A stretch of DNA of 64,000 bases, taken from NCBI GenBank assembly GCA_025361145.1, contig JANYAV010000025.1, positions 1 to 64,000 on the forward strand. The letters run 5' to 3'. Positions 1 through 64,000 of the stretch are shown here, piece after piece (positions within the stretch are counted from its first letter, which is position 1; every line of letters begins with the position of its first letter). Under the pieces are notes generated by a model that saw nothing but the letters and a program-made list of their open reading frames with translations, did no database searches and had not been told where the DNA came from. This stretch comes from Dehalococcoidia bacterium (GTDB taxonomy: Bacteria > Chloroflexota > Dehalococcoidia > Dehalococcoidales > UBA3254). The translations under genes were made by a program, and so were the position numbers.

Positions 1-322
1 ACCCGAGAAAGCGCTGCAATAGTAGCCATGTTTGCGAGCGTTCTGGTTGCCTGGCTGACCCCCGCGTGGTCGTTTGATGTCTTTACTCATGCACTTTTCC
101 TCCAACATAAATATAATATAGAACATTTGAGCTAATTGCAAGTGACAAATTTGTCAACAGAATGCAAGCACCAGCTTAAACCTTAAAGCTCAAAGCTATA
201 AGAATAGATGAGAGAGACGAGACAGCCCTGCAAGGTCCGTCCTTGCAGACGTAAAGAGGTAGAGAAGAGGAGGAATTGGACAACAAAAAGGTGAGACCCT
301 GCAAGGTGTCAACTTTTTCAGA

Positions 323-1162
323 CTATTTATCACCTGGAAATTTCGGTGTTTTGAGCGGTAAATAATTTTCTGCGGTAATAACCTTTTTCCCTGTTTTCTT
401 TTCCAGCTCCAGCCTGGCATTTTTAGCAATCTTGCCGCCCTTCTTTCCAGCCGCTTTGTTTTCCGGCAAACCAGTGGCTTGCACACTTTCCGCTATCCGG
501 CGGGTGGAAAGTTCAGCCAGAGCGCTGAAGATCAATTCTGCTTCATTCATATGATCCCGCAAGTTCTGAGTCTTTAAGCCTTTAAGGCTTTTGTGATGCT
601 TAACAGAGACTCCTGACCACTCCTGATGAATAATGTTGGTGAGTATGGCAAACTCTTCACCTTCTTTGATATCATGAGTTTTCCAGTAGTCGGTCAGCTT
701 ATTACGGGTTTCCTGTCCCAGCATACGCTGCTGAATCCACTTTTCGCTGCGTCCGTGCTTACGCCAGGTTTCCCTGGCCCGATCCAGCGAACGAGATGGG
801 TCTGCCATTTCCTGCATACGCTCATAGCCCACTTTAGCCAACCAGAGTTTGATCGGTTCGGCTTTAGGACTGGGAACGGACTGAATCAATCGTAAGAGGG
901 TTTCGGCGTTGGCGGCGTCTGTAAGACGAAGCTTGCCATCCTGGGCTATCATTTTCAACCGGTTACATTTTGTAACCGATTCACTGCCTTCTTTTTTAAG
1001 CCTGTTTTTCAAGACTTTCCAATAGTTTCTGGCAGCTTGATAATCCGGCTGCTGTATCAATACCTGGATAATATCCACGACTGAAAAATACCAGGTCTCG
1101 GTTTTTTCATCGTAAAACCGCCTAATTTTGTGTTCTTCAAAGATAGCGATATCATTATTCAT
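323..1162 (-). CDS. DinD/BRO-N-like DNA-damage-inducible protein
   Basis: 279 aa ORF; BRO-N-like start (IRRFYDEKTETWYFSVVDIIQVL) and DinD-like body (IKLWLAKVGYERMQEMADPSRSLDRARETWRKHGRSEKWIQQRM). Confidence 0.8.
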   Translation of the reverse strand: MNNDIAIFEEHKIRRFYDEKTETWYFSVVDIIQVLIQQPDYQAARNYWKVLKNRLKKEGSESVTKCNRLKMIAQDGKLRLTDAANAETLLRLIQSVPSPKAEPIKLWLAKVGYERMQEMADPSRSLDRARETWRKHGRSEKWIQQRMLGQETRNKLTDYWKTHDIKEGEEFAILTNIIHQEWSGVSVKHHKSLKGLKTQNLRDHMNEAELIFSALAELSTRRIAESVQATGLPENKAAGKKGGKIAKNARLELEKKTGKKVITAENYLPLKTPKFPGDK

Positions 1163-1246
1163 AATATTCTCCGAAAATAATTCCGTTGTTTCTAAAAGAT
1201 GGATTCTTTAGAAATCTCGTAAAGGTGTTCAAATGGTTGAGGCAAT

Positions 1247-1277
1247 TACGCGCACAAGGTCTCACCTTGTATGCGTA
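1247..1277. repeat. Palindromic element TACGC-GC-ACAAGGT-CTC-ACCTTGT-AT-GCGTA
   Basis: Inverted repeat read directly; core ACAAGGT/ACCTTGT shared with other elements in the window. Confidence 0.75.
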
Positions 1278-1465
1278 CAAAGCATCAGGTTCATATAGGT
1301 TAAAACGCCATCGGCTTCGTGCTGGACAGCCAGATGCTCAGACTCTTGCCAAAACTTTTTAGGGGTGATACCAATATCGGGGAGAAAGGAATGCTCCTGC
1401 ATATTGCCGGGAGCCAGAGTTCCATCAAAATCATAGGCTAGAGCTACAACAGGTTTTTTACGCAA
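1262..1465 (-). pseudogene. Truncated HAD-family hydrolase (N-terminal fragment)
   Basis: 67 aa with HAD motif I (ALAYDFDGTLAPGN); ends inside a palindromic repeat; no downstream HAD motifs. Confidence 0.7.
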
Positions 1466-1485
1466 AATGCGTCACCTCAAAAATG

Positions 1486-4400
1486 TTAAATATTTTCAAT
1501 AATTTTAATTTCATCATCAGTTAAACCATAAAGCTTATATATGATCTGATCAATTAATTCGTCGGTCAATTTAATACTCGTTATTAGGGGGGCTAACAAA
1601 GTCATTGCTTTATTGAATTCCTGTAAAATGATATTCCGATTGTCTGATGGGCAAGGATCAGGGATTACTTTATTTTCTTTTAATACCTTTTCCAAATTTT
1701 CGAAACTGTAATCGTAAAAACGACGTAGTTTGGTCTTGTTCTTTTGTTCTTCAACCGGAGATTTCAATATTTCAGCCTCTAGCCATTCTAGAAAATCTTT
1801 AATAATGCTCAGTTTCTCATTATTTAAATGCAACATTTCTTTGGCAAGATAAACTAATAAATCATAAACAACATCTGACTGTTCACTTTTAATATCTGGT
1901 AAACCATCTGAATTTAATGGCAGTCTTTCTCCTACAAAACTCAGAATGTTTTCCAATGCCGAAGTTTCAAGGTATTCTTGATAGAATTTTGTCCCTTGAT
2001 TAACTAACATATTACGTATTTTGTTTAATGTTCTGAATTTAATAGTTCGAATTGGTAGGTTATCTAATTCATTTGTTGATACATTGTTGTTCGAGCTTGT
2101 TAATTGAAACCGCCAGTTGAGCAAATGAGAATTTATTAAAGTAAGTAAATAATACAACTTATTTTTATCATTACCAGACACAGAATTAGTCGAATCTGCA
2201 AAATATACTTTTCTCTCGATAAAAGTTGCGGTTAGTCTAACTTTATCGTCTATACCTGTGATCCGCTGTATTCCCAAACGAAAACTTGGTGGTACCTTCT
2301 TAGTTTTAACATTTTGTAAAAAGAGCTCCTCATTAAACCATTGTTTTTCACCTTGACTTAGATACCAGTTCTCCGAATATTTAGAAATTTCGACTCCTTT
2401 TATCATTTCACGATGCAAAGGATTGGTTGTGATATATTCCAAAAAGATTGTCTGATTTATTTCTCCACGAGTAAGATTACCCAAATCGCTGATATGTTGG
2501 GATGGCACTTTGCTATGTATCTTCAGCGCAATTATCCATTCACTTTGATCCATCAAGGGTATAGGCACACCATCAGCATCTATAGTCTTGATTTCAGTTA
2601 ATAAAGCTGTTAATTTTTTAGGATTATTTATTAATGCTTTCCCGGGATATACACTCAAAGATAAACTCAGCGTAGGTCCGGGTTTGCCCGCTATAACAAT
2701 ACAAGTGGATAGTTTAGCATCTTGAAATACTCTATTATTCGCATCATCTTTTTGAGGAAAACATTCTAAAGTGTGAATCTTATATTCATTTAGCAGAAAT
2801 TTTCGTGTTCTCGAACAACTATAATCATTTGCGATTGCTAAAGGAATAATGTTTCCAAAAAAGCCTCCATTTTTTAATAAATAGTTATTTAGAACAATAA
2901 ATGGTCTGAAAAGATTGACTTTGCCGCCAAGCGAATCATAGTAGATGGGATTTGTTTCAAGATAATGTGCAAGTTCTAAATGAGGATTGTCTTCGCCTAG
3001 GCGCTCTTTTTCTAAAACATCATAAGGGGGATTTCCGATGACCGCATCAAAACCAGAAGATTGTTTATAAACACCTTGTTCATCGTAAAAGACCTCGGGG
3101 AATTCTAATTCCCAATGAAAGAAGTGGCTTTCGATAGACATGTTACGAGCTTTTTGTATTTTTTCTTTCTGAATTAAACTATCCCAATCTTGATTTGGCG
3201 ATTGTAAATTTAGTGCTAAGGTATTATATTCTCCCCAGTCGACACTCCTACCAAAATAAGTACTAACCCAAAGATCGGCCAACAGTCCGAAACGCTCAAT
3301 TGTAGTTTGAAAATTGTTTTCCCATTTCTGTTTGTTGTGGATGTCTTCCAAAGTCTCAGACGCCAATTCCGCAATCATCGCTCGGTTTTTCAGTAAAATT
3401 ATAAGCTTCTGCTTGAAAGCTCCCTCGAATTGGCCTATTTGAACTGGAGCTCTAGTAGGGTCAATCTTCGCCTTTTTCTTTTTAGAAGGTACTCCCAGAA
3501 TCTCATCCAAATCAGATATCTTGGCTCCGATTAAACTATTCCCGCATTTGAGATGATGATTTAAAAACGACAGCGGTTTTGACTTTGCCATAGTGCTTAG
3601 CCAAAGAGTCAGTTTAGCCAATTCAACGGCAAGTGGATTTAAATCTACTCCATAAATGCAGCTTTCCACTACGCGACGGCGATAATATATGATTTCCGCT
3701 TCTTCATCTAAATCCGTAGAGGACTCAATGGAAGGGTCTGATGCGATAGCCATAGCAATAAAATCAGTAGCTCTGGTGAGAAAATGACCGCTGCCCATGG
3801 CCGGATCAAGTATTTTTAGAGACAAATATGGTTCAAGCATTCGTTTTGATATCTTACTGATCTCTTTATCATATTTTTCAAGCGGTTCCAGACCCTGCTT
3901 TTGTCTTTTCAATTCTTGCCATTTCTTGATTTCTACATCAACTTGCGGTTTTAAGTATTTTGCTTTGACTTGAGCCTCTTTGATTAAAACATCAAGAGTG
4001 TTTTCTATAATGAAGTTAACGATATATTCAGGTGTATAGTATGAACCACTGGACTTCCGTTCGCCCTTAATATTTACCAAATATAATTCATTTTTATGAC
4101 AAATTACCCTTTTAGTTGGGTTGCTTTTAGCTGGAGCATATTTCGTGCCATTTTTTTCTTTTATTTCGACTAAGTCTTCTGATGCTATAGCTGGTTTAAA
4201 TTCCAATAAACCCTCATAGATACTACCTAAATGCCTCTCCGATAGAGTATTGTAGTCCACCAATACCTCAAAACCCAGCTCTTTATCCATAACCCATGCC
4301 AGATGTCTAAGAGTTTTTACAAGATAAAAGTCGGCAATGGTAGTATTTTTTATAAAGGGATGCTCAGCAGAGTCAAAAAGGCCTCCATTATATTCAGGTA

Positions 4401-5481
4401 CATTCAAACTAGAATCACCGCTATCTATCAGCTTAAATAAGTTAATCAGACTTTGATAATAATTTGTTGATTTGTAGCTAAATGAAAGGTTTTTCTTTTC
4501 AGCGTCCTCTATTTTTAGAATGATACTACGGATACTATAAGTGTCTCTATAGCTATGATTTTCGGTTAAAGGCAATAAATCGCGAGCTTCTGCATAAAAA
4601 ACAAAGAGTAATCGGTAAAGGAACGTAAGAGAGTTATCATAAATCTGCTTCAAAGCTGATTCATCCATCTGTTCAGGTTTGAAATTGGCTGCAAAACCTT
4701 GGCAAATTAACTGGACAACTTCATAGGCACGCTCTTTAATGTTATTCTCAAGTTCAACAGCATACTCGCTACTATTTTCAAAGATATAGTCCAATAGGGT
4801 TTTATTATTGGCGTCGGTTAACAACGAGTTTTTGCGAAAGAAAAGATAAAAATATTTTAACGCATTAACAGACGACTCCAATAATTGAACAACATCCACC
4901 TCATAATATTGAGCGATAGGCATTTGGGCCCTAGATGTATATAAACGCCATTGACGTCCATTGGTAAGAATTCCCCAGGTGGTTTTAGTACCTATCAAAT
5001 AATTTACAATCTGAAATGATGGATTCTTATTTGTATACGTGTCTTTAGTGTTGTGTTTACTTTTGTCTAAATTACGTTCCCAATACTTAGCATCAGCAAT
5101 TCCGATACTCTGCCTGTAATCAGTTTCACCTTGTTTGATGTGTGCGTTTTCAGCTATGACTTTATTAGGGAATAAAGCATAATCAGGTGTTCCGGAATTC
5201 GCAGCAGGTTGAACAACATAGCAATCTGAATAGCCTAATAAATCAAGGACCGGTTTGATAAATTTCTGTTCAGTTTGAGCTTCATTATATTTTGATAGAT
5301 GGGGTTTTTGAGATTCGTAAAGGGCAAGTAATTTTTGGTGAAACTCATTAAGATTTTGATCCGTTTTCCATTCAGCGCGGTTCGGTAAACGGGATTGAAG
5401 ATAATGATCTGAGAATAAGCCGCTGTTGATAAAATATTTTTCAGGAGTTTTGGCGACTTTTATTTCGGGGATATCGGACAT
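1486..5481 (-). CDS. Type IIG-like (Eco57I-class) restriction-modification enzyme
   Basis: 1331 aa; N-terminal PD-(D/E)XK-like region (PDYALF...IGIADAKYW), SAM motif (ILDPAMGSGHFL), catalytic NPPY (AVIGNPPYDV). Confidence 0.88.
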   Translation of the reverse strand: MSDIPEIKVAKTPEKYFINSGLFSDHYLQSRLPNRAEWKTDQNLNEFHQKLLALYESQKPHLSKYNEAQTEQKFIKPVLDLLGYSDCYVVQPAANSGTPDYALFPNKVIAENAHIKQGETDYRQSIGIADAKYWERNLDKSKHNTKDTYTNKNPSFQIVNYLIGTKTTWGILTNGRQWRLYTSRAQMPIAQYYEVDVVQLLESSVNALKYFYLFFRKNSLLTDANNKTLLDYIFENSSEYAVELENNIKERAYEVVQLICQGFAANFKPEQMDESALKQIYDNSLTFLYRLLFVFYAEARDLLPLTENHSYRDTYSIRSIILKIEDAEKKNLSFSYKSTNYYQSLINLFKLIDSGDSSLNVPEYNGGLFDSAEHPFIKNTTIADFYLVKTLRHLAWVMDKELGFEVLVDYNTLSERHLGSIYEGLLEFKPAIASEDLVEIKEKNGTKYAPAKSNPTKRVICHKNELYLVNIKGERKSSGSYYTPEYIVNFIIENTLDVLIKEAQVKAKYLKPQVDVEIKKWQELKRQKQGLEPLEKYDKEISKISKRMLEPYLSLKILDPAMGSGHFLTRATDFIAMAIASDPSIESSTDLDEEAEIIYYRRRVVESCIYGVDLNPLAVELAKLTLWLSTMAKSKPLSFLNHHLKCGNSLIGAKISDLDEILGVPSKKKKAKIDPTRAPVQIGQFEGAFKQKLIILLKNRAMIAELASETLEDIHNKQKWENNFQTTIERFGLLADLWVSTYFGRSVDWGEYNTLALNLQSPNQDWDSLIQKEKIQKARNMSIESHFFHWELEFPEVFYDEQGVYKQSSGFDAVIGNPPYDVLEKERLGEDNPHLELAHYLETNPIYYDSLGGKVNLFRPFIVLNNYLLKNGGFFGNIIPLAIANDYSCSRTRKFLLNEYKIHTLECFPQKDDANNRVFQDAKLSTCIVIAGKPGPTLSLSLSVYPGKALINNPKKLTALLTEIKTIDADGVPIPLMDQSEWIIALKIHSKVPSQHISDLGNLTRGEINQTIFLEYITTNPLHREMIKGVEISKYSENWYLSQGEKQWFNEELFLQNVKTKKVPPSFRLGIQRITGIDDKVRLTATFIERKVYFADSTNSVSGNDKNKLYYLLTLINSHLLNWRFQLTSSNNNVSTNELDNLPIRTIKFRTLNKIRNMLVNQGTKFYQEYLETSALENILSFVGERLPLNSDGLPDIKSEQSDVVYDLLVYLAKEMLHLNNEKLSIIKDFLEWLEAEILKSPVEEQKNKTKLRRFYDYSFENLEKVLKENKVIPDPCPSDNRNIILQEFNKAMTLLAPLITSIKLTDELIDQIIYKLYGLTDDEIKIIENI

Positions 5482-5680
5482 TTAAAATTCCTTTTTCAAT
5501 CTATGAGAATATTTACCTGCTATTATAGGCTAGAAATAGTCCTGTGTGAAGAGGTCTATGGAAACAGAGTAAACACGAATTCTAACCTCTGGCTCTTGCT
5601 TGCACACAATAGATAGGAAATAAGCTGAGAGCATAGATGAGCTTCGAGGTGCGAGTTGCGAGTTTCGAGGTGAGCCCCTC

Positions 5681-5730
5681 CACCCTGAGATGCTTCGTCG
5701 GGCGATGCCCTCCTCCAGCATGACAGCAAA
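5681..5730. repeat. Covarying palindromic repeat, copy 1 (ATGCT/AGCAT stem)
   Basis: CCACCCTGAGATGCTTC...CTCCAGCATGACAGC. Confidence 0.8.
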
Positions 5731-5752
5731 GCGGGATGAGAGTTAGCCCCAT

Positions 5753-5791
5753 CACCCTAAGATGCTTCGCTTTGCTCCAGCATGACAGCGA
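5753..5791. repeat. Covarying palindromic repeat, copy 2 (ATGCT/AGCAT stem)
   Basis: CACCCTAAGATGCTTCGCTTTGCTCCAGCATGACAGCG. Confidence 0.8.
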
Positions 5792-5965
5792 TGAAGTCGG
5801 GGTTTGGAGGAGAGGAGACGAGGGTTTCATAAGGTCGTACAGGATCGGTCTGACTGGTCGGACTAGTTGGACGGGTCGGACGGGACGATGTACTTACAGA
5901 CCAGAGTTTTTTAAAGGTCTCACCTTACTAGTTAGGAGAAAAGGACCGCAAGATGAGACCTTTAA
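5754..5965. repeat. Long direct repeat, copy 1
   Basis: Near-identical to 6700-6896 (shared run CTGACTGGTCGGACTAGTTGGACGGGTCGGACGGGACGATGTACTTACAGACCAGAGTTTTTTAA); ends in inverted repeat TTAAAGGTCTCA/TGAGACCTTTAA. Confidence 0.85.
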
Positions 5966-5983
5966 GAAGAGAGAGACGCCTTT

Positions 5984-6268
5984 TCAGGCTTGATTATGTT
6001 TGTTGATTAAAGCTTTGTTGAGCTGATAATCTGTTTCCAGATTTAACCAGAAGCGCGCGGGAATCTCCGGCATGACTTCTTCCAATTGTATAGCTGTCTC
6101 GGCAGTGATGGCCTTCTTGCCTTTAATAATCTCATTGATGGTATTAATGGGCCTTCCCATTCTTTTAGCTAATTCTTTCTGAGAAAGTTCACGCGCCTGG
6201 ATCTCTTCCGCTAAAAATTCCCCGGGGGGAATAGCTATATCCGGATAAGCTGCAGTTTTAGTTACCAT
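5984..6268 (-). CDS. higA: HigA-family antitoxin (copy 1)
   Basis: HTH antitoxin MVTKTAAYPDIAIPPGEFLAEEIQARELSQKELAKRMG; start taken at the internal ATG (6268) of the longer ORF; overlaps toxin by 11 nt. Confidence 0.88.
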   Translation of the reverse strand: MVTKTAAYPDIAIPPGEFLAEEIQARELSQKELAKRMGRPINTINEIIKGKKAITAETAIQLEEVMPEIPARFWLNLETDYQLNKALINKHNQA

Positions 6269-6554
6269 GATAATCCTCCACGTCCATGATGCGGACGGTG
6301 TCTTCCGTGATTTTTTCGATGATGAGCCGGAAATTTCCGGTGAGTATGATAGCGTATTGTCCGGCGCGATCACCTTTTAGAGGATGTAACCGTAAAGCTT
6401 GAAAACCGAACAATTGGGAGAATTTAGGTGCTGCTCTGATGACAAGTATGCGTTGAATATATTTACGTCCGATTGGGACACCCAACTGCCGGCTGGCCTG
6501 GGAAAGGCTGATGCTGGCTTCGGCTAAACGGTTATTTGAGAATTCTATATTCAC
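6258..6554 (-). CDS. higB: HigB/RelE-family toxin (copy 1)
   Basis: 98 aa; FQALRLHPLKGDRAGQYAIILTGNFRLIIEK; immediately upstream of higA. Confidence 0.85.
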   Translation of the reverse strand: MNIEFSNNRLAEASISLSQASRQLGVPIGRKYIQRILVIRAAPKFSQLFGFQALRLHPLKGDRAGQYAIILTGNFRLIIEKITEDTVRIMDVEDYHGN

Positions 6555-6698
6555 CCTTACACCCTATGGACTAATATTATGCCAGACAAAAGGCGTTGTC
6601 AAGCGCGGCGGAGGGGGAGGACGGTTCAAACGGATGTAATTGGTAACTAGTAATGAGTAGTTTGGGGAACTAGCCTGCGACGTGATCAGACCATGCCA

Positions 6699-6736
6699 CC
6701 CCCTGAGATCCTTCGCTTCGCTCCAGGATGACAACG
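6699..6736. repeat. Covarying palindromic repeat, copy 3 (ATCCT/AGGAT stem)
   Basis: CCCCCTGAGATCCTTCGCTTCGCTCCAGGATGACAACG. Confidence 0.85.
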
Positions 6737-6896
6737 ATGAGGAGAGGAGACCGGGGTTTCATAAGGTCGGACAGGATCAGTCTGACTGGTCGGACTAGTT
6801 GGACGGGTCGGACGGGACGATGTACTTACAGACCAGAGTTTTTTAAGGTCTCACCTTACTATAAAGGAGAGAAGGAACGCAAGATGAGACCTTTAA
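6700..6896. repeat. Long direct repeat, copy 2
   Basis: Matches 5754-5965; ends directly at the stop codon of the 6897-7505 CDS. Confidence 0.85.
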
Positions 6897-7505
6897 CTAG
6901 AGCTTACAGCAGGCTTGATAACCGAGGTCGAAGGCTTTTAAGTTGGCTTCGACCGCTTTAGCCGGGACTCTTTCCTTGATGACCTCTTTGATCAATTCCT
7001 GACTGATCGGCATCTTACCGCTGCCGAAGAGGGTGCCCATCATGACCACGTTGGTGGCCTGCCGGTTGCCCGCCTTCTCAGCTAACTCTACTGCGTCCAC
7101 CGTGATCACATCGGGTGTTACCGCCAGTAATCTCTTCTTGATTTCCGCTAGCGCGGGATAGGTGCTCTTGCCCATGGAAACTGTGGCTGGTATGATCTGG
7201 CGAATGTTGAGCACCACTGAACTGTTTTTATGCAAATACTGGATATTGCGCAAGCCTTCGCTGGGTTCCAGCGCAATCAAGATATCACATTTGCCTTCTG
7301 AGGTCATGGGCGCTTCTACATCACTGCCCAGCCGGATATTGCTGAAGACCGAGCCGCCCCTCTGGGCCATGCCCAGCACTTCCGATCCTCTGACCTTCAG
7401 TCCCGCCCTAACTGCTGCTGTGCCTAAGACTTCGCTCATCAGAACCACGCCCTGACCACCTACACCGGACATGATAATATTCAACTCTTTAACTGCCGCT
7501 GCCAT
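6897..7505 (-). CDS. iorB: Indolepyruvate ferredoxin oxidoreductase beta subunit
   Basis: 202 aa; NIIMSGVGGQGVVLMSEVLGTAAVRAGLKVRGSEVLGMAQRGGSV; adjacent to iorA. Confidence 0.92.
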   Translation of the reverse strand: MAAAVKELNIIMSGVGGQGVVLMSEVLGTAAVRAGLKVRGSEVLGMAQRGGSVFSNIRLGSDVEAPMTSEGKCDILIALEPSEGLRNIQYLHKNSSVVLNIRQIIPATVSMGKSTYPALAEIKKRLLAVTPDVITVDAVELAEKAGNRQATNVVMMGTLFGSGKMPISQELIKEVIKERVPAKAVEANLKAFDLGYQACCKL

Positions 7506-9395
7506 TTACTTACCCCCTTCTTGAATAATTGAATGGGTGGGACAAATCTGGGCACATAATGAGCAGCCATCGCACTGGGCCGCGTCAATAACCACCTTGC
7601 CGTCTGCCATAATAATCGCCGGGCAGCCCAGAGCATTCAAACAGAGCTTGCATTCAGTGCAGGTGGCTTTGTCTATCTGGTAAGGGCGCACCTTCTCACC
7701 GCGCTGGCGACGATCTCTCTGCGCTAGAATCCCGCACATGGCCCGGCAGACTATCAATGAAGGACCATCAAAGCGGATAGCTTTTTCAATTACTTCCAGG
7801 GTTTTCTTCTGATCGAAGGGATTAACCACTTCCACCAACTTGACGTTGCAGGCCCTAGCCACGTCTTCCGGTTTGATACCAATTTCTCCGGCGCCAGGCG
7901 CGCCGGGATGAGGCTGGAAGCCGGTCATAGCGGTGGCTGAATTATCCAGGACAATCATGGTCATCTTCGTTTTATTAAAAACCGCGTCTATCATGGCGGG
8001 AACGCCCGAATGGAAAAAGGTGGAATCTCCCATGTGACCCACCACCGGGCCGTTCTGGCCTCGGGCGACACCGCCGGCGACGCCGAAACCGCCCCCCATG
8101 CAGCAATTAACATCATAGGAGCTCAAAGGAGGATTAATACCCAAACTGTAGCAACCAATGTCGCCGCATAAAACCCGTTCGCCAAGGTCCTTTTTAATCT
8201 TGCGCACCGCTTGATTGATGGCATAGAAAGAAGCCCGGTGAGGACAACCAGCGCACAGAGTAGGAGGCCGGGAGGGCAAGATAGCCACGGCTTCCGCGGT
8301 TTGTCGATCGAGTTCGGTGTAATTGAGCGGCATTTTAACCCCGCTTAACCTGGCGATAGCTTCCGCCATAATACGGGTGGAGAATTCATTGCGGATAGGC
8401 AGTACATCTTTGCCGTGGATTTTACTGACAATACCCGTTTCCTGGGCCAGAACTTTGACATGGTTTTCGACGAAAGGCTCCAATTCCTCAGCTACCAGAA
8501 TCTCGGAGACGGACTTCAGGAACTGGACCACCTTTTTCTCGGGCAGAGGATGGGGAGTGCCGATTTTAAGCAGGGAGACCTTATCCTCCAGCCCTAACCA
8601 GCGCAAAGCTTCGACGGTATAGGCATAAGCGATACCACTGGCGATGATGCCCAATTTGGCGCCCGGAACGGAGTTTAGCTGATTAAAAGGCGAGTTTTCA
8701 AACTCGGCTTTAATTTTGCCAAAACGCTCCAGCAGAGCTATCCGGTTCTTACGGGCGAAGGCTGGAATAACCAGATTAGATTCTCTCTTCTTGAATTCAC
8801 CCTTTAGCGGAGTTTTATGGATAGGACCCAGTTTTACATCTCCGCGAGCGTGGCTGATGCGGGTCACTGAGCGCAGCATAAAAATCTGGCCGAATTTTTC
8901 GGAAAGTTTAAAGGCCTCCACCGTCATGTCCTTGGCTTCCTGGACGGAAGAGGGTTCTAATACAGGCAAGTAGGCCTGTTCGGCAATTGAACGGTTGTCC
9001 TGCTCATTCTGCGAGCTCCAGATACCAGGATCATCGGCATTGACCAGCAGCATACCGCCTATTACCCCCGTGGTGGTGGCCGACATAAGCGGATCGTGGG
9101 CCACATTCAAACCGACGTGTTTCATCGATACCATGGCCCTGACGCCGCATAAAGCAGCGCCGTAAGCCACTTCAAAGGCCACTTTCTCATTGACCGACCA
9201 TTGGGCGTAATACCCGACTTCACCGGCCAGATCGATCAAGGTTTCACTGATCTCACTGGAGGGGGTGCCGGGATAAGCGGCATAAACCGCCAGCCCCGAT
9301 TCGATCGCGCCGCGGGCAATGGCTTCATTGCCCAGCATGAAAAGAGATTTCCCGGCGGCATCTGAGGTAAGATTAAGTTTTTCAGTTTCGGACAA
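7506..9395 (-). CDS. iorA: Indolepyruvate ferredoxin oxidoreductase alpha subunit
   Basis: 629 aa; TPP-binding region (GDIGCYSLG...HMGDSTFFHSG) and C-terminal 4Fe-4S motifs. Confidence 0.95.
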   Translation of the reverse strand: MSETEKLNLTSDAAGKSLFMLGNEAIARGAIESGLAVYAAYPGTPSSEISETLIDLAGEVGYYAQWSVNEKVAFEVAYGAALCGVRAMVSMKHVGLNVAHDPLMSATTTGVIGGMLLVNADDPGIWSSQNEQDNRSIAEQAYLPVLEPSSVQEAKDMTVEAFKLSEKFGQIFMLRSVTRISHARGDVKLGPIHKTPLKGEFKKRESNLVIPAFARKNRIALLERFGKIKAEFENSPFNQLNSVPGAKLGIIASGIAYAYTVEALRWLGLEDKVSLLKIGTPHPLPEKKVVQFLKSVSEILVAEELEPFVENHVKVLAQETGIVSKIHGKDVLPIRNEFSTRIMAEAIARLSGVKMPLNYTELDRQTAEAVAILPSRPPTLCAGCPHRASFYAINQAVRKIKKDLGERVLCGDIGCYSLGINPPLSSYDVNCCMGGGFGVAGGVARGQNGPVVGHMGDSTFFHSGVPAMIDAVFNKTKMTMIVLDNSATAMTGFQPHPGAPGAGEIGIKPEDVARACNVKLVEVVNPFDQKKTLEVIEKAIRFDGPSLIVCRAMCGILAQRDRRQRGEKVRPYQIDKATCTECKLCLNALGCPAIIMADGKVVIDAAQCDGCSLCAQICPTHSIIQEGGK

Positions 9396-9445
9396 GGTGT
9401 TCCTCCGTTATGAGTTTAAAGTTACGAGTTTCGAGTCGCTAGTCC

Positions 9446-9496
9446 CCACCCCAGATCCTTCAGCCTCGCCTTTCGAGGCTTCCAGGATGACAGCAG
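9446..9496. repeat. Covarying palindromic repeat, copy 4 (ATCCT/AGGAT stem, different internal arm)
   Basis: CACCCCAGATCCTTCAGCCTCGCCTTTCGAGGCTTCCAGGATGACAGC. Confidence 0.8.
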
Positions 9497-9530
9497 AGCT
9501 GTCAGTTTAAAGTTTCTAGTTAGCCCCTAC

Positions 9531-9569
9531 CACCCTGAGATCCTTCGCTTCGCTCCAGGATGACAACGC
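9531..9569. repeat. Covarying palindromic repeat, copy 5 (ATCCT/AGGAT stem)
   Basis: CACCCTGAGATCCTTCGCTTCGCTCCAGGATGACAACG. Confidence 0.85.
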
Positions 9570-9938
9570 TATTATAAGTTTTGGGGAAGTGAGGAGACTC
9601 ATTGAAAATCCATTATTCTCTAAATATTATCATGACATAGCCGCACCTGTATATTCCTATTAATTAAATGAGATGAACTGATTACGTGTAAGAAGGCCCT
9701 TTGAGCGTCAAATATGGTTGAAAAGCAGGCTTTGACGATATAATTAAGGTTAAAATCGCCCCTTGATCCCTCTGAAACCCCATAGAATCGTTTGTTTTTA
9801 GCGGTAGCTATCCTTTAAGATGGCAACAAGTAAGCGGTAATTCAACTCTAAATTTCCCTCCGATAAGGAACTGGTACACCGCCAGTGTCCTCAGGATTTT
9901 TAGCCCCGGGTTTCTCGCTTTTAGTGGCAAATCACCTA

Positions 9939-9968
9939 TTGACAAACACTATCCATTGTGGTTATATT
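9939..9968 (+). promoter_or_regulatory. Putative nrdR promoter
   Basis: TTGACA (9939-9944), 18-bp spacer, TATATT (9963-9968). Confidence 0.65.
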
Positions 9969-9992
9969 GATTTGCACCACTAGATATTGGGG
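9946..9992 (+). promoter_or_regulatory. Tandem NrdR boxes
   Basis: ACACTATCCATTGTGG (9946-9961) and CCACTAGATATTGGGG (9977-9992), 31 bp start-to-start, upstream of nrdR. Confidence 0.75.
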
Positions 9993-9999
9993 TTTATAA

Positions 10000-10566
10000 A
10001 TGAATTGTCCTTATTGTGGATATACTGATTCAAAGGTCATCGACTCTCGTGACGTTAATGACGGAGTCCGCCGCAGACGCCAGTGCCTGAGCTGTAACGC
10101 TCGCTTTACCACCCATGAACGTTTACAATCGGCCAGTCTGTTCATCATTAAAAAGGACCAACGGCGCGAGGAGTTTAACCGCGAAAAACTGCTGGGAGGG
10201 ATCCGCAGAGCCTGTGAGAAGCGCCCCCTGCCCACCGGTACTATTGAAAAAATCACGGATGAAATCGAAGCCGGCCTGTATAAACTGGGCAAGGCTGAAA
10301 TAGCCAGCACACTGATCGGCGATATGGTGATGGAGAAACTGAAAGAGCATGATTACATCGCTTACATCAGGTTCGCCAGTGTCTACCGGGAGTTCGCCGA
10401 TATAAGAGCGCTCAAAGAAGCGGTAGATAACCTGGTAGTGATGCCGAGAGGACAAGCCAGGGAAGCCTTAACCCCGCGGCCAGATAAAGGCACGAAAAAC
10501 CAGAAAACCGAAACAACGGTTAAGAAAACCAGCAGGAGATCGAAAACCCATGTCAAGCGGGCGTAA
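10000..10566 (+). CDS. nrdR: Transcriptional repressor NrdR
   Basis: 188 aa; MNCPYCGYTDSKVIDSRDVNDGVRRRRQCLSCNARFTTHER zinc ribbon plus ATP-cone. Confidence 0.97.
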   Translation: MNCPYCGYTDSKVIDSRDVNDGVRRRRQCLSCNARFTTHERLQSASLFIIKKDQRREEFNREKLLGGIRRACEKRPLPTGTIEKITDEIEAGLYKLGKAEIASTLIGDMVMEKLKEHDYIAYIRFASVYREFADIRALKEAVDNLVVMPRGQAREALTPRPDKGTKNQKTETTVKKTSRRSKTHVKRA

Positions 10567-13135
10567 TCAGATTGTCAAGACGATCTACTCAGTGGCCGAG
10601 TCGATGGGCATCTCTGAGAGAGAGCGTATCGATAGCGTTATCGAAAAATATATGAAGCTCACGGAGCCGGTGTCACTCCCCGGAATGGAAGCCCTGGTTT
10701 CAGACAAAGCTAAATCAGCGCATGCCCCCAGTTTAATGGAAATTCAAAGCATGGTGAAAGATATCCTGGCCAGGGAAGAACTAAAAAAACAGAAGGAGAA
10801 ACAGCCCAAAATGACTAGCACCATCGCTAAACCAGTAGTGAAAGTTTCTTCAGAAGATAAAACAACTGAAAAAGCGGTCAGCGGAACTAACCTGACTGAA
10901 AACGCAATTCACGTTTTAGAGAAACGCTATTTAAAGAAAGATAAAAGCGGAAAAGCGGTCGAAACACCCATTGAACTATTCAAACGAGTGGCACAGACTA
11001 TCGCCTCCGCCGACCTGAAATATAATGCCAACGCCGACGTTGAGGCACGTGAAGAAGAGTTTTTCCGGATGATGACCAGCCTGGATTTTTTGCCTAACTC
11101 ACCCACCCTGATGAACGCGGGACGGGACCTGGGACAGCTTTCGGCCTGTTTTGTCCTGCCTGTGGGCGATTCAATGGAAGAGATCTTCGACGCCGTTAAA
11201 TACACCGCCCTCATTCACAAGAGCGGCGGCGGTACCGGTTTCTCCTTTTCCCGCTTGAGACCGCATCAGGATAGAGTAGGTTCGACCGGCGGCATCGCCA
11301 GCGGCCCAGTTTCCTTCATCCGCGCCTTCGATACCGCTACCGATGTCATCAAACAGGGCGGCATGCGGCGCGGAGCTAATATGGGCATCCTCAGCGTAGA
11401 CCATCCTGACATCCTGAATTTTATAGACGCCAAAAAGGACATGGTCTCACTGACCAATTTCAACCTTTCAGTGGCTATTACCCAGGACTTTATGGAGGCG
11501 GTTAAAGCCGGCTCTGATTATAACCTGATCAATCCCCATAACGGAGAAGTCTTTGGCAAGTTAAATGCCAAAGAGGTCTTCAACAAAATCGTGGACGGAG
11601 CCTGGAAGACCGGCGATCCGGGTATTGTTTTTATTGACAGAATCAACCGGGACAATCCCACTCCCAAACTGGGTAAGATCGAAAGCACTAATCCCTGCGG
11701 TGAACAACCGCTGCTGCCTTATGAGTCCTGTAACCTCGGCTCGATTAATCTGGCCCGGATGTTGAAAACCGCTAAAAAAGAGGAAATAGACTGGCCGAAA
11801 CTGGCTAAAACTATCCACACCGCGGTGCATTTCCTGGACAACGTGATCGATATGAATAAATTCCCCCTGCCTCAAATCGAACAGCGCACCCGCGAGACAC
11901 GCAAGATCGGTCTGGGCGTCATGGGTTTTGCCGATATGCTGTTGCAGATGGGCATAGCTTATAATTCAGAAGAAGGACTCAAAACTGCCAGCGAGGTTAT
12001 GCGTTTTATTAACGACGAATGCCTTAAGGCCTCTCAAGAACTGGCGGCAGTTCGCGGAGTTTTTCCGGCTTACGAAGGCAGCATCTATGATAAAGCCAAC
12101 GGCATCAAGGTCAGAAACGCGGCCCGCACCACCATCGCTCCTACCGGGACTTTGAGCATCATCGCCAGTTGTTCCGGCGGCATTGAGCCTGTCTTTGCCC
12201 TCAGTTTTACCAAGAACATTCTGGACGGTTCACACCTGATCGAGGTCAATCCCTATTTCGAAGAAGCGGCTAAACGCGGCGGCTTTTACTCTAAAGAACT
12301 AATGCAGAAATTGGCTGAAGGCGAACATCTGGCTGATTTGGCCGATATCCCGGACGATATCAAGCGGGTTTATGTCACCGCCCATGAAATCACACCGGAA
12401 TGGCATGTCAGAATGCAGGCAGCTTTTCAGAAACATACCGATAACGCCGTATCCAAAACGGTGAATTTTGCTAAAACTGCTACCCGCGAGGACGTGGCCA
12501 ATGTATACCTGATGGCTTTTGAGCAAGGTTTGAAAGGCATCACCATCTACCGTGATGGAAGCCGCGAAGGACAGGTGTTGACCACCGGCAAAGACAAAAA
12601 AGCGGAAGCCGCGCCCGCCCAGGCAGCGCCTGTGCAGGTTTCCCGCACTCCGCGGAATAGAGCCAAGGTCACCACAGGTATCACGGAAAAAGTCCAGACA
12701 GGCTGTGGCAACATCTATGTCACGGTAAACTCGGACGATCAGGGTATTTGCGAGGTATTTTCTCACCTGGGTAAAGCCGGCGGCTGCGCCGTGGGGCAAC
12801 TCGAAGCTACCTGCCGTCTGATTTCCTTAGCTCTAAGAGCAGGCGTAGATTTAAATTCGATAGTCAAGCAATTAAAGGGCATCCGCTGTCCATCACCCTG
12901 CTGGGACAACGGCAAATCAGTTTTATCCTGCGCGGACGCCATCGCCATTATCCTGGAAAAATATATTCACGGAAAGACCAATAGTAACGGCAACGGACAT
13001 TCTCATGACAGCGCCAAAACAGCGGATGCGGGTTCATTGAAAAACACCGCAGGGCAATGCCCCGAATGTGCGACCCTGCTGAGCTATCAAGAAGGTTGCT
13101 TCGTCTGTCCCGGATGTGGTTATACTAAGTGTTAA
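10550..13135 (+). CDS. nrdJ: Class II (B12-dependent) ribonucleotide reductase
   Basis: 861 aa; DFLPNSPTLMNAGRDLGQLSACFVLPV, STNPCGEQPLLPYESCNLGSINL, C-terminal Zn-ribbon CPECATLL...CPGCGYTKC. Confidence 0.95.
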   Translation: MSSGRNQIVKTIYSVAESMGISERERIDSVIEKYMKLTEPVSLPGMEALVSDKAKSAHAPSLMEIQSMVKDILAREELKKQKEKQPKMTSTIAKPVVKVSSEDKTTEKAVSGTNLTENAIHVLEKRYLKKDKSGKAVETPIELFKRVAQTIASADLKYNANADVEAREEEFFRMMTSLDFLPNSPTLMNAGRDLGQLSACFVLPVGDSMEEIFDAVKYTALIHKSGGGTGFSFSRLRPHQDRVGSTGGIASGPVSFIRAFDTATDVIKQGGMRRGANMGILSVDHPDILNFIDAKKDMVSLTNFNLSVAITQDFMEAVKAGSDYNLINPHNGEVFGKLNAKEVFNKIVDGAWKTGDPGIVFIDRINRDNPTPKLGKIESTNPCGEQPLLPYESCNLGSINLARMLKTAKKEEIDWPKLAKTIHTAVHFLDNVIDMNKFPLPQIEQRTRETRKIGLGVMGFADMLLQMGIAYNSEEGLKTASEVMRFINDECLKASQELAAVRGVFPAYEGSIYDKANGIKVRNAARTTIAPTGTLSIIASCSGGIEPVFALSFTKNILDGSHLIEVNPYFEEAAKRGGFYSKELMQKLAEGEHLADLADIPDDIKRVYVTAHEITPEWHVRMQAAFQKHTDNAVSKTVNFAKTATREDVANVYLMAFEQGLKGITIYRDGSREGQVLTTGKDKKAEAAPAQAAPVQVSRTPRNRAKVTTGITEKVQTGCGNIYVTVNSDDQGICEVFSHLGKAGGCAVGQLEATCRLISLALRAGVDLNSIVKQLKGIRCPSPCWDNGKSVLSCADAIAIILEKYIHGKTNSNGNGHSHDSAKTADAGSLKNTAGQCPECATLLSYQEGCFVCPGCGYTKC

Positions 13136-13149
13136 TTTGCAGAGAAAAG

Positions 13150-13303
13150 AGGTATAATATTGGTAAGATGTATTTATTGGCTAGCTCCTGTATCAGGGAA
13201 GTACTTCTAAAACCTCTTTCGAGAGGGAAAATTCGTCCCGTCATCAAAATAGTATCTGGTTTGTCTGTTACGCGGCGGCCTTCCGGACTGCCGCTTTTCT
13301 TTA
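13150..13303 (+). ncRNA. Candidate structured RNA or 3' UTR ending in a terminator
   Basis: TATAAT at 13153-13158; perfect hairpin CCTCT-TTCG-AGAGG (13213-13226); GC-rich terminator at the end; no convincing CDS. Confidence 0.35.
13272..13302 (+). terminator. Intrinsic terminator
   Basis: GCGGCGG-ccttccgga-CTGCCGC followed by TTTTCTTT. Confidence 0.75.
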
Positions 13304-13369
13304 AATTATGAAGTTTACTTAGCCGGGTTAATAAAGCTGGCCAGGATTATAGGAAAGGAAGGTGTAAAA

Positions 13370-13633
13370 ATGGAAGAGCATATCTTTATTACACCCGAAG
13401 GACTCAATTTCAAGCCCAGTTGTGACAGCCCGGATCCAGATTTTCTGGATTTTCGTTCGATTAATTTCAACCCGGATGCGACGGTTCAGGACACGATCAA
13501 GGAACTAATGGAGCTTAATGCTAACATCGCGCAGAACAGCACCATGCAGAATCTGCCTTTCTCTATAAATATCGAGCCTCAACGACGCATGCGCTGGCCT
13601 AAAGGGTCCAAGCAACCGATTATGGCCTCCTGA
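13370..13633 (+). CDS. Small conserved-looking hypothetical protein
   Basis: 87 aa ORF with GAAAGGAAGGTG upstream; plausible ribosome-binding site. Confidence 0.5.
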   Translation: MEEHIFITPEGLNFKPSCDSPDPDFLDFRSINFNPDATVQDTIKELMELNANIAQNSTMQNLPFSINIEPQRRMRWPKGSKQPIMAS

Positions 13634-13681
13634 GTCGAATTTCTGCTACACTGTTGATAGCATAAATGAAAGGAGGCTGCG

Positions 13682-13876
13682 GTGTCTTCTAAATGTGAAG
13701 CTATCAACTATCAAGGTTGTCCTCTGACACAGGTCGTTCTGGTCAGTTATTGGTTGGACGTTTTCACTTTACTCTCCGCCTTGCGACCTCATGCCACCCC
13801 CTATCTGCATATCTCTAAGAACCCCATATTAAGCGCCAAAGCTATCAAGATAATTGGCCTGCCGGTGGAGGAGTAA
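13682..13876 (+). CDS. Small hypothetical protein
   Basis: 64 aa ORF; GTG start preceded by AAAGGAGG; directly upstream of radical SAM gene. Confidence 0.4.
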   Translation: MSSKCEAINYQGCPLTQVVLVSYWLDVFTLLSALRPHATPYLHISKNPILSAKAIKIIGLPVEE

Positions 13877-13908
13877 AGACGAGCAAGAAATCTATCACCT
13901 GGGACGAG

Positions 13909-15453
13909 ATGGAGAAAGGCCGCAAGCGGCTGGAGCGGGAAACCGGCAGCATCTTGAAAGACTGGGGCGGCAAATTGCCTTTCGCTTTCGTCTATCCCAA
14001 TAGTTACTTTATCGGCATGTCCAATCTGGGCATGCAGACCATTTACGGGTTTTTAAACGCGCGCGAAGATGCGGTTTGCGAGAGGATCTTCTGGGATAAA
14101 GAGAATAGTGAAAATGGCGTTGTGCCGCTTTCGGTTGAATCTCAACGGCCTCTCACCGATTTCGCCGTACTGGCCTTTTCATTTAATTATGAGATCGACT
14201 TTTTCAACATTGCGCCCCTGCTTAAAGCCAGCGGTATTCCACTCTATGCTGAGCAGAGAGATGAAACCCAGCCACTAATCATCGCGGGAGGGCCCTGCAT
14301 TAGCGCTAATCCGATGCCAATAGCACCGTTTTTCGACTGCCTGTGCATCGGGGAGGCTGAATCTCTTCTGCCGGCCATGCTGCCGGTTATTGAAGAAGGG
14401 CTATCGGGGAACCGTGAAGAATTACTTAGAGCAATGGCCAAAATCCCTGGCGTGTATGTCCCGCAATTTCCCCCGGAAAAACCAGTCACCCGCCAGAAGC
14501 TGATGAATCTCGACGATTATCCGGCCCACTCCATTGTTTTAACGCAAGACACCGAACTCAGCGACCTGTATCTGCTGGAAGTGGAGAGGGGCTGCGCCCA
14601 CAACTGCCGTTTTTGCCTGGTGAGCAGCGCCTTCAGCCCCATGCGCTTTCATTCGCTGGATTCAATGTTAAAACAGGCGGAAATAGGACTTAAATTAAGA
14701 AAAAGAATCGGGCTGGTAGGCCCGGCGGTCACTGATCATCCTCAAATAGAAGAACTTTTAAAAGGTCTGCTAGACCTGGGGGCTCAGGTCTCGATTAGCT
14801 CACTCAGATTGACCTCTCTTAATCAGGAAATTATGCAGCTGCTGGTGAAAGGCGGAATGCGCTCGGTGGCGCTAGCGCCGGAAGCCGGATCGGAATGCCT
14901 CAGGCAATCGATAAAAAAGGGTATAAGCGAATCTCAAATTCTGGAGGCTATCAGACTGGCCGGAGAAGCCGGAATGCAGCAGCTAAAGCTCTATTTCATG
15001 ATCGGGCTGCCAGGAGAAACAGAGGCTGATATACAGGCAATCGTTGATCTGGCGCTGACCGGGAAGAAACTAATTGAGCACAAGCGCGGAAAAACCCGCC
15101 TAACCCTGAATGTTTCACCCTTCGTGCCAAAAGCTAGTACAGTTTTCCAACGCCTGCCAATGACCCCGCTGGATGTCTTACAGGCCAGAATAGCCTTTCT
15201 GAAAAATCGTCTGGCGGGACAGGGGATTAAGATCAATAATGAAAGCCCACAGTGGAGCGAAGTTCAGGCAGTGCTCTCGCGAGGAGATTCCAGTCTGGCT
15301 AAAGCATTGGCTGGCATTGAGAAAGAATCACTGGCTGCCTGGCGTGAAGCTATGGAGACAAACCATATTGATACGGACTACTTCGCGCACCAGGAATGGA
15401 AAGCAGATTCCAAACTACCCTGGTCTATCATAAAATCAGAGACCTCCGGGTAA
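13909..15453 (+). CDS. B12-binding radical SAM protein
   Basis: 514 aa; radical SAM motif CAHNCRFCLVSS and N-terminal B12-binding-like region; start codon may lie upstream. Confidence 0.88.
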   Translation: MEKGRKRLERETGSILKDWGGKLPFAFVYPNSYFIGMSNLGMQTIYGFLNAREDAVCERIFWDKENSENGVVPLSVESQRPLTDFAVLAFSFNYEIDFFNIAPLLKASGIPLYAEQRDETQPLIIAGGPCISANPMPIAPFFDCLCIGEAESLLPAMLPVIEEGLSGNREELLRAMAKIPGVYVPQFPPEKPVTRQKLMNLDDYPAHSIVLTQDTELSDLYLLEVERGCAHNCRFCLVSSAFSPMRFHSLDSMLKQAEIGLKLRKRIGLVGPAVTDHPQIEELLKGLLDLGAQVSISSLRLTSLNQEIMQLLVKGGMRSVALAPEAGSECLRQSIKKGISESQILEAIRLAGEAGMQQLKLYFMIGLPGETEADIQAIVDLALTGKKLIEHKRGKTRLTLNVSPFVPKASTVFQRLPMTPLDVLQARIAFLKNRLAGQGIKINNESPQWSEVQAVLSRGDSSLAKALAGIEKESLAAWREAMETNHIDTDYFAHQEWKADSKLPWSIIKSETSG

Positions 15454-15506
15454 AACCTGCCCCCTTTTAAAGACTAATCGCTTCGCCGGGAAAAATGCCA
15501 TGACTT

Positions 15507-16709
15507 TTATTTATTCTCCACATTTAGTTGAGAGGCCACCCGGCGCATTCCCAGCCCATAAACAAGACTGACAACAACCATAAAGATACCCACGATGCCA
15601 AAGGCCGTTTTGTAAGAATAAGCGCTGATCAAGACTCCGGCAACTATAGGCCCGGTAGACTGGCCGATGTCCATAATGCTGGAGAGTATACCCATCGCCC
15701 CACCTCTGCTATAAGCCCGCGAAAAATCAGCCACCAGAGCTGAAGTAGAAGCTGTGACAGTGGCTAGACCCAAACCGAAAAGCGCTATCAGGCCAATTAA
15801 AAAGATGTAATTAGTGGAAAAAATAATAAAACCGGTAGTTAGGCCACCTAAGGCCAGTCCCGCGGTAATAAGCGGGATTCTACCATAACGGTCAGATAAA
15901 CGACCCATGATCGGTTTAGTTAAAGCAGCCGCCAGTATTTGGGCCGTAAATAACATACCGATCTGCCAGGTGGAAAACCCGGCTTTTTCGTGTAAATAAA
16001 TGGGCAGGAAAGTCTCCAGCGCGCCAAAAGCGAAGTATTGCACCGCCTCAATGCCGCTGGTAGCTAAAATCCCAAGGTGGCGGAAAACAAACATAATATC
16101 CTGGCTATATTTATGACGCTGCTGCTTTAAGGCTTCGCCTGTTGTGGCAGAGATATCGGTAGATAAGGGTAATCTAAAAGCAGCGACCAGCACTAATACA
16201 CCGACGATACCGTCAACCAGATAGACAATATGATAGTCATTCCCAATAATTAAAAGTCCGCCGGCCAGAGGAGCTAGAAAGCGGCCTACCATAGTGGCGG
16301 ATGAATACCAACCCATGCGTTCTCCGCGTCCTTTAGAATAGGTATCCGCCACTGCTGCCATGGCTACCGGTCCCAGAATGGCAGTAGCTAAACCATGGTA
16401 AACCCGCACTAAGACCAGTTCCCAAGGGGCATTGATCAATAGATACAAAAAAGGGGCAGTCGCGAATACTATGGCAGCTATTATGATCACTTTGCGGCGA
16501 CCGATTATATCGGAAAGAATGCCAGCCGGGATGCTGACCAGGATGCCTACCAGCGTGGAAGCCGCTGCAATGAAACCGACGGTGGAGAGCGGCACACCCA
16601 TGGAGCGGATGAACAAGGGCAAAGCCGGATTCTTGGCCATAGTTGAGCTGAAGATGGCCAATCCTCCCATAATACACAACATTAGAAAGGGAGAAATACG
16701 TTTATTCAA
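15507..16709 (-). CDS. MFS transporter
   Basis: 400 aa, about 12 hydrophobic segments; motif GILSDIIGRRKVI. Confidence 0.9.
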   Translation of the reverse strand: MNKRISPFLMLCIMGGLAIFSSTMAKNPALPLFIRSMGVPLSTVGFIAAASTLVGILVSIPAGILSDIIGRRKVIIIAAIVFATAPFLYLLINAPWELVLVRVYHGLATAILGPVAMAAVADTYSKGRGERMGWYSSATMVGRFLAPLAGGLLIIGNDYHIVYLVDGIVGVLVLVAAFRLPLSTDISATTGEALKQQRHKYSQDIMFVFRHLGILATSGIEAVQYFAFGALETFLPIYLHEKAGFSTWQIGMLFTAQILAAALTKPIMGRLSDRYGRIPLITAGLALGGLTTGFIIFSTNYIFLIGLIALFGLGLATVTASTSALVADFSRAYSRGGAMGILSSIMDIGQSTGPIVAGVLISAYSYKTAFGIVGIFMVVVSLVYGLGMRRVASQLNVENK

Positions 16710-16841
16710 TTAAGGTTCCTCAATATACAATCAGCATTATGAGGATAGGTTACCAGTTTTCGATCAACCACTTCAAGCTAAATTTAAGTGATAACCTGGC
16801 ATGCATCAGCATGAATATCTTGACCTGATCATTAACGCCAT

Positions 16842-17558
16842 TTATTTATTCTTCTTTTGTAATATTGCGGTAGTAACGTATTTTTTCCCCTCAATATCGG
16901 GATGTTTGGCGTTTTCAAAGACAGCGGTGAAGCCGAGGTGCGCTGCGGCAACTTCAATATGACACAAGGCTATTCCGATATCCAGCGAAGTGATCTTTTC
17001 CATATAGAGAGGGCCCGCGCATTTACGCCGGTAAACGTGGATGATATCCCCTGCGCCATGAATATACCAAGGCTGGAGGTTCATCGCGGAGGGTGCCAGC
17101 CACACCGCCTCAACAATAATCTTGTCCAGTTCGCCTCCGCTAATCTTGTCGGTTGAAACCCGTTTGAATTCGCTTAAAGCTTTGCGGTACAGCTCTTGAT
17201 CCGGCTTGCCCACGGAAATCTTGGCCAAATTCCGTTGGTCTTTCACCCTGGGTATCCTGGGACCAGAGCCAACCCGCCAGCACGTGCCGTACCCCAGGCC
17301 TGTCAGCTTTAAGATGAGTTGCTCGCCCATAAAACCCGCATCATCGCCACAGGTACTATTGTTGTCTGCCCGTATAAAAACGTAATATGGAGCTCCCCCT
17401 TTATCCCCTGGGTCAGTTTCCGCCAGTTCCAGATAAACCGGACAGTTTCCTAGCTGCCTCAAGCTGTTTATAGTAGTCTGAATTTCCTGTTTCATTTGTT
17501 CTGATTTTTCCGGTTTATACTTACGGATGGATTGTCTTTTAAGAATTAAGTTAAGCAT
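16842..17558 (-). CDS. Nitroreductase-family protein
   Basis: 238 aa; MLNLILKRQSIRKYKPE start and WLAPSAMNLQPWYIH. Confidence 0.85.
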   Translation of the reverse strand: MLNLILKRQSIRKYKPEKSEQMKQEIQTTINSLRQLGNCPVYLELAETDPGDKGGAPYYVFIRADNNSTCGDDAGFMGEQLILKLTGLGYGTCWRVGSGPRIPRVKDQRNLAKISVGKPDQELYRKALSEFKRVSTDKISGGELDKIIVEAVWLAPSAMNLQPWYIHGAGDIIHVYRRKCAGPLYMEKITSLDIGIALCHIEVAAAHLGFTAVFENAKHPDIEGKKYVTTAILQKKNK

Positions 17559-17616
17559 TTTTGCTCCTTTGGTTTAAAATATATCTAAAACATTATTCTT
17601 TTATGACTGATTATGA

Positions 17617-18477
17617 TCAATCCCATGCACTCAGGTTTTTCTTGACAAATTGCCGGAAGGTCTGCGGTTTCTTGTGCATAACATTCTCAAAAGTAGTTGT
17701 GGTTTTTTTGGCAGCGCCCCACCTGGTCATCATATAAAGCATACTCATAACTTTGGCATATTCTCGATCTAAACCGCGGACCTCAGTCCAATATTTTTTG
17801 GCCAATGACGGGTTAGGATTAGCATAAGTTATTTTTCTGCCAAGTTCCTCAGATAGTATTTGTGATACGGCGTAATAATCTATGGCTTCCGGGCCAGTGA
17901 TTGAGTAAGCCCTGTTTTGGTGCTTATCCGGCTCGCTCAATACCTTTGCGGTGATTTCGCCGATATCCTCAGCATCAATAAAACTGGTTAACGCTGCTTT
18001 AACCGGAACGACAATACGATCGAAATGTTTAATTTCAAATGCGTGTATTCCGCTAATATTTTGCATGAAAAAGCTGGGACGAATATGGCAGTACGACAAA
18101 CCCGCCTGTTCGATATATTTTTCAATTTTATGATGCGGCGGTATAGGGTTGTATTCTACGCCGATGAGAGATAAAAAGCTTACAAGTTTTACGCCACCTT
18201 TGGATTTAAGTGTTTCTATAAAAGGTTTTAAATCCTGTGGTTGGCCCAGCTGCGGCGGGCGCATTATAAACACCCGGTCAACATCCCGGAGAGCAACCGA
18301 AAAGGTTTTGGCATCAGTAAAGTTAAAATAAACGCTTTTGACTTGATCGCCGTATTTTTCCTGCAGCGCTTCAACATTGATGTCAGCAGCAACAATATCC
18401 TGGCCGTTTTTAATTAAATACTGCGCCACATATCCGCCTACATTGCCAAGTGCGCCAGTAACCATCACTTTACTCAT
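17617..18477 (-). CDS. NmrA-like NAD(P)-binding protein
   Basis: MSKVMVTGALGNVGGYVAQYLIKNGQDIVAADIN Rossmann motif; start placed at internal ATG 18477. Confidence 0.88.
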   Translation of the reverse strand: MSKVMVTGALGNVGGYVAQYLIKNGQDIVAADINVEALQEKYGDQVKSVYFNFTDAKTFSVALRDVDRVFIMRPPQLGQPQDLKPFIETLKSKGGVKLVSFLSLIGVEYNPIPPHHKIEKYIEQAGLSYCHIRPSFFMQNISGIHAFEIKHFDRIVVPVKAALTSFIDAEDIGEITAKVLSEPDKHQNRAYSITGPEAIDYYAVSQILSEELGRKITYANPNPSLAKKYWTEVRGLDREYAKVMSMLYMMTRWGAAKKTTTTFENVMHKKPQTFRQFVKKNLSAWD

Positions 18478-18901
18478 GGTTTTTCTCTTCCAATAAGACT
18501 GTGTTGGCTTTTTTAAGCAATACAATCAGGTTACTAAAATTATTTGGGCCAAGTTGCTCCTGGAGCAGTTTCATCGTCTTGATATATTCTTTAAAGGTAA
18601 CATCGACCAGCTTCCTGGCATTTTTAGATGGGTTAAGAATAAAACTGCGCTTATCGCGGGGTGAGGGTACTTTCTCAATATATCCATGTTGGATTAAGCT
18701 GGAAACCATAGTGGTAATCATAGGTTTTTTCACCTTAAAAAAATCTGCTGCTATAACCGGAGTGACCAGTTTCTCACTTTTGCAGATTAAAATAAGTAAA
18801 CCCATCTCGCTGGATCTAATGGGCATATCTTTCCTGGTGTTGATATGAAGGCGGCAAAACAGGGAAACCGTTTCGGCTCCTTCAATTAAATCTCCACTCA
18901 T
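18470..18901 (-). CDS. MarR-family regulator
   Basis: 143 aa; wHTH (FFKVKKPMITTMVSSLIQHGYIEKVPSPRDKRSFILN); overlaps the NmrA-like gene by 8 nt. Confidence 0.85.
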   Translation of the reverse strand: MSGDLIEGAETVSLFCRLHINTRKDMPIRSSEMGLLILICKSEKLVTPVIAADFFKVKKPMITTMVSSLIQHGYIEKVPSPRDKRSFILNPSKNARKLVDVTFKEYIKTMKLLQEQLGPNNFSNLIVLLKKANTVLLEEKNHE

Positions 18902-18977
18902 ACAGCACCTCGAAATTAAAGTTAATACAGTTACCTATATTATAGTTAATCTGATTAACTATTTCAAGAGAGGCAAA

Positions 18978-19007
18978 TTGCATAAAGAGAGTCATTCAGA
19001 CTATAAT
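18978..19007 (+). promoter_or_regulatory. Promoter of crcB transcript
   Basis: TTGCAT - 18 bp - TATAAT. Confidence 0.55.
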
Positions 19008-19013
19008 AGCTGC

Positions 19014-19107
19014 TGGCGATGAAGCTCGCCGGGGGAATAATATTTACTCGAACCGTCTTGAATGACTGATAGCTTCTACTGGTTACACACCGGTAGAGGC
19101 TTTTTTA
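19014..19107 (+). ncRNA. Fluoride riboswitch (crcB motif) with terminator
   Basis: GGCGATGAAGCTCGCC...GAACCGTCTTGAATGACTGATAGCTTCTACTGG, then terminator GCTTCTACTGGT-TACAC-ACCGGTAGAGGC-TTTTTT, upstream of crcB. Confidence 0.92.
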
Positions 19108-19151
19108 TTAATTATTAAACGGAAAAGACGACTAATAGAAAAGGAAAGGAA

Positions 19152-19538
19152 ATGAAAGACATCCTATTTTTAGCTTTAGCGGGTTCTCTAGGAGCCTTAA
19201 GCCGCTACGGATTAAGCGGCGCAACGCAACGATTAAGCGGAGCCGGTTTTCCTTTTGGCACACTGCTGGTCAATGTCCTAGGCTGCCTGATGATCGGTTT
19301 TATCATGCAGGTTGGTCTTAATACTGACATAATTCCCCGCAGTCTGAGAACGATCATTACCATCGGCTTTCTGGGGGCTTTTACTACCTTTTCAACCTTT
19401 AGCTACGAAACAGTAAGTTTTATGCAGGACGGAGCCTGGCTGCAGGCATCTTTAAATATCTTGGCTAATCTGATACTGTGTATCGGCGCCACCATAATCG
19501 GCATGGCTTGCGGCAGATTAGTGGCAGGAGGAGCGTAA
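19152..19538 (+). CDS. crcB: Fluoride exporter CrcB/Fluc
   Basis: 128 aa; GSLGALSRYGLSG...GTLLVNVLGCLMIGF...GFLGAFTTFSTFSYET. Confidence 0.96.
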   Translation: MKDILFLALAGSLGALSRYGLSGATQRLSGAGFPFGTLLVNVLGCLMIGFIMQVGLNTDIIPRSLRTIITIGFLGAFTTFSTFSYETVSFMQDGAWLQASLNILANLILCIGATIIGMACGRLVAGGA

Positions 19539-19888
19539 TGATTGAGCTAACTGGAGACCAGGTATTAATACGCATTTTCATCGGTGAATCGGATAAACAT
19601 GAGGGCAAACCGCTGTATCAGTGGATAGTTGAGCTACTTCGCCGGGAAAAAATTTGCGGCGCGACAGTTCTGCGTGGAGTCCTGGGTTTTGGCGCTGCCA
19701 GCCATATTCACGCGGCCCATATTCTGCGGCTAAGCCAGGATTTGCCCATGGTAGTGGAGTTTGTTGACACTCAGGAAAATATCGACCGGGTTTTAGTGCA
19801 AATAGAACCGTTCGTAAAAGACGGATTAATAACTTCAGAGAGAGTCAAGGTTATTAAGTACGGCACGAGCGGGAAGAAACAGGATTAA
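19538..19888 (+). CDS. DUF190-family protein
   Basis: MIELTGDQVLIRIFIGESDKHEGKPLYQWIVELLRREKICGATVLRGVLGFG; TAATG stop/start overlap with crcB. Confidence 0.92.
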   Translation: MIELTGDQVLIRIFIGESDKHEGKPLYQWIVELLRREKICGATVLRGVLGFGAASHIHAAHILRLSQDLPMVVEFVDTQENIDRVLVQIEPFVKDGLITSERVKVIKYGTSGKKQD

Positions 19889-20568
19889 GGTTTAACTCCA
19901 TCGGTCTTTTTCTTGCCACGTTGAATAACTGCAAACAAAACCGGCCAAAGAATACAGACGATGATAATCATGGCGATAATCAATAAGGTAGTGAAGCTGC
20001 GATTTTCAGCCCAGGGGTTATGAGCAGCGAAAAAGCCCAATAAAATTAACAAGCCGTCATAAATAATGGACGCCAGCGCTATTCCCAGTGCAAAGTATTG
20101 GTAGCGCATGCGGATTGTGCCTGAGGCGAGAGTAGTTATTTGAAGCAGACCCGGAGTAAGTCTGCCGGTTACAACCATCAGGGTAGCCCAGTGACTGAGG
20201 CGCACTTTAAAGGCATCCAACCGACTGCCGATGGAGGGGAAACGTTTATCGAGCCGGTTAAGAAACCCATTGCCCAAATAGCGGGACAATAAATATAATA
20301 TCCCCGAACCTACCTGCCGACCAATGAACAGCATGAGTATTATCATGAGCACAGGAGTCCAATGAGGGTCCCCGCTGGTCATAACCTTATAAGCGGTTAC
20401 CATGAGCACGGTATCCAGCACGAATGGCACAGGGATACCAATGTCTGTAATCACAGCCAACGAAAAAAGAATAATTAAACCGGGGGGATTAGGCGAGTCA
20501 AACGCCGCTACCAGGTTGCTGAATACTAATTCAAGATTATGTAAAAATTGTAAAAAAGCTTGTTCCAT
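19885..20568 (-). CDS. DedA/VTT-family membrane protein
   Basis: 227 aa; VTGRLTPGLLQITTLASGTIRMRYQYFALG. Confidence 0.82.
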   Translation of the reverse strand: MEQAFLQFLHNLELVFSNLVAAFDSPNPPGLIILFSLAVITDIGIPVPFVLDTVLMVTAYKVMTSGDPHWTPVLMIILMLFIGRQVGSGILYLLSRYLGNGFLNRLDKRFPSIGSRLDAFKVRLSHWATLMVVTGRLTPGLLQITTLASGTIRMRYQYFALGIALASIIYDGLLILLGFFAAHNPWAENRSFTTLLIIAMIIIVCILWPVLFAVIQRGKKKTDGVKP

Positions 20569-20600
20569 ATTATTTCAATCAATTAAATCCGGTTCTTTTA

Positions 20601-21473
20601 CTACTCGTCTATAATCAAAGGATGAAAAATAAACCACTGATCGATAAACTGGGTGGTTATATTTACCAGTGCGTCGGTTGTACTCTGGGTAATCAGCCTG
20701 AGATCCTCTGCCAAATTACCGCTAGCCTTAACTTCAATAGGTTGGCCGATTATCCCCTCAAAAGTTGTATTAGAAGTGCGGACCAATCCGCAAGGGATCA
20801 AGCGGGCTCCAGTCCGCAAGGCCATAATAGCTGGTCCGGTGGGCAGAAATGCCCATTTCCCCCCGAGTTTAACTTTGACCCCATTGACACAATTGGGACT
20901 GTCGATCATTAAGGCCAGGATTTCATTCTTTCTAAGTACCGCGAGTAAGTTGGTAGAAGCCTCTTTTACCTTGATCAGTTTAGCCCCGGCTTTCTCTCTG
21001 GGATGCTGCAGAAAAGCATCTAGCTGTCCCGATTGCCAATTCTCTACGATGGCGTTGACGGGATAACCCGCGCTGCTTAAGGCTTTGATGCCCAGGTCCA
21101 GGTTGCCAAGGTGAAAACTAACCAGAATAATGCCTTTACCCTCTGCCAGGGCGGCGTCCAGATATTCTTTGCCAATGATTTTAAAGTTTTTCTCAAAGAA
21201 AGCGGGAGCAGGATGAGGATAGCGGAAAGTATCCACCACATATCTGGCAAAATTGCGCAAGCAACGTCTGGCGGTTTTTCTGACTTGACGATCCTTTTCA
21301 GGCTGGTCAATTAAAGCAGCTACTGCTTTTATCATATTGCGGCGTACCCGGGGCCAAAATAAATATATCGCATCTCCAATTACAATGGCTAAAGTGTAAC
21401 TAACCCAAGCCGGCAGACGCGCAACAAAAAAGCGCGCTGCTACTGCGAAACGATAAACTAAGCCCTTTCTCAT
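20601..21473 (-). CDS. Lysophospholipid acyltransferase (LpxL/HtrB-like)
   Basis: 290 aa; GIILVSFHLGNLDLG acyltransferase motif (HxxxxD) and FLPTGPAIMALRTGA. Confidence 0.85.
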   Translation of the reverse strand: MRKGLVYRFAVAARFFVARLPAWVSYTLAIVIGDAIYLFWPRVRRNMIKAVAALIDQPEKDRQVRKTARRCLRNFARYVVDTFRYPHPAPAFFEKNFKIIGKEYLDAALAEGKGIILVSFHLGNLDLGIKALSSAGYPVNAIVENWQSGQLDAFLQHPREKAGAKLIKVKEASTNLLAVLRKNEILALMIDSPNCVNGVKVKLGGKWAFLPTGPAIMALRTGARLIPCGLVRTSNTTFEGIIGQPIEVKASGNLAEDLRLITQSTTDALVNITTQFIDQWFIFHPLIIDE

Positions 21474-22090
21474 AATTTTTTCATACCTGAAAAGTCGTCC
21501 GGATTACGGTCCGCCCCGCAAATCCACCTTAATACCTGGTTCCTTTTAATGATAGCGTCGGTTAATTTTGAGAAACCCCGCATAGCTTCCCCGGGAATGG
21601 AAATAATCTCGCCTGTCACGGATTCCCCTACATTTAAGACCCCGTAAGTTTTCCAGGGGGCCGGCCATAAGGCCGAAGCGCTGCCCGGATTGAAGAATAG
21701 AATATCATCAACCATCTCATTGCGGATTACGTGAGTATGCCCGTAAAGTATGGCATCCACCTTATCGTTTTTAAATTTGGCTAAAGAACGTTGCTGACAA
21801 AAAAAGGGAAACCAATAGCCGTGCAGCAATCCCAGTCTTTTGCCGTTGATTTCAATCACGTCGGTCTTGGGAAGGATCTTTTTTACCGACTGCGGATCGT
21901 GATTCCCAGCTATACCGTAGAAGTTATTGAAGGTCCTAAAATATTCTACCAGTTCCTCATTAACAAAATCGCCCAGATGAATAACCATATCGAACGCTTT
22001 TAAACTCTCCAGCAGAGAAGAGGGCACTTCATTAAAATGATGAAAATGCGTATCGGATAAAACCGCTATGGTGGTAGCTTTTTTAGTCAA
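21470..22090 (-). CDS. YfcE/MJ0936-family metallophosphoesterase
   Basis: 206 aa; IAVLSDTHFHH...VIHLGDFV...GIAGNHD...ILYGHTHV. Confidence 0.9.
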   Translation of the reverse strand: MTKKATTIAVLSDTHFHHFNEVPSSLLESLKAFDMVIHLGDFVNEELVEYFRTFNNFYGIAGNHDPQSVKKILPKTDVIEINGKRLGLLHGYWFPFFCQQRSLAKFKNDKVDAILYGHTHVIRNEMVDDILFFNPGSASALWPAPWKTYGVLNVGESVTGEIISIPGEAMRGFSKLTDAIIKRNQVLRWICGADRNPDDFSGMKKL

Positions 22091-22150
22091 AGCGAGCGCC
22101 CTCTCAAAAAGCTAAATGACATATTTCGACCTTTCATATACGTTTTATAA

Positions 22151-22942
22151 CTATTTGGTTCTGGCAAATTTTACCGCATTCTGAAAAATAATGAAACCGT
22201 CTCCATGCTCTTTGGCCTTCTTACGGGTCCAATGCGGATGCTGCTGGAAGCGAATATGCCGCTCAGGATGAGGCATGAGGGCAAAGATACGTCCGGTGGC
22301 ATCGCACACGCCAGCGATGTTATTCATCGAGCCATTGGGATTGTCCGGGTAACCAGCCTGAACATTGCCAGACTCATCGGTATAATATAAAGCGGCATTA
22401 ATGTCTCTAAGGCCACGCATATCCGTGATGACCTTGCCCTCCCCATGGGCAACCGGCAGATACATGCTCTCTACTCCCTGGGTAAAAACGCAGGGACTTT
22501 TCTTTTCCACCTTTAAATTAACCCAGCGGCATTCAAAGCGGCCGGAATCGTTGGTGCCCAGAGTCAGGGGCGGAGCGGTCTGCTGCCGGATGTCCGGCAA
22601 AATACCGGCTTTAGCCATAACCTGGAATCCATTGCAGATTCCCAGGATGAGACCGCCGTTATCGACGAAAAGCCGGATATCTTCACCAAGTTTTAGTTTT
22701 AATTCGTTGGCCAGTACTTTCCCGGCGCCAATATCGTCACCATACGAAAAGCCGCCCGGAATGACCAGCACCTGATAGTCTACCAGACGCCTCTCGTGAC
22801 GGATCAGGGTATTGATATGACAGACCGAAACGACCGCCCCGGCTTGCTGAAAAGCAAAGGCCGTTTCCTGATCGCAGTTAGTCCCCGGTCCGCGTAATAC
22901 CAGCACATTGACTTTAGCCATTTTATTTAACCTCAAAACCAA
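22151..22942 (-). CDS. purQ: Phosphoribosylformylglycinamidine synthase, glutaminase subunit
   Basis: 263 aa; VLVLRGPGTNCDQETAFAFQQAGA, GGLILGICNGFQ, MPHPERH. Confidence 0.95.
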   Translation of the reverse strand: MVLRLNKMAKVNVLVLRGPGTNCDQETAFAFQQAGAVVSVCHINTLIRHERRLVDYQVLVIPGGFSYGDDIGAGKVLANELKLKLGEDIRLFVDNGGLILGICNGFQVMAKAGILPDIRQQTAPPLTLGTNDSGRFECRWVNLKVEKKSPCVFTQGVESMYLPVAHGEGKVITDMRGLRDINAALYYTDESGNVQAGYPDNPNGSMNNIAGVCDATGRIFALMPHPERHIRFQQHPHWTRKKAKEHGDGFIIFQNAVKFARTK

Positions 22943-23056
22943 AACTCAAATCACAATTTCCAAATTACAAAGGTTATCACTTTTGAGTTTCTAGTTTCTT
23001 ATTTCTCAATTATTAAATCTGTTTACATTTCTTATTTTAGATAGTGGTTGGGTGAC

Positions 23057-25912
23057 TTACCACCTAAGCGGTTTCTGCCAGGCCTCTTTAAGTTCGTGGA
23101 TGGGCGCTCTCATTACTACATCGCCCATCAGGCCGTGCACTTCCAGCACTTCTTCCTGATTGACATGTCCTATCTGTGCCATCACTACACCGCCCATGGC
23201 CTTCCTGAATTGAGCATCATGCTCAGGCTCGATTTCTACAATAAAGCGGGAGTTCGACTCAGAGAACAAAACGTAATCGTTACGATAAATCGGGCCGGTG
23301 CGGGGCACATTCTTTAAATATATCGTTGCCCCCAAACCGCCGGCAAAGGCCATTTCTGCTACCGCAACTCCCAGGCCACCCTCGCTGCAATCATGGCAGG
23401 ACCTTACCAGTCCCTTTTCCGTAGCCGCACTTAGAGATTCCATGGCTTTGCGAGACTGCTGGGCATCCACCCTCGGTACGTTGTTACCGATGGCGCGATG
23501 AGCAGCGAAGTATTCAGAACCACCCAGATCGTTGCCGGTCATACCGATGATGTATAACAAATTACCTAAACTTTTCAGGTCCATTGAGACAGCTTTGCGG
23601 ACGTCGTCCATGACAGCGATAGCCGAAATCAGTAAAGTATGCGGGATAGAGATCAATTTGCCCTCATATTCAAATTCATTGTTCAAGCTGTCTTTACCCG
23701 AGATAAAAGGCACACCGTAAGCCAGAGACATATCGTGGCAAGCCTCCGCGGCACGAATTAAAGCACCCACCACTTCAGGGCGTTTAGGGCTGCCCCAGCA
23801 GAAGTTATCCAGCACAGCCAACTTTTTTAAATTTCCACCCACCGCAATCACCTGCCGCAAAGCTTCGTCGATGGCGGAAGCGGCCATCCAGTAAGGATCG
23901 ATGTCTCCATAGCGGGTATTGATACCGTTGGCGATAATGGCGCCCATGTCGGAATTCAAAATCGGACGGATAATTACAGCGTCGCCGGGGCCGTCATTAT
24001 TCGCACCTACCAGCGGTTTCAGGACACTACTGCCCTGCACTTCATGATCATACTGGCGGATGACCCATTCTTTGCTGCAGGTATTCCAGGAACCCAGCAC
24101 GCTCTTTAATTCGGCTTCCAGGTCCACCGCTATAAAATCCGGTTCATCAAAGCGAGGCTGATGCCAGACTGCATCCATTTGTATCTGCGGAACTCCCTTG
24201 TGCAGGAAATTCATCTCGAGATCGCAGACCATGGCATTCTTATATTCCAATTGCAAGCTCTTGGTGTCGGTAAATTCACCGATAACCGCGGCTTCAACAT
24301 CTTCATTAGCAAAAAGTTTAAGGAGGTGAGCGATGTTTTCCGGCGGCACAGCCAAGACCATACGCTCCTGCGCCTCAGAAATCCAGATTTCAGAATAAGT
24401 TAAGCCGGCATATTTCAAAGGTACTTTGTCCAAATTGACCCTGGCCCCGGTTTCCTCACCCATCTCACCTACCGCGGAAGAAAGACCTCCCGCGCCACAA
24501 TCAGTAATTTGAGTGTAAAGCCCGAGATCGCGGGCTTGCAGCAGCACATCCAGCATTTTCTTTTCCACGATGGGATTACCTATCTGTACCGCGCTGTAGG
24601 AAACCTCGTGCGATTTATCATCCAACTGGACAGACGAGAAGGTCGCACCGTGAATACCGTCACGTCCCGTCTTACCACCCACTACAACAACCAGATCGCC
24701 CGGCTTATGGCTACCCTTTTTGGCCATTGGCTTGGGCATCAAACCCACCGTTCCGCAAAAAACCAGCGGATTGCCCAGATAACGGTTATCGAAAAGTATA
24801 GCTCCGTTGGGAGTAGGAATACCCATACGGTTAGCATAGTCAGCCACTCCAGCCCTTACCCCCTTGAAAATACGGCGAGGATGGAGCACGCCCCTAGGTA
24901 AATCAGCGTTAGGAAAGTCGGGTAGACCAAAGCAGAAAACATCAGTATTCATAATAGGCTTAGCACCCAGTCCGGTACCCATCGGATCACGTATAACGCC
25001 GCCGATACCGGTGGAAGCTCCACCATAAGGCTCTACTGCTGATGGGTGATTGTGGGTTTCCACCTTAAAACAGAGAGCCCAATGACTATCGAACTCAATA
25101 ACCCCAGCATTGTCCTCAAATACAGAGAGACACCAGGGTTTATTCAACTCATTAGTGGCCTTGATGATGGTACTTTTCAATAGATTATCTACAACGGTGC
25201 CATCATAGTTGAACTTGCCTTTGAAGGTCTTATGCACGCAATGCTCGGACCAGGTCTGGGCCAAGGTTTCCAGTTCGATATCAATGGGATCACGACCGAC
25301 TTTGCGGAAATAATCCAGTATTACCTCCAGTTCCTGGGTGGAAAAGCCGAATTGTTTTCTGGCCTTCTCCAGCTCGTCTAAAGAGGCATTCAGGAAAGGA
25401 ACTTTGACATATTCGAAGACATATTGCGGATTTTCCGGGAACTGGTTAAGTTCCTCATCCACCACATGCTGCACGATGGGATTCATCAGCAGGCGGGTGG
25501 ATAATTTATCCAGTTCTTCCTGAGTAACATCTCCGCGGATTAAATAGCGTTTGGCGATGGCCACGGCGCGCACGTTAATAATGCCCATATCACGGATGGC
25601 TTTCATAACAGAATCACGCACAGGATCAGTTACCCCAGCGTTATAGGCCACTTCAACGATCTTATAGCCCCTGGTGGTATCTTGTGCGGTAGTATTGGTG
25701 TCAATCTGGTAGTCCTGAGTAACGGCATCAGCCAACAATTCGCGGGCTATCGATTCCGCTTTCTCCGGGGCCAGGTAGGCGTCTATCCAGTAAACATCCA
25801 CCACCCGAACGTCGCTTACCGAGTTTATGCCCAGATCTTGAATATCTTTAACCAGACCACGGCCAGCCGGGTCTGGCAAATGCAATTTCAAGCGTACTTC
25901 TATTTTATGCAT
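23057..25912 (-). CDS. purL: Phosphoribosylformylglycinamidine synthase, PurL with N-terminal PurS-like modules
   Basis: 951 aa; PurS-like start (MHKIEVRLKLHLPDPAGRGLVKDIQDLG) fused to PurL (TWSEHCVHKTFKG, KVETHNHPSAVEPYGGASTGIGGVIRD). Confidence 0.95.
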   Translation of the reverse strand: MHKIEVRLKLHLPDPAGRGLVKDIQDLGINSVSDVRVVDVYWIDAYLAPEKAESIARELLADAVTQDYQIDTNTTAQDTTRGYKIVEVAYNAGVTDPVRDSVMKAIRDMGIINVRAVAIAKRYLIRGDVTQEELDKLSTRLLMNPIVQHVVDEELNQFPENPQYVFEYVKVPFLNASLDELEKARKQFGFSTQELEVILDYFRKVGRDPIDIELETLAQTWSEHCVHKTFKGKFNYDGTVVDNLLKSTIIKATNELNKPWCLSVFEDNAGVIEFDSHWALCFKVETHNHPSAVEPYGGASTGIGGVIRDPMGTGLGAKPIMNTDVFCFGLPDFPNADLPRGVLHPRRIFKGVRAGVADYANRMGIPTPNGAILFDNRYLGNPLVFCGTVGLMPKPMAKKGSHKPGDLVVVVGGKTGRDGIHGATFSSVQLDDKSHEVSYSAVQIGNPIVEKKMLDVLLQARDLGLYTQITDCGAGGLSSAVGEMGEETGARVNLDKVPLKYAGLTYSEIWISEAQERMVLAVPPENIAHLLKLFANEDVEAAVIGEFTDTKSLQLEYKNAMVCDLEMNFLHKGVPQIQMDAVWHQPRFDEPDFIAVDLEAELKSVLGSWNTCSKEWVIRQYDHEVQGSSVLKPLVGANNDGPGDAVIIRPILNSDMGAIIANGINTRYGDIDPYWMAASAIDEALRQVIAVGGNLKKLAVLDNFCWGSPKRPEVVGALIRAAEACHDMSLAYGVPFISGKDSLNNEFEYEGKLISIPHTLLISAIAVMDDVRKAVSMDLKSLGNLLYIIGMTGNDLGGSEYFAAHRAIGNNVPRVDAQQSRKAMESLSAATEKGLVRSCHDCSEGGLGVAVAEMAFAGGLGATIYLKNVPRTGPIYRNDYVLFSESNSRFIVEIEPEHDAQFRKAMGGVVMAQIGHVNQEEVLEVHGLMGDVVMRAPIHELKEAWQKPLRW

Positions 25913-25974
25913 GGCTCAACACCTTCATTTAAGTTTGCTTTGAGTTTACTTATCACTGTGTAGTGTCAACGGTC

Positions 25975-26472
25975 CTATATCGAGTTCAACAATTCGTTGA
26001 CGACGTCGTTAATCATCTTGCCCTCGGCCTTGCCCTTGAGTTTACCTACCAGCTTGCCCATGACCTTGCCCTTATCTCCGGGGCCTTTAGCGCCCACCTC
26101 GGCGATCACGGCTTTGGCTTCAACCAGAACTTCCGCCTGGCTCATTTGCTTAGGCATATAAATCTTTAAAATGTCCATTTCAGCCGCTTCTTTATCCGCC
26201 AGGTCCTGTCGGTTGCCGGCCTTATAGGCAGCAATACTATCTTCACGCTGCTTGATTTCTTTGGCAATAACACCCAGGATATCGGGGTCGCTGACAGTAA
26301 TTTGCTTAAGGTCCGCATTAGGATTTTTATTAAATTCAGCGTCCTGTTTTTTCATCTCAGCGTAGCGGATGGCTGAGATTAAGAGGCGTATAGTAGAGGT
26401 TCTAAGTTCGGTCTTGTCCCGCATGGATTGTTTGAGGTCTTCATTCAATTTGGTTAATAAGCTGGCTTCCAT
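25975..26472 (-). CDS. GatB/YqeY-domain protein
   Basis: 165 aa; LNEDLKQSMRDKTELRTSTIRLLISAIRYAEM and C-terminal GKVMGKLVGKLKGKAEGKMINDVVNELL. Confidence 0.93.
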   Translation of the reverse strand: MEASLLTKLNEDLKQSMRDKTELRTSTIRLLISAIRYAEMKKQDAEFNKNPNADLKQITVSDPDILGVIAKEIKQREDSIAAYKAGNRQDLADKEAAEMDILKIYMPKQMSQAEVLVEAKAVIAEVGAKGPGDKGKVMGKLVGKLKGKAEGKMINDVVNELLNSI

Positions 26473-26525
26473 TTTTTCACCTTTCCATTTATTACTCGGG
26501 GAGCAACAAAAGCCCGGAAAACTGA

Positions 26526-26577
26526 TAATAAAAATAGCACACTAGCCTGGCAGGATCGCCTATGCTAATGTGCTATT
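26526..26577 (-). terminator. Intrinsic terminator after rpsU
   Basis: AATAGCACATTAGC...GCTAGTGTGCTATT followed by a T-rich tract on the minus strand. Confidence 0.75.
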
Positions 26578-26590
26578 AACAATCATAGAT

Positions 26591-26779
26591 TTATTTCTTC
26601 GCAGGTCTGGTGCTCTTACGCATCTTAGCAGCGTCTTTTCTTTTGCGCTTAATACTGGGCTTCTCGAAGAACTCGCGGCGGCGCAGTTCAGACAGGACGC
26701 CTTCCTGCTGGACGCGCTTGTTGAAGCGCCTTAAGAGACTTTCAAAACTCTCGTTCTCTTGTGAGACTACATCGGCCAA
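26591..26779 (-). CDS. rpsU: 30S ribosomal protein S21
   Basis: 62 aa; ENESFESLLRRFNKRVQQEGVLSELRRREFFEKPSIKRKRK. Confidence 0.96.
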   Translation of the reverse strand: MADVVSQENESFESLLRRFNKRVQQEGVLSELRRREFFEKPSIKRKRKDAAKMRKSTRPAKK

Positions 26780-26900
26780 TTAATATCACCATCCTTTGTA
26801 CAACCACGCCAAGAACCATGATAACCATCAGAAAAAAATCAGAGTCAAGCATGTAAATCAGTATTGTACTTTACTATTTTAGTAATAGTTGCTGGTGATG

Positions 26901-28298
26901 TCAACCAGGCATTACCTCAGGTTCATTCCAGTCTGTGTCAATCAGCGGCAATAACACTTTGAACGTGCTCCCTTTGTTAACCTGGCTTTCAACCTCAATA
27001 GTTCCACCGTGTGCTTCCGCGATATGCTTGGCAATGGATAGACCAAGCCCCGCACCGCCCTCTGCCCGGGAGCGGGCTCTGTCTACACGATAAAACCGCT
27101 GGAAAATAAAGGGTAAATTTTCTGCGGGAATCCCAATACCTGTATCGCTTACCGTGATTACAGCCTTATTATTCTTAGCAATGACCCACACTGTAATATC
27201 ACCACCAGTTGGTGTGTATTTTATGGCATTTTCCAGGATGCAAAGAAACAGTTCCCGAAGTTTTACATCATCTCCAAATACGCTAAGGTTTTCTACCGGA
27301 CCTTGAAGGTAGTGTAGTCCTTTCTGACTTGCCAGAACTTCAACCTCTTCAGAAAGGTCAATGAAGAAATCTTTCAAATTAACTGGGTCTAACTTTAGTA
27401 TTTCTTTTCCCGTATCGCTGCGAGCCAATACGAGCATCTTGCTAATGATATCTGACATGTAATTTACCTCATGAGATATCAATTCCAGAGATTTCCGGTA
27501 TTCCGCCTGACTTCTTTCCTTATCAATAGCCAACGTAGATTCGGCTTGAATCACTGATAAAGGAGTCCGTAGTTCATGGGAGGCATCAGCGGTAAATCTT
27601 TGTTGACGGGAAAAAGATGCTTCCAGTTTCTCAACCATAGTGTTGAAAGTGGTAGCTAATCTACCTAGCTCATCGTCAGAATCAACTTCTATTCTCTGGC
27701 TTAAATCGGTTTCACCGATCTTTTTCGCCGCGGTGGTTATCCTCTCAACAGGTTTAAGCGCCCTATTCGCAAGCAAAACACCACCCAATACGGCTAGGAA
27801 AATGATAAGAAAAGTGGATATGCCCAAAATAGTCATGTATTTGCCCAGAACGTCCGTCACGTCTGAAGTGAGTCTCCCCAACACTACCGCTAGCCGTGTA
27901 TTGGAATTGGTGGTATATGGCGCAGCATATAACCTCACTTTCTGATCATTCAATACGACCGACGTGATGAAAGAACTTTGACCAAAAAGGGCTCGGCTCA
28001 CCAACCCTTCAATATCTTTATACGTGACATTAGGACCAATGGTTAGCTGCGAATTCCCATTGGAGTCATATATTAAGACCAATTCGTTTGGTGTCTCATC
28101 AAAGGTAAATCCGTTGGAGTCTGTTTTCAGATCAAATTGAATGTCGACCATACGTGTTCTTAAAGAGTCATCCAGATTCTTGTATAAATTATTGGAAAGC
28201 ATAAAGTAAGTAGTGAGATTAAATATCAACAATAATATCACCACCCCAACCAGATAGGTTATGGTAAGACGAAATTTAATTGTCTTGTAGTATTTCAT
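26901..28298 (-). CDS. HAMP-domain sensor histidine kinase
   Basis: 465 aa; DASHELRTPLSVIQAE, AIKYTPTGGDI, GAGLGLSIAKHIAEAHGG. Confidence 0.95.
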   Translation of the reverse strand: MKYYKTIKFRLTITYLVGVVILLLIFNLTTYFMLSNNLYKNLDDSLRTRMVDIQFDLKTDSNGFTFDETPNELVLIYDSNGNSQLTIGPNVTYKDIEGLVSRALFGQSSFITSVVLNDQKVRLYAAPYTTNSNTRLAVVLGRLTSDVTDVLGKYMTILGISTFLIIFLAVLGGVLLANRALKPVERITTAAKKIGETDLSQRIEVDSDDELGRLATTFNTMVEKLEASFSRQQRFTADASHELRTPLSVIQAESTLAIDKERSQAEYRKSLELISHEVNYMSDIISKMLVLARSDTGKEILKLDPVNLKDFFIDLSEEVEVLASQKGLHYLQGPVENLSVFGDDVKLRELFLCILENAIKYTPTGGDITVWVIAKNNKAVITVSDTGIGIPAENLPFIFQRFYRVDRARSRAEGGAGLGLSIAKHIAEAHGGTIEVESQVNKGSTFKVLLPLIDTDWNEPEVMPG

Positions 28299-28966
28299 GC
28301 GCTTTTTAGCCTGTACCCGGCCCCTCTAACGGTTTGAATAAAACTATTCTCTCCTTCTTTATCGATCTTATTTCGTAGCCTTCCCACAAAAACCTCGATA
28401 ATATTGGAGCTACCTTCAAACTCATAGTTCCAGATATTCTCCTCGATCATAGCTCGTGTAACAAGCATAGTGGGATGACGCATAAGATATTCCAATATAG
28501 CATATTCTTTTGCCGTCAATTCTATGGGTTTATCCCCTTTTTTCACTTCCCGGTTCACAGTATTCATGATCAAATCACCAACCTCCAAATCGGCGCTTTT
28601 GGATGAAACCTCACGTCTCAATAACGCCCGTATGCGCGCCATCAGTTCTCTAAAAGCAAACGGTTTAACCAGATAGTCATCCGCGCCTGCGTCCAAACCT
28701 TTAACTCTGTCTTCTATGCTGTCTCTGGCAGTGAGTATCAATATTGGTACATTGATCTTTTTTTCTCTTAATTCCTGGCAGACCATAACACCATCTTTCT
28801 TGGGCAGCATTATGTCGAGAATGATCAAGTCGAAAGCAGTAGTTTCCGCCATAAACGCCCCTTCTTCACCGTCGAAAGCATTGTCTACCGCATAACCCTC
28901 CTCCACCAGTCCACGTTTAACGATGTTTGCCAGACGCCGCTCATCTTCTACCACCAGCACCCGCAT
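28295..28966 (-). CDS. OmpR-family response regulator
   Basis: 223 aa; VLVVEDERRLANIVKRGL...LIILDIMLPKKDG...LTARDSIEDRVKGLDAGADDYLVKPFAF. Confidence 0.96.
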   Translation of the reverse strand: MRVLVVEDERRLANIVKRGLVEEGYAVDNAFDGEEGAFMAETTAFDLIILDIMLPKKDGVMVCQELREKKINVPILILTARDSIEDRVKGLDAGADDYLVKPFAFRELMARIRALLRREVSSKSADLEVGDLIMNTVNREVKKGDKPIELTAKEYAILEYLMRHPTMLVTRAMIEENIWNYEFEGSSNIIEVFVGRLRNKIDKEGENSFIQTVRGAGYRLKSA

Positions 28967-29174
28967 TCCGTACCCCCGTACTAATAAATTTTTCTCTTTC
29001 TTATCTGGTCTCCTGAATATATTATGAATGAAAGCTAAAATTTATGCTCTTTCCATTCATCTGGCGTTCATTTTGGATTAATGGGCGGTTCATTCTAGTG
29101 TGTTAAACTCACAATAATCGTCGTGGCATCCCTGTTGCCACGGAATTAGAAAATGTAATATATTTCGGAGGTAA

Positions 29175-29948
29175 ATGGAAATGCAAAAATGGATTAAAAA
29201 CAAGATTTGGCTGCCTATAACAGCAGTAATACTTATCTGGGTAATGATCGGAATCGGCACTTATGGCGCCGGAGTATTCAGTAAATCCCTAGGCGCCTCG
29301 ATCAATATTGTGGGTAACGGTGACTTCTCCTTCTACTCCGACCAAGCGGCTACGCATCTTATTACGCAGGTTAGCCTGCCTGATGCGTCACCTGGCAATA
29401 CCTCTACTTTTACCGTGTATGCTAAAAATACCAGCCTTGTTACTGAAACCCTTTCGACCGGATCTATTGCCATTCCCTCAAGTGTAGGCACTTTAACACT
29501 GACCTTCGACGGGCAACCTCAAGCAAACCTAACTGCTAACGCAGTCTCAAAAGTGGTCGGGACAATGAATGTTGCCTCCAGCGCTGCGGTGGGCCCTGTA
29601 ACTTTTACTTTCAATGTCAACGCATCACCGGTGGTTTCTACTTCACCCTCTCCCACAGCTACCGCAACCGGCACCCTGGTTAGCTACTCTTCCACCATTC
29701 AACCCATCTGGAATCAGTATTGTATTTCTTGCCACGGAACTTCACCGGGAGGGACTTTTACCAGTTATGCCACTACCATGGCTTCTAGATATAATAACAC
29801 GCTGGTCGTTATCCCGGGGAATGCAGCGGGTAGTATTCTTTATCAATCGGTAAATGGTACTAACGGGTTATCTAAAATGGGTTCCCTTTCTACCTCCCAA
29901 ACTCAATCCCTGGCGAGTTGGATCAATCAGGGTGCGCTTAATAACTAG
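29175..29948 (+). CDS. Secreted/membrane-anchored monoheme c-type cytochrome
   Basis: 257 aa; N-terminal TM segment, Ser/Thr-rich middle, one CISCH heme motif. Confidence 0.75.
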   Translation: MEMQKWIKNKIWLPITAVILIWVMIGIGTYGAGVFSKSLGASINIVGNGDFSFYSDQAATHLITQVSLPDASPGNTSTFTVYAKNTSLVTETLSTGSIAIPSSVGTLTLTFDGQPQANLTANAVSKVVGTMNVASSAAVGPVTFTFNVNASPVVSTSPSPTATATGTLVSYSSTIQPIWNQYCISCHGTSPGGTFTSYATTMASRYNNTLVVIPGNAAGSILYQSVNGTNGLSKMGSLSTSQTQSLASWINQGALNN

Positions 29949-29978
29949 TTAAAGGATATTCTTTGTCGGGAGGCGTCT

Positions 29979-30806
29979 ATGCTAAAAAAGGTGATATTCT
30001 TGGCCATAATCCTGGCGGCAGTTTTAGCTCTGATTATTTGGGGGGTGAGTCGTCTAAACTCCCTTATTTTACAGAATGGTGCCTGGATCCTAGCAGGGGC
30101 TATCATCGCCGGGACGTTATCAGGAGTTATCAGAGCTATATTCAAAGGTGTTAAAATAACCCCTAATGCGGTAGAAAAGAACGAGAGACATACGGTGGAT
30201 TCTTTTCTGGAACACTGGGGCACCGGAATAGGTATCTTTATCCTGATCTACTCAGGGTTTCAGATACGATTCCAGCCGGGGCAACTTTTCCCGATGAACC
30301 TGCATTTTGTGGGGCTGGTTTATACTTTAGTTTTCGGTAGTTATTTTATGGCTGATTTCTTGGTTTCGCAAAAATATCATGATCTTCTACCAAATATAAC
30401 CGACATCACAGATGGGACTATCAAAAAATATTTATTCCGTGCAAAGTGGGTTGATCGGGGAAAATACCTTTCCTCTCAAAAATCCGCGATTTTGGCTTTC
30501 GCTTTTCTGGGGGTGGGAATCCTTCTCACTGGTTCTTTAAAAGTGGCTGGGCATTTCTGGAGCATTCCACCTGTTACTCTCAATATTGCTACCTCGCTAC
30601 ATGATCTCATCTCGGCCTTGTTTATAATAATGCTCGTCGTTCACCTCGCTCTGGTAATGATTGTACGTCACCATCGCAACCTCCTAGGCTCATGGTTTAA
30701 TGGGAAAGTAAAAGAAGCTGGTTCGGAAACGGTAGGTGGTACTGACAGAGATAAATTACAGTCTGAAGAAGCTATCAGGACCATTATTCTTAGATTATTC
30801 GAATAA
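29979..30806 (+). CDS. Di-heme cytochrome b-type membrane protein
   Basis: 275 aa; about 4-5 TM segments with conserved-looking His (EHWGTGIGI, LHDLISALF, VVHLALVMIVRHHR). Confidence 0.7.
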   Translation: MLKKVIFLAIILAAVLALIIWGVSRLNSLILQNGAWILAGAIIAGTLSGVIRAIFKGVKITPNAVEKNERHTVDSFLEHWGTGIGIFILIYSGFQIRFQPGQLFPMNLHFVGLVYTLVFGSYFMADFLVSQKYHDLLPNITDITDGTIKKYLFRAKWVDRGKYLSSQKSAILAFAFLGVGILLTGSLKVAGHFWSIPPVTLNIATSLHDLISALFIIMLVVHLALVMIVRHHRNLLGSWFNGKVKEAGSETVGGTDRDKLQSEEAIRTIILRLFE

Positions 30807-30907
30807 AAATTGATTTCTAAACAGCTAGCGCTTTGAAGATTTTTGCACTGATGCAGATGATGTAAACCTAAAAACATCACGAATCGCCAAGGCTCTGTAA
30901 AATTTTA

Positions 30908-33021
30908 TCAGCGTGTATGACACAAGGCACAACTGTTGTTGGTATAACTGGAGTGACTGCCCGGAACATTGCCGGAATGGCATCCAAGACAGTCATCCCT
31001 GATTGAATGAGGAAGACGAGGGGCGGATATCAAGGAGACAGTATGACAGGACGCGCAATCGCTATTACTATAGCTCGAATGAGCAGAACCTATGGTCTGG
31101 GTTATTCCATGGCAACTAAGACAGCTACTGCCTGCGCCACTGGTTAGATGCGGAATCGAGGGTCCGGACTGAATATTTACGGAATGGCAAAGAGTGCAAA
31201 AATTATTTACATAGGAATTATGGCTAGCTGGCACAACCTGGGAGCCGCTGGAATGACAGGACAGACAATCTGAGCGGCCGGTCAGTGAATGAGGTATGCT
31301 CCTCGCTGATTGAAAATTAACGCTATGGCAACGAGTACAGATGGTGACTTTTAAACCCTGATGATTCTGCGGAATAACAAGATTACCGCTGGAATGACAA
31401 TTCAAACAATTAGCTCCAAGTCCTGAAATCGGGTGGAGAACAGCAGGAACAGTAACGGGTTGCGCAGAATGACACAGTGTACAGGTAGAATCCGGCCAAG
31501 TCAGGTGACTCACGGGTAAATTATTTTTCGCGGATGCCCCGTGACAAGTGGTGCAATCGGTAAGATTGGTAACCGAATGCGGTACGCTGGAGGCGGCAAC
31601 TGCCTGGACTGCGTGACAACTGGTGCAAGTGCTGCTATCGTAGCCAGAATGATCGACTGGGAAGGGCACGATTTTATCGATGCTGTGGCAGTCTAAACAA
31701 TTAACGATATTTTGAATCCCATGCGTAATAGCAGGAGCTGTTTTTGTGATAGGGGGAGTGGTGCTCGGGGCCACGGCATGACAGGAAGTACAGGAAGAAA
31801 GGGGGTATGCCAAGTGGTCAGCTGGAAACGGTTTGATTTTACTGTCCAGTCCATGACAGGCCAAACAGTTCCGGCGGCCTTCCAGTGAATGCGGAATAGC
31901 TTTCGCAGATATATCTCCAGGATTAACCGAAGTATGGCATAAATTACAATCTGCGCTGATTATTTTTCCAGTATTGGGTCCGGAAGATGCCACCAGTTTT
32001 CCGTGGCACCTGAAGCAACCCGACCCGTTTTGATGGTTGGAGAAATCCAGATGGGTATTATAATCGACGTTCATATCGGGAAAAGTCGTCAATACGGCGA
32101 TTTGTTTCAATTGATCGACGGTGGTGTTTATCTGAGGTTGCTTATTGACAGACACCGCAGGATAATTTGTCTGGTAGAAATTCCTGATGGCCTCGATTTT
32201 TGTGTCGGCGACAGCCAGACTGGTGTTAGGCGGGTCCAGTATCTTCAAAGCTTCTCTTTTTACGAAGGGCAGTGTTTTATCAATCTTGCCTTCCCCCATG
32301 GCTTTATCAAGCAAGTCATTGGGTGACTGAAAGATATGAGTAGCACGGTTGTGGCAATCCACACAATCCATCAATCTTTTTTCTTTAATTAAATCCGGCG
32401 TAATCTGTTGGGGTTTGGCCGGGTTAACATAGGTTACAATCGTGCCACTTTTATCTTTGGTTTGGACCCAGATGATATCAGTACGTTGCGTATCCAGTGA
32501 TGCATAGTCAATCTCAGCGGTAACGTGCCAGTGAATACCTTTAGCTATATCAGATTGACCACCGCCGATATTGAGAACATGGGTTGTACTAGTTTCAGTA
32601 TTGTTTTCATCCGGGGCAAAATGATTTTTTGGATTAGTAAATCACCGGAAAAAATCTCGGGCCAATGGCAGGCTTCACAAGTTTCTCTGGCCGGACGCAG
32701 ATTTTCGACCGGGGATTGTATGGGTTTCGGATAGGTTCCGGTAAGAGTGCCCCAGATCATGGGAATGCCTAATATTTTGGATTTAATGAGATAATTTGCC
32801 CCCGGACCCACATGACAGTCAGCGCATCTGACGCGGGAGTGGGGTGATTGCTGATAAGTCGTATATTCCGGGGACATCACGTTATGACATAGTTTTCCAC
32901 AAAAGACCGTGGACTCAGTAAAGTCGTAAAGTTGATATGCGCCCACTACCAGCAATAATAAGCTGAATGCGCCAGCGAAAATCAAAAAAATCAATCGACC
33001 GAATCCGGGGTCTCTCTGCAT
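30908..33021 (-). pseudogene. NapC/NirT-type multiheme c-type cytochrome (about 20 heme motifs), frameshifted; may be functional if the shift is an artefact or recoded
   Basis: ORFs 32545-33021 (NapC/NirT anchor; CGKLCH, CADCH, CEACH) and 30908-32374 (17 CxxCH) join in one frame if one base is added at the T6/A6 run 32625-32630. Confidence 0.82.
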
Positions 33022-33023
33022 GT

Positions 33024-33293
33024 TTATTTACACCTATTTTTCAGGATTGCCATGGTAAAAAAGATACCACCAAGAATAAACAGTATGGGAACGAGCGAAA
33101 AGGTAAATATTGCGATCAAGGGGTGTTGGGAAGGAATATCTGACACGATGTTAAAGATGACCAGTACAATGATCAAAATGAGCACCGCCGCGGCTGCCCG
33201 GGTGGGCAGATCATTAAACATTTCTCGTATGTAACTAAAATGTTTGGTTGGATTGGATGATCTCATTTCAATACCATTATATTCAATCATCAA
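33024..33293 (-). CDS. Small two-TM membrane protein
   Basis: 89 aa with two hydrophobic segments, directly upstream of the multiheme gene. Confidence 0.6.
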   Translation of the reverse strand: MMIEYNGIEMRSSNPTKHFSYIREMFNDLPTRAAAAVLILIIVLVIFNIVSDIPSQHPLIAIFTFSLVPILFILGGIFFTMAILKNRCK

Positions 33294-33445
33294 GGAAAAT
33301 GCTAAAGAAGCATGATGACCTTCTATTTGCCTGCTTTATTGTTCAAACAACTCGCCGGCAATTTTGTTACAATTAGCTATAAGTATTTCTCTATCTTTGA
33401 AATTGCCTATAATATAATAAAGTTTCTGCTTATTCTAAAACAATA

Positions 33446-34882
33446 TTGGGTGAGGAATATATGGAAGAAAATAAAATCCAGACCTCAAAGAGCAACTCCG
33501 ATATTATCGATCGGGTTTGGCATTTCTTCAGTTCTATCAAACTAGCCTTTATTTTAATCATCGTTATTGCCTTGCTGAGCCTTTCAGGGGCTTTGATAAT
33601 GCAATATACAGGGGCCCCGGACTCTTATCAAACCTGGTTAGAGAATGTTGCTCAGTCCAAGTTTGGACTGTGGACCCCTATCATGGCTCTCCTACAATTA
33701 TTTAGAATCTTTCATTCGATCTGGTTTCTAGGAGCGGGAACTCTGCTAGTCATCAACATTCTGGTTTGCAGTCTTGCCAGATTGAAGAGTATTACGCAGG
33801 TGATACGGGGCGGGCACATAGTCCAGACTGAAAGCTATTATCAGTCCGGTGGGAGTGGAGTAGAAGTAAGCCTGAAGTCGGATTCCGCGGAAGCGGTGTC
33901 GAATTTAATGAAAGAAAAGCTGCAGACGCGGGGATACCGGGTGCGTGTGGAGAAAGCGGGCGATAACTTCCATTTCGCAGCTGATAAAAACCGTTATTCC
34001 AGACTAGGGACATATCTGACACATTTCAGTCTAATTTTATTTATTTTAGGCTTTTTAGTTTCAGCTGTTCTGGGATATAGGAACGAAGCATTCACGGTGG
34101 GGGTAGGAGGGGTGGAGAACGTAGGAGACAACTCCAGACTCTCATTAAAACTCCTCAGTTTTACGGATGAATATTACCCGGACGGCTCACCCAAAGATTT
34201 TCGCAGCGAAGTTGTGCTATATGACTCCGGGCAAGAAGTTAAACAGGCGACTATCCGGGTTAATCACCCCCTGAGCTATAAGAACTACAAGTTCTTTCAA
34301 TCCTCCTTTGGCCCAACGGTTTTAGTCCTGATTAAAGATTCGTCAGGGCAAACTATAGTCAATGGCGACATCCAGATGAATTATCCGGTCCAGCTAGAGG
34401 GTTTGAATTTGATGTCGGGGGGTCTCCTGCTACCCCAATCCAGTTATGAACTCTGGGCATATAAGGCCAACCAGGGCGGGGGAGGCTCGATGATAAATGA
34501 GGGAGAATTGGTAATCCAAATCATTGAGCAGTCTACCCAGAAAATTATCAATATGGGCAAGGTTGTTCAGGGCACCCCGACTGTTTTAAATGATCTAGAA
34601 ATTAATTATCTGGGAGACAGCCAATATTCCGGTTTTCAAGTAACCAGGGATCCAGGGGCAAATTTTATCTGGGCAGCCTCAATTTTCCTGTTGGCCGGAC
34701 TGGTTCTGGTCTTTTATTTCCCAGTAAGGCAATTATGGGCAGTGGTTATCCCTGCCGGAGCGCAAGGCAGCCGGGTCTTATTGCGCACGAACACTTCGCG
34801 AGCTTCTAGCACTGTTAACGATTTAAATCGCCTGGTAAAAGAAATCGAGTATCACGACCTTAAAAATAAGAAAAACAGTTAA
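33446..34882 (+). CDS. resB: Cytochrome c biogenesis protein ResB/Ccs1
   Basis: 478 aa; VWHFFSSIKLAFILIIVIALLSLSGALI...FHSIWFLGAGTLLVINILVCSLARL. Confidence 0.9.
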   Translation: MGEEYMEENKIQTSKSNSDIIDRVWHFFSSIKLAFILIIVIALLSLSGALIMQYTGAPDSYQTWLENVAQSKFGLWTPIMALLQLFRIFHSIWFLGAGTLLVINILVCSLARLKSITQVIRGGHIVQTESYYQSGGSGVEVSLKSDSAEAVSNLMKEKLQTRGYRVRVEKAGDNFHFAADKNRYSRLGTYLTHFSLILFILGFLVSAVLGYRNEAFTVGVGGVENVGDNSRLSLKLLSFTDEYYPDGSPKDFRSEVVLYDSGQEVKQATIRVNHPLSYKNYKFFQSSFGPTVLVLIKDSSGQTIVNGDIQMNYPVQLEGLNLMSGGLLLPQSSYELWAYKANQGGGGSMINEGELVIQIIEQSTQKIINMGKVVQGTPTVLNDLEINYLGDSQYSGFQVTRDPGANFIWAASIFLLAGLVLVFYFPVRQLWAVVIPAGAQGSRVLLRTNTSRASSTVNDLNRLVKEIEYHDLKNKKNS

Positions 34883-34894
34883 GGGGGAAGGAGC

Positions 34895-35734
34895 ATGTCT
34901 GGTGTTGAATCAACCGCTTTAAATTTAACCATCATCTTGCTGGCCGTCTCCGTGGTAGTCGGAGTAATTGCTTTAATTGCGAGAGGTGGTCAGACAGATG
35001 CAAAGGGTCACCAGCGTTCGGTGAATCCGACTATTGATGCTGGCTCGATTGTTTTAATGGCGCTGGCTTTTATTGCTCTTACCATTTCGGTGATCGTAAG
35101 ATGGATGGTTGCCGGCCATGGGCCTTTCTCTAATATGTATGAGTTCGCGGTGGGGTTCGCGTGGGGGGTGATGCTGATCGGTCTGATTTTCCAGTGGAAA
35201 TATAAAGCCTCATTTCTTAAGGTAATCAGCATGATCATTGCCATAGCCCTTCTGCTCTTTGCCGCCTCGCAGCCTTCCCGGGTAGTCCCTCTGGTACCAG
35301 CTTTACAGCAAAGCTATTTACTAACTGCTCACGTCGCGGCTGCCATCATAGCTTACGGCACTTTTACTTCAGGTTTCGCTGCAGCGCTGTTATATTTAAT
35401 TCAAAATAAAAAGCATTATAGCTGGATGCCCAAAGCGGAACAACTGGACGATATGAGTTACCGCGCGGTGTTAGTGGGCTTCCCCTTTTTAACGCTTTTA
35501 ATTATTCTGGGCGCTTTGTGGGCTAATATTGCCTGGGGCAGGTACTGGGGCTGGGACCCCAAGGAAACTGCCAGCCTGGTAACCTGGCTTTTCTACATAG
35601 CTTATATGCATTCCCGGTTGATGCGAGGTTGGAAGGGGTCGCGGGCGGCGATTTTATTAATTATAGGATTCGCGGCTGTGCTGTTTACCTTTTTCGGCAA
35701 CTTTATCTTCTCCGGCCTGCACGCCTATGGTTAA
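34895..35734 (+). CDS. ccsA: Cytochrome c biogenesis protein CcsA/ResC
   Basis: 279 aa; WGRYWGWDPKETASLVTWLFYIAYMHSR tryptophan-rich motif. Confidence 0.94.
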   Translation: MSGVESTALNLTIILLAVSVVVGVIALIARGGQTDAKGHQRSVNPTIDAGSIVLMALAFIALTISVIVRWMVAGHGPFSNMYEFAVGFAWGVMLIGLIFQWKYKASFLKVISMIIAIALLLFAASQPSRVVPLVPALQQSYLLTAHVAAAIIAYGTFTSGFAAALLYLIQNKKHYSWMPKAEQLDDMSYRAVLVGFPFLTLLIILGALWANIAWGRYWGWDPKETASLVTWLFYIAYMHSRLMRGWKGSRAAILLIIGFAAVLFTFFGNFIFSGLHAYG

Positions 35735-35880
35735 AGCCTAAATACTAATATCGAAATACTAAACAAACACAGGATATAAAGTTTCCAATTTTATAGCTTG
35801 TTTGTAAACCGCATCCTGCGCTTGGAACTTAGACCTATTCTGCCTTTTAACTTTTCCTTGATACGCTTACAATATAGCTA

Positions 35881-37431
35881 ATGTCTGAGTACGCCGATCT
35901 GATTTTTGAAAACGCTGAGGTCATTACCTGCGATGGGTTGAGACCTCGGGCTGAGGCGGTGGCTACACGTAACGGGCGCATCCTGTTGGTAGGAAGTCGT
36001 GAAGAGGCTGACGAATTAAAAGGTCGGCACACGCGGGTGCTAGACTGTCAGCATAAGACGCTGGTCCCGGGTTTCATTGATGCACACTGCCATTTCTTTG
36101 CCTCGGTGCGCAAATTCCTGAGCCTGGATTTGAGTCCCTCAAGAGCCCATTCTATCGCGGATATCCAGGCCATTTTGCACCGTCAGGCTTTGGACCTTCC
36201 CCCCGGCAGCTGGATCACCGGCACGGACTATAACGAATTTTATCTGACGGAAAAACGCCATCCCCTGCGCCAGGACCTGGACGCAGCCGCTCCCAACCAT
36301 CCCGTTATGATCGTTCACCGCTCCATGCACGCCTGCGTTCTGAATAGCATTGCGCTGCGATTAGTAGGTATCAACAATGATACTGAGGAACCCCAAGGCG
36401 GGATGATCGACCGCGATCTGGAAAGCGGAGAACCTAACGGTATCCTTTTCGAAATGCTGGAATGGGTTCAGGACAGGATGAATATTAAAACTCCTCCTGA
36501 TAAGATGGAACAGGCTATCGGGGCGGCCAATCGCTATTACCTTTCCCTGGGAATTACCTCTATCGGGGAAGCCACGGTCACCAATGATCTGGGCCAGTGG
36601 GACACCTATCAAAATTTAAAGCTAACCGGCCAATTGCGCAGCCGCGTCAATATGATGCCCGGCATTAATCATATGAATGAATTCAAGGAAGCCGGACTGA
36701 TCTCAGGATCAGGCACCAATCAGCTAAGAGTGGGACCACTCAAAATCATTTTGAATGAGGCCACCGGCAGCCTCCGCCCCACTCAAGCCGATTTAAATGA
36801 AATGGTGTTAGAAGCCGGCAATGCTGGTTTTCAAGTGGCTATCCACGCCGTGGAAATATCAACTGTTGAAGCGGGGGTTAAAGCCCTTGAATACGCCCAG
36901 CGCGTCCATAGACAAATCGAACCCCGCTTCCGACTGGAGCACTGCTCCGAATGCCATCCGGAGATCAGACAAAGGCTCGCCAAGCTCAAGGCCGTGATTG
37001 TCAGCCAACCCTCTTTTTTGTATTACAGTGGAGAGCGTTATCTGGCCCAAGTCAGGCCGGAAGCCCAACCCTGGCTGTATACTTTTAAATCATGGCTGGA
37101 AAGCGGACTGATGACGGCCGGCAGTTCGGATTCTCCCGTCGTCCCAGCCAATCCCTTAATGGGAATCTATGCGGCGGTAACCCGGCGGGCGGAATCTGGG
37201 CAGACTGTCCTGCCCGCCGAATGTGTCAGCGCAGAACAAGCTCTTAAAATGTTCAACCTTAATGCCGCTTATGCCACCTTTGAGGAAAAGATCAAGGGGT
37301 CATTGGCTCCAGGGAAACTGGCTGATTTAGTTCTACTAAATGATAATCCTCTCACCTGCGCGCCTGAGCAGATCAAGGATATTCAGGTTGAGATGACAGT
37401 TATCGATGGTAAGGTAGAGTGGGAGAGGTAA
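35881..37431 (+). CDS. YtcJ-like amidohydrolase
   Basis: 516 aa; LVPGFIDAHCHFFASVRKF...VAIHAVE...SGLMTAGSSDSPVVPANPLMGIYAAVTRR. Confidence 0.92.
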   Translation: MSEYADLIFENAEVITCDGLRPRAEAVATRNGRILLVGSREEADELKGRHTRVLDCQHKTLVPGFIDAHCHFFASVRKFLSLDLSPSRAHSIADIQAILHRQALDLPPGSWITGTDYNEFYLTEKRHPLRQDLDAAAPNHPVMIVHRSMHACVLNSIALRLVGINNDTEEPQGGMIDRDLESGEPNGILFEMLEWVQDRMNIKTPPDKMEQAIGAANRYYLSLGITSIGEATVTNDLGQWDTYQNLKLTGQLRSRVNMMPGINHMNEFKEAGLISGSGTNQLRVGPLKIILNEATGSLRPTQADLNEMVLEAGNAGFQVAIHAVEISTVEAGVKALEYAQRVHRQIEPRFRLEHCSECHPEIRQRLAKLKAVIVSQPSFLYYSGERYLAQVRPEAQPWLYTFKSWLESGLMTAGSSDSPVVPANPLMGIYAAVTRRAESGQTVLPAECVSAEQALKMFNLNAAYATFEEKIKGSLAPGKLADLVLLNDNPLTCAPEQIKDIQVEMTVIDGKVEWER

Positions 37432-37440
37432 TCACATAGC

Positions 37441-37755
37441 TTAAAGCTCATTGCCTTTCGCTCTTATTATCGCTTCTTCCAGATATAAAGGGTTAGTTAT
37501 TAGAAGCAGCTTCTGTGCCTTAGACAACTTCTTGACTCTATACTCAACTTTAAGGGCCAGACTATGGTCGCCCACTCTGGACTGAAAAACCAGCTCCAGC
37601 GGTGCCCTACCCCGCAAATACCTGGAACCGCCCTCCCCGACTTGCTGGTGCTGGGCAAATCTACGCTCAACATCGGTAGAAATGCCCGTGTATAGACTGC
37701 CATCGCTGCATCTAATCAGGTACAAATACCAGTCGCTGCCCTCACAGGGTCTCAC
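37441..37755 (-). CDS. GIY-YIG nuclease-superfamily protein
   Basis: 104 aa; [32 protein letters not shown] start overlaps upstream helicase stop (GTGA). Confidence 0.92.
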
Positions 37756-37800
37756 CCTGCATTGTCCGCGTGCCCGCGCAGGGTCTCACCTTGTGGGCGC
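37741..37800. repeat. Palindromic element pair (CAGGGTCTCACC core x2)
   Basis: ACAGGGTCTCACCCTGC and GCAGGGTCTCACCTTGT within 45 bp, spanning the helicase/GIY-YIG junction. Confidence 0.75.
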
Positions 37801-39557
37801 GTTTCGGCCGATAAGGTGATCGGGCTCTTGCGTATCTTGTACTTGCCGTTTTTGGCCAAGGCCTGAGCCACGTACTTTTCCGGCAGATCCACCAGGGTCA
37901 CTTTATCCTGAATGGTGATTTTACCAATGGCATCACCGGGTATATTAGCATGGAAGGCGATAGTACCCACGATATCCGCTGGCTGCACGCCCTGGGCTCT
38001 GCCAGCATTAAGAGTGCAGCGCACCATGCCCTTCTCAGAAAAATCCCGGGAACCCCTGGCGCGATTGCTGCTCGGGTCGCGTTTCGCCTCACCCGCATCT
38101 TTGCCAGTCTGTTCTGCTCTAAGCGAACTGCCGGCAGCTCTCGTGCGCGGTCTATCCTCTCCCCTGGTCTCTGTACCGCTACGGCGATTATAAACCGGAC
38201 TGCGTCTGTCACGCGAGTTTTTGCTAGACTGCTCTTCCTTAACGACGCTGATCTGGGCGATCGGCCGCAATTTCTCATTTCCCCGGGCCATATTAATAGC
38301 CGCCGCGGCAATCTGCAGCGGCTCGTGTCCCATTGCCATCAGCCGGCTGACCAACTGCTTTTCCGCCGCATAATCGCTGCTCTGCAACCAGCTCAGCACT
38401 TTTTCCTGCAACTGGATTTCCCGGTGTTTCTCTATTTCCTCAACAGTGGGCACCTGCATGCGGGTAATCGGCTGTTTGGTAAAACCTTCTATCCGGCGCA
38501 TACGCCACAATTCGTTAGCCGCCAGCAGTGAAATAGCAATACCGGTTTTTCCGGCTCGAGCCGTCCGGCCCACCCGGTGCACATACAATTCCGGGTCCTC
38601 GGGCAAATCATAGTTGAAAACGTGTGAAATATCATCAATATCCAGCCCACGGGCTGCCATATCGGTGGCCACCAGGACAGTGGTCTGATTGTTGCGGAAG
38701 CGATTCAATACCTGTTCGCGCGTCTCCTGTCTGAGATCTCCATTCAAAGCCTCGGCAGGAAAACCGCGCGCCATCAGTTCGTTCACTAATTCGCTGGTGC
38801 CGATGCGCGTTTTAACGAAGATCAGCGCGCTGGTGATATCCTGTATCTCAAAAAGCCGGGTGAGAACGGCCAGTTTGTCCCTGTTATTGACCAGGCAGTA
38901 GCGGTGATCGATCGCGTCCACGGTGAGGTGCTGGCTCTTAATCACCACCGACTGCGGAGTACGCATGTATTTTTTGGCTATGCCGCTGATTTCAGGTGAG
39001 ATCGTGGCGGAAAAGAGGGCGGTCTGGCGTTCTGCCGGCATTTTACTCAGGATTTCTTTAATATCATCAATAAAACCCATACTGAGCATTTCATCAGCTT
39101 CATCCAGCACCACCGTACTGACGCTGCTCAGATCAAGTTCCTTCTTTTCGATCAGATCCAGTAAGCGGCCGGGTGTGCCTGCCACAATTTCCACTCCCTG
39201 TCTAAGAGCGCTGATCTGACGGCTGTAGGGTGAACCGCCGTAAACGGCCAGAACGCGCACCAGCAGTCCGCTGCCGTATTCCTCGGAGGCCTTCGCCACC
39301 TGCTGAGCCAGTTCCCGAGTGGGAGCCAGCACCAGGGCCTGGACTTTTCTCTGTCCTTGTTTCAGGTTTTGAATAATGGGCAAGATAAAAGCAGCGGTTT
39401 TACCCGTACCGGTCTGGGATTGCGCGATAACGTCATGCCCTTCCAATATGATGGGAATGACCTTCGCCTGGATCGGCGTCGGATTAACGTAGCCCAGCTC
39501 AGCGACGTTCTGTACTATTTGGGGTTTCAGGCCTAACTCGGAAAATTCGATTGGCAT
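37752..39557 (-). CDS. DEAD-box RNA helicase with DbpA-like C-terminal domain
   Basis: 601 aa; [41 protein letters not shown]. Confidence 0.97.
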
Positions 39558-39595
39558 GGTTCTCCTGGTTTGCTACCTTATTAGTCTACTATGAC

Positions 39596-39635
39596 AATAA
39601 AAAACCGCATCCCTCGTAGGAAGGGCAGGCGGTAT
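39596..39635 (-). terminator. Terminator-like hairpin between the 39740-39976 ORF and the helicase
   Basis: Minus strand ACCGCCTGCCCTTCCTACGAGGGATGCGGT followed by TTTTT. Confidence 0.6.
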
Positions 39636-39739
39636 ATCTGAAGTGCATATCCTTGATTTACGTGGCTATTATTATTTTAACATAAAATCTAATTTCGAGT
39701 TTAAGCCTCGGATTCTATTGGTATTTTGTATCCTGAAGG

Positions 39740-39976
39740 TTAAAGCACAACCGCTTTGGGAAAATCGCGGGTGGCACACTCGCGGCAATAAACGTCGAAC
39801 TGGCGATTAATCTTAAGTTGAATTTTATCGGCGTAAATCACGGTGATCATGCTGGAGGGATTAACGGCGCGGTCAGCCAGGTTACAATTACAGCCGGTGC
39901 AGAGAATTACCCCGCCTGGAGCCCTTCTGTCACCAAACTGGCGTCTGATACTAGTCTTCCTGGCAAATACCGGCAT
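39740..39976 (-). CDS. Small Cys-rich hypothetical protein
   Basis: 78 aa; ILCTGCNC...YCREC possible zinc-binding; preceded by promoter and hairpin. Confidence 0.5.
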   Translation of the reverse strand: MPVFARKTSIRRQFGDRRAPGGVILCTGCNCNLADRAVNPSSMITVIYADKIQLKINRQFDVYCRECATRDFPKAVVL

Positions 39977-40009
39977 TCGGACTCCTCTAACCTGGATTCA
40001 ATAAGGGAT

Positions 40010-40055
40010 AAAAAAAAGAAGCTGGCCGCGGGATGAATCCCTCTTGACAGCTTCT
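40010..40055 (-). terminator. Leader hairpin/attenuator
   Basis: Minus strand AGAAGCTG...CAGCTTCT followed by TTTTTT, close to the predicted TSS. Confidence 0.65.
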
Positions 40056-40068
40056 AGTGTACCTTATA

Positions 40069-40098
40069 AGTATAGCATAAAATACAGGCAATTGTCAA
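40069..40098 (-). promoter_or_regulatory. Promoter
   Basis: Minus strand TTGACA (40093-40098), 18-bp spacer, TATACT (40069-40074). Confidence 0.65.
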
Positions 40099-40343
40099 GA
40101 TTTTGAGCCTATTTCCATTGAACCGCTTAAGCTTATAGGCCACAGCTTAGTTGGATTTGGATTTGGATTTGGATATTAGAATTTATTAGTAAAGTGCAAT
40201 TTTGAAAGAGGGGCGAAATAACGAACCAAAACAAAGGGTAAATAGCCTAAAATAGAGGGAATTTTGAAGAATATTAAGGGAAAAAGGGGAGAAACGGAGG
40301 ATAACGAATCAACATTTAGCTTCGAGCTGAGAGTTTCTCCACC

Positions 40344-40392
40344 CCACCCTGAGATTCTTCGTCCTCCAGAGGCGGACTCCAGAATGACAGCA
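40344..40392. repeat. Covarying palindromic repeat, copy 6 (ATTCT/AGAAT stem)
   Basis: CACCCTGAGATTCTTCGTCCTCCAGAGGCGGACTCCAGAATGACAGCAGC. Confidence 0.8.
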
Positions 40393-40452
40393 GCGCTGCC
40401 GGTATCAAACTGAGAGATAACCAGTGAGATTCATGATTTAAGATTAAGGATT

Positions 40453-40512
40453 TATGAGGTTGCACAAGGACTCTCCTTGCGTAACTGCAAGGACAGACCT
40501 TGCAGACGTAAG
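40453..40512. repeat. Accessory-island repeat, copy 1
   Basis: TATGAGGTTGCACAAGGACTCTCCTTGCGTAACTGCAAGGACAGACCTTGCAGACGTAA; related to 42259-42318. Confidence 0.75.
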
Positions 40513-40570
40513 GCGGTGGTGGTAAGAAGGATATGGACAATAAGGAGACCTTAACTTGGACAATAGAAAA

Positions 40571-40594
40571 GGTGACACCTTATAAGGTGTCACC
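40571..40594. repeat. Perfect 24-bp palindrome
   Basis: GGTGACACCTTATAAGGTGTCACC. Confidence 0.8.
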
Positions 40595-40620
40595 CTGTGA
40601 GGCTATAATATATAATTGAC

Positions 40621-40935
40621 TCAAGTAGTTACTTTAGAACGACGAGTTTTCAGGGTAAAATCCAAATCCAGATCGAGAGCGTTAGCTACCTTAATCAAGG
40701 TACTGAGAGTAACATCGTTAAATTCACCGCACTCAAGTCTGGATATGGCTGGTTGTCGGGTGCCGACCGTCATGGCAAGTTGAGATTGACTCATTCGGAG
40801 TTGGTTCCTGCGTTTGATAAGACGCTGGATTATCTCATACTTGGGTTTGAGATCCTCATATTCCTGGCGGATTTCCGGGTCCTGAAGCAACTGGCTTTCT
40901 AACTCATCGAAATTAGTAGGTTTCTTCTTATTCAA
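40621..40935 (-). CDS. XRE/HigA-type antitoxin
   Basis: 104 aa; QLRMSQSQLAMTVGTRQPAISRLECGEFNDVTLSTLIKVANAL. Confidence 0.88.
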   Translation of the reverse strand: MNKKKPTNFDELESQLLQDPEIRQEYEDLKPKYEIIQRLIKRRNQLRMSQSQLAMTVGTRQPAISRLECGEFNDVTLSTLIKVANALDLDLDFTLKTRRSKVTT

Positions 40936-41016
40936 AGTTCACTTCCTGCCTGGTTAGATTCAATGGCTTTATCCAAACCTATATTTATATTATAACTTAT
41001 AAGGTATATTTACAAA

Positions 41017-41382
41017 TCAAGAAGCATTCGAACCAGGGTTGCGAGACTTATGCTCCTTCATTCTTTCCAGGGCTAATCTTATATCTCCCTCAGGAGTTGA
41101 ATCTTGCTTTTTTAAAATGGCGTGTAAGAGGACGAATTTTTGATCGATATAGGCAAAGTAGAAAATGCGGTAGATGTTGGAACTATGTTTTACCCTGAGT
41201 TCTCGTAGACCGGATTTATCGATCTTTTTTGCATAGGGCATGCCGAGTTAGATATTAAACTCTCTTAAGAGCTTAAAGACATGGATAACTTCAGCAATGG
41301 TATCTTTGGATTGAACCAGAATAAAATCCTTAACCGGCTCATTACCGTCAGAATCTACATAGAACTCAACTTGCCACGTCAT
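41017..41382 (-). pseudogene. RelE/HigB-type toxin interrupted by in-frame stop
   Basis: MTWQVEFYVDSDGNEPVKDFILVQSKDTIAEVIHVFKLLREFNI*LGMPYAKKIDKSGLRELRVKHSSNIYRIFYFAY read in one frame; TAA at 41248-41250. Confidence 0.85.
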
Positions 41383-41550
41383 ACCTGATTATTAACTCCT
41401 AAAACACTCTTTTATTTAGATGCAGGCGCAGTTTCGGCTCTGACAATCCCCAAGCCAATGGTAAAAGGTTTAACTCTAATTAGTCACAACAAGGCTGTAA
41501 GTATCATTCAGACACAACGTCCCCTAGGTTACTACTGGTGGGTGAGGCGA

Positions 41551-41898
41551 TTATCTGGTTAGTAAGGTCTCAAGTTTTTGCAGTACTTCGGAGATAGTGG
41601 CATCAGGCAGTGAACATATCAATTCGGCGTTACGAATCCGCCAGTCCAGATTTTTCACCTGATCGGATAAAATCGCCCCTTTGAGGGGTAGACCGGCAGG
41701 GATAAGAACTTCGAAGGGATAGGCTTTAACCTGGCTGGTAACCGGGCAAAGAATGGCCAGGCCAACCCTGTCATTGTAACTTGCAGGAGAAAGTACCACG
41801 GCGGGTCGCCTGCCAGCTTGTTCATGACCTGCCTGCGGATTTAAAGTAATCCAAACCGCATCCCCGCGATCAGGCACATAGGTATTTGAATCTACCAT
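41551..41898 (-). CDS. MazF/PemK-family toxin
   Basis: 115 aa; YVPDRGDAVWITLNPQAGHEQAGRRPAVVLSP. Confidence 0.93.
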   Translation of the reverse strand: MVDSNTYVPDRGDAVWITLNPQAGHEQAGRRPAVVLSPASYNDRVGLAILCPVTSQVKAYPFEVLIPAGLPLKGAILSDQVKNLDWRIRNAELICSLPDATISEVLQKLETLLTR

Positions 41899-42140
41899 AT
41901 TTCATTTCCGCGAGCCGTGCCGGCATCTACTTCACCATGCAGATTATCAGTGGAGATCCCGGCAAGCAGCTTTTTAAGGGTGTAAGCGGGTTTTATGATA
42001 GGTGAGACCACGACTTTACCATCTGCAAGGGAGATGTCCACTGCTGATTCTTTCTGCAAGCCTGCTTCAGCAGCAACACTTTTAGGAATTCGCAAAGCCA
42101 GACTATTGCCCCATTTTTGGATATGACTTCTCATAAACAC
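41892..42140 (-). CDS. MazE/AbrB-type antitoxin
   Basis: 82 aa; IQKWGNSLALRIPKSVAAEAGLQKESAVDISLADGKVVV; overlaps toxin. Confidence 0.93.
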   Translation of the reverse strand: MFMRSHIQKWGNSLALRIPKSVAAEAGLQKESAVDISLADGKVVVSPIIKPAYTLKKLLAGISTDNLHGEVDAGTARGNEIW

Positions 42141-42258
42141 ACCTCAGTTCAATGTATATACAATGAGGATACACTTATGAAAATAAAAAGTCAAAATATC
42201 AACTGATTCATGATTTAAGAAGAATAATTCAGGGTAGCTGATCAAATGAGGAAAGTCT

Positions 42259-42318
42259 ATGAGGTTGTACGAGGACTCTCCTTATGCGCCTGCAAGGACG
42301 GACCTAGCAGGCGTAAAA
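42259..42318. repeat. Accessory-island repeat, copy 2
   Basis: CTATGAGGTTGTACGAGGACTCTCCTTATGCGCCTGCAAGGACGGACCTAGCAGGCGTAA. Confidence 0.75.
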
Positions 42319-42400
42319 CGATCATAATTTGTGTACAACTGGACAATAAATGTGGACAACGGGGAATGGAGGTTGGGAATTAAGAGAATGAGGCTAGGGG

Positions 42401-43153
42401 TTAAGAGAATAGGGAGTTGAGGGAGTTCAATATATTGGTGAGCTGGAGACGAAGGGGAGCGAAAGAAGGGGTTTTTAAGCCGGTAGATTGGTCCATATAA
42501 AGTTTTCGGTTGATTTCGATCATAAGGGAAGAGACGGCGGGATCTTTGTGGTAATAAGAGAGGGGAACGATAGTTCCCTGGTAAGGGCTGTTGAATTGGG
42601 TGGTAAAGCCTTGTTTGTTGAATAAACCGTCGGCAGCATCACTCAGCCATGTCGGGGTATGAAATTCGTCTGTGCCCAGGCAGATATCGGGGCGTCGGGG
42701 GGATTGATCCAGGTCGGAAGGTAAACGAGCCGAAGGGAAGCTGTGGCAATCGATGATGAGGCAGTGTTGATTGACGGCCAACTCGGTTTGAACCGACTGG
42801 GTCAAATGGTCGTGGTGAGGATGGTAGTACTTATCAATCAGCCGCTGTTTTTCACCTGAGGGAAGGGGGGCTCGCAGGGCGAAACCCTGCGAGGTTTTAG
42901 AGTAAACCACGCCCATACCAACCTGAGACATGGGTTCCTGTTCATCATCCAGCAAGCGCTCAGGATCAAGGACCAACCGGCTAACCGGGAAGACAACACT
43001 CGTCGCTTTTTTGCAGGCAAACAACTCGTCAGTATAGCTATCCGTCATCGTGATGATTTCAGCCGTCAGGTCAGCATCTGAAAGCAGAAGCTGTCCGCGA
43101 AGGTCGGCAGGTATTACCCTGGATGAATGAGGAATATGTAAAATCATAATCAC
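42401..43153 (-). CDS. N-formylglutamate amidohydrolase-family protein
   Basis: 250 aa; ILHIPHSSRVIP...DSYTDELF...LIIDCHSFPS. Confidence 0.9.
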   Translation of the reverse strand: MIMILHIPHSSRVIPADLRGQLLLSDADLTAEIITMTDSYTDELFACKKATSVVFPVSRLVLDPERLLDDEQEPMSQVGMGVVYSKTSQGFALRAPLPSGEKQRLIDKYYHPHHDHLTQSVQTELAVNQHCLIIDCHSFPSARLPSDLDQSPRRPDICLGTDEFHTPTWLSDAADGLFNKQGFTTQFNSPYQGTIVPLSYYHKDPAVSSLMIEINRKLYMDQSTGLKTPSFAPLRLQLTNILNSLNSLFS

Positions 43154-43166
43154 TTCCTGTTAGCGA

Positions 43167-44390
43167 TCAAGGCGCTAAATTAAAATAATTCCTTAATTCA
43201 TTGATTTTGTCAGTATTTTCCCAGGTAAATTCAGGTAATTTTCTGCCGAAATGACCGAATGTGGCAGTTTTTTGATAGATGGGTCTTCTCAACTTAAGGG
43301 TATTGATGATGTTTTTTGGCGTCGGATAGAAAATTTGCATTACTGCTTGTTCTAATTTTGAAGCATTAACCTGGCCGGTTTCGTGAAGATTGATCATCAA
43401 AGAAATGGGTAGAACCTGTCCAATAGCGTAAGAGAGTTGAACGGTACAAGTTGATGCCAATTTGGCTGCAACAATATTTTTGGCGATATAACGAGCGTAA
43501 TAAGCGGCTGACCTATCTACTTTAGTAGGGTCTTTCCCTGAAAAAGCTCCGCCGCCGTGTGGGCAATAGCCGCCGTAAGTATCAACCACTATTTTGCGGC
43601 CGGTTAAGCCAGTATCGGCTTGAGGACCGCCTATTTCAAAGTTACCGCCAGGGTTGATCAGATACTGGGTGCTTTTATTTCTCAGATCCGGGGAAATAAC
43701 TTTACAGATTATCTCGTTCATTACTGTTTCCACCAGGGTTTCTGGCGTAACACCAGAATTGTGGGTTGAAAACACCACACTTTCAACTAAAACCGGTTTG
43801 CGTCCCTCATAGCGTATTGTGACCTGAGTTTTTCCGTCCGGTTTTAACCAGGGAAACCGTCCTGAATGCCTCAACTCGGATTGTTTTTGGGCTAATCGAT
43901 GGGCTAAAGTAATCCCTAAGGGCATTAACTCTGGAGTTTCGTCTGTGGCATACCCAAACATCATTCCCTGGTCACCAGCGCCTAACTCACCGTCATTATG
44001 ATGATCAACCGCACCGGCGATGTTAGCCGACTGATGACTCATAGAAGTTAATATCTGGCAGACTCCTCCGTCCAAGCCGCAGGATGGATCATCATAACCG
44101 ATTTGCCGCAGTTTGCGGCGGACAACCTCTTCATAGGGTATCTCGTCACTCGCGGTCACCTCTCCGGCCACTGCTACCAGATTCTTGGCTACGAGAATAT
44201 TACAGGCAACCCGCGCCTCAGGATCAATCGCAAGATAAGCGTCGAGTACAGCATCTGAAATCTGGTCAGCCACCTTATCCGGATGTCCTTCAAAAACTGA
44301 TTCGGATGTAAATAAATATCCCTTTTCCATATCTCTCCTTTTTCTATCTAATTCTGATTTAAAATCGTCATAATGTTTATTCATTGCCAT
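43167..44390 (-). CDS. metK: S-adenosylmethionine synthetase
   Basis: 407 aa; YLFTSESVFEGHPDKVADQISDAVLDA, GAGDQGMMFGYA, GGGAFSGKDPTKVDRSAAY; start may be internal (MEKGYLF). Confidence 0.97.
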   Translation of the reverse strand: MAMNKHYDDFKSELDRKRRDMEKGYLFTSESVFEGHPDKVADQISDAVLDAYLAIDPEARVACNILVAKNLVAVAGEVTASDEIPYEEVVRRKLRQIGYDDPSCGLDGGVCQILTSMSHQSANIAGAVDHHNDGELGAGDQGMMFGYATDETPELMPLGITLAHRLAQKQSELRHSGRFPWLKPDGKTQVTIRYEGRKPVLVESVVFSTHNSGVTPETLVETVMNEIICKVISPDLRNKSTQYLINPGGNFEIGGPQADTGLTGRKIVVDTYGGYCPHGGGAFSGKDPTKVDRSAAYYARYIAKNIVAAKLASTCTVQLSYAIGQVLPISLMINLHETGQVNASKLEQAVMQIFYPTPKNIINTLKLRRPIYQKTATFGHFGRKLPEFTWENTDKINELRNYFNLAP

Positions 44391-44803
44391 AAAAGATCGG
44401 CATTAATACCCCCGGAAGGTGGATTATCGGACGGTTTAGGAGGCTCATTCACCTCACAGAATACGCAATCATTCTCACTGAATATGACGCAAAGCCTGAC
44501 ATTGTCTCGTTTGACCAAATAGTCTGCTGATCCAATCACCATATTTCGGGCTTTATTAGTTAAGGTACCTGATTGATAAGCCTCCGGACAGACTATTGTT
44601 AAAGCTGATTTAACTGGGGGTTGGCCTTCATCGCTGGTAAATTCGACATGATATTGCTTGTAGACTCCAGAGTAAATATGTCTTACCAGGTATGGGTAAC
44701 GTTTTTCTTCTTGTCTAATTTTCTTAATATCGGATTCCTGGAAGCATTTATTAATTTCTTCAGTTGAAACATCATTATCATTGGCTGCTTTACCACGTGA
44801 CAT
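44381..44803 (-). CDS. Hypothetical protein in SAM-riboswitch operon
   Basis: 140 aa ORF overlapping metK by 10 nt, downstream of SAM-I riboswitch. Confidence 0.65.
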   Translation of the reverse strand: MSRGKAANDNDVSTEEINKCFQESDIKKIRQEEKRYPYLVRHIYSGVYKQYHVEFTSDEGQPPVKSALTIVCPEAYQSGTLTNKARNMVIGSADYLVKRDNVRLCVIFSENDCVFCEVNEPPKPSDNPPSGGINADLLWQ

Positions 44804-44865
44804 TGTTGCCCCTCCATTCTGGTTATTTTTACTATCATTGATTTCTTTAAACTAAGGCTTATTTA

Positions 44866-44918
44866 TAAAAAAATAGCCACCTCCTTTTCAGTTGTTAGCT
44901 ATCAAGGAAGCGGCTATT
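44866..44918 (-). terminator. Second long terminator-like hairpin after SAM aptamer
   Basis: 15-bp stem AATAGCCGCTTCCTT/AAGGAGGTGGCTATT (two G-U pairs) followed by a T7 run. Confidence 0.75.
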
Positions 44919-44926
44919 ACGGATAA

Positions 44927-44950
44927 CAAAAAACCTCCCGAAGGAGGCTC
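44927..44950 (-). terminator. Terminator of SAM riboswitch expression platform
   Basis: CCTCC-TTCG-GGAGG followed by TTTTTT on minus strand. Confidence 0.85.
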
Positions 44951-44979
44951 ACTGCCTTCCTTTTCACGGATATCCGCGC

Positions 44980-45081
44980 CTATCGTTGCCCTTGCGGGCT
45001 GGCTTTGGCACCTTTAAGAAAGATCATAAAGGTTGCCGGGCGGGTCATCGGGCCATTTCCCTGACCGCCACTCTCGATAGC
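44980..45081 (-). ncRNA. SAM-I (S-box) riboswitch aptamer
   Basis: Minus strand CTATCGAGAGTGGCGGTCAGGGAAATGGCCCGATGACCCGCCCGGCAACC...GGTGCCAAAGCCAGCCCGC...CGATAG, upstream of metK operon. Confidence 0.93.
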
Positions 45082-45112
45082 AATTTATTCTATTATTAAC
45101 CTGTGTAATCCT

Positions 45113-45140
45113 ATTATAGCCTATAGATTATCTTTGTCAA
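45113..45140 (-). promoter_or_regulatory. Promoter of SAM riboswitch transcript
   Basis: TTGACA - 16 bp - TATAAT on minus strand. Confidence 0.8.
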
Positions 45141-45150
45141 CAACTAAAAA

Positions 45151-45903
45151 TTAGTTTCGCAGTAATTCATAAATCTTGGGCAGGTCCCAGATTGTAAAAA
45201 TACCAAGCACTGGATCTTTTTTAAAACCATTTTGGGAAATTATAATTGCGTTTAGCCTCTTGCCTTTTTCTTGATATTCCTGAAATTTAAAGAGTATCGT
45301 AAAAATATTTTCTGCCCTTTTTAGCAGGATAAAATTATCAACATCTTCTGTGTATTCTAAAACTTCCCGTAATTTGGTCTCTTTAAGACTAAAAACATCT
45401 GTACCAACTTTTGCCCCTAACCAACGAGACACGGTGTCAGAAGTAAGCAAAGCAACACATGTACCGTTTTCGAATATGGGAAACTGCGAAAATGATCGAC
45501 TATAAATTAATTTGACTGCCTCATCAAGTGTTGAATCAAGTTGTAAAATATTAACCTTATTATTGGCTATTTTTTCAATAAGAGGAGGAGAGATTATTTT
45601 ATCGGCAATAAATTCTATTTTATTAACGACAGCCATATGAGGTTCAGCTATCGTATGCCCATCTGATCTCTCATGAACAATAGCATTCCTTAGATCAGCA
45701 AACTCTCTTAAGTCATCCAAGTACCATTTAACCTGATCAATTTTAGTTGATGCTTTTATAATCAATCCGGCAAAAGTAGTGACGTTAGTTTCGTGAGTAG
45801 ATTTACGCAGCAAATGTTCGATATCGCTGAACGCTTTTAGGAAGCGCTGGGAATTGATAGTTGTTTCTTGTTCCCTGCTACTTGAATCTGGTATATTTCT
45901 CAC
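45151..45903 (-). CDS. HEPN-like plus paired CBS-domain protein
   Basis: 250 aa; FADLRNAIVHERSDG (R-X4-H) then CBS-like repeats (ILQLDSTLDEAVKLIYSRSFSQFPIFENGTCVALLTSDTVSRWL; VLGIFTIWDLPKIYELL). Confidence 0.7.
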   Translation of the reverse strand: MRNIPDSSSREQETTINSQRFLKAFSDIEHLLRKSTHETNVTTFAGLIIKASTKIDQVKWYLDDLREFADLRNAIVHERSDGHTIAEPHMAVVNKIEFIADKIISPPLIEKIANNKVNILQLDSTLDEAVKLIYSRSFSQFPIFENGTCVALLTSDTVSRWLGAKVGTDVFSLKETKLREVLEYTEDVDNFILLKRAENIFTILFKFQEYQEKGKRLNAIIISQNGFKKDPVLGIFTIWDLPKIYELLRN

Positions 45904-45915
45904 CGGTCTCCTTAT

Positions 45916-46638
45916 TTAAAAGGGAAGTTCGGAGTCTTCCACTTTGGGTAAAACGATAACCCCTGCTACAAACTTGTAACACTTGTGCATCTTCTCATAC
46001 AATCCTAGACTAGTTGTATACAAGATTGTATCTTCAGAACCTGGGCGTTTTTCATCGCCAAATAGTAATTCATTGTGAAGATATGTCCCATAATCCAAAT
46101 TGCCAAGCAGTTCCTCCCATTTTGGATCAGTTACAGACAAATTATATTCAACATCGTTATAGGTAAAGTGAGCCCGAGTTTGCCGTCTACCATATCTTGA
46201 TTTTTTGATTTCCCAGGTAATATCAGACGGTTCAATCAAACACAGGGAACTTACCAAATGTTCTTCCTCAATTTTTGAACATGATATGCTATCAGAAGAA
46301 TCGCCAAATATATATTGATCGGTAGTGATCAAACTTTGAAGAAATAAATATGCTCTCTCTGGCAATACTCGCTCAATCAATTCCCATTGGTAATCCTCAT
46401 TGAAAAGCCAATTTTCCGGTTGATGTGGTTCAGGCACAGATTCCAAAACATCGACTCGAATAATATCCAGAATAGAAGCCTCGGTGCCATCATCCAGAGT
46501 GTAGTCATTTAGCTCTAACTCGCCATGTTCTTTACTGCTGACTGGCCGGAACCAGCAAAGATCATGCAGGGTAATACCAGCCACACACCTTCCACCTTCC
46601 TTTCTTGAGTTAGCCAGGCATATAAACGTCTTGAGCAT
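45916..46638 (-). CDS. Dual-OB-domain-like protein
   Basis: 240 aa; KTFICLANSRKEGGRCVAGITL...CWFRPVSSKEHGEL start; operonic with DUF488 genes. Confidence 0.65.
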   Translation of the reverse strand: MLKTFICLANSRKEGGRCVAGITLHDLCWFRPVSSKEHGELELNDYTLDDGTEASILDIIRVDVLESVPEPHQPENWLFNEDYQWELIERVLPERAYLFLQSLITTDQYIFGDSSDSISCSKIEEEHLVSSLCLIEPSDITWEIKKSRYGRRQTRAHFTYNDVEYNLSVTDPKWEELLGNLDYGTYLHNELLFGDEKRPGSEDTILYTTSLGLYEKMHKCYKFVAGVIVLPKVEDSELPF

Positions 46639-46653
46639 GTCTTTCTCCCGACT

Positions 46654-47100
46654 TTAAAGATGGACTATTTCGATATCACCCCATTTGCTTTTCAAATATT
46701 CCAGGACTAATCTTCTATGGCATTTTTGTGGAGTTGGTTCACTGCACAATACGACGGTAGGCAACTCAAAGGTAGAACGGGGAATTTTATTTTCAACCTG
46801 TCGGGTGGTCATTAAGGCTAAAAAGGCTTTCTCATAGTTGAACCAGTTGCCTTTTTCCTTTTTATAAGCATCCAGGATTTCCTTGGTTGGCGCTAATATT
46901 ACTTCATGGCGGTAGACGATACCGCAGATATTTTTAAGGAAATATTTCAGGTCTTCCTGTTTGGTAAAACCCGCCAGTTGAGAGACATTGTTAAGTCGGA
47001 TGTCTATAAGTTGTTTGATTTCAGTCTTCTTTAAGGTTTCGAAGAATCCTTCTGCGGTCCGTTTGGTGAATCCAATTGAATAGGCTTTGCGGATTTCCAT
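46654..47100 (-). CDS. DUF488-family protein
   Basis: 148 aa; IGFTKRTAEGFFETLKKTEIKQLIDIRLNN...VLCSEPTPQKCHRRLVLEYL. Confidence 0.9.
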   Translation of the reverse strand: MEIRKAYSIGFTKRTAEGFFETLKKTEIKQLIDIRLNNVSQLAGFTKQEDLKYFLKNICGIVYRHEVILAPTKEILDAYKKEKGNWFNYEKAFLALMTTRQVENKIPRSTFELPTVVLCSEPTPQKCHRRLVLEYLKSKWGDIEIVHL

Positions 47101-47654
47101 GGCTCCTCCTTTTCACGAACAAACAAGCCTAATGAGAGTTGATTTTGGCTGTAGGTCGTTTTACTGGATAATTCTTGTTCAGATTGAATGCGTCCATCCG
47201 CTCTGATGTGCAGTCCCTCGATGCCCAGGTTGGATAAGACTTTACCGATTAAAAGCCGGCGATGACATTCAGTGGGGTCTTCTTCGCTACACATGATGGC
47301 CACTTTATATTTGGCTATTCCCTCAATTAATCGATCGATGGTTTTAATAAAATCAGGGGATTGGGCAATACGATCATATAATACATATCCCTCTGTATCG
47401 TAAAAAGCCGGGTTGCTGGGTTTGCCGCCAATTTCCTTGCCGAAATAGAGATAGCTCAAACCTGCTTTGGTTATTGCTTCTTTCAAACGTGCAGAATCAA
47501 ATTGGCTGGCATATTTCGAGCGGGGAATAGACCGGACATCTACCAGGACCTGGATGCCGTTGTCTAGCAAGAGTTTTAAAAAGCTATCCAGACTCTGGTT
47601 TGAATGGCCAATGGTATATATAGTTTTGGCGGTGGTCTTTTCTGGTGCTTCCAC
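47031..47654 (-). CDS. DUF488-family protein
   Basis: 207 aa; TIYTIGHSNQSLDSFLKLLLDNGIQVLVDVRSIPRS...IMCSEEDPTECHRRLLIG. Confidence 0.93.
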   Translation of the reverse strand: MEAPEKTTAKTIYTIGHSNQSLDSFLKLLLDNGIQVLVDVRSIPRSKYASQFDSARLKEAITKAGLSYLYFGKEIGGKPSNPAFYDTEGYVLYDRIAQSPDFIKTIDRLIEGIAKYKVAIMCSEEDPTECHRRLLIGKVLSNLGIEGLHIRADGRIQSEQELSSKTTYSQNQLSLGLFVREKEEPWKSAKPIQLDSPNGPQKDSSKP

Positions 47655-47777
47655 TGATTACTATCCAACCTTCAACGCGATCTAGCTATTATTATAACTA
47701 TTATAACCATCTTTAACTTACAAAGCATTAAGGAGCTTCCTTTTTTCGGAAGGGCTAAGTTTTGGGTGATTCCTCAT

Positions 47778-50700
47778 CTACTTGTTTCCTTCCACCACCG
47801 CTATCTCCTCCGAGGTGAGCTCATAAAGCTGGTAGACCAACTGGTCAATCTGAGCTTCCAACGCCCTGGTATTGTCTTTGGAAGCTTGTTTCTTAACGGC
47901 AATGATTTGTGTAACTAACGATTCGATTTTGTTCACAAAGGGTAGATTTTGATTAGTGAAAGGTGGAATAGGGATACATTCTACGAATTGTTTAAAATAC
48001 CTCATGCCATTTTCGCCCAAATCCGTAGATATTTTGGGAAAATACCAACTGTTAATTTTGGAGTTTAATATGCCGCAAAGAGCCAAATTGTTTTTATTAC
48101 TCAAAACCATATATGCGGTATTATTAAAGTAGAAACTCTGTGGAAGAACGGTAAAAGTGGGCTCCCGTGAAATATCACTCCAAACCACTTTTTCTTTTTC
48201 GAACTCGGAATAATAAGCAATAGGATCTTGAGTTTCAAACCATTTATTCCCAGTTAGTTTTCTGGACTTAGAACCGTCTGGTAGTATTTTACCAGATTGT
48301 TCCAGTTTATCCTTCCCAAAAGAAAGTAAATGCTTTTTCACAGCAGGATATTCAACTATGTTCACATTTAATGATGGGAAGGTGGCAATAACATACAATC
48401 CTGCCCAATCATAGCTGTAACGCTTTATATCCCTGCCACGTAAAATTGGCTTCAAGATTTCAGCGCTTTTGGGGTCTTCGTTGCAAAGGAGATCTTTGGT
48501 CGCAGTGTCGACTATAAATGCTTCGTTGAGACCTGTTTTAATCCCGTAGTAAATCGATACATCCCAATCCTTGAGAGGTTTACCAAGGTGTTCTATCTTC
48601 TCCTTGAGTTTTTGTTGGGCATCGTTACCAATAAACCAAGCGTCTGGGGTCATTTGCGGAAGCTTGATGGCATTCTTATTAATATATTCTGCCAGATCTT
48701 TACCCTTTGCATCAGTTGTTAAAGTTAAACCACGCAAAGAACAATTGCTTTCGGCATTCTGTACAATCAAAATATTAGTATCTACAGTGGCATTCTCAAA
48801 GACACCAGGTCCTAAATCAACAATCAGGCAAGTATTTTTAGTTAAAAGATAACTTCGCAGACTTTCGCCATATCCAGCGCGCATCCATTTATTGCTGGTG
48901 ATATAGCAAAGATGACCACCATGTCGCAATAAAGTTATTCCACGCTCATAAAAGAGAGTATAAATATCACCTGCACGTTCAAAGGTTACAAATCCTTTAT
49001 TTTCATAAAGGTTGGCTAATTTCCCGCTATCTTTTTGTAGCTGAATATACGGCGGGTTGGCAATCACGATATCGAAGCCCCCTTTCTCACGAAATACTTC
49101 AGCAAAGTAAAGCTTCCAGGCAAAGAAAGGCTTGTCCTGGAAACCTCTGGTGAATTCTAAAAGTTGTTTTTCAATTAAACCCAGATCGAAATGATAGTTT
49201 TTGTTCAACGCCTGGATATCTTTTTTAATGCTTTCATTTCTCTGTTGGGCATCGGGAACAATGGAGTATTTATCTTCAATTTTCTTTAATTTGTTATAGT
49301 ATTCCGTTTTCTGATATTTTAATTTTCCCTCAAATATCTGATTGATTAGTTTTTCAATTTCAGTTTTCAGCTCAGCTTTTTTACTTCGGTCGGCTGTATT
49401 CTGGTATTCACTTTTGTTTTTCTGAAAAACCTGTATCAAAATATCCAAATCATCTTTCATTAGCTTTCCGTAGGATTTTGGATCCTCAGCATCAAAATCA
49501 ATTCCCATGAACTCTGAAATTAAGCTGTTACCCTGCATCAGCTTAAAATCAAGATTGGGGAGCGGCTCAACGCCCCAGTTAGATTTGGATTTATCTATCT
49601 TCTCATCTACCAGAAGAGCGATAAAAAATCTCAGTTTAGATATCTCTATAGCAATCTGCTGAATATCTACACCATAAATACATTTTTCAATGAGGTAGAG
49701 TTTCCTGCCATAGTTTGAATTCTTCTCAGTGAATCTAATCCTGATTTGCTCTTTAAGTTGCTGTTTAATAATAGGGTCGGGAACCCCTTCAACGGCTTTC
49801 ATTTGAGTTTCTTTCCACAATTTGTTATCTGGGTCGAGTTTGAAAAGAGCGAGCACGAGCTTGTTCAGGATGCCCATCGGGAAGGCACCCGACCCAACCG
49901 CAGGATCGACAATCCGTAAATCATCTGTAAGTTGAACAACTTTCTTAGTGTCAACCTCCGAAAACGGATTATTTTGAGTGTCTTCGGCATTGGAAAAGAG
50001 AATATCCAGTTTATTCTCAACTCCATCAATCTGTCCAAGGTAAGTTTTATAGTACCGTTTTAGGGATTGTCCAACCATATAGTCCACGATTTCACGCGGG
50101 GTATAATAGCTGCCGGTGGCTTTGCGGGCGGTCGTGGCGGTCTCCGGATTGAAGCTCGCCAGCAAGTTTTCAAATACATTACCCAACAGTTCCGGATCCA
50201 GAGCTACTTCCTGATCATTCGGATCATTTTCATCAATAGTAAAATTATAGGCTGAAAGAATATTAAGCAATCCTTGAACACTGTAAACTTTATTATTGGT
50301 ACCATAATCATTATTCAAATCTGCGTTTACTGGGTCAGCGAAAAAAAGTAAATTGGGCACACTCAACCCAACCTCTTTATCAGTGAAGCCATCCACCCGA
50401 AATTCGACATTTTTACCATCTGTAGCATAACGCCTATCTAAACAGTCAAACAAACCGCCGTTTAGAAAAGGTATATCCTTGAATATTTCAAGCATATCAT
50501 CCTGATTCTTAAAATATGTTTCATAGCGGTAGATACCGTGATCCATATAATCCTGATTCCAGCCTTTGTTATAAGAAGTTTTAAAACGGAATTTACGGTC
50601 TTCTATTTTGGTATTCAAAGTAGCAAAGAAAAGGTTCTGTAAAATCGCCTTATAATAAGTGGTCTCGTTGAGCTTCAGACTTTTTAATAAAGAAGCTATT

Positions 50701-51398
50701 TTGTTTTGATCGAATAATAGCCCTGAAACAAGTCCACGCTCTTTCATAAACCAGATAAAGATAAGCCGGGTAATCATGCGGATTACAGAAATGTTGCGCC
50801 CATTTGTTTCTTGCTCCGCACCCTCAGGAAAAGATACATTCTTCACAGCCCAAAAATACCAATCGGCAATTTGTCTGTAGAAATCTTTAGTTACCTTTTC
50901 TACTGAGAAGGCGTCCTTAATGCTTGTTAATGAAGCGAAGTCACATGTACCTATCCTTTCTTTAAACGTTTTATTAGTTTGTTCCGGCTTCACAAAATAA
51001 GTGAAACGGCGGAAATTGCTATAAGATTTTTTAGGGCCTTCAGCCTGTCCGTAAACCAGACTAAAACGAAAAGAACCAGCAGTATCAAAAAAGACAAAAA
51101 TTCCCGCATCATATTTCATGTAGCCTTTGAGTATTTTCTTGGCTTTTTCATACTGGGCTTTTTTGCCGCTGCGTTCAGTTAAGTCAGATTCTACTTCCGC
51201 TGTTGCGATCAGCATCTTTTCAGCCTGGCCGAAACTAATTTCACCAAGAGTATGAAAGTTAGAAAATTTACCAATCTCATCGTACGGGGAGAGATCATCA
51301 TCGATCTCTCGGTAAGATTTGCTAACGGTATGAAAAAAAATATTGAGATTTCTTTTATCACAACGGTCAATGACTTTCTGGAGAAGTTCTTTACTCAT
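47778..51398 (-). CDS. Eco57I-class N6-adenine DNA methyltransferase
   Basis: 1206 aa; TGSYYTPREIVDYMV, IVDPAVGSGAFPMGIL, FDIVIANPPYIQLQ; C-terminal TRD-like region. Confidence 0.92.
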   Translation of the reverse strand: MSKELLQKVIDRCDKRNLNIFFHTVSKSYREIDDDLSPYDEIGKFSNFHTLGEISFGQAEKMLIATAEVESDLTERSGKKAQYEKAKKILKGYMKYDAGIFVFFDTAGSFRFSLVYGQAEGPKKSYSNFRRFTYFVKPEQTNKTFKERIGTCDFASLTSIKDAFSVEKVTKDFYRQIADWYFWAVKNVSFPEGAEQETNGRNISVIRMITRLIFIWFMKERGLVSGLLFDQNKIASLLKSLKLNETTYYKAILQNLFFATLNTKIEDRKFRFKTSYNKGWNQDYMDHGIYRYETYFKNQDDMLEIFKDIPFLNGGLFDCLDRRYATDGKNVEFRVDGFTDKEVGLSVPNLLFFADPVNADLNNDYGTNNKVYSVQGLLNILSAYNFTIDENDPNDQEVALDPELLGNVFENLLASFNPETATTARKATGSYYTPREIVDYMVGQSLKRYYKTYLGQIDGVENKLDILFSNAEDTQNNPFSEVDTKKVVQLTDDLRIVDPAVGSGAFPMGILNKLVLALFKLDPDNKLWKETQMKAVEGVPDPIIKQQLKEQIRIRFTEKNSNYGRKLYLIEKCIYGVDIQQIAIEISKLRFFIALLVDEKIDKSKSNWGVEPLPNLDFKLMQGNSLISEFMGIDFDAEDPKSYGKLMKDDLDILIQVFQKNKSEYQNTADRSKKAELKTEIEKLINQIFEGKLKYQKTEYYNKLKKIEDKYSIVPDAQQRNESIKKDIQALNKNYHFDLGLIEKQLLEFTRGFQDKPFFAWKLYFAEVFREKGGFDIVIANPPYIQLQKDSGKLANLYENKGFVTFERAGDIYTLFYERGITLLRHGGHLCYITSNKWMRAGYGESLRSYLLTKNTCLIVDLGPGVFENATVDTNILIVQNAESNCSLRGLTLTTDAKGKDLAEYINKNAIKLPQMTPDAWFIGNDAQQKLKEKIEHLGKPLKDWDVSIYYGIKTGLNEAFIVDTATKDLLCNEDPKSAEILKPILRGRDIKRYSYDWAGLYVIATFPSLNVNIVEYPAVKKHLLSFGKDKLEQSGKILPDGSKSRKLTGNKWFETQDPIAYYSEFEKEKVVWSDISREPTFTVLPQSFYFNNTAYMVLSNKNNLALCGILNSKINSWYFPKISTDLGENGMRYFKQFVECIPIPPFTNQNLPFVNKIESLVTQIIAVKKQASKDNTRALEAQIDQLVYQLYELTSEEIAVVEGNK

Positions 51399-54300
51399 TC
51401 ACAACCTCATGATTTTCTACAGCTACAATAACCTCTTTAACAGTGGATGTAGTTTTTTGCTTAACGGCCTCAAGATAGAAGCGTCCCATTTCCCGGATGA
51501 GATCGTCTAAAAAGGCTTTTATATTGGCGATATTCGTTTCATCTTTTAAACCAGCTTTTAAAACCGAAATACGCCGCAGAGTATAATCCGGTAGAGTCTT
51601 ATAATCTTCAATATCTTCACGTAGAATAAGCAGAAAGTCCTGATATTCCTGATAAGATCCGGTTCTATCAGCCAATAAGGTCAAAATATTAGCATAAGCT
51701 TTCTTTTCCAGGCTTAATTCACTGGATTGGATGATGACACGCTCTTTCTGCTCTTTGATTAGCTGGTAATTAGTCCAGAATTTATCACTTAAAGCTAACG
51801 CCGGTTCTTCTTTAGTGCATTGAATTAACGGCAAAGCTTCTTCAAAAAGCATTTCGGTTGGTTTTTTATCATCCCCGTTCAGATTACTGATAAACAACCC
51901 TGAACCTTTTTTTATAAAAACGGTCAGAGCGTATGAGGAATACTGCTTGGCTACCTTGATACGAGGGGGTAACCGGCTAATCTTTTGTTTAACCATAGGA
52001 TCGATTTCCGCATAGAGACGGCGCAAAGTGGTCTGGAAACTTTCCTGCTCCTGCTGCTCGGGATTCTGCTGGATTTTATCGAAAAGTTTAGAAGCTGAAG
52101 GTTCCTCATCCGGCTCAAAGATCTTGGCATCTTCGCCAAGCGTATTATGGATAAGAAACATTTTTTCTCTAGCTATCTGTCGGCTTTTCACGTAAGTTGC
52201 GCCTTTCTCGGTTGGAAAGAAGTTATAAATATAGAGGTTATCGAAGACCTTTTTGCTGATACGGTTGATTCTGCCAACACGCTGGATAACACGGGTAGGA
52301 TTCCAGGGAATATCCAAATTAATCACCGCTCCTGCGCGGTTAAGATTAAAACCTTCCGACATTCTATCGGTCGCCAGCATGATCTGGTATTGGTTCGCTT
52401 GATTCTTATAAGTGGTATCAAAATTACTCAGAACTGCGGCTTCTTTAATTTTATTGAAGTCGCCTTTGATAGTAATAATCTGGCCAGGAAATTGCTTCTC
52501 AAGATGAGACTCTACGTATTTAACGGTGTCAAGATATTCTGAGAAGATAATTACCTTCCGGACTGGCTCGGTGTTTTTTTCTTTTTTATTGAGAACGTCC
52601 TTCATGAAGGTGCATAATTTAGCTAATTTGGGATCATTATCAGCTACAAGATGAAGATCATCCAACTCTTTCAGAATCTTATCGAGCAGCTTTATATCGG
52701 ATCGGATATCTGCGAGGAATTTTTCTCCAGCCACAAATTGACTCAATTTATAGACTTTATAATTCTTGGGAAAACTGCCATTTACCAATTTCTGGGCATA
52801 ATCCTGTAATGCCAATTCAATATCATCTTCATCTGAATCCGCCAATTGTTCGACGATCTTACGATCGAGGATATATTGGCCGCTGGTTTCAATGAACTTA
52901 AGCACTTTTATACTTACTCTTTGGAAATTGGTAATACTTTCTTTGAAAGCTCCGAAGGAACTTTCAAAGCGCTTAACCAGCAGACGCCGCATAAATTCAA
53001 ACAGGTTGGTTTGAGTGAGTTTTTCAATGTTCTGGGCCTCATTCAAAATGACGATATCGCCTGTTTCATATAAAAACGGCTGGTAAATAGCTCCGGTAAA
53101 GAGTCCGTCTTCAGCAAAATACTCAGACACAACCCGGTCATAGAAACTGGACTGATCATGGGTAAGCTCAAAGAAAGCCTCTTGCGGATCTTTAATATTG
53201 GAAAGCTCATAAATTTCCTTTGAATATTCGGGATCAGTCCTCAAGTCGATGCGGTTACGGCGAATTGTGACCTTGGAAATTACCTGGCGTATCTCCAGCG
53301 ATAAAGAACGAGCACGGGCTGTGACCTTTTTAATATCAACGTGATTGGAATCGAAAAGAACTTTATAGTCTTTTTGGGCTTTATCTTTTTTAACAGGGTT
53401 GGAAGACTGGTAATTCTTTTTTATGTTGGAAAGACGTCTGAATATTTCAGAATAATGACGGAATTGAGCATCCAGATTATTAGATAGAGTCAGATTTGAT
53501 TTACCGGGAACGACAAAAAGTTTAAGCAATGAAAAAATATCGGCAGGGGTGTTATTAAAAGGGGTGGCGGTAAGCAGAATTACTACTTTGCCACGGCAAA
53601 TGTTGCTGAGAGTTTGATAGGCCTCAGTATCCTGATTGCGGAATCGGTGGGCTTCATCTACAATGATAACGCCAAAATCCGGTTCATTCTGGACCAATGA
53701 GAGTGTCTTTTCGAGGGTTTCTTCACCGCAGGATCTTATTTCCCAGGATAATAGCTCAAAATCATGAACATATTTACTCCAGCCGGAACGAACGCCATCA
53801 ACTCCCGGTTCACCCTTAAGAGCCGGAGGACAAATAATAATACCGCGTTTTCCTAAGAATTTGGCGACCATCGAAGCAATAATGCTTTTACCCAAACCTA
53901 CAACGTCGGAGATGATAACTCCATTTTCTTGTTCAATAATGCTGAGAGCCTGAGCGACGGCATCAACCTGATACTGATATTTTTTATAACCCTTATTTTC
54001 CAGAAGCTGGAAAATATATTCCTGAAAGTTTTTGGGGCGACGGGTTTCCAGATAGGTTTTCAAGATGAATGCGTAAGCCTCATAGGGGGTGACCTTAGCA
54101 ATAAGGGTGCATTCGGTAAGGACTCGGATCAGTTCCTTTTTAAAGACGTTGTCTTCAGTAATTTCAACCGAGCCGTAATTCCATAAATCGTCAAAATAGG
54201 CTTCAGCCTCAGCAGTGCCAAAGTCGCTTAACTCAACATTAAATTCATTCTGATGGGATAGGCCTGCGCTGGTGAGATTACTGCTGCCGGTGATAAAGAC

Positions 54301-54765
54301 GCAGGGTTTAGGAATACAATGGTCGCCATCAAATTTGAAGATATAGAGTTTAGCGTGGTTAGGATCGCGAGTTTTTTTAATTATTAATCTACCATCGATA
54401 ATGGCCTGGATGAAGAATGACGCCTGTTCGTAAAACTCCTGGGTATCAAACCGATCTGAATTAATTGATTTGATAATAGAATCTTTAAACAGAGATTGCT
54501 GCTGATTCCCATCTAGTTTTTCAGTGGCTCCGTATTCCATCAAGCCGAAGGCAGTCTTATCAACATTCAAACCAACCAGAACCTTGAATTTTACGGCAGT
54601 GTTGTTTTTCAAAGCCTCGTAGAGCTGACTGATACCGGAATAGTAGAAAAAACCTACCAGAAACTTTAATTCCTGGCTAACTGAAATCAAATCAGAAATT
54701 CTGGATTTCAGGACTTTTTCTGGGCTATTGGTAATAAAAGAGCTGGGATCAGATGTATCGGGCAT
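51391..54765 (-). CDS. PLD-nuclease-like domain fused to SNF2/SF2 helicase
   Basis: 1124 aa; N-terminal PLD-like region (NHAKLYIFKFDG...FITGSSNLTSAGL = HxK + GSSN), helicase motifs (ISDVVGLGKSIIASMVA, VIIVDEAHRFRN, LLTATPFNN, DIPWNPTRVIQRVGRINR). Confidence 0.93.
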   Translation of the reverse strand: MPDTSDPSSFITNSPEKVLKSRISDLISVSQELKFLVGFFYYSGISQLYEALKNNTAVKFKVLVGLNVDKTAFGLMEYGATEKLDGNQQQSLFKDSIIKSINSDRFDTQEFYEQASFFIQAIIDGRLIIKKTRDPNHAKLYIFKFDGDHCIPKPCVFITGSSNLTSAGLSHQNEFNVELSDFGTAEAEAYFDDLWNYGSVEITEDNVFKKELIRVLTECTLIAKVTPYEAYAFILKTYLETRRPKNFQEYIFQLLENKGYKKYQYQVDAVAQALSIIEQENGVIISDVVGLGKSIIASMVAKFLGKRGIIICPPALKGEPGVDGVRSGWSKYVHDFELLSWEIRSCGEETLEKTLSLVQNEPDFGVIIVDEAHRFRNQDTEAYQTLSNICRGKVVILLTATPFNNTPADIFSLLKLFVVPGKSNLTLSNNLDAQFRHYSEIFRRLSNIKKNYQSSNPVKKDKAQKDYKVLFDSNHVDIKKVTARARSLSLEIRQVISKVTIRRNRIDLRTDPEYSKEIYELSNIKDPQEAFFELTHDQSSFYDRVVSEYFAEDGLFTGAIYQPFLYETGDIVILNEAQNIEKLTQTNLFEFMRRLLVKRFESSFGAFKESITNFQRVSIKVLKFIETSGQYILDRKIVEQLADSDEDDIELALQDYAQKLVNGSFPKNYKVYKLSQFVAGEKFLADIRSDIKLLDKILKELDDLHLVADNDPKLAKLCTFMKDVLNKKEKNTEPVRKVIIFSEYLDTVKYVESHLEKQFPGQIITIKGDFNKIKEAAVLSNFDTTYKNQANQYQIMLATDRMSEGFNLNRAGAVINLDIPWNPTRVIQRVGRINRISKKVFDNLYIYNFFPTEKGATYVKSRQIAREKMFLIHNTLGEDAKIFEPDEEPSASKLFDKIQQNPEQQEQESFQTTLRRLYAEIDPMVKQKISRLPPRIKVAKQYSSYALTVFIKKGSGLFISNLNGDDKKPTEMLFEEALPLIQCTKEEPALALSDKFWTNYQLIKEQKERVIIQSSELSLEKKAYANILTLLADRTGSYQEYQDFLLILREDIEDYKTLPDYTLRRISVLKAGLKDETNIANIKAFLDDLIREMGRFYLEAVKQKTTSTVKEVIVAVENHEVVNE

Positions 54766-54818
54766 TTTGTTTATCCTTCAGCAATTTTGATGTTTGATCC
54801 ATTTTTACAATTACGCCA

Positions 54819-54847
54819 ATTATACACTGCTTGAATAGCGCTAACAA
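54819..54847 (-). promoter_or_regulatory. Promoter of PLD-helicase/MTase cluster
   Basis: TTGTTA (54842-54847) - 17 bp - TATAAT (54819-54824) on minus strand. Confidence 0.7.
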
Positions 54848-54998
54848 GAGACAAATCAGCTTAAAGCTTAAAGCTAAAAGCTTTCAGTAAAGATACAAGA
54901 TATATAAGCTCCAAGATACAAGAGACAAATTACAAACAAATAACAAATTACAAATTACAAAAAACAAACGAGGGCGAAAACAAGGCAATCCCTTCTTA

Positions 54999-55027
54999 TT
55001 GACTTCTAATTTGGTGCTCATTATAAT
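54999..55027 (+). promoter_or_regulatory. Promoter of HTH-MNT/HEPN operon
   Basis: TTGACT - 17 bp - TATAAT. Confidence 0.8.
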
Positions 55028-55032
55028 GAGCA
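55015..55032. promoter_or_regulatory. Perfect 18-bp palindrome, likely operator
   Basis: TGCTCATTATAATGAGCA; contains the -10 box. Confidence 0.75.
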
Positions 55033-55056
55033 TATCGCTCACACAATGGAGCAAGT

Positions 55057-55617
55057 ATGCTAAATGAAATAATAATTGCAAGAACCGATCAAAAAATATT
55101 ACGCTTTCTAGCTAAATATTCTGACAAAGAATTCCACGAGCGAGAAATAGCTAGACGAATTGGCATAGCCTCCGGGTCAGCTAACCGTGCTCTTAACGAG
55201 CTTTTTACCTCCGGAGCTGTCAAGCGCAGACATGAATTTAGAAGGCTGTTCTACTCCGTGGATTCTTCTAACCCGGCTATGCGTGAATTCAAAAAGCTGG
55301 TCAATATTTTGCTTATTGAACCCCTGGTAGAAAAGCTAAAACCTATCTCAGCTCGAATCATTCTCTATGGTAGTTGTGCTCAAGGTTCAGATAACTCAAA
55401 AAGCGATATGGATATTTTTGTCGTCACCTCCGATCGAGCAAGGGCGTTGAGCGCTGTCGGGAATTGCTCTTTTCCAGAGGGATTCGAGAATATTCACATT
55501 CAGGCCGTCATTAAAAACCCCGCCGAAGTTTTAAAAGCCGGGGAATCCGAGCAAGTGTTTTTAAATGAGGTAGAAAAAGGGATTGTTTTATGGGAGAGCA
55601 GCGCACGTGAATCCTGA
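55057..55617 (+). CDS. wHTH-MNT nucleotidyltransferase (antitoxin-type)
   Basis: 186 aa; N-terminal wHTH (EIARRIGIASGSANRALNELFTSGAVKRR) and MNT motif ILYGSCAQGSDNSKSDMDIFVV. Confidence 0.9.
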   Translation: MLNEIIIARTDQKILRFLAKYSDKEFHEREIARRIGIASGSANRALNELFTSGAVKRRHEFRRLFYSVDSSNPAMREFKKLVNILLIEPLVEKLKPISARIILYGSCAQGSDNSKSDMDIFVVTSDRARALSAVGNCSFPEGFENIHIQAVIKNPAEVLKAGESEQVFLNEVEKGIVLWESSARES

Positions 55618-56038
55618 GTTTACTAAATTTATTGAAAGCGGAAAATTGATCGCCTATCCCGGGGCACATGAAATGGTGGCGAAAGAACTAGCGGTAGCTA
55701 AAAGCGACCTGGTGGACGCCAGGGATGGTTTCGACGCCGGACGATATAAATGGTCTACGATCGAAGGCTATTACTTGATGTTTCATGCATCAAGAGCACT
55801 GATTTATTCTAGAAATTATCGTGAAAAAAGCCATTATGCTGTTACCGTGGCATTAAAGGCCCTATTTGTTGAAGAAAAAATCCTGGACATCCGTTTCGTG
55901 CGGGATTTATTAAACGCTATGAATTTACGCGAAGCAGCGGACTATCAGGCCGAGTTTTCTAAAGAAGGCGCAGAAGCGGTCATCAAAGCTGCAGAAAATT
56001 TTATTGAAACCACCGCAACTATTTTGAAATTGAATTAG
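55607..56038 (+). CDS. HEPN-domain protein (toxin-type partner)
   Basis: GTG start overlapping MNT gene; YYLMFHASRALIYSRNYREKSHYAVTVALKALFV with R-X6-H-like motif. Confidence 0.85.
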   Translation: MNPEFTKFIESGKLIAYPGAHEMVAKELAVAKSDLVDARDGFDAGRYKWSTIEGYYLMFHASRALIYSRNYREKSHYAVTVALKALFVEEKILDIRFVRDLLNAMNLREAADYQAEFSKEGAEAVIKAAENFIETTATILKLN

Positions 56039-56081
56039 CATACAGGCCCGTCCTTTTTATGAATCGAAGTTGTTCAGGATA

Positions 56082-56123
56082 TGCTTAGACGAGCTTGGAC
56101 GAGCTTGGACGAGCTTCGAGCTT
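56082..56123. repeat. 10-bp tandem repeat GAGCTTGGAC
   Basis: GCTTAGAC-GAGCTTGGAC-GAGCTTGGAC-GAGCTTCGAG. Confidence 0.75.
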
Positions 56124-56167
56124 CTAGAGAAGGAAAGGGGGGAGAATAGCTGCGAGTTTGACACTTT

Positions 56168-56452
56168 TCAGGCTTGATTATGTTTGTTAATTAAAGCTTT
56201 GGTGAGCTGATAGTCGGTTTCCAGATTTAACCAGAAGCGAGCGGGAATCTCCGGCATGACTTCTTCCAATTGTATAGCTGTCTCAGCGGTAATGGCTTTC
56301 TTACCTTTGATAATTTCATTGATGGTATTAATGGGCCTTCCCATTCTTTTAGCTAATTCCTTCTGAGAGAGCTCACGCGCCTGGATCTCTTCCGCTAAAA
56401 ATTCCCCGGGGGGCATAGCTATATCCGGATAAGCTGCAGTTTTAGTTACCAT
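56168..56452 (-). CDS. higA: HigA-family antitoxin (copy 2)
   Basis: 94 aa, 2 differences from copy 1. Confidence 0.9.
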   Translation of the reverse strand: MVTKTAAYPDIAMPPGEFLAEEIQARELSQKELAKRMGRPINTINEIIKGKKAITAETAIQLEEVMPEIPARFWLNLETDYQLTKALINKHNQA

Positions 56453-56750
56453 AGTAATCCTCCACGTCCACGATGCGGACGGTGTCTTCCGCGATTTTTT
56501 GAATGATAAGCCGATAATTACCAGTGAGCGTTATAGCGTGTTGCCCGGCACGATCACCTTTTAAAGGATGTAAACGTAAAGCTTGAAAACTGAACAGTTG
56601 GGTGAATTTATCGGCCGCTCTGATGATAAGTATTCGTTGAATATATTTCCGGCCTATTGGAACCCCAAACTGGCGACTGGCGGTTGAAAGACTGAGACTG
56701 GCTTCAGATAAATGGTTGTTTGAGAATTCTATATTCACGCATACACCCAT
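56442..56750 (-). CDS. higB: HigB/RelE-family toxin (copy 2)
   Basis: About 16 differences over 98 aligned residues from copy 1; start may be an internal GTG. Confidence 0.85.
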   Translation of the reverse strand: MGVCVNIEFSNNHLSEASLSLSTASRQFGVPIGRKYIQRILIIRAADKFTQLFSFQALRLHPLKGDRAGQHAITLTGNYRLIIQKIAEDTVRIVDVEDYYGN

Positions 56751-56865
56751 ACACCTTATGGATTAATATTATAACACGCAAAAGGGGGGTGCCAAGAAAA
56801 GATGAAATTAGTAATTAGTAATTAGTTACTAGTTACCGGGCGAGAAAGGAGACCAAGGGTTTTAG

Positions 56866-56911
56866 AAGGTCAGACCTGCATCAGAATAAGAGGACTGCGA
56901 GGTCTGACCTT
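56866..56911. repeat. Inverted repeat near higBA copy 2
   Basis: AAGGTCAGACCT...AGGTCTGACCTT (12 bp arms). Confidence 0.7.
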
Positions 56912-57100
56912 TAGGGGCAAAGGGCAAAAGTGAACTTAAAGCTCTAAGCTTAGCCCCCACAGGGTTATTGTAAAGCCTGAGAGTTGTGGTATAATTAATA
57001 CCGGTAGTACAAAATATATAAGTAGACTCAGGAAAATAATAGGAAAATACGGTTGCCTGCCTCTCCCAAGCTGATTTCTAAAGTAGGTGGAGGGGTGGGC

Positions 57101-57129
57101 TTGACATTTTTTGTGTTTGATGATATATT
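57101..57129 (+). promoter_or_regulatory. rpoB promoter
   Basis: TTGACA - 17 bp - TATATT; another candidate TTGTAA - 16 bp - TATAAT at 56968-56995. Confidence 0.7.
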
Positions 57130-57256
57130 TGAAGATCGTGAATAAGCCTCTTAATAAATTTCATTCCAAAATAGTTTCTGCACTACCCCCGTTTGCCTTT
57201 TAAACCCGCATTTTTTCGATTATTTGCGATTAACGAAATAAGTTTGAGGAGTTTTT

Positions 57257-60200
57257 ATGGTATCAATGTGTGTAGGGCCCGGCAAATCTGAAGGCCGTAA
57301 ATCATTCTCCCATCTGCCCCAGATTCTGGATGTCCCCAATCTCATAGAAGTCCAGCTCAACTCCTTTCGCTGGTTCCAGGAAAAGGGCCTGAGGGCGCTC
57401 TTCCAGGAAGTCTCCCCAATAAAAGACTTCACGGGGAACCGTCTGGAGCTTGGTTTTGTAGGCTACGAGTTCCGCGAGCCGCGTAATAACGAACAAGCCT
57501 GCCGCCAGAAAGACATGACCTACTCCGCTCCTTTATATGTTCGCACCCGCCTTCTGGTGAAAGAAACCGGCGAAATTAAGGAACAGGACCTTTTCTTCGG
57601 CGATATTCCAATGATGACCGCCAAGGGCACTTTTATCACCAGCGGCGCAGAGCGTATCGTGGTCAGCCAGCTGCTGCGTTCTCCCGGCGTTTATTTTACC
57701 GCTAAGGAAGACCCCACCAGCGGCAGAACGTTATGCTCCGGCAAGGTCATTCCCACCCGCGGCGCCTGGCTGGAATTTGAAACCTCCAACCGCGATATCA
57801 TTGCCGGCAAGATCGACGGCAAACGTAAAATTCCCATGAGCACCATGCTGCGCGCCATCGGCTACAGTACCGATGAACAGCTTTTAGCGCTGGTGGCTGA
57901 TGTCGATAACAACCCGGACCACCAGTATATGCGCACCACTATTGAGCGCGATACCGGCGTCAAAGATGAGGCCGAAGCCCTGATCGATATCTACCGCAAG
58001 TTAAGGCCGGGTGATCCTCCAAACCTGGAAAACGCCCGCAAATTAATCAATAACCTATTTTTTGACGAGTCCCGCTACGATCTGGGCAATGTGGGACGTT
58101 ATAAACTGAATACCCGCATGGGCGTTGGCGTTAACGAGAGCATCCGCTGCCTGACCCGTGAGGACATCGTGGCCATTATCCGCCACATCATCCTGATTAA
58201 CAACGACAAGGACCATGGCGATGACATCGATCACCTGGGCAACCGCCGCGTGCGCACGGTAGGTGAGCTGCTGCAGAACCAGTTCCGCATCGGCCTGCTG
58301 CGCCTAGAAAGAGTGGTTAAAGAGCGCATGAGCATCATCCCCACCGAAGCGGTGACCTCCGCCGCCCTGGTTAATATCAGACCGGTAGTGGCTGCCGTGA
58401 GAGAATTCTTCGGCGGCTCTCAGTTATCCCAATTCATGGACCAGACCAATCCTCTGGCTGAAGTTACTCATAAAAGACGTCTTTCCGCCATGGGCCCCGG
58501 CGGCCTGTCCCGTGAAAGAGCTGGATTCGATGTGCGTGATGTGCATTACACCCATTACGGCCGCATCTGCCCCATCGAGACTCCTGAAGGCCCTAACATC
58601 GGTTTGATCGGTTCACTGGCCACCTATAGCAAGATCAATGAATACGGCTTTATCGAAACCCCCTACCGCACCGTGATCAAAGAATTGAAGAACACCGATA
58701 AAAGGTTAATCGACCGCACCGTCACCGAGGTAATCAAGGACGAGGAAGACAAAGTCCTGGTTAAGAAAGGTGGTGTAATAACTTCTAAAATTTTAGCCAA
58801 GCTGGCCAAATTGGACCCTTTCAAAATCAAGGTAGTGCCCTTCGTCTCTGATGAAGTACACTATTATTCAGCTGATAAAGAAGATGCATTCACCGTAGCC
58901 CAGGCCAACTCCGAACTGGACGAACACAGCCAATTTGTGGGCGATACCGTTGAAGCTCGTCAAGCTGAAAATTACGTCTTTGTTAAACCCGACGCCATCG
59001 ACCTGATGGATGTATCACCCAAGCAGATCGTCAGCGTGGCTACAGCTTTGATCCCCTTCCTGGAGCATGATGATGCCAACCGTGCTCTGATGGGAGCGAA
59101 TATGCAACGCCAGGCCGTACCTCTACTCAGAGCTGAAGCGCCTGTGGTAGCTACCGGCATGGAAGCTGAAGCTGCCAGGCATAGCGGCCAACTGCTATTC
59201 GCGCTTAATGCCGGAACGGTTTCTTCGGTTACTGGAGCCCGCATCGTGATTGCCCGTGAAGACGGCAACCAGGACGAGTACAAGTTAATGAAATTCGTGC
59301 GCACCAACCAGGGCACCTGCATCACCCAAAAAGCCATCGTCAGCAAGGGCGATGTAGTGGATGCCGGCTGCATTATCGCGGATAGTTCAGCCATTGAACA
59401 GGGTGAACTGGCCCTGGGCCATAACGTCATCTGCGCCTTTGCCTGCTGGGAAGGCTATAACTATGAGGATGCTGTGGTCATGAGCAACCGCCTGCTGGAA
59501 GGCGACAAATTTACTTCTATTCATATTGAAAAGCACGAGGTAGAAGCCCGGGATACCAAACTGGGACCGGAAGAGATCACCCGTGACATCCCCAACGTAG
59601 GTGAAGAAAGCCTGCGCGAATTGGATGAATACGGCATCATCCGCATCGGCGCTGAAGTCAATCCCGGCGATATCCTGGTGGGCAAGATCAGCCCTAAAGG
59701 TGAAACCGAACTATCTGCCGAGGAAAAACTGCTGCGAGCCATCTTCGGTGAAAAAGCCCGTGAAGTTAAAGACACATCCTTGCGCGTCCCTCATGGTGAG
59801 TGGGGCAAGGTGATTAACGTTAAGGTCTTCTCTCGCGAAAACTCAGACGAAATTCCCGCCGGTGTTAATCAGTGGGTACAGGTCTGGGTAGCCCAGAAGA
59901 GAAAAATCTCCGTCGGTGATAAAATCGCCGGACGGCATGGCAACAAAGGTGTAGTCTCGATCATCATGCCTAAAGAAGATATGCCTTTCTTGCCGGACGG
60001 CACGCCCGTGGATATCGTTTTGAATCCTATCGGCGTACCTTCCCGTATGAACATCGGTCAAATCCTGGAAACCCACCTGGGCTGGGTGGGACAGGTCCTG
60101 GGCATGAAAATGCTGACCCCCGTTTTTGACGGCGCTACCGATGCAGATATTGAAAACGGCCTGGCCCGTGCCTGGCTGGTTCAGAAAGCTCAGGCCGTAG

Positions 60201-60982
60201 AACTGGACCCTGTTGACGACAAACCGAAGCTGGATATGGAAAAAGCTCAGCAGTGGCTGACCGATCGTGGTTATGATGCGGATAAGGTTTTTGATGCCTC
60301 TGATTTGATCTCAGCTAAGAAAATTTGTCTCTCGGTCTGGCTGGATGAAATTGGCATCAGCACCGAGGGCATGGAACTGGCCGAAATCGATGCTCTGGCT
60401 AAAAAAATCAGCTCTGATAAGACCCTGCCTTCACCCATCACCGGCAAGGTCATCCTGCGCGACGGCCGCACCGGCGATACCTTCGAGAATCCTGTGACTA
60501 TCGGCACGATCTATATGCTAAAGCTGATCCACCTGGTGGAGGACAAGGTCCACGCCCGGTCTACCGGCCCCTACTCCCTGATTGCTCAGCAGCCTTTGGG
60601 CGGTAAAGCCCAGTTCGGCGGCCAGCGTTTCGGAGAAATGGAAGTGTGGACCCTGGAAGCCTACGGTGCTGCCCATAACCTGCAAGAGATGCTCACCATC
60701 AAGTCTGATGATGTCACCGGCCGCGCCAAGACTTATGAAGCAATCGTCAAGAATGAGGATATCGTGCAGCCCGGCGTGCCCGAATCCTTCAAGGTTCTAG
60801 TGAAAGAGCTGCAAAGCCTGGGCCTGTCTATTGAAGTAATAAATGAAGAAGAATCCAGAGAACCTGCAGAACTGCCCGCCGCCGCCGAAGGTGAAACCGA
60901 AAGCGTAGTCGAAAACAAAGTCGAAGGCGAAGCCGCTCAGGAAAATCCTGATAAGGTTGAGGAGACAAATGCTAGAAGTTAA
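57257..60982 (+). CDS. rpoB: DNA-directed RNA polymerase subunit beta
   Basis: 1241 aa; [76 protein letters not shown]. Confidence 0.98.
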
Positions 60983-63900
60983 TGATTTTGATGCAATTCG
61001 TATATCACTGGCATCTCCCGAACAGATAAAGAGCTGGTCTTACGGTGAAGTTCTCAAGCCGGAGACCATCAATTACCGCACACTGAAACCGGAGAGGGAC
61101 GGCCTCTTCTGCGAAAGGATCTTTGGCCCTACCAAGGACTTCGAGTGCTTTTGCGGCAAATATAAGAAAATCCGCTACAAGGGCATTATCTGCGATAAGT
61201 GCGGAGTAGAAGTAGCCCGCGCCAAGGTGCGCAGAGAGCGGATGGGACATATTGACCTGGCTTGCGCGGTCAGTCACATCTGGTTCGCCAAAGGCGTACC
61301 CAGCCGTTTAGGTTTGCTGCTGGACCTTTCTCCCCGCAGTCTGGACCGTGTTCTCTATTTTTCACATTATATTGTCACCAGCATTAACCAGGCTGCTGTG
61401 CAAGCTGCCGTCAAGACGCTAGAAGATACTCTGGCGGCTGAAATCGTCAAAAAGCAGACAGAGCTAGACACCAAGGTCGTTGAAATTGAAGGCAACGAAG
61501 GCTCAGTAGAAGTAATCAACCAGCTTCGCTCCAACTTCGTCGAAGAAGAAACCAAACTGAAAGACGCAACAGCCACCAGCATCGAGCAGATCAAGGACCT
61601 GCATGTTAAAGAACTGCTGGCTGAGAACCAATACTATGAATTAAAAGACAAATACGGCGATGTTTTTGAAGCCGGCATGGGCGCTGAGGCCATACTGAAA
61701 ATTACCAAAGCAACCAATTTGGACGAGATGCGCAACGAGTTGATACAGGAAACCTTCTCCCTTTCCGGTCAACGTCGTAAAAAGGCCAGCAAACAACTAC
61801 AGGTGGTTGAGGCTTTCCGCCGGAGCGGCAACAAACCCGAGTGGATGATCCTCACTATACTGCCTGTGCTGCCCCCAGATCTGCGCCCCATGGTGCAGCT
61901 GGACGGCGGCAGATTTGCCACCTCCGATTTGAATGATTTATACCGCCGGGTGATCAACCGCAACAACCGCTTACATCACCTGATGGATATCGGCGCTCCT
62001 GAAATCATCATCCGTAACGAAAAGCGTATGCTGCAGGAAGCCGTGGATTCCCTGATTGATAACGGCCGCCGCGGCCGCGCGGTTTCCATTAGCGGTAATC
62101 ATAAATTGAAATCCCTTTCCGATATGCTGCGCGGTAAGCAAGGCCGCTTCCGCCAGAACCTGCTGGGTAAACGCGTCGACTATTCAGGCCGTTCCGTTAT
62201 CGTGGTAGGCCCTGAATTAAAACTGCATCAGTGCGGTCTGCCCCGCCGTATGGCACTGGAGCTCTTCAAACCCTTCGTGATGCGCTACCTGGTACAGAAA
62301 GACCTGGCCCATAATATTAAGAGCGCCCGCCGCCTGGTCGAAAGAGCCAGACCCGAGGTCTACGATATTCTGGAAGAGGTCATTAAGGAACGACCCGTCA
62401 TGCTCAACCGAGCTCCTACCCTGCACCGCCTGAGCGTGCAGGCCTTTGAGGCCGTGCCTATCGACGGTTCAGCTATCCAGCTGCATCCGCTGGTCTGCTC
62501 AGCCTTCAACGCTGACTTCGACGGCGATCAAATGGCTGTCCATGTACCTCTTTCCAAAGAAGCTGTGGCCGAAGCCCGGGAATTAATGTTAAGCATCCAT
62601 AATATGCTGCTGCCCAGCTCAGGTGATCCTGTGGTCACGCCTACCCTGGACATGGTGCTCGGTTCATACTACCTGACCACCCTCCGCCCCGGTGCTAAGG
62701 GTGAGGGCAAGATGTTAGGCAGTTTTGAAGATGCCCGCATGGCCTATGACATGGGCATCATCAATCTGCGTGCCGAGATCATTGTCAGAGATATGGATAG
62801 AGGCGGACAGAAAATCAAGACCTCTATTGGACGCATTATCTTCAACGAAGCCCTGCCCAAAGAACTGGGTTTTGTTAACAAAGTAGTAGATAAGGGCACG
62901 CTGAAACAGATCGTGGCCGACTGCTACAAGATATTGACCAATGAAAACACCGCGGTAGTGCTGGATGCCATCAAGAAGATGGGTTTCCATTATGCCACGA
63001 TTTCCGGCATCACGATTGCCGCCAATGATATCCAGGTTCCCAAAGCCAAGAGCGCCCTGATCAAAGAAGCTGAAGCTAAAGCGCTTGAAATAGAAATCCA
63101 GTTCCGCAAGAAACTGATCACCGAAGACGAACGTTACAGCGGCGTGGTAGAAGTCTGGACTGAAATCGCGGACAGGCTGACCGATGCATTACAGCAAAGC
63201 ATGGACCGCACCGGTGGTATCTACATGATGTCCACCTCCGGCGCCAAAGGTAACATTTCACAGATTAAACAAATGGCCGGTATGAGAGGTCTGATGACCA
63301 ATCCTTCCGGTAGAATTATCGACTTCCCGATCAAGTCCTCGCTGCGCGAAGGTCTGAGCGTTCTGGAGTACTTCATTTCAACCCATGGCGCCAGAAAAGG
63401 TCTGGCCGATACCGCACTGAGAACTTCCGGTTCAGGTTACCTGACCCGCCGTTTGATCGATGTGGCCCAGGATGTCATTACCCGTGAAGACGATTGCGGC
63501 ACTATCGAAGGCTCCTGGATCATCGATTCACCAGAAAAAACCCTGCTGCCTCCATTGGCCAAGCGTATCATCGGCCGTATGGCCGCCGCTCAAGTGGTCC
63601 ATCCTGAAACCGGCGCCATTATTGTCGAGCGCAATCAGGAAATAGACGAGAAGAGGGCCGCGGAGATCGTAATCGCCAAGATTCCCAAAGTCTACGTGCG
63701 TTCGCCTCTTAGCTGCCAATCCCGCTGGGGCGTCTGCCGTATGTGCTACGGCAGAGATTTGTCGCGTGGCAAACTGGTTGATCCTAACACGGCCGTTGGC
63801 ATCATTGCTGCCCAAAGTATCGGTGAGCCTGGTACCCAGTTAACTCTGCGTACCTTCCATACCGGTGGTATCATCGGTCTGGATATCACCACCGGTTTAC

Positions 63901-64000
63901 CCAGGGTAGAAGAACTATTCGAAGCCAGGACTCCTAAGGCCCAGGCCTTGATTTCAGAAATCAGCGGCATTGCTGAGGTCACTCAAGATGAAGAAGGCCG
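60969..64000 (+). CDS. rpoC: DNA-directed RNA polymerase subunit beta' (partial, runs off window)
   Basis: Translation from ATG 60969: [54 protein letters not shown]...[12 protein letters not shown]; not in ORF track because no stop is in the window. Confidence 0.97.

Follow-up and report, generated by a model that had tools for sequence, protein, structure and literature searches.

Class 1 DISARM systems (DrmD, DrmMI, DrmA, DrmB, DrmC) combine a SNF2 helicase, an Eco57I-like MTase and a PLD nuclease. Type IIG and type ISP enzymes possess an MTase with its own target-recognition domain (TRD), and the type ISP enzymes, in which nuclease, motor, MTase and TRD form one chain, have an SF2 motor. 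In the type-2 BREX-related systems (Hma-like, DUF499), which have been read as restriction-modification-like (PMC12839542), an HKD-SNF2 helicase is accompanied by an N6-MTase. Fusions of a HEPN domain to a CBS domain were reported in 2013 and proposed to carry out nucleotide-responsive RNA cleavage (PMC3710099). The PADLOC collection lists a phage defence candidate, PDC-M45, composed of a dual OB-fold protein (DuOB) and two DUF488 proteins; no paper giving DUF488 or DuOB a defence function was found under those words in the literature searched.

The locus described here belongs to a 64,000-nucleotide stretch of DNA from a Dehalococcoidia bacterium, which was analysed at its full length and is termed the window. 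Six minus-strand ORFs follow each other in one row (45151-54765, Table 1), and each of them has full-length homologs, which argues against chance ORFs. Along the row, an 8-nt overlap (helicase/MTase), a 123-nt gap, a 70-nt overlap (DUF488 B/C), a 15-nt gap and a 12-nt gap are observed, and the ORF coordinates thus agree exactly with a first-pass annotation that had regarded the six genes as one system. The domains named at that stage (PLD-helicase, N6-MTase, two DUF488, dual-OB and CBS) hold in Pfam, all parts come from defence-associated families, and the helicase/MTase pair is restriction-like. The promoter-like site announced ahead of the helicase is present as well; across the region, 33 promoter-like sites are counted versus 27.8 (sd 4.4) in shuffled sequences, a number not clearly above the shuffles. 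The 123-nt gap yielded no terminator-like site. With their single direction, short gaps, low G+C content and a largest gap devoid of such a site, all six genes may be co-transcribed.

Table 1. Features of the six-gene row, with positions in the window.
Feature	Position	Strand	Basis and assignment
PLD-SNF2 helicase, 1124 aa	51391-54765	-	Pfam PLDc_2 + SNF2 + Helicase_C; predicted restriction subunit
PLDc_2 hit within the helicase, aa 116-195	54181-54420	-	Pfam
N6-adenine DNA MTase with specificity domain, 1206 aa	47778-51398	-	Pfam Eco57I + TaqI_C; predicted modification and recognition subunit
MTase target-recognition domain (TaqI_C), aa 983-1144	47967-48452	-	Pfam
DUF488 protein B, 207 aa, = PDC-M45B	47031-47654	-	Pfam DUF488; PADLOC 176 bits
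DUF488 protein C, 148 aa, = PDC-M45C	46654-47100	-	Pfam DUF488; PADLOC 215 bits
DuOB, dual OB-fold protein, 240 aa, = PDC-M45A	45916-46638	-	Pfam PF22557 169 bits; PADLOC 152 bits
HEPN-CBS protein, 250 aa (Rx4H-bearing helical N-terminus followed by CBS)	45151-45903	-	Pfam CBS; HEPN inferred from motif
Promoter-like TTGTTA-17-TATAAT, upstream of the helicase	54847-54819	-	Consensus match only, 10/12
Gap of 123 nt between restriction pair and DUF488 module	47655-47777	-	TATAAT-like string inside; module boundary

The G+C content is 0.37-0.47 at 40-57 kb, compared to ~0.49-0.55 on the flanks. This low-GC stretch, located upstream of rpoB, also holds MNT/HEPN, HigBA and MazEF pairs, and is probably a horizontally acquired defence/toxin-antitoxin island. 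The MNT/HEPN toxin-antitoxin-like pair (55057-56038, plus strand), divergent from the helicase gene, encodes a winged-HTH-nucleotidyltransferase, whose gene comes first and exhibits a weak PDC-M05A match (78 bits), and a PF05168 HEPN protein. The HigBA-like pair (56168-56750) and the MazEF pair (41551-42140), both on the minus strand, lie near the two edges of the island. Direct repeats of 59 nt, 83% identical (40453-40511 and 42258-42316), flank the HTH/MazEF stretch and are possibly the trace of an insertion or duplication.

Downstream of the row, the minus strand carries a second metK gene (metK2) preceded by a 140-aa ORF (43167-45140), the other metK being located on contig C1. A SAM riboswitch (RF00162, 45083-44977, 49.5 bits) precedes the 140-aa ORF and metK2, and a perfect TTGACA-16-TATAAT lies ahead of them at 45140-45113, so that the two genes look like a separate transcription unit. 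An 85% identical copy of metK2 occurs in a same-genus genome, in a different setting. A special supply of SAM to the MTase was considered and rejected, as relatives possess metK2 without this locus; its own promoter-like site and riboswitch are a further ground against such a link.

An alignment of the PLD-SNF2 helicase, built in this work, was scanned against 84,980 species genomes and retrieved 80 loci from many bacterial phyla, 32-58% identical, to which four plasmid loci are added (84 in all). An Eco57I-type MTase gene is found at most 6 kb from the helicase gene in 36 of the 37 loci offering 5 kb or more on each side; the partners occur in either order at the helicase loci and often overlap by 4 nt. 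The PLD residues H137, K139, N163 and E174 are invariant in 79 helicase homologs, as are K293 (Walker A), D370-E371 (DExH) and the motif VI arginines with their neighbour (Q828-R829 and R832). Among 49 MTase homologs, NPPY at position 781 is invariant and DPAVGSG at 498 (DPxxGSG) nearly so, while the TRD is hypervariable in the alignment. Mean identity to the window proteins amounts to 44% for the helicase, 40% for the MTase N-terminus, 36% for the MTase core and 25% for the TRD. A constant linkage between MTase and nuclease/motor together with a variable recognition domain is typical of restriction-modification systems that change their target site. From these sequence comparisons, the helicase and MTase are read as a widespread two-gene unit, predicted to be a two-subunit ATP-dependent restriction-modification system. 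The methylation-sensing nuclease/translocase proposed earlier survives as far as the restriction-like pair is concerned, but the sensing is better read as ordinary restriction-modification self-protection. No PD-(D/E)XK motif is recognised in the N-terminus of the 49 aligned MTases, and a PDB fold search with the AlphaFold model of this region (pLDDT 87) gave nothing at E<=0.001, the best TM-score being ~0.2 by query length. A more distant PLD-helicase, following an 890-aa ORF and cut by the contig end, was observed in a same-genus genome (G001, locus L230, 6466-11707).

By model cut-offs, the locus is not a canonical type I, type ISP, DISARM or BREX system, in agreement with the first-pass annotation. 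The pair passes no curated NCBIfam cut-off of a named system and the PADLOC matches of the helicase are modest: its best PADLOC model is C3a139 ‘HKD+Snf2’ (128 bits), and it scores 121 bits against the NCBIfam PLD anti-phage protein model, whose cut-off is 1100. With class 1 DISARM it shares the SNF2 helicase, the Eco57I-like MTase (weak DrmD and DrmMI matches) and the PLD nuclease, but here the PLD domain is fused to the helicase and the cluster is devoid of drmA and drmB genes. DISARM was rejected on the DrmD score (145 bits versus an NCBIfam cut-off of 610); among the six proteins, PADLOC reports no DrmB, and DrmA weakly via the helicase (60.7 bits). BREX was rejected likewise, its PglX models reaching 94 of 500 and 51 of 400 bits, and neither PglZ nor BrxC is found among the six proteins. 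The type-2 BREX-related systems display the same HKD/PLD-on-SNF2 helicase architecture beside an N6-MTase; however, their defining DUF499 (PF04465) is absent from the genome (~96% complete), which led to this name being rejected for the pair, DUF3780 is absent from the six proteins, and the HmaA model reaches 80 bits. The type IIG and type ISP enzymes have in common with the MTase its own recognition domain (REase_MTase_IIG, 607 bits in PADLOC), but in the present case the motor and nuclease reside on a separate chain and the nuclease is of the PLD type; type ISP was discarded because the functions are split between two chains, whose genes overlap by 8 nt.

The next three genes do have a named match: PADLOC recognises all three M45 proteins in adjacent genes (45916-47654), and the trio is thus the listed candidate PDC-M45. 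DUF488 B exhibits invariant CxE...CHR, GHS and DVR motifs among its aligned relatives. The trio was retrieved as a stand-alone unit at 62 other loci, 26 cellular and 36 on viral contigs. Several small plasmids are among its carriers, and on plasmids it stands by itself near CBASS, type III CRISPR and viperin genes. DuOB is present in 44 of 400 genomes of the phylum, with DUF488 genes adjoining it in nearly all loci read. The gene set and the 70-nt DUF488 overlap recur elsewhere, the latter being kept in a same-order genome (G003, locus L012, 11492-11561). The trio of the window differs by its position behind a restriction pair and by its B-C-A order, which is shared by six other cellular loci and one viral locus, A-B-C being commoner. 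In three genomes of the phylum (L124, L126 and L127), the DUF488 pair follows a tandem of DuOB genes (A-A-B-C). At the L012 locus (11939-13522 and 8440-10818), DuOB is fused in frame to NHL-type beta-propeller repeats, and the fusion adjoins a proteasome-like/DUF6717 protein and a metallophosphoesterase-like ORF.

Among the 36 viral contigs with DUF488-C, nine hold A, B and C and 24 hold A and C. At the A-C loci, the following gene encodes an mSLOG-DUF4326 fusion in 13 of the 13 scanned, often with a 4-nt overlap. A second form of PDC-M45 is seen at these viral (L172-L199) and plasmid (L146-L149) loci, DUF488-B being missing and the mSLOG-DUF4326 protein standing after DUF488-C. DUF4326 has been proposed to act on the terminal phosphates of ADPr products (PMC9503650), and on this basis our best guess, held with low confidence, is that the whole module may act on a nucleotide substrate of the ADP-ribose type. 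The predicted model of DUF488-C (pLDDT 92) has no solved-structure match at E<=0.001; its weak fold matches, among them tetrapyrrole methylases and Cys-phosphatases (PRL, C. difficile PTP), were not used as evidence of chemistry.

The last protein has a known architecture, a HEPN-type Rx4H motif and then a CBS domain, and no difference from the reported HEPN-CBS fusions was seen other than sequence divergence; here, it lies inside a defence island. Its CBS domain passes the Pfam cut-off narrowly (25.1 bits versus 24). The HEPN-like call of the first-pass annotation is suggested by the Rx4H motif RNAIVH (R72-H77), kept in the collected relatives; Pfam gives no match to this part. As the function of this protein, a nucleotide-sensing abortive arm would be plausible. 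In the phylum, its relatives are lone genes, mostly among ordinary genes, and none was found in a search of viral contigs. A 4-nt overlap between the HEPN-CBS gene and an MTase-like gene is seen on a Chlorohelix plasmid.

Comparison of neighbourhoods separates these parts. It relied on trio and helicase profiles built in this work and on flanks of at most 10 kb, contigs being often short. Within these flanks, none of the 84 PLD-helicase loci (80 genome contigs and four plasmids) has DuOB, DUF488 or HEPN-CBS nearby, and a PLD-helicase is missing from all 62 trio loci. Within the order, genomes G042 and G056 possess the pair without the trio, and G003 the trio without the pair. In the 400 genomes of the phylum, the helicase occurs in 12 and DuOB in 44, with both in three only, namely the window genome, G087 and G177; in the latter two they are on different contigs, and a shared contig is found only in the window genome. 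At the loci compared, the blocks do not occur together, and the claim that the six genes form one system is not upheld. Most probably, the six genes are three independent modules, of two, three and one gene, stacked in a defence island. A functional coupling of the modules in this genome, by recruitment after the pair, is possible.

A single six-gene defence system restricted to this lineage would account for the contiguity, the common strand, the short gaps and the one upstream promoter-like site, but with no second instance in ~150 loci and with order relatives carrying one block without the other, it is the least probable of the readings weighed here. Hardly better is a tiered, co-transcribed arrangement in which restriction would be followed by a nucleotide signal, made or read by the DUF488/DuOB proteins and sensed by the CBS domain, which would unleash the HEPN RNase. 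A looser coupling, unlikely but deserving more weight, would have the pair as a restriction core with an exchangeable slot on its 3' side, recruiting a lineage-specific back-up effector (here PDC-M45 and HEPN-CBS) that acts when restriction fails. The gene after the pair is often close, on the same strand and of varied effector-like kinds, the slot holding in other genomes TIR, caspase, Abi_2, OLD-TOPRIM, GmrSD, DUF3644, AAA/SMC-like or HARE-HTH proteins, the latter with a weak PD-(D/E)XK match. The overlap on the Chlorohelix plasmid points the same way, and back-up effectors are known in BREX and BREX-related loci (PMC12839542). However, several neighbours are housekeeping or unrelated genes (UbiA, LexA, PRiA4_ORF3), as would be the case in any defence island, accessory families seldom recur, and the setting of most HEPN-CBS relatives among ordinary genes does not favour such recruitment.

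Two further alternatives concern single modules. The pair could be a DISARM or type-2 BREX-related system reduced by loss of its other subunits, as its weak similarity to the DrmD, DrmMI, HmaA and PglX models and the helicase-MTase pairing of the BREX-related systems (PMC12839542) might suggest. The wide shortfall from the DrmD and BREX MTase cut-offs and the lack of DUF499 make this improbable; moreover, what stays constant across the lineages seen is the pair itself, so that a reduction in this genome is not the explanation. PDC-M45, for its part, could be a phage counter-defence device, brought in on prophages and plasmids, that binds or breaks down a nucleotide serving as an immune signal. 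Its presence on viral contigs and small plasmids and the replacement of one DUF488 by mSLOG-DUF4326 are in favour of this view, which has the best standing among the alternatives and yet stays on the unlikely side: within defence islands, cellular copies also have CBASS, type III CRISPR and viperin genes as neighbours, and prophages carry defence genes as well.

With three independent modules as the preferred reading, their working may be outlined as follows. In the first, the MTase would read a short site via its C-terminal recognition domain and methylate adenine on self DNA. The SNF2 motor would be loaded at unmethylated sites, or scan for them together with the MTase, and then translocate, while the N-terminal PLD domain would cut foreign DNA; as a single HKD-type motif is recognised per chain, a dimer is probable here. 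The second module (DUF488-B, DUF488-C and DuOB) is a candidate defence or counter-defence trio. DuOB is most likely its nucleic acid- or nucleotide-binding member. The two DUF488 proteins, which have the invariant CxE...CHR, most likely act on a nucleotide, e.g., an ADP-ribose derivative, and here the outline is at its least secure. In the third, HEPN-CBS is most likely an RNase restrained by nucleotide binding to its CBS domain, and would serve as a stand-alone stress or abortive effector.

Contiguity within a defence island is therefore weak evidence for one system, as two, three and one genes come apart once their neighbours are compared. PDC-M45 occurs on dozens of viral contigs, and the replaceability of one of its DUF488 proteins by mSLOG-DUF4326 points to nucleotide-signal chemistry. 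Were the tiered arrangement true, exchangeable effectors would be grouped around the helicase/MTase pair, the core of a modular restriction family of two genes. As it stands, the PLD-SNF2/N6-MTase two-gene unit is widespread, falls below the cut-offs of named systems, and lends itself to direct testing as an ATP-dependent restriction system.
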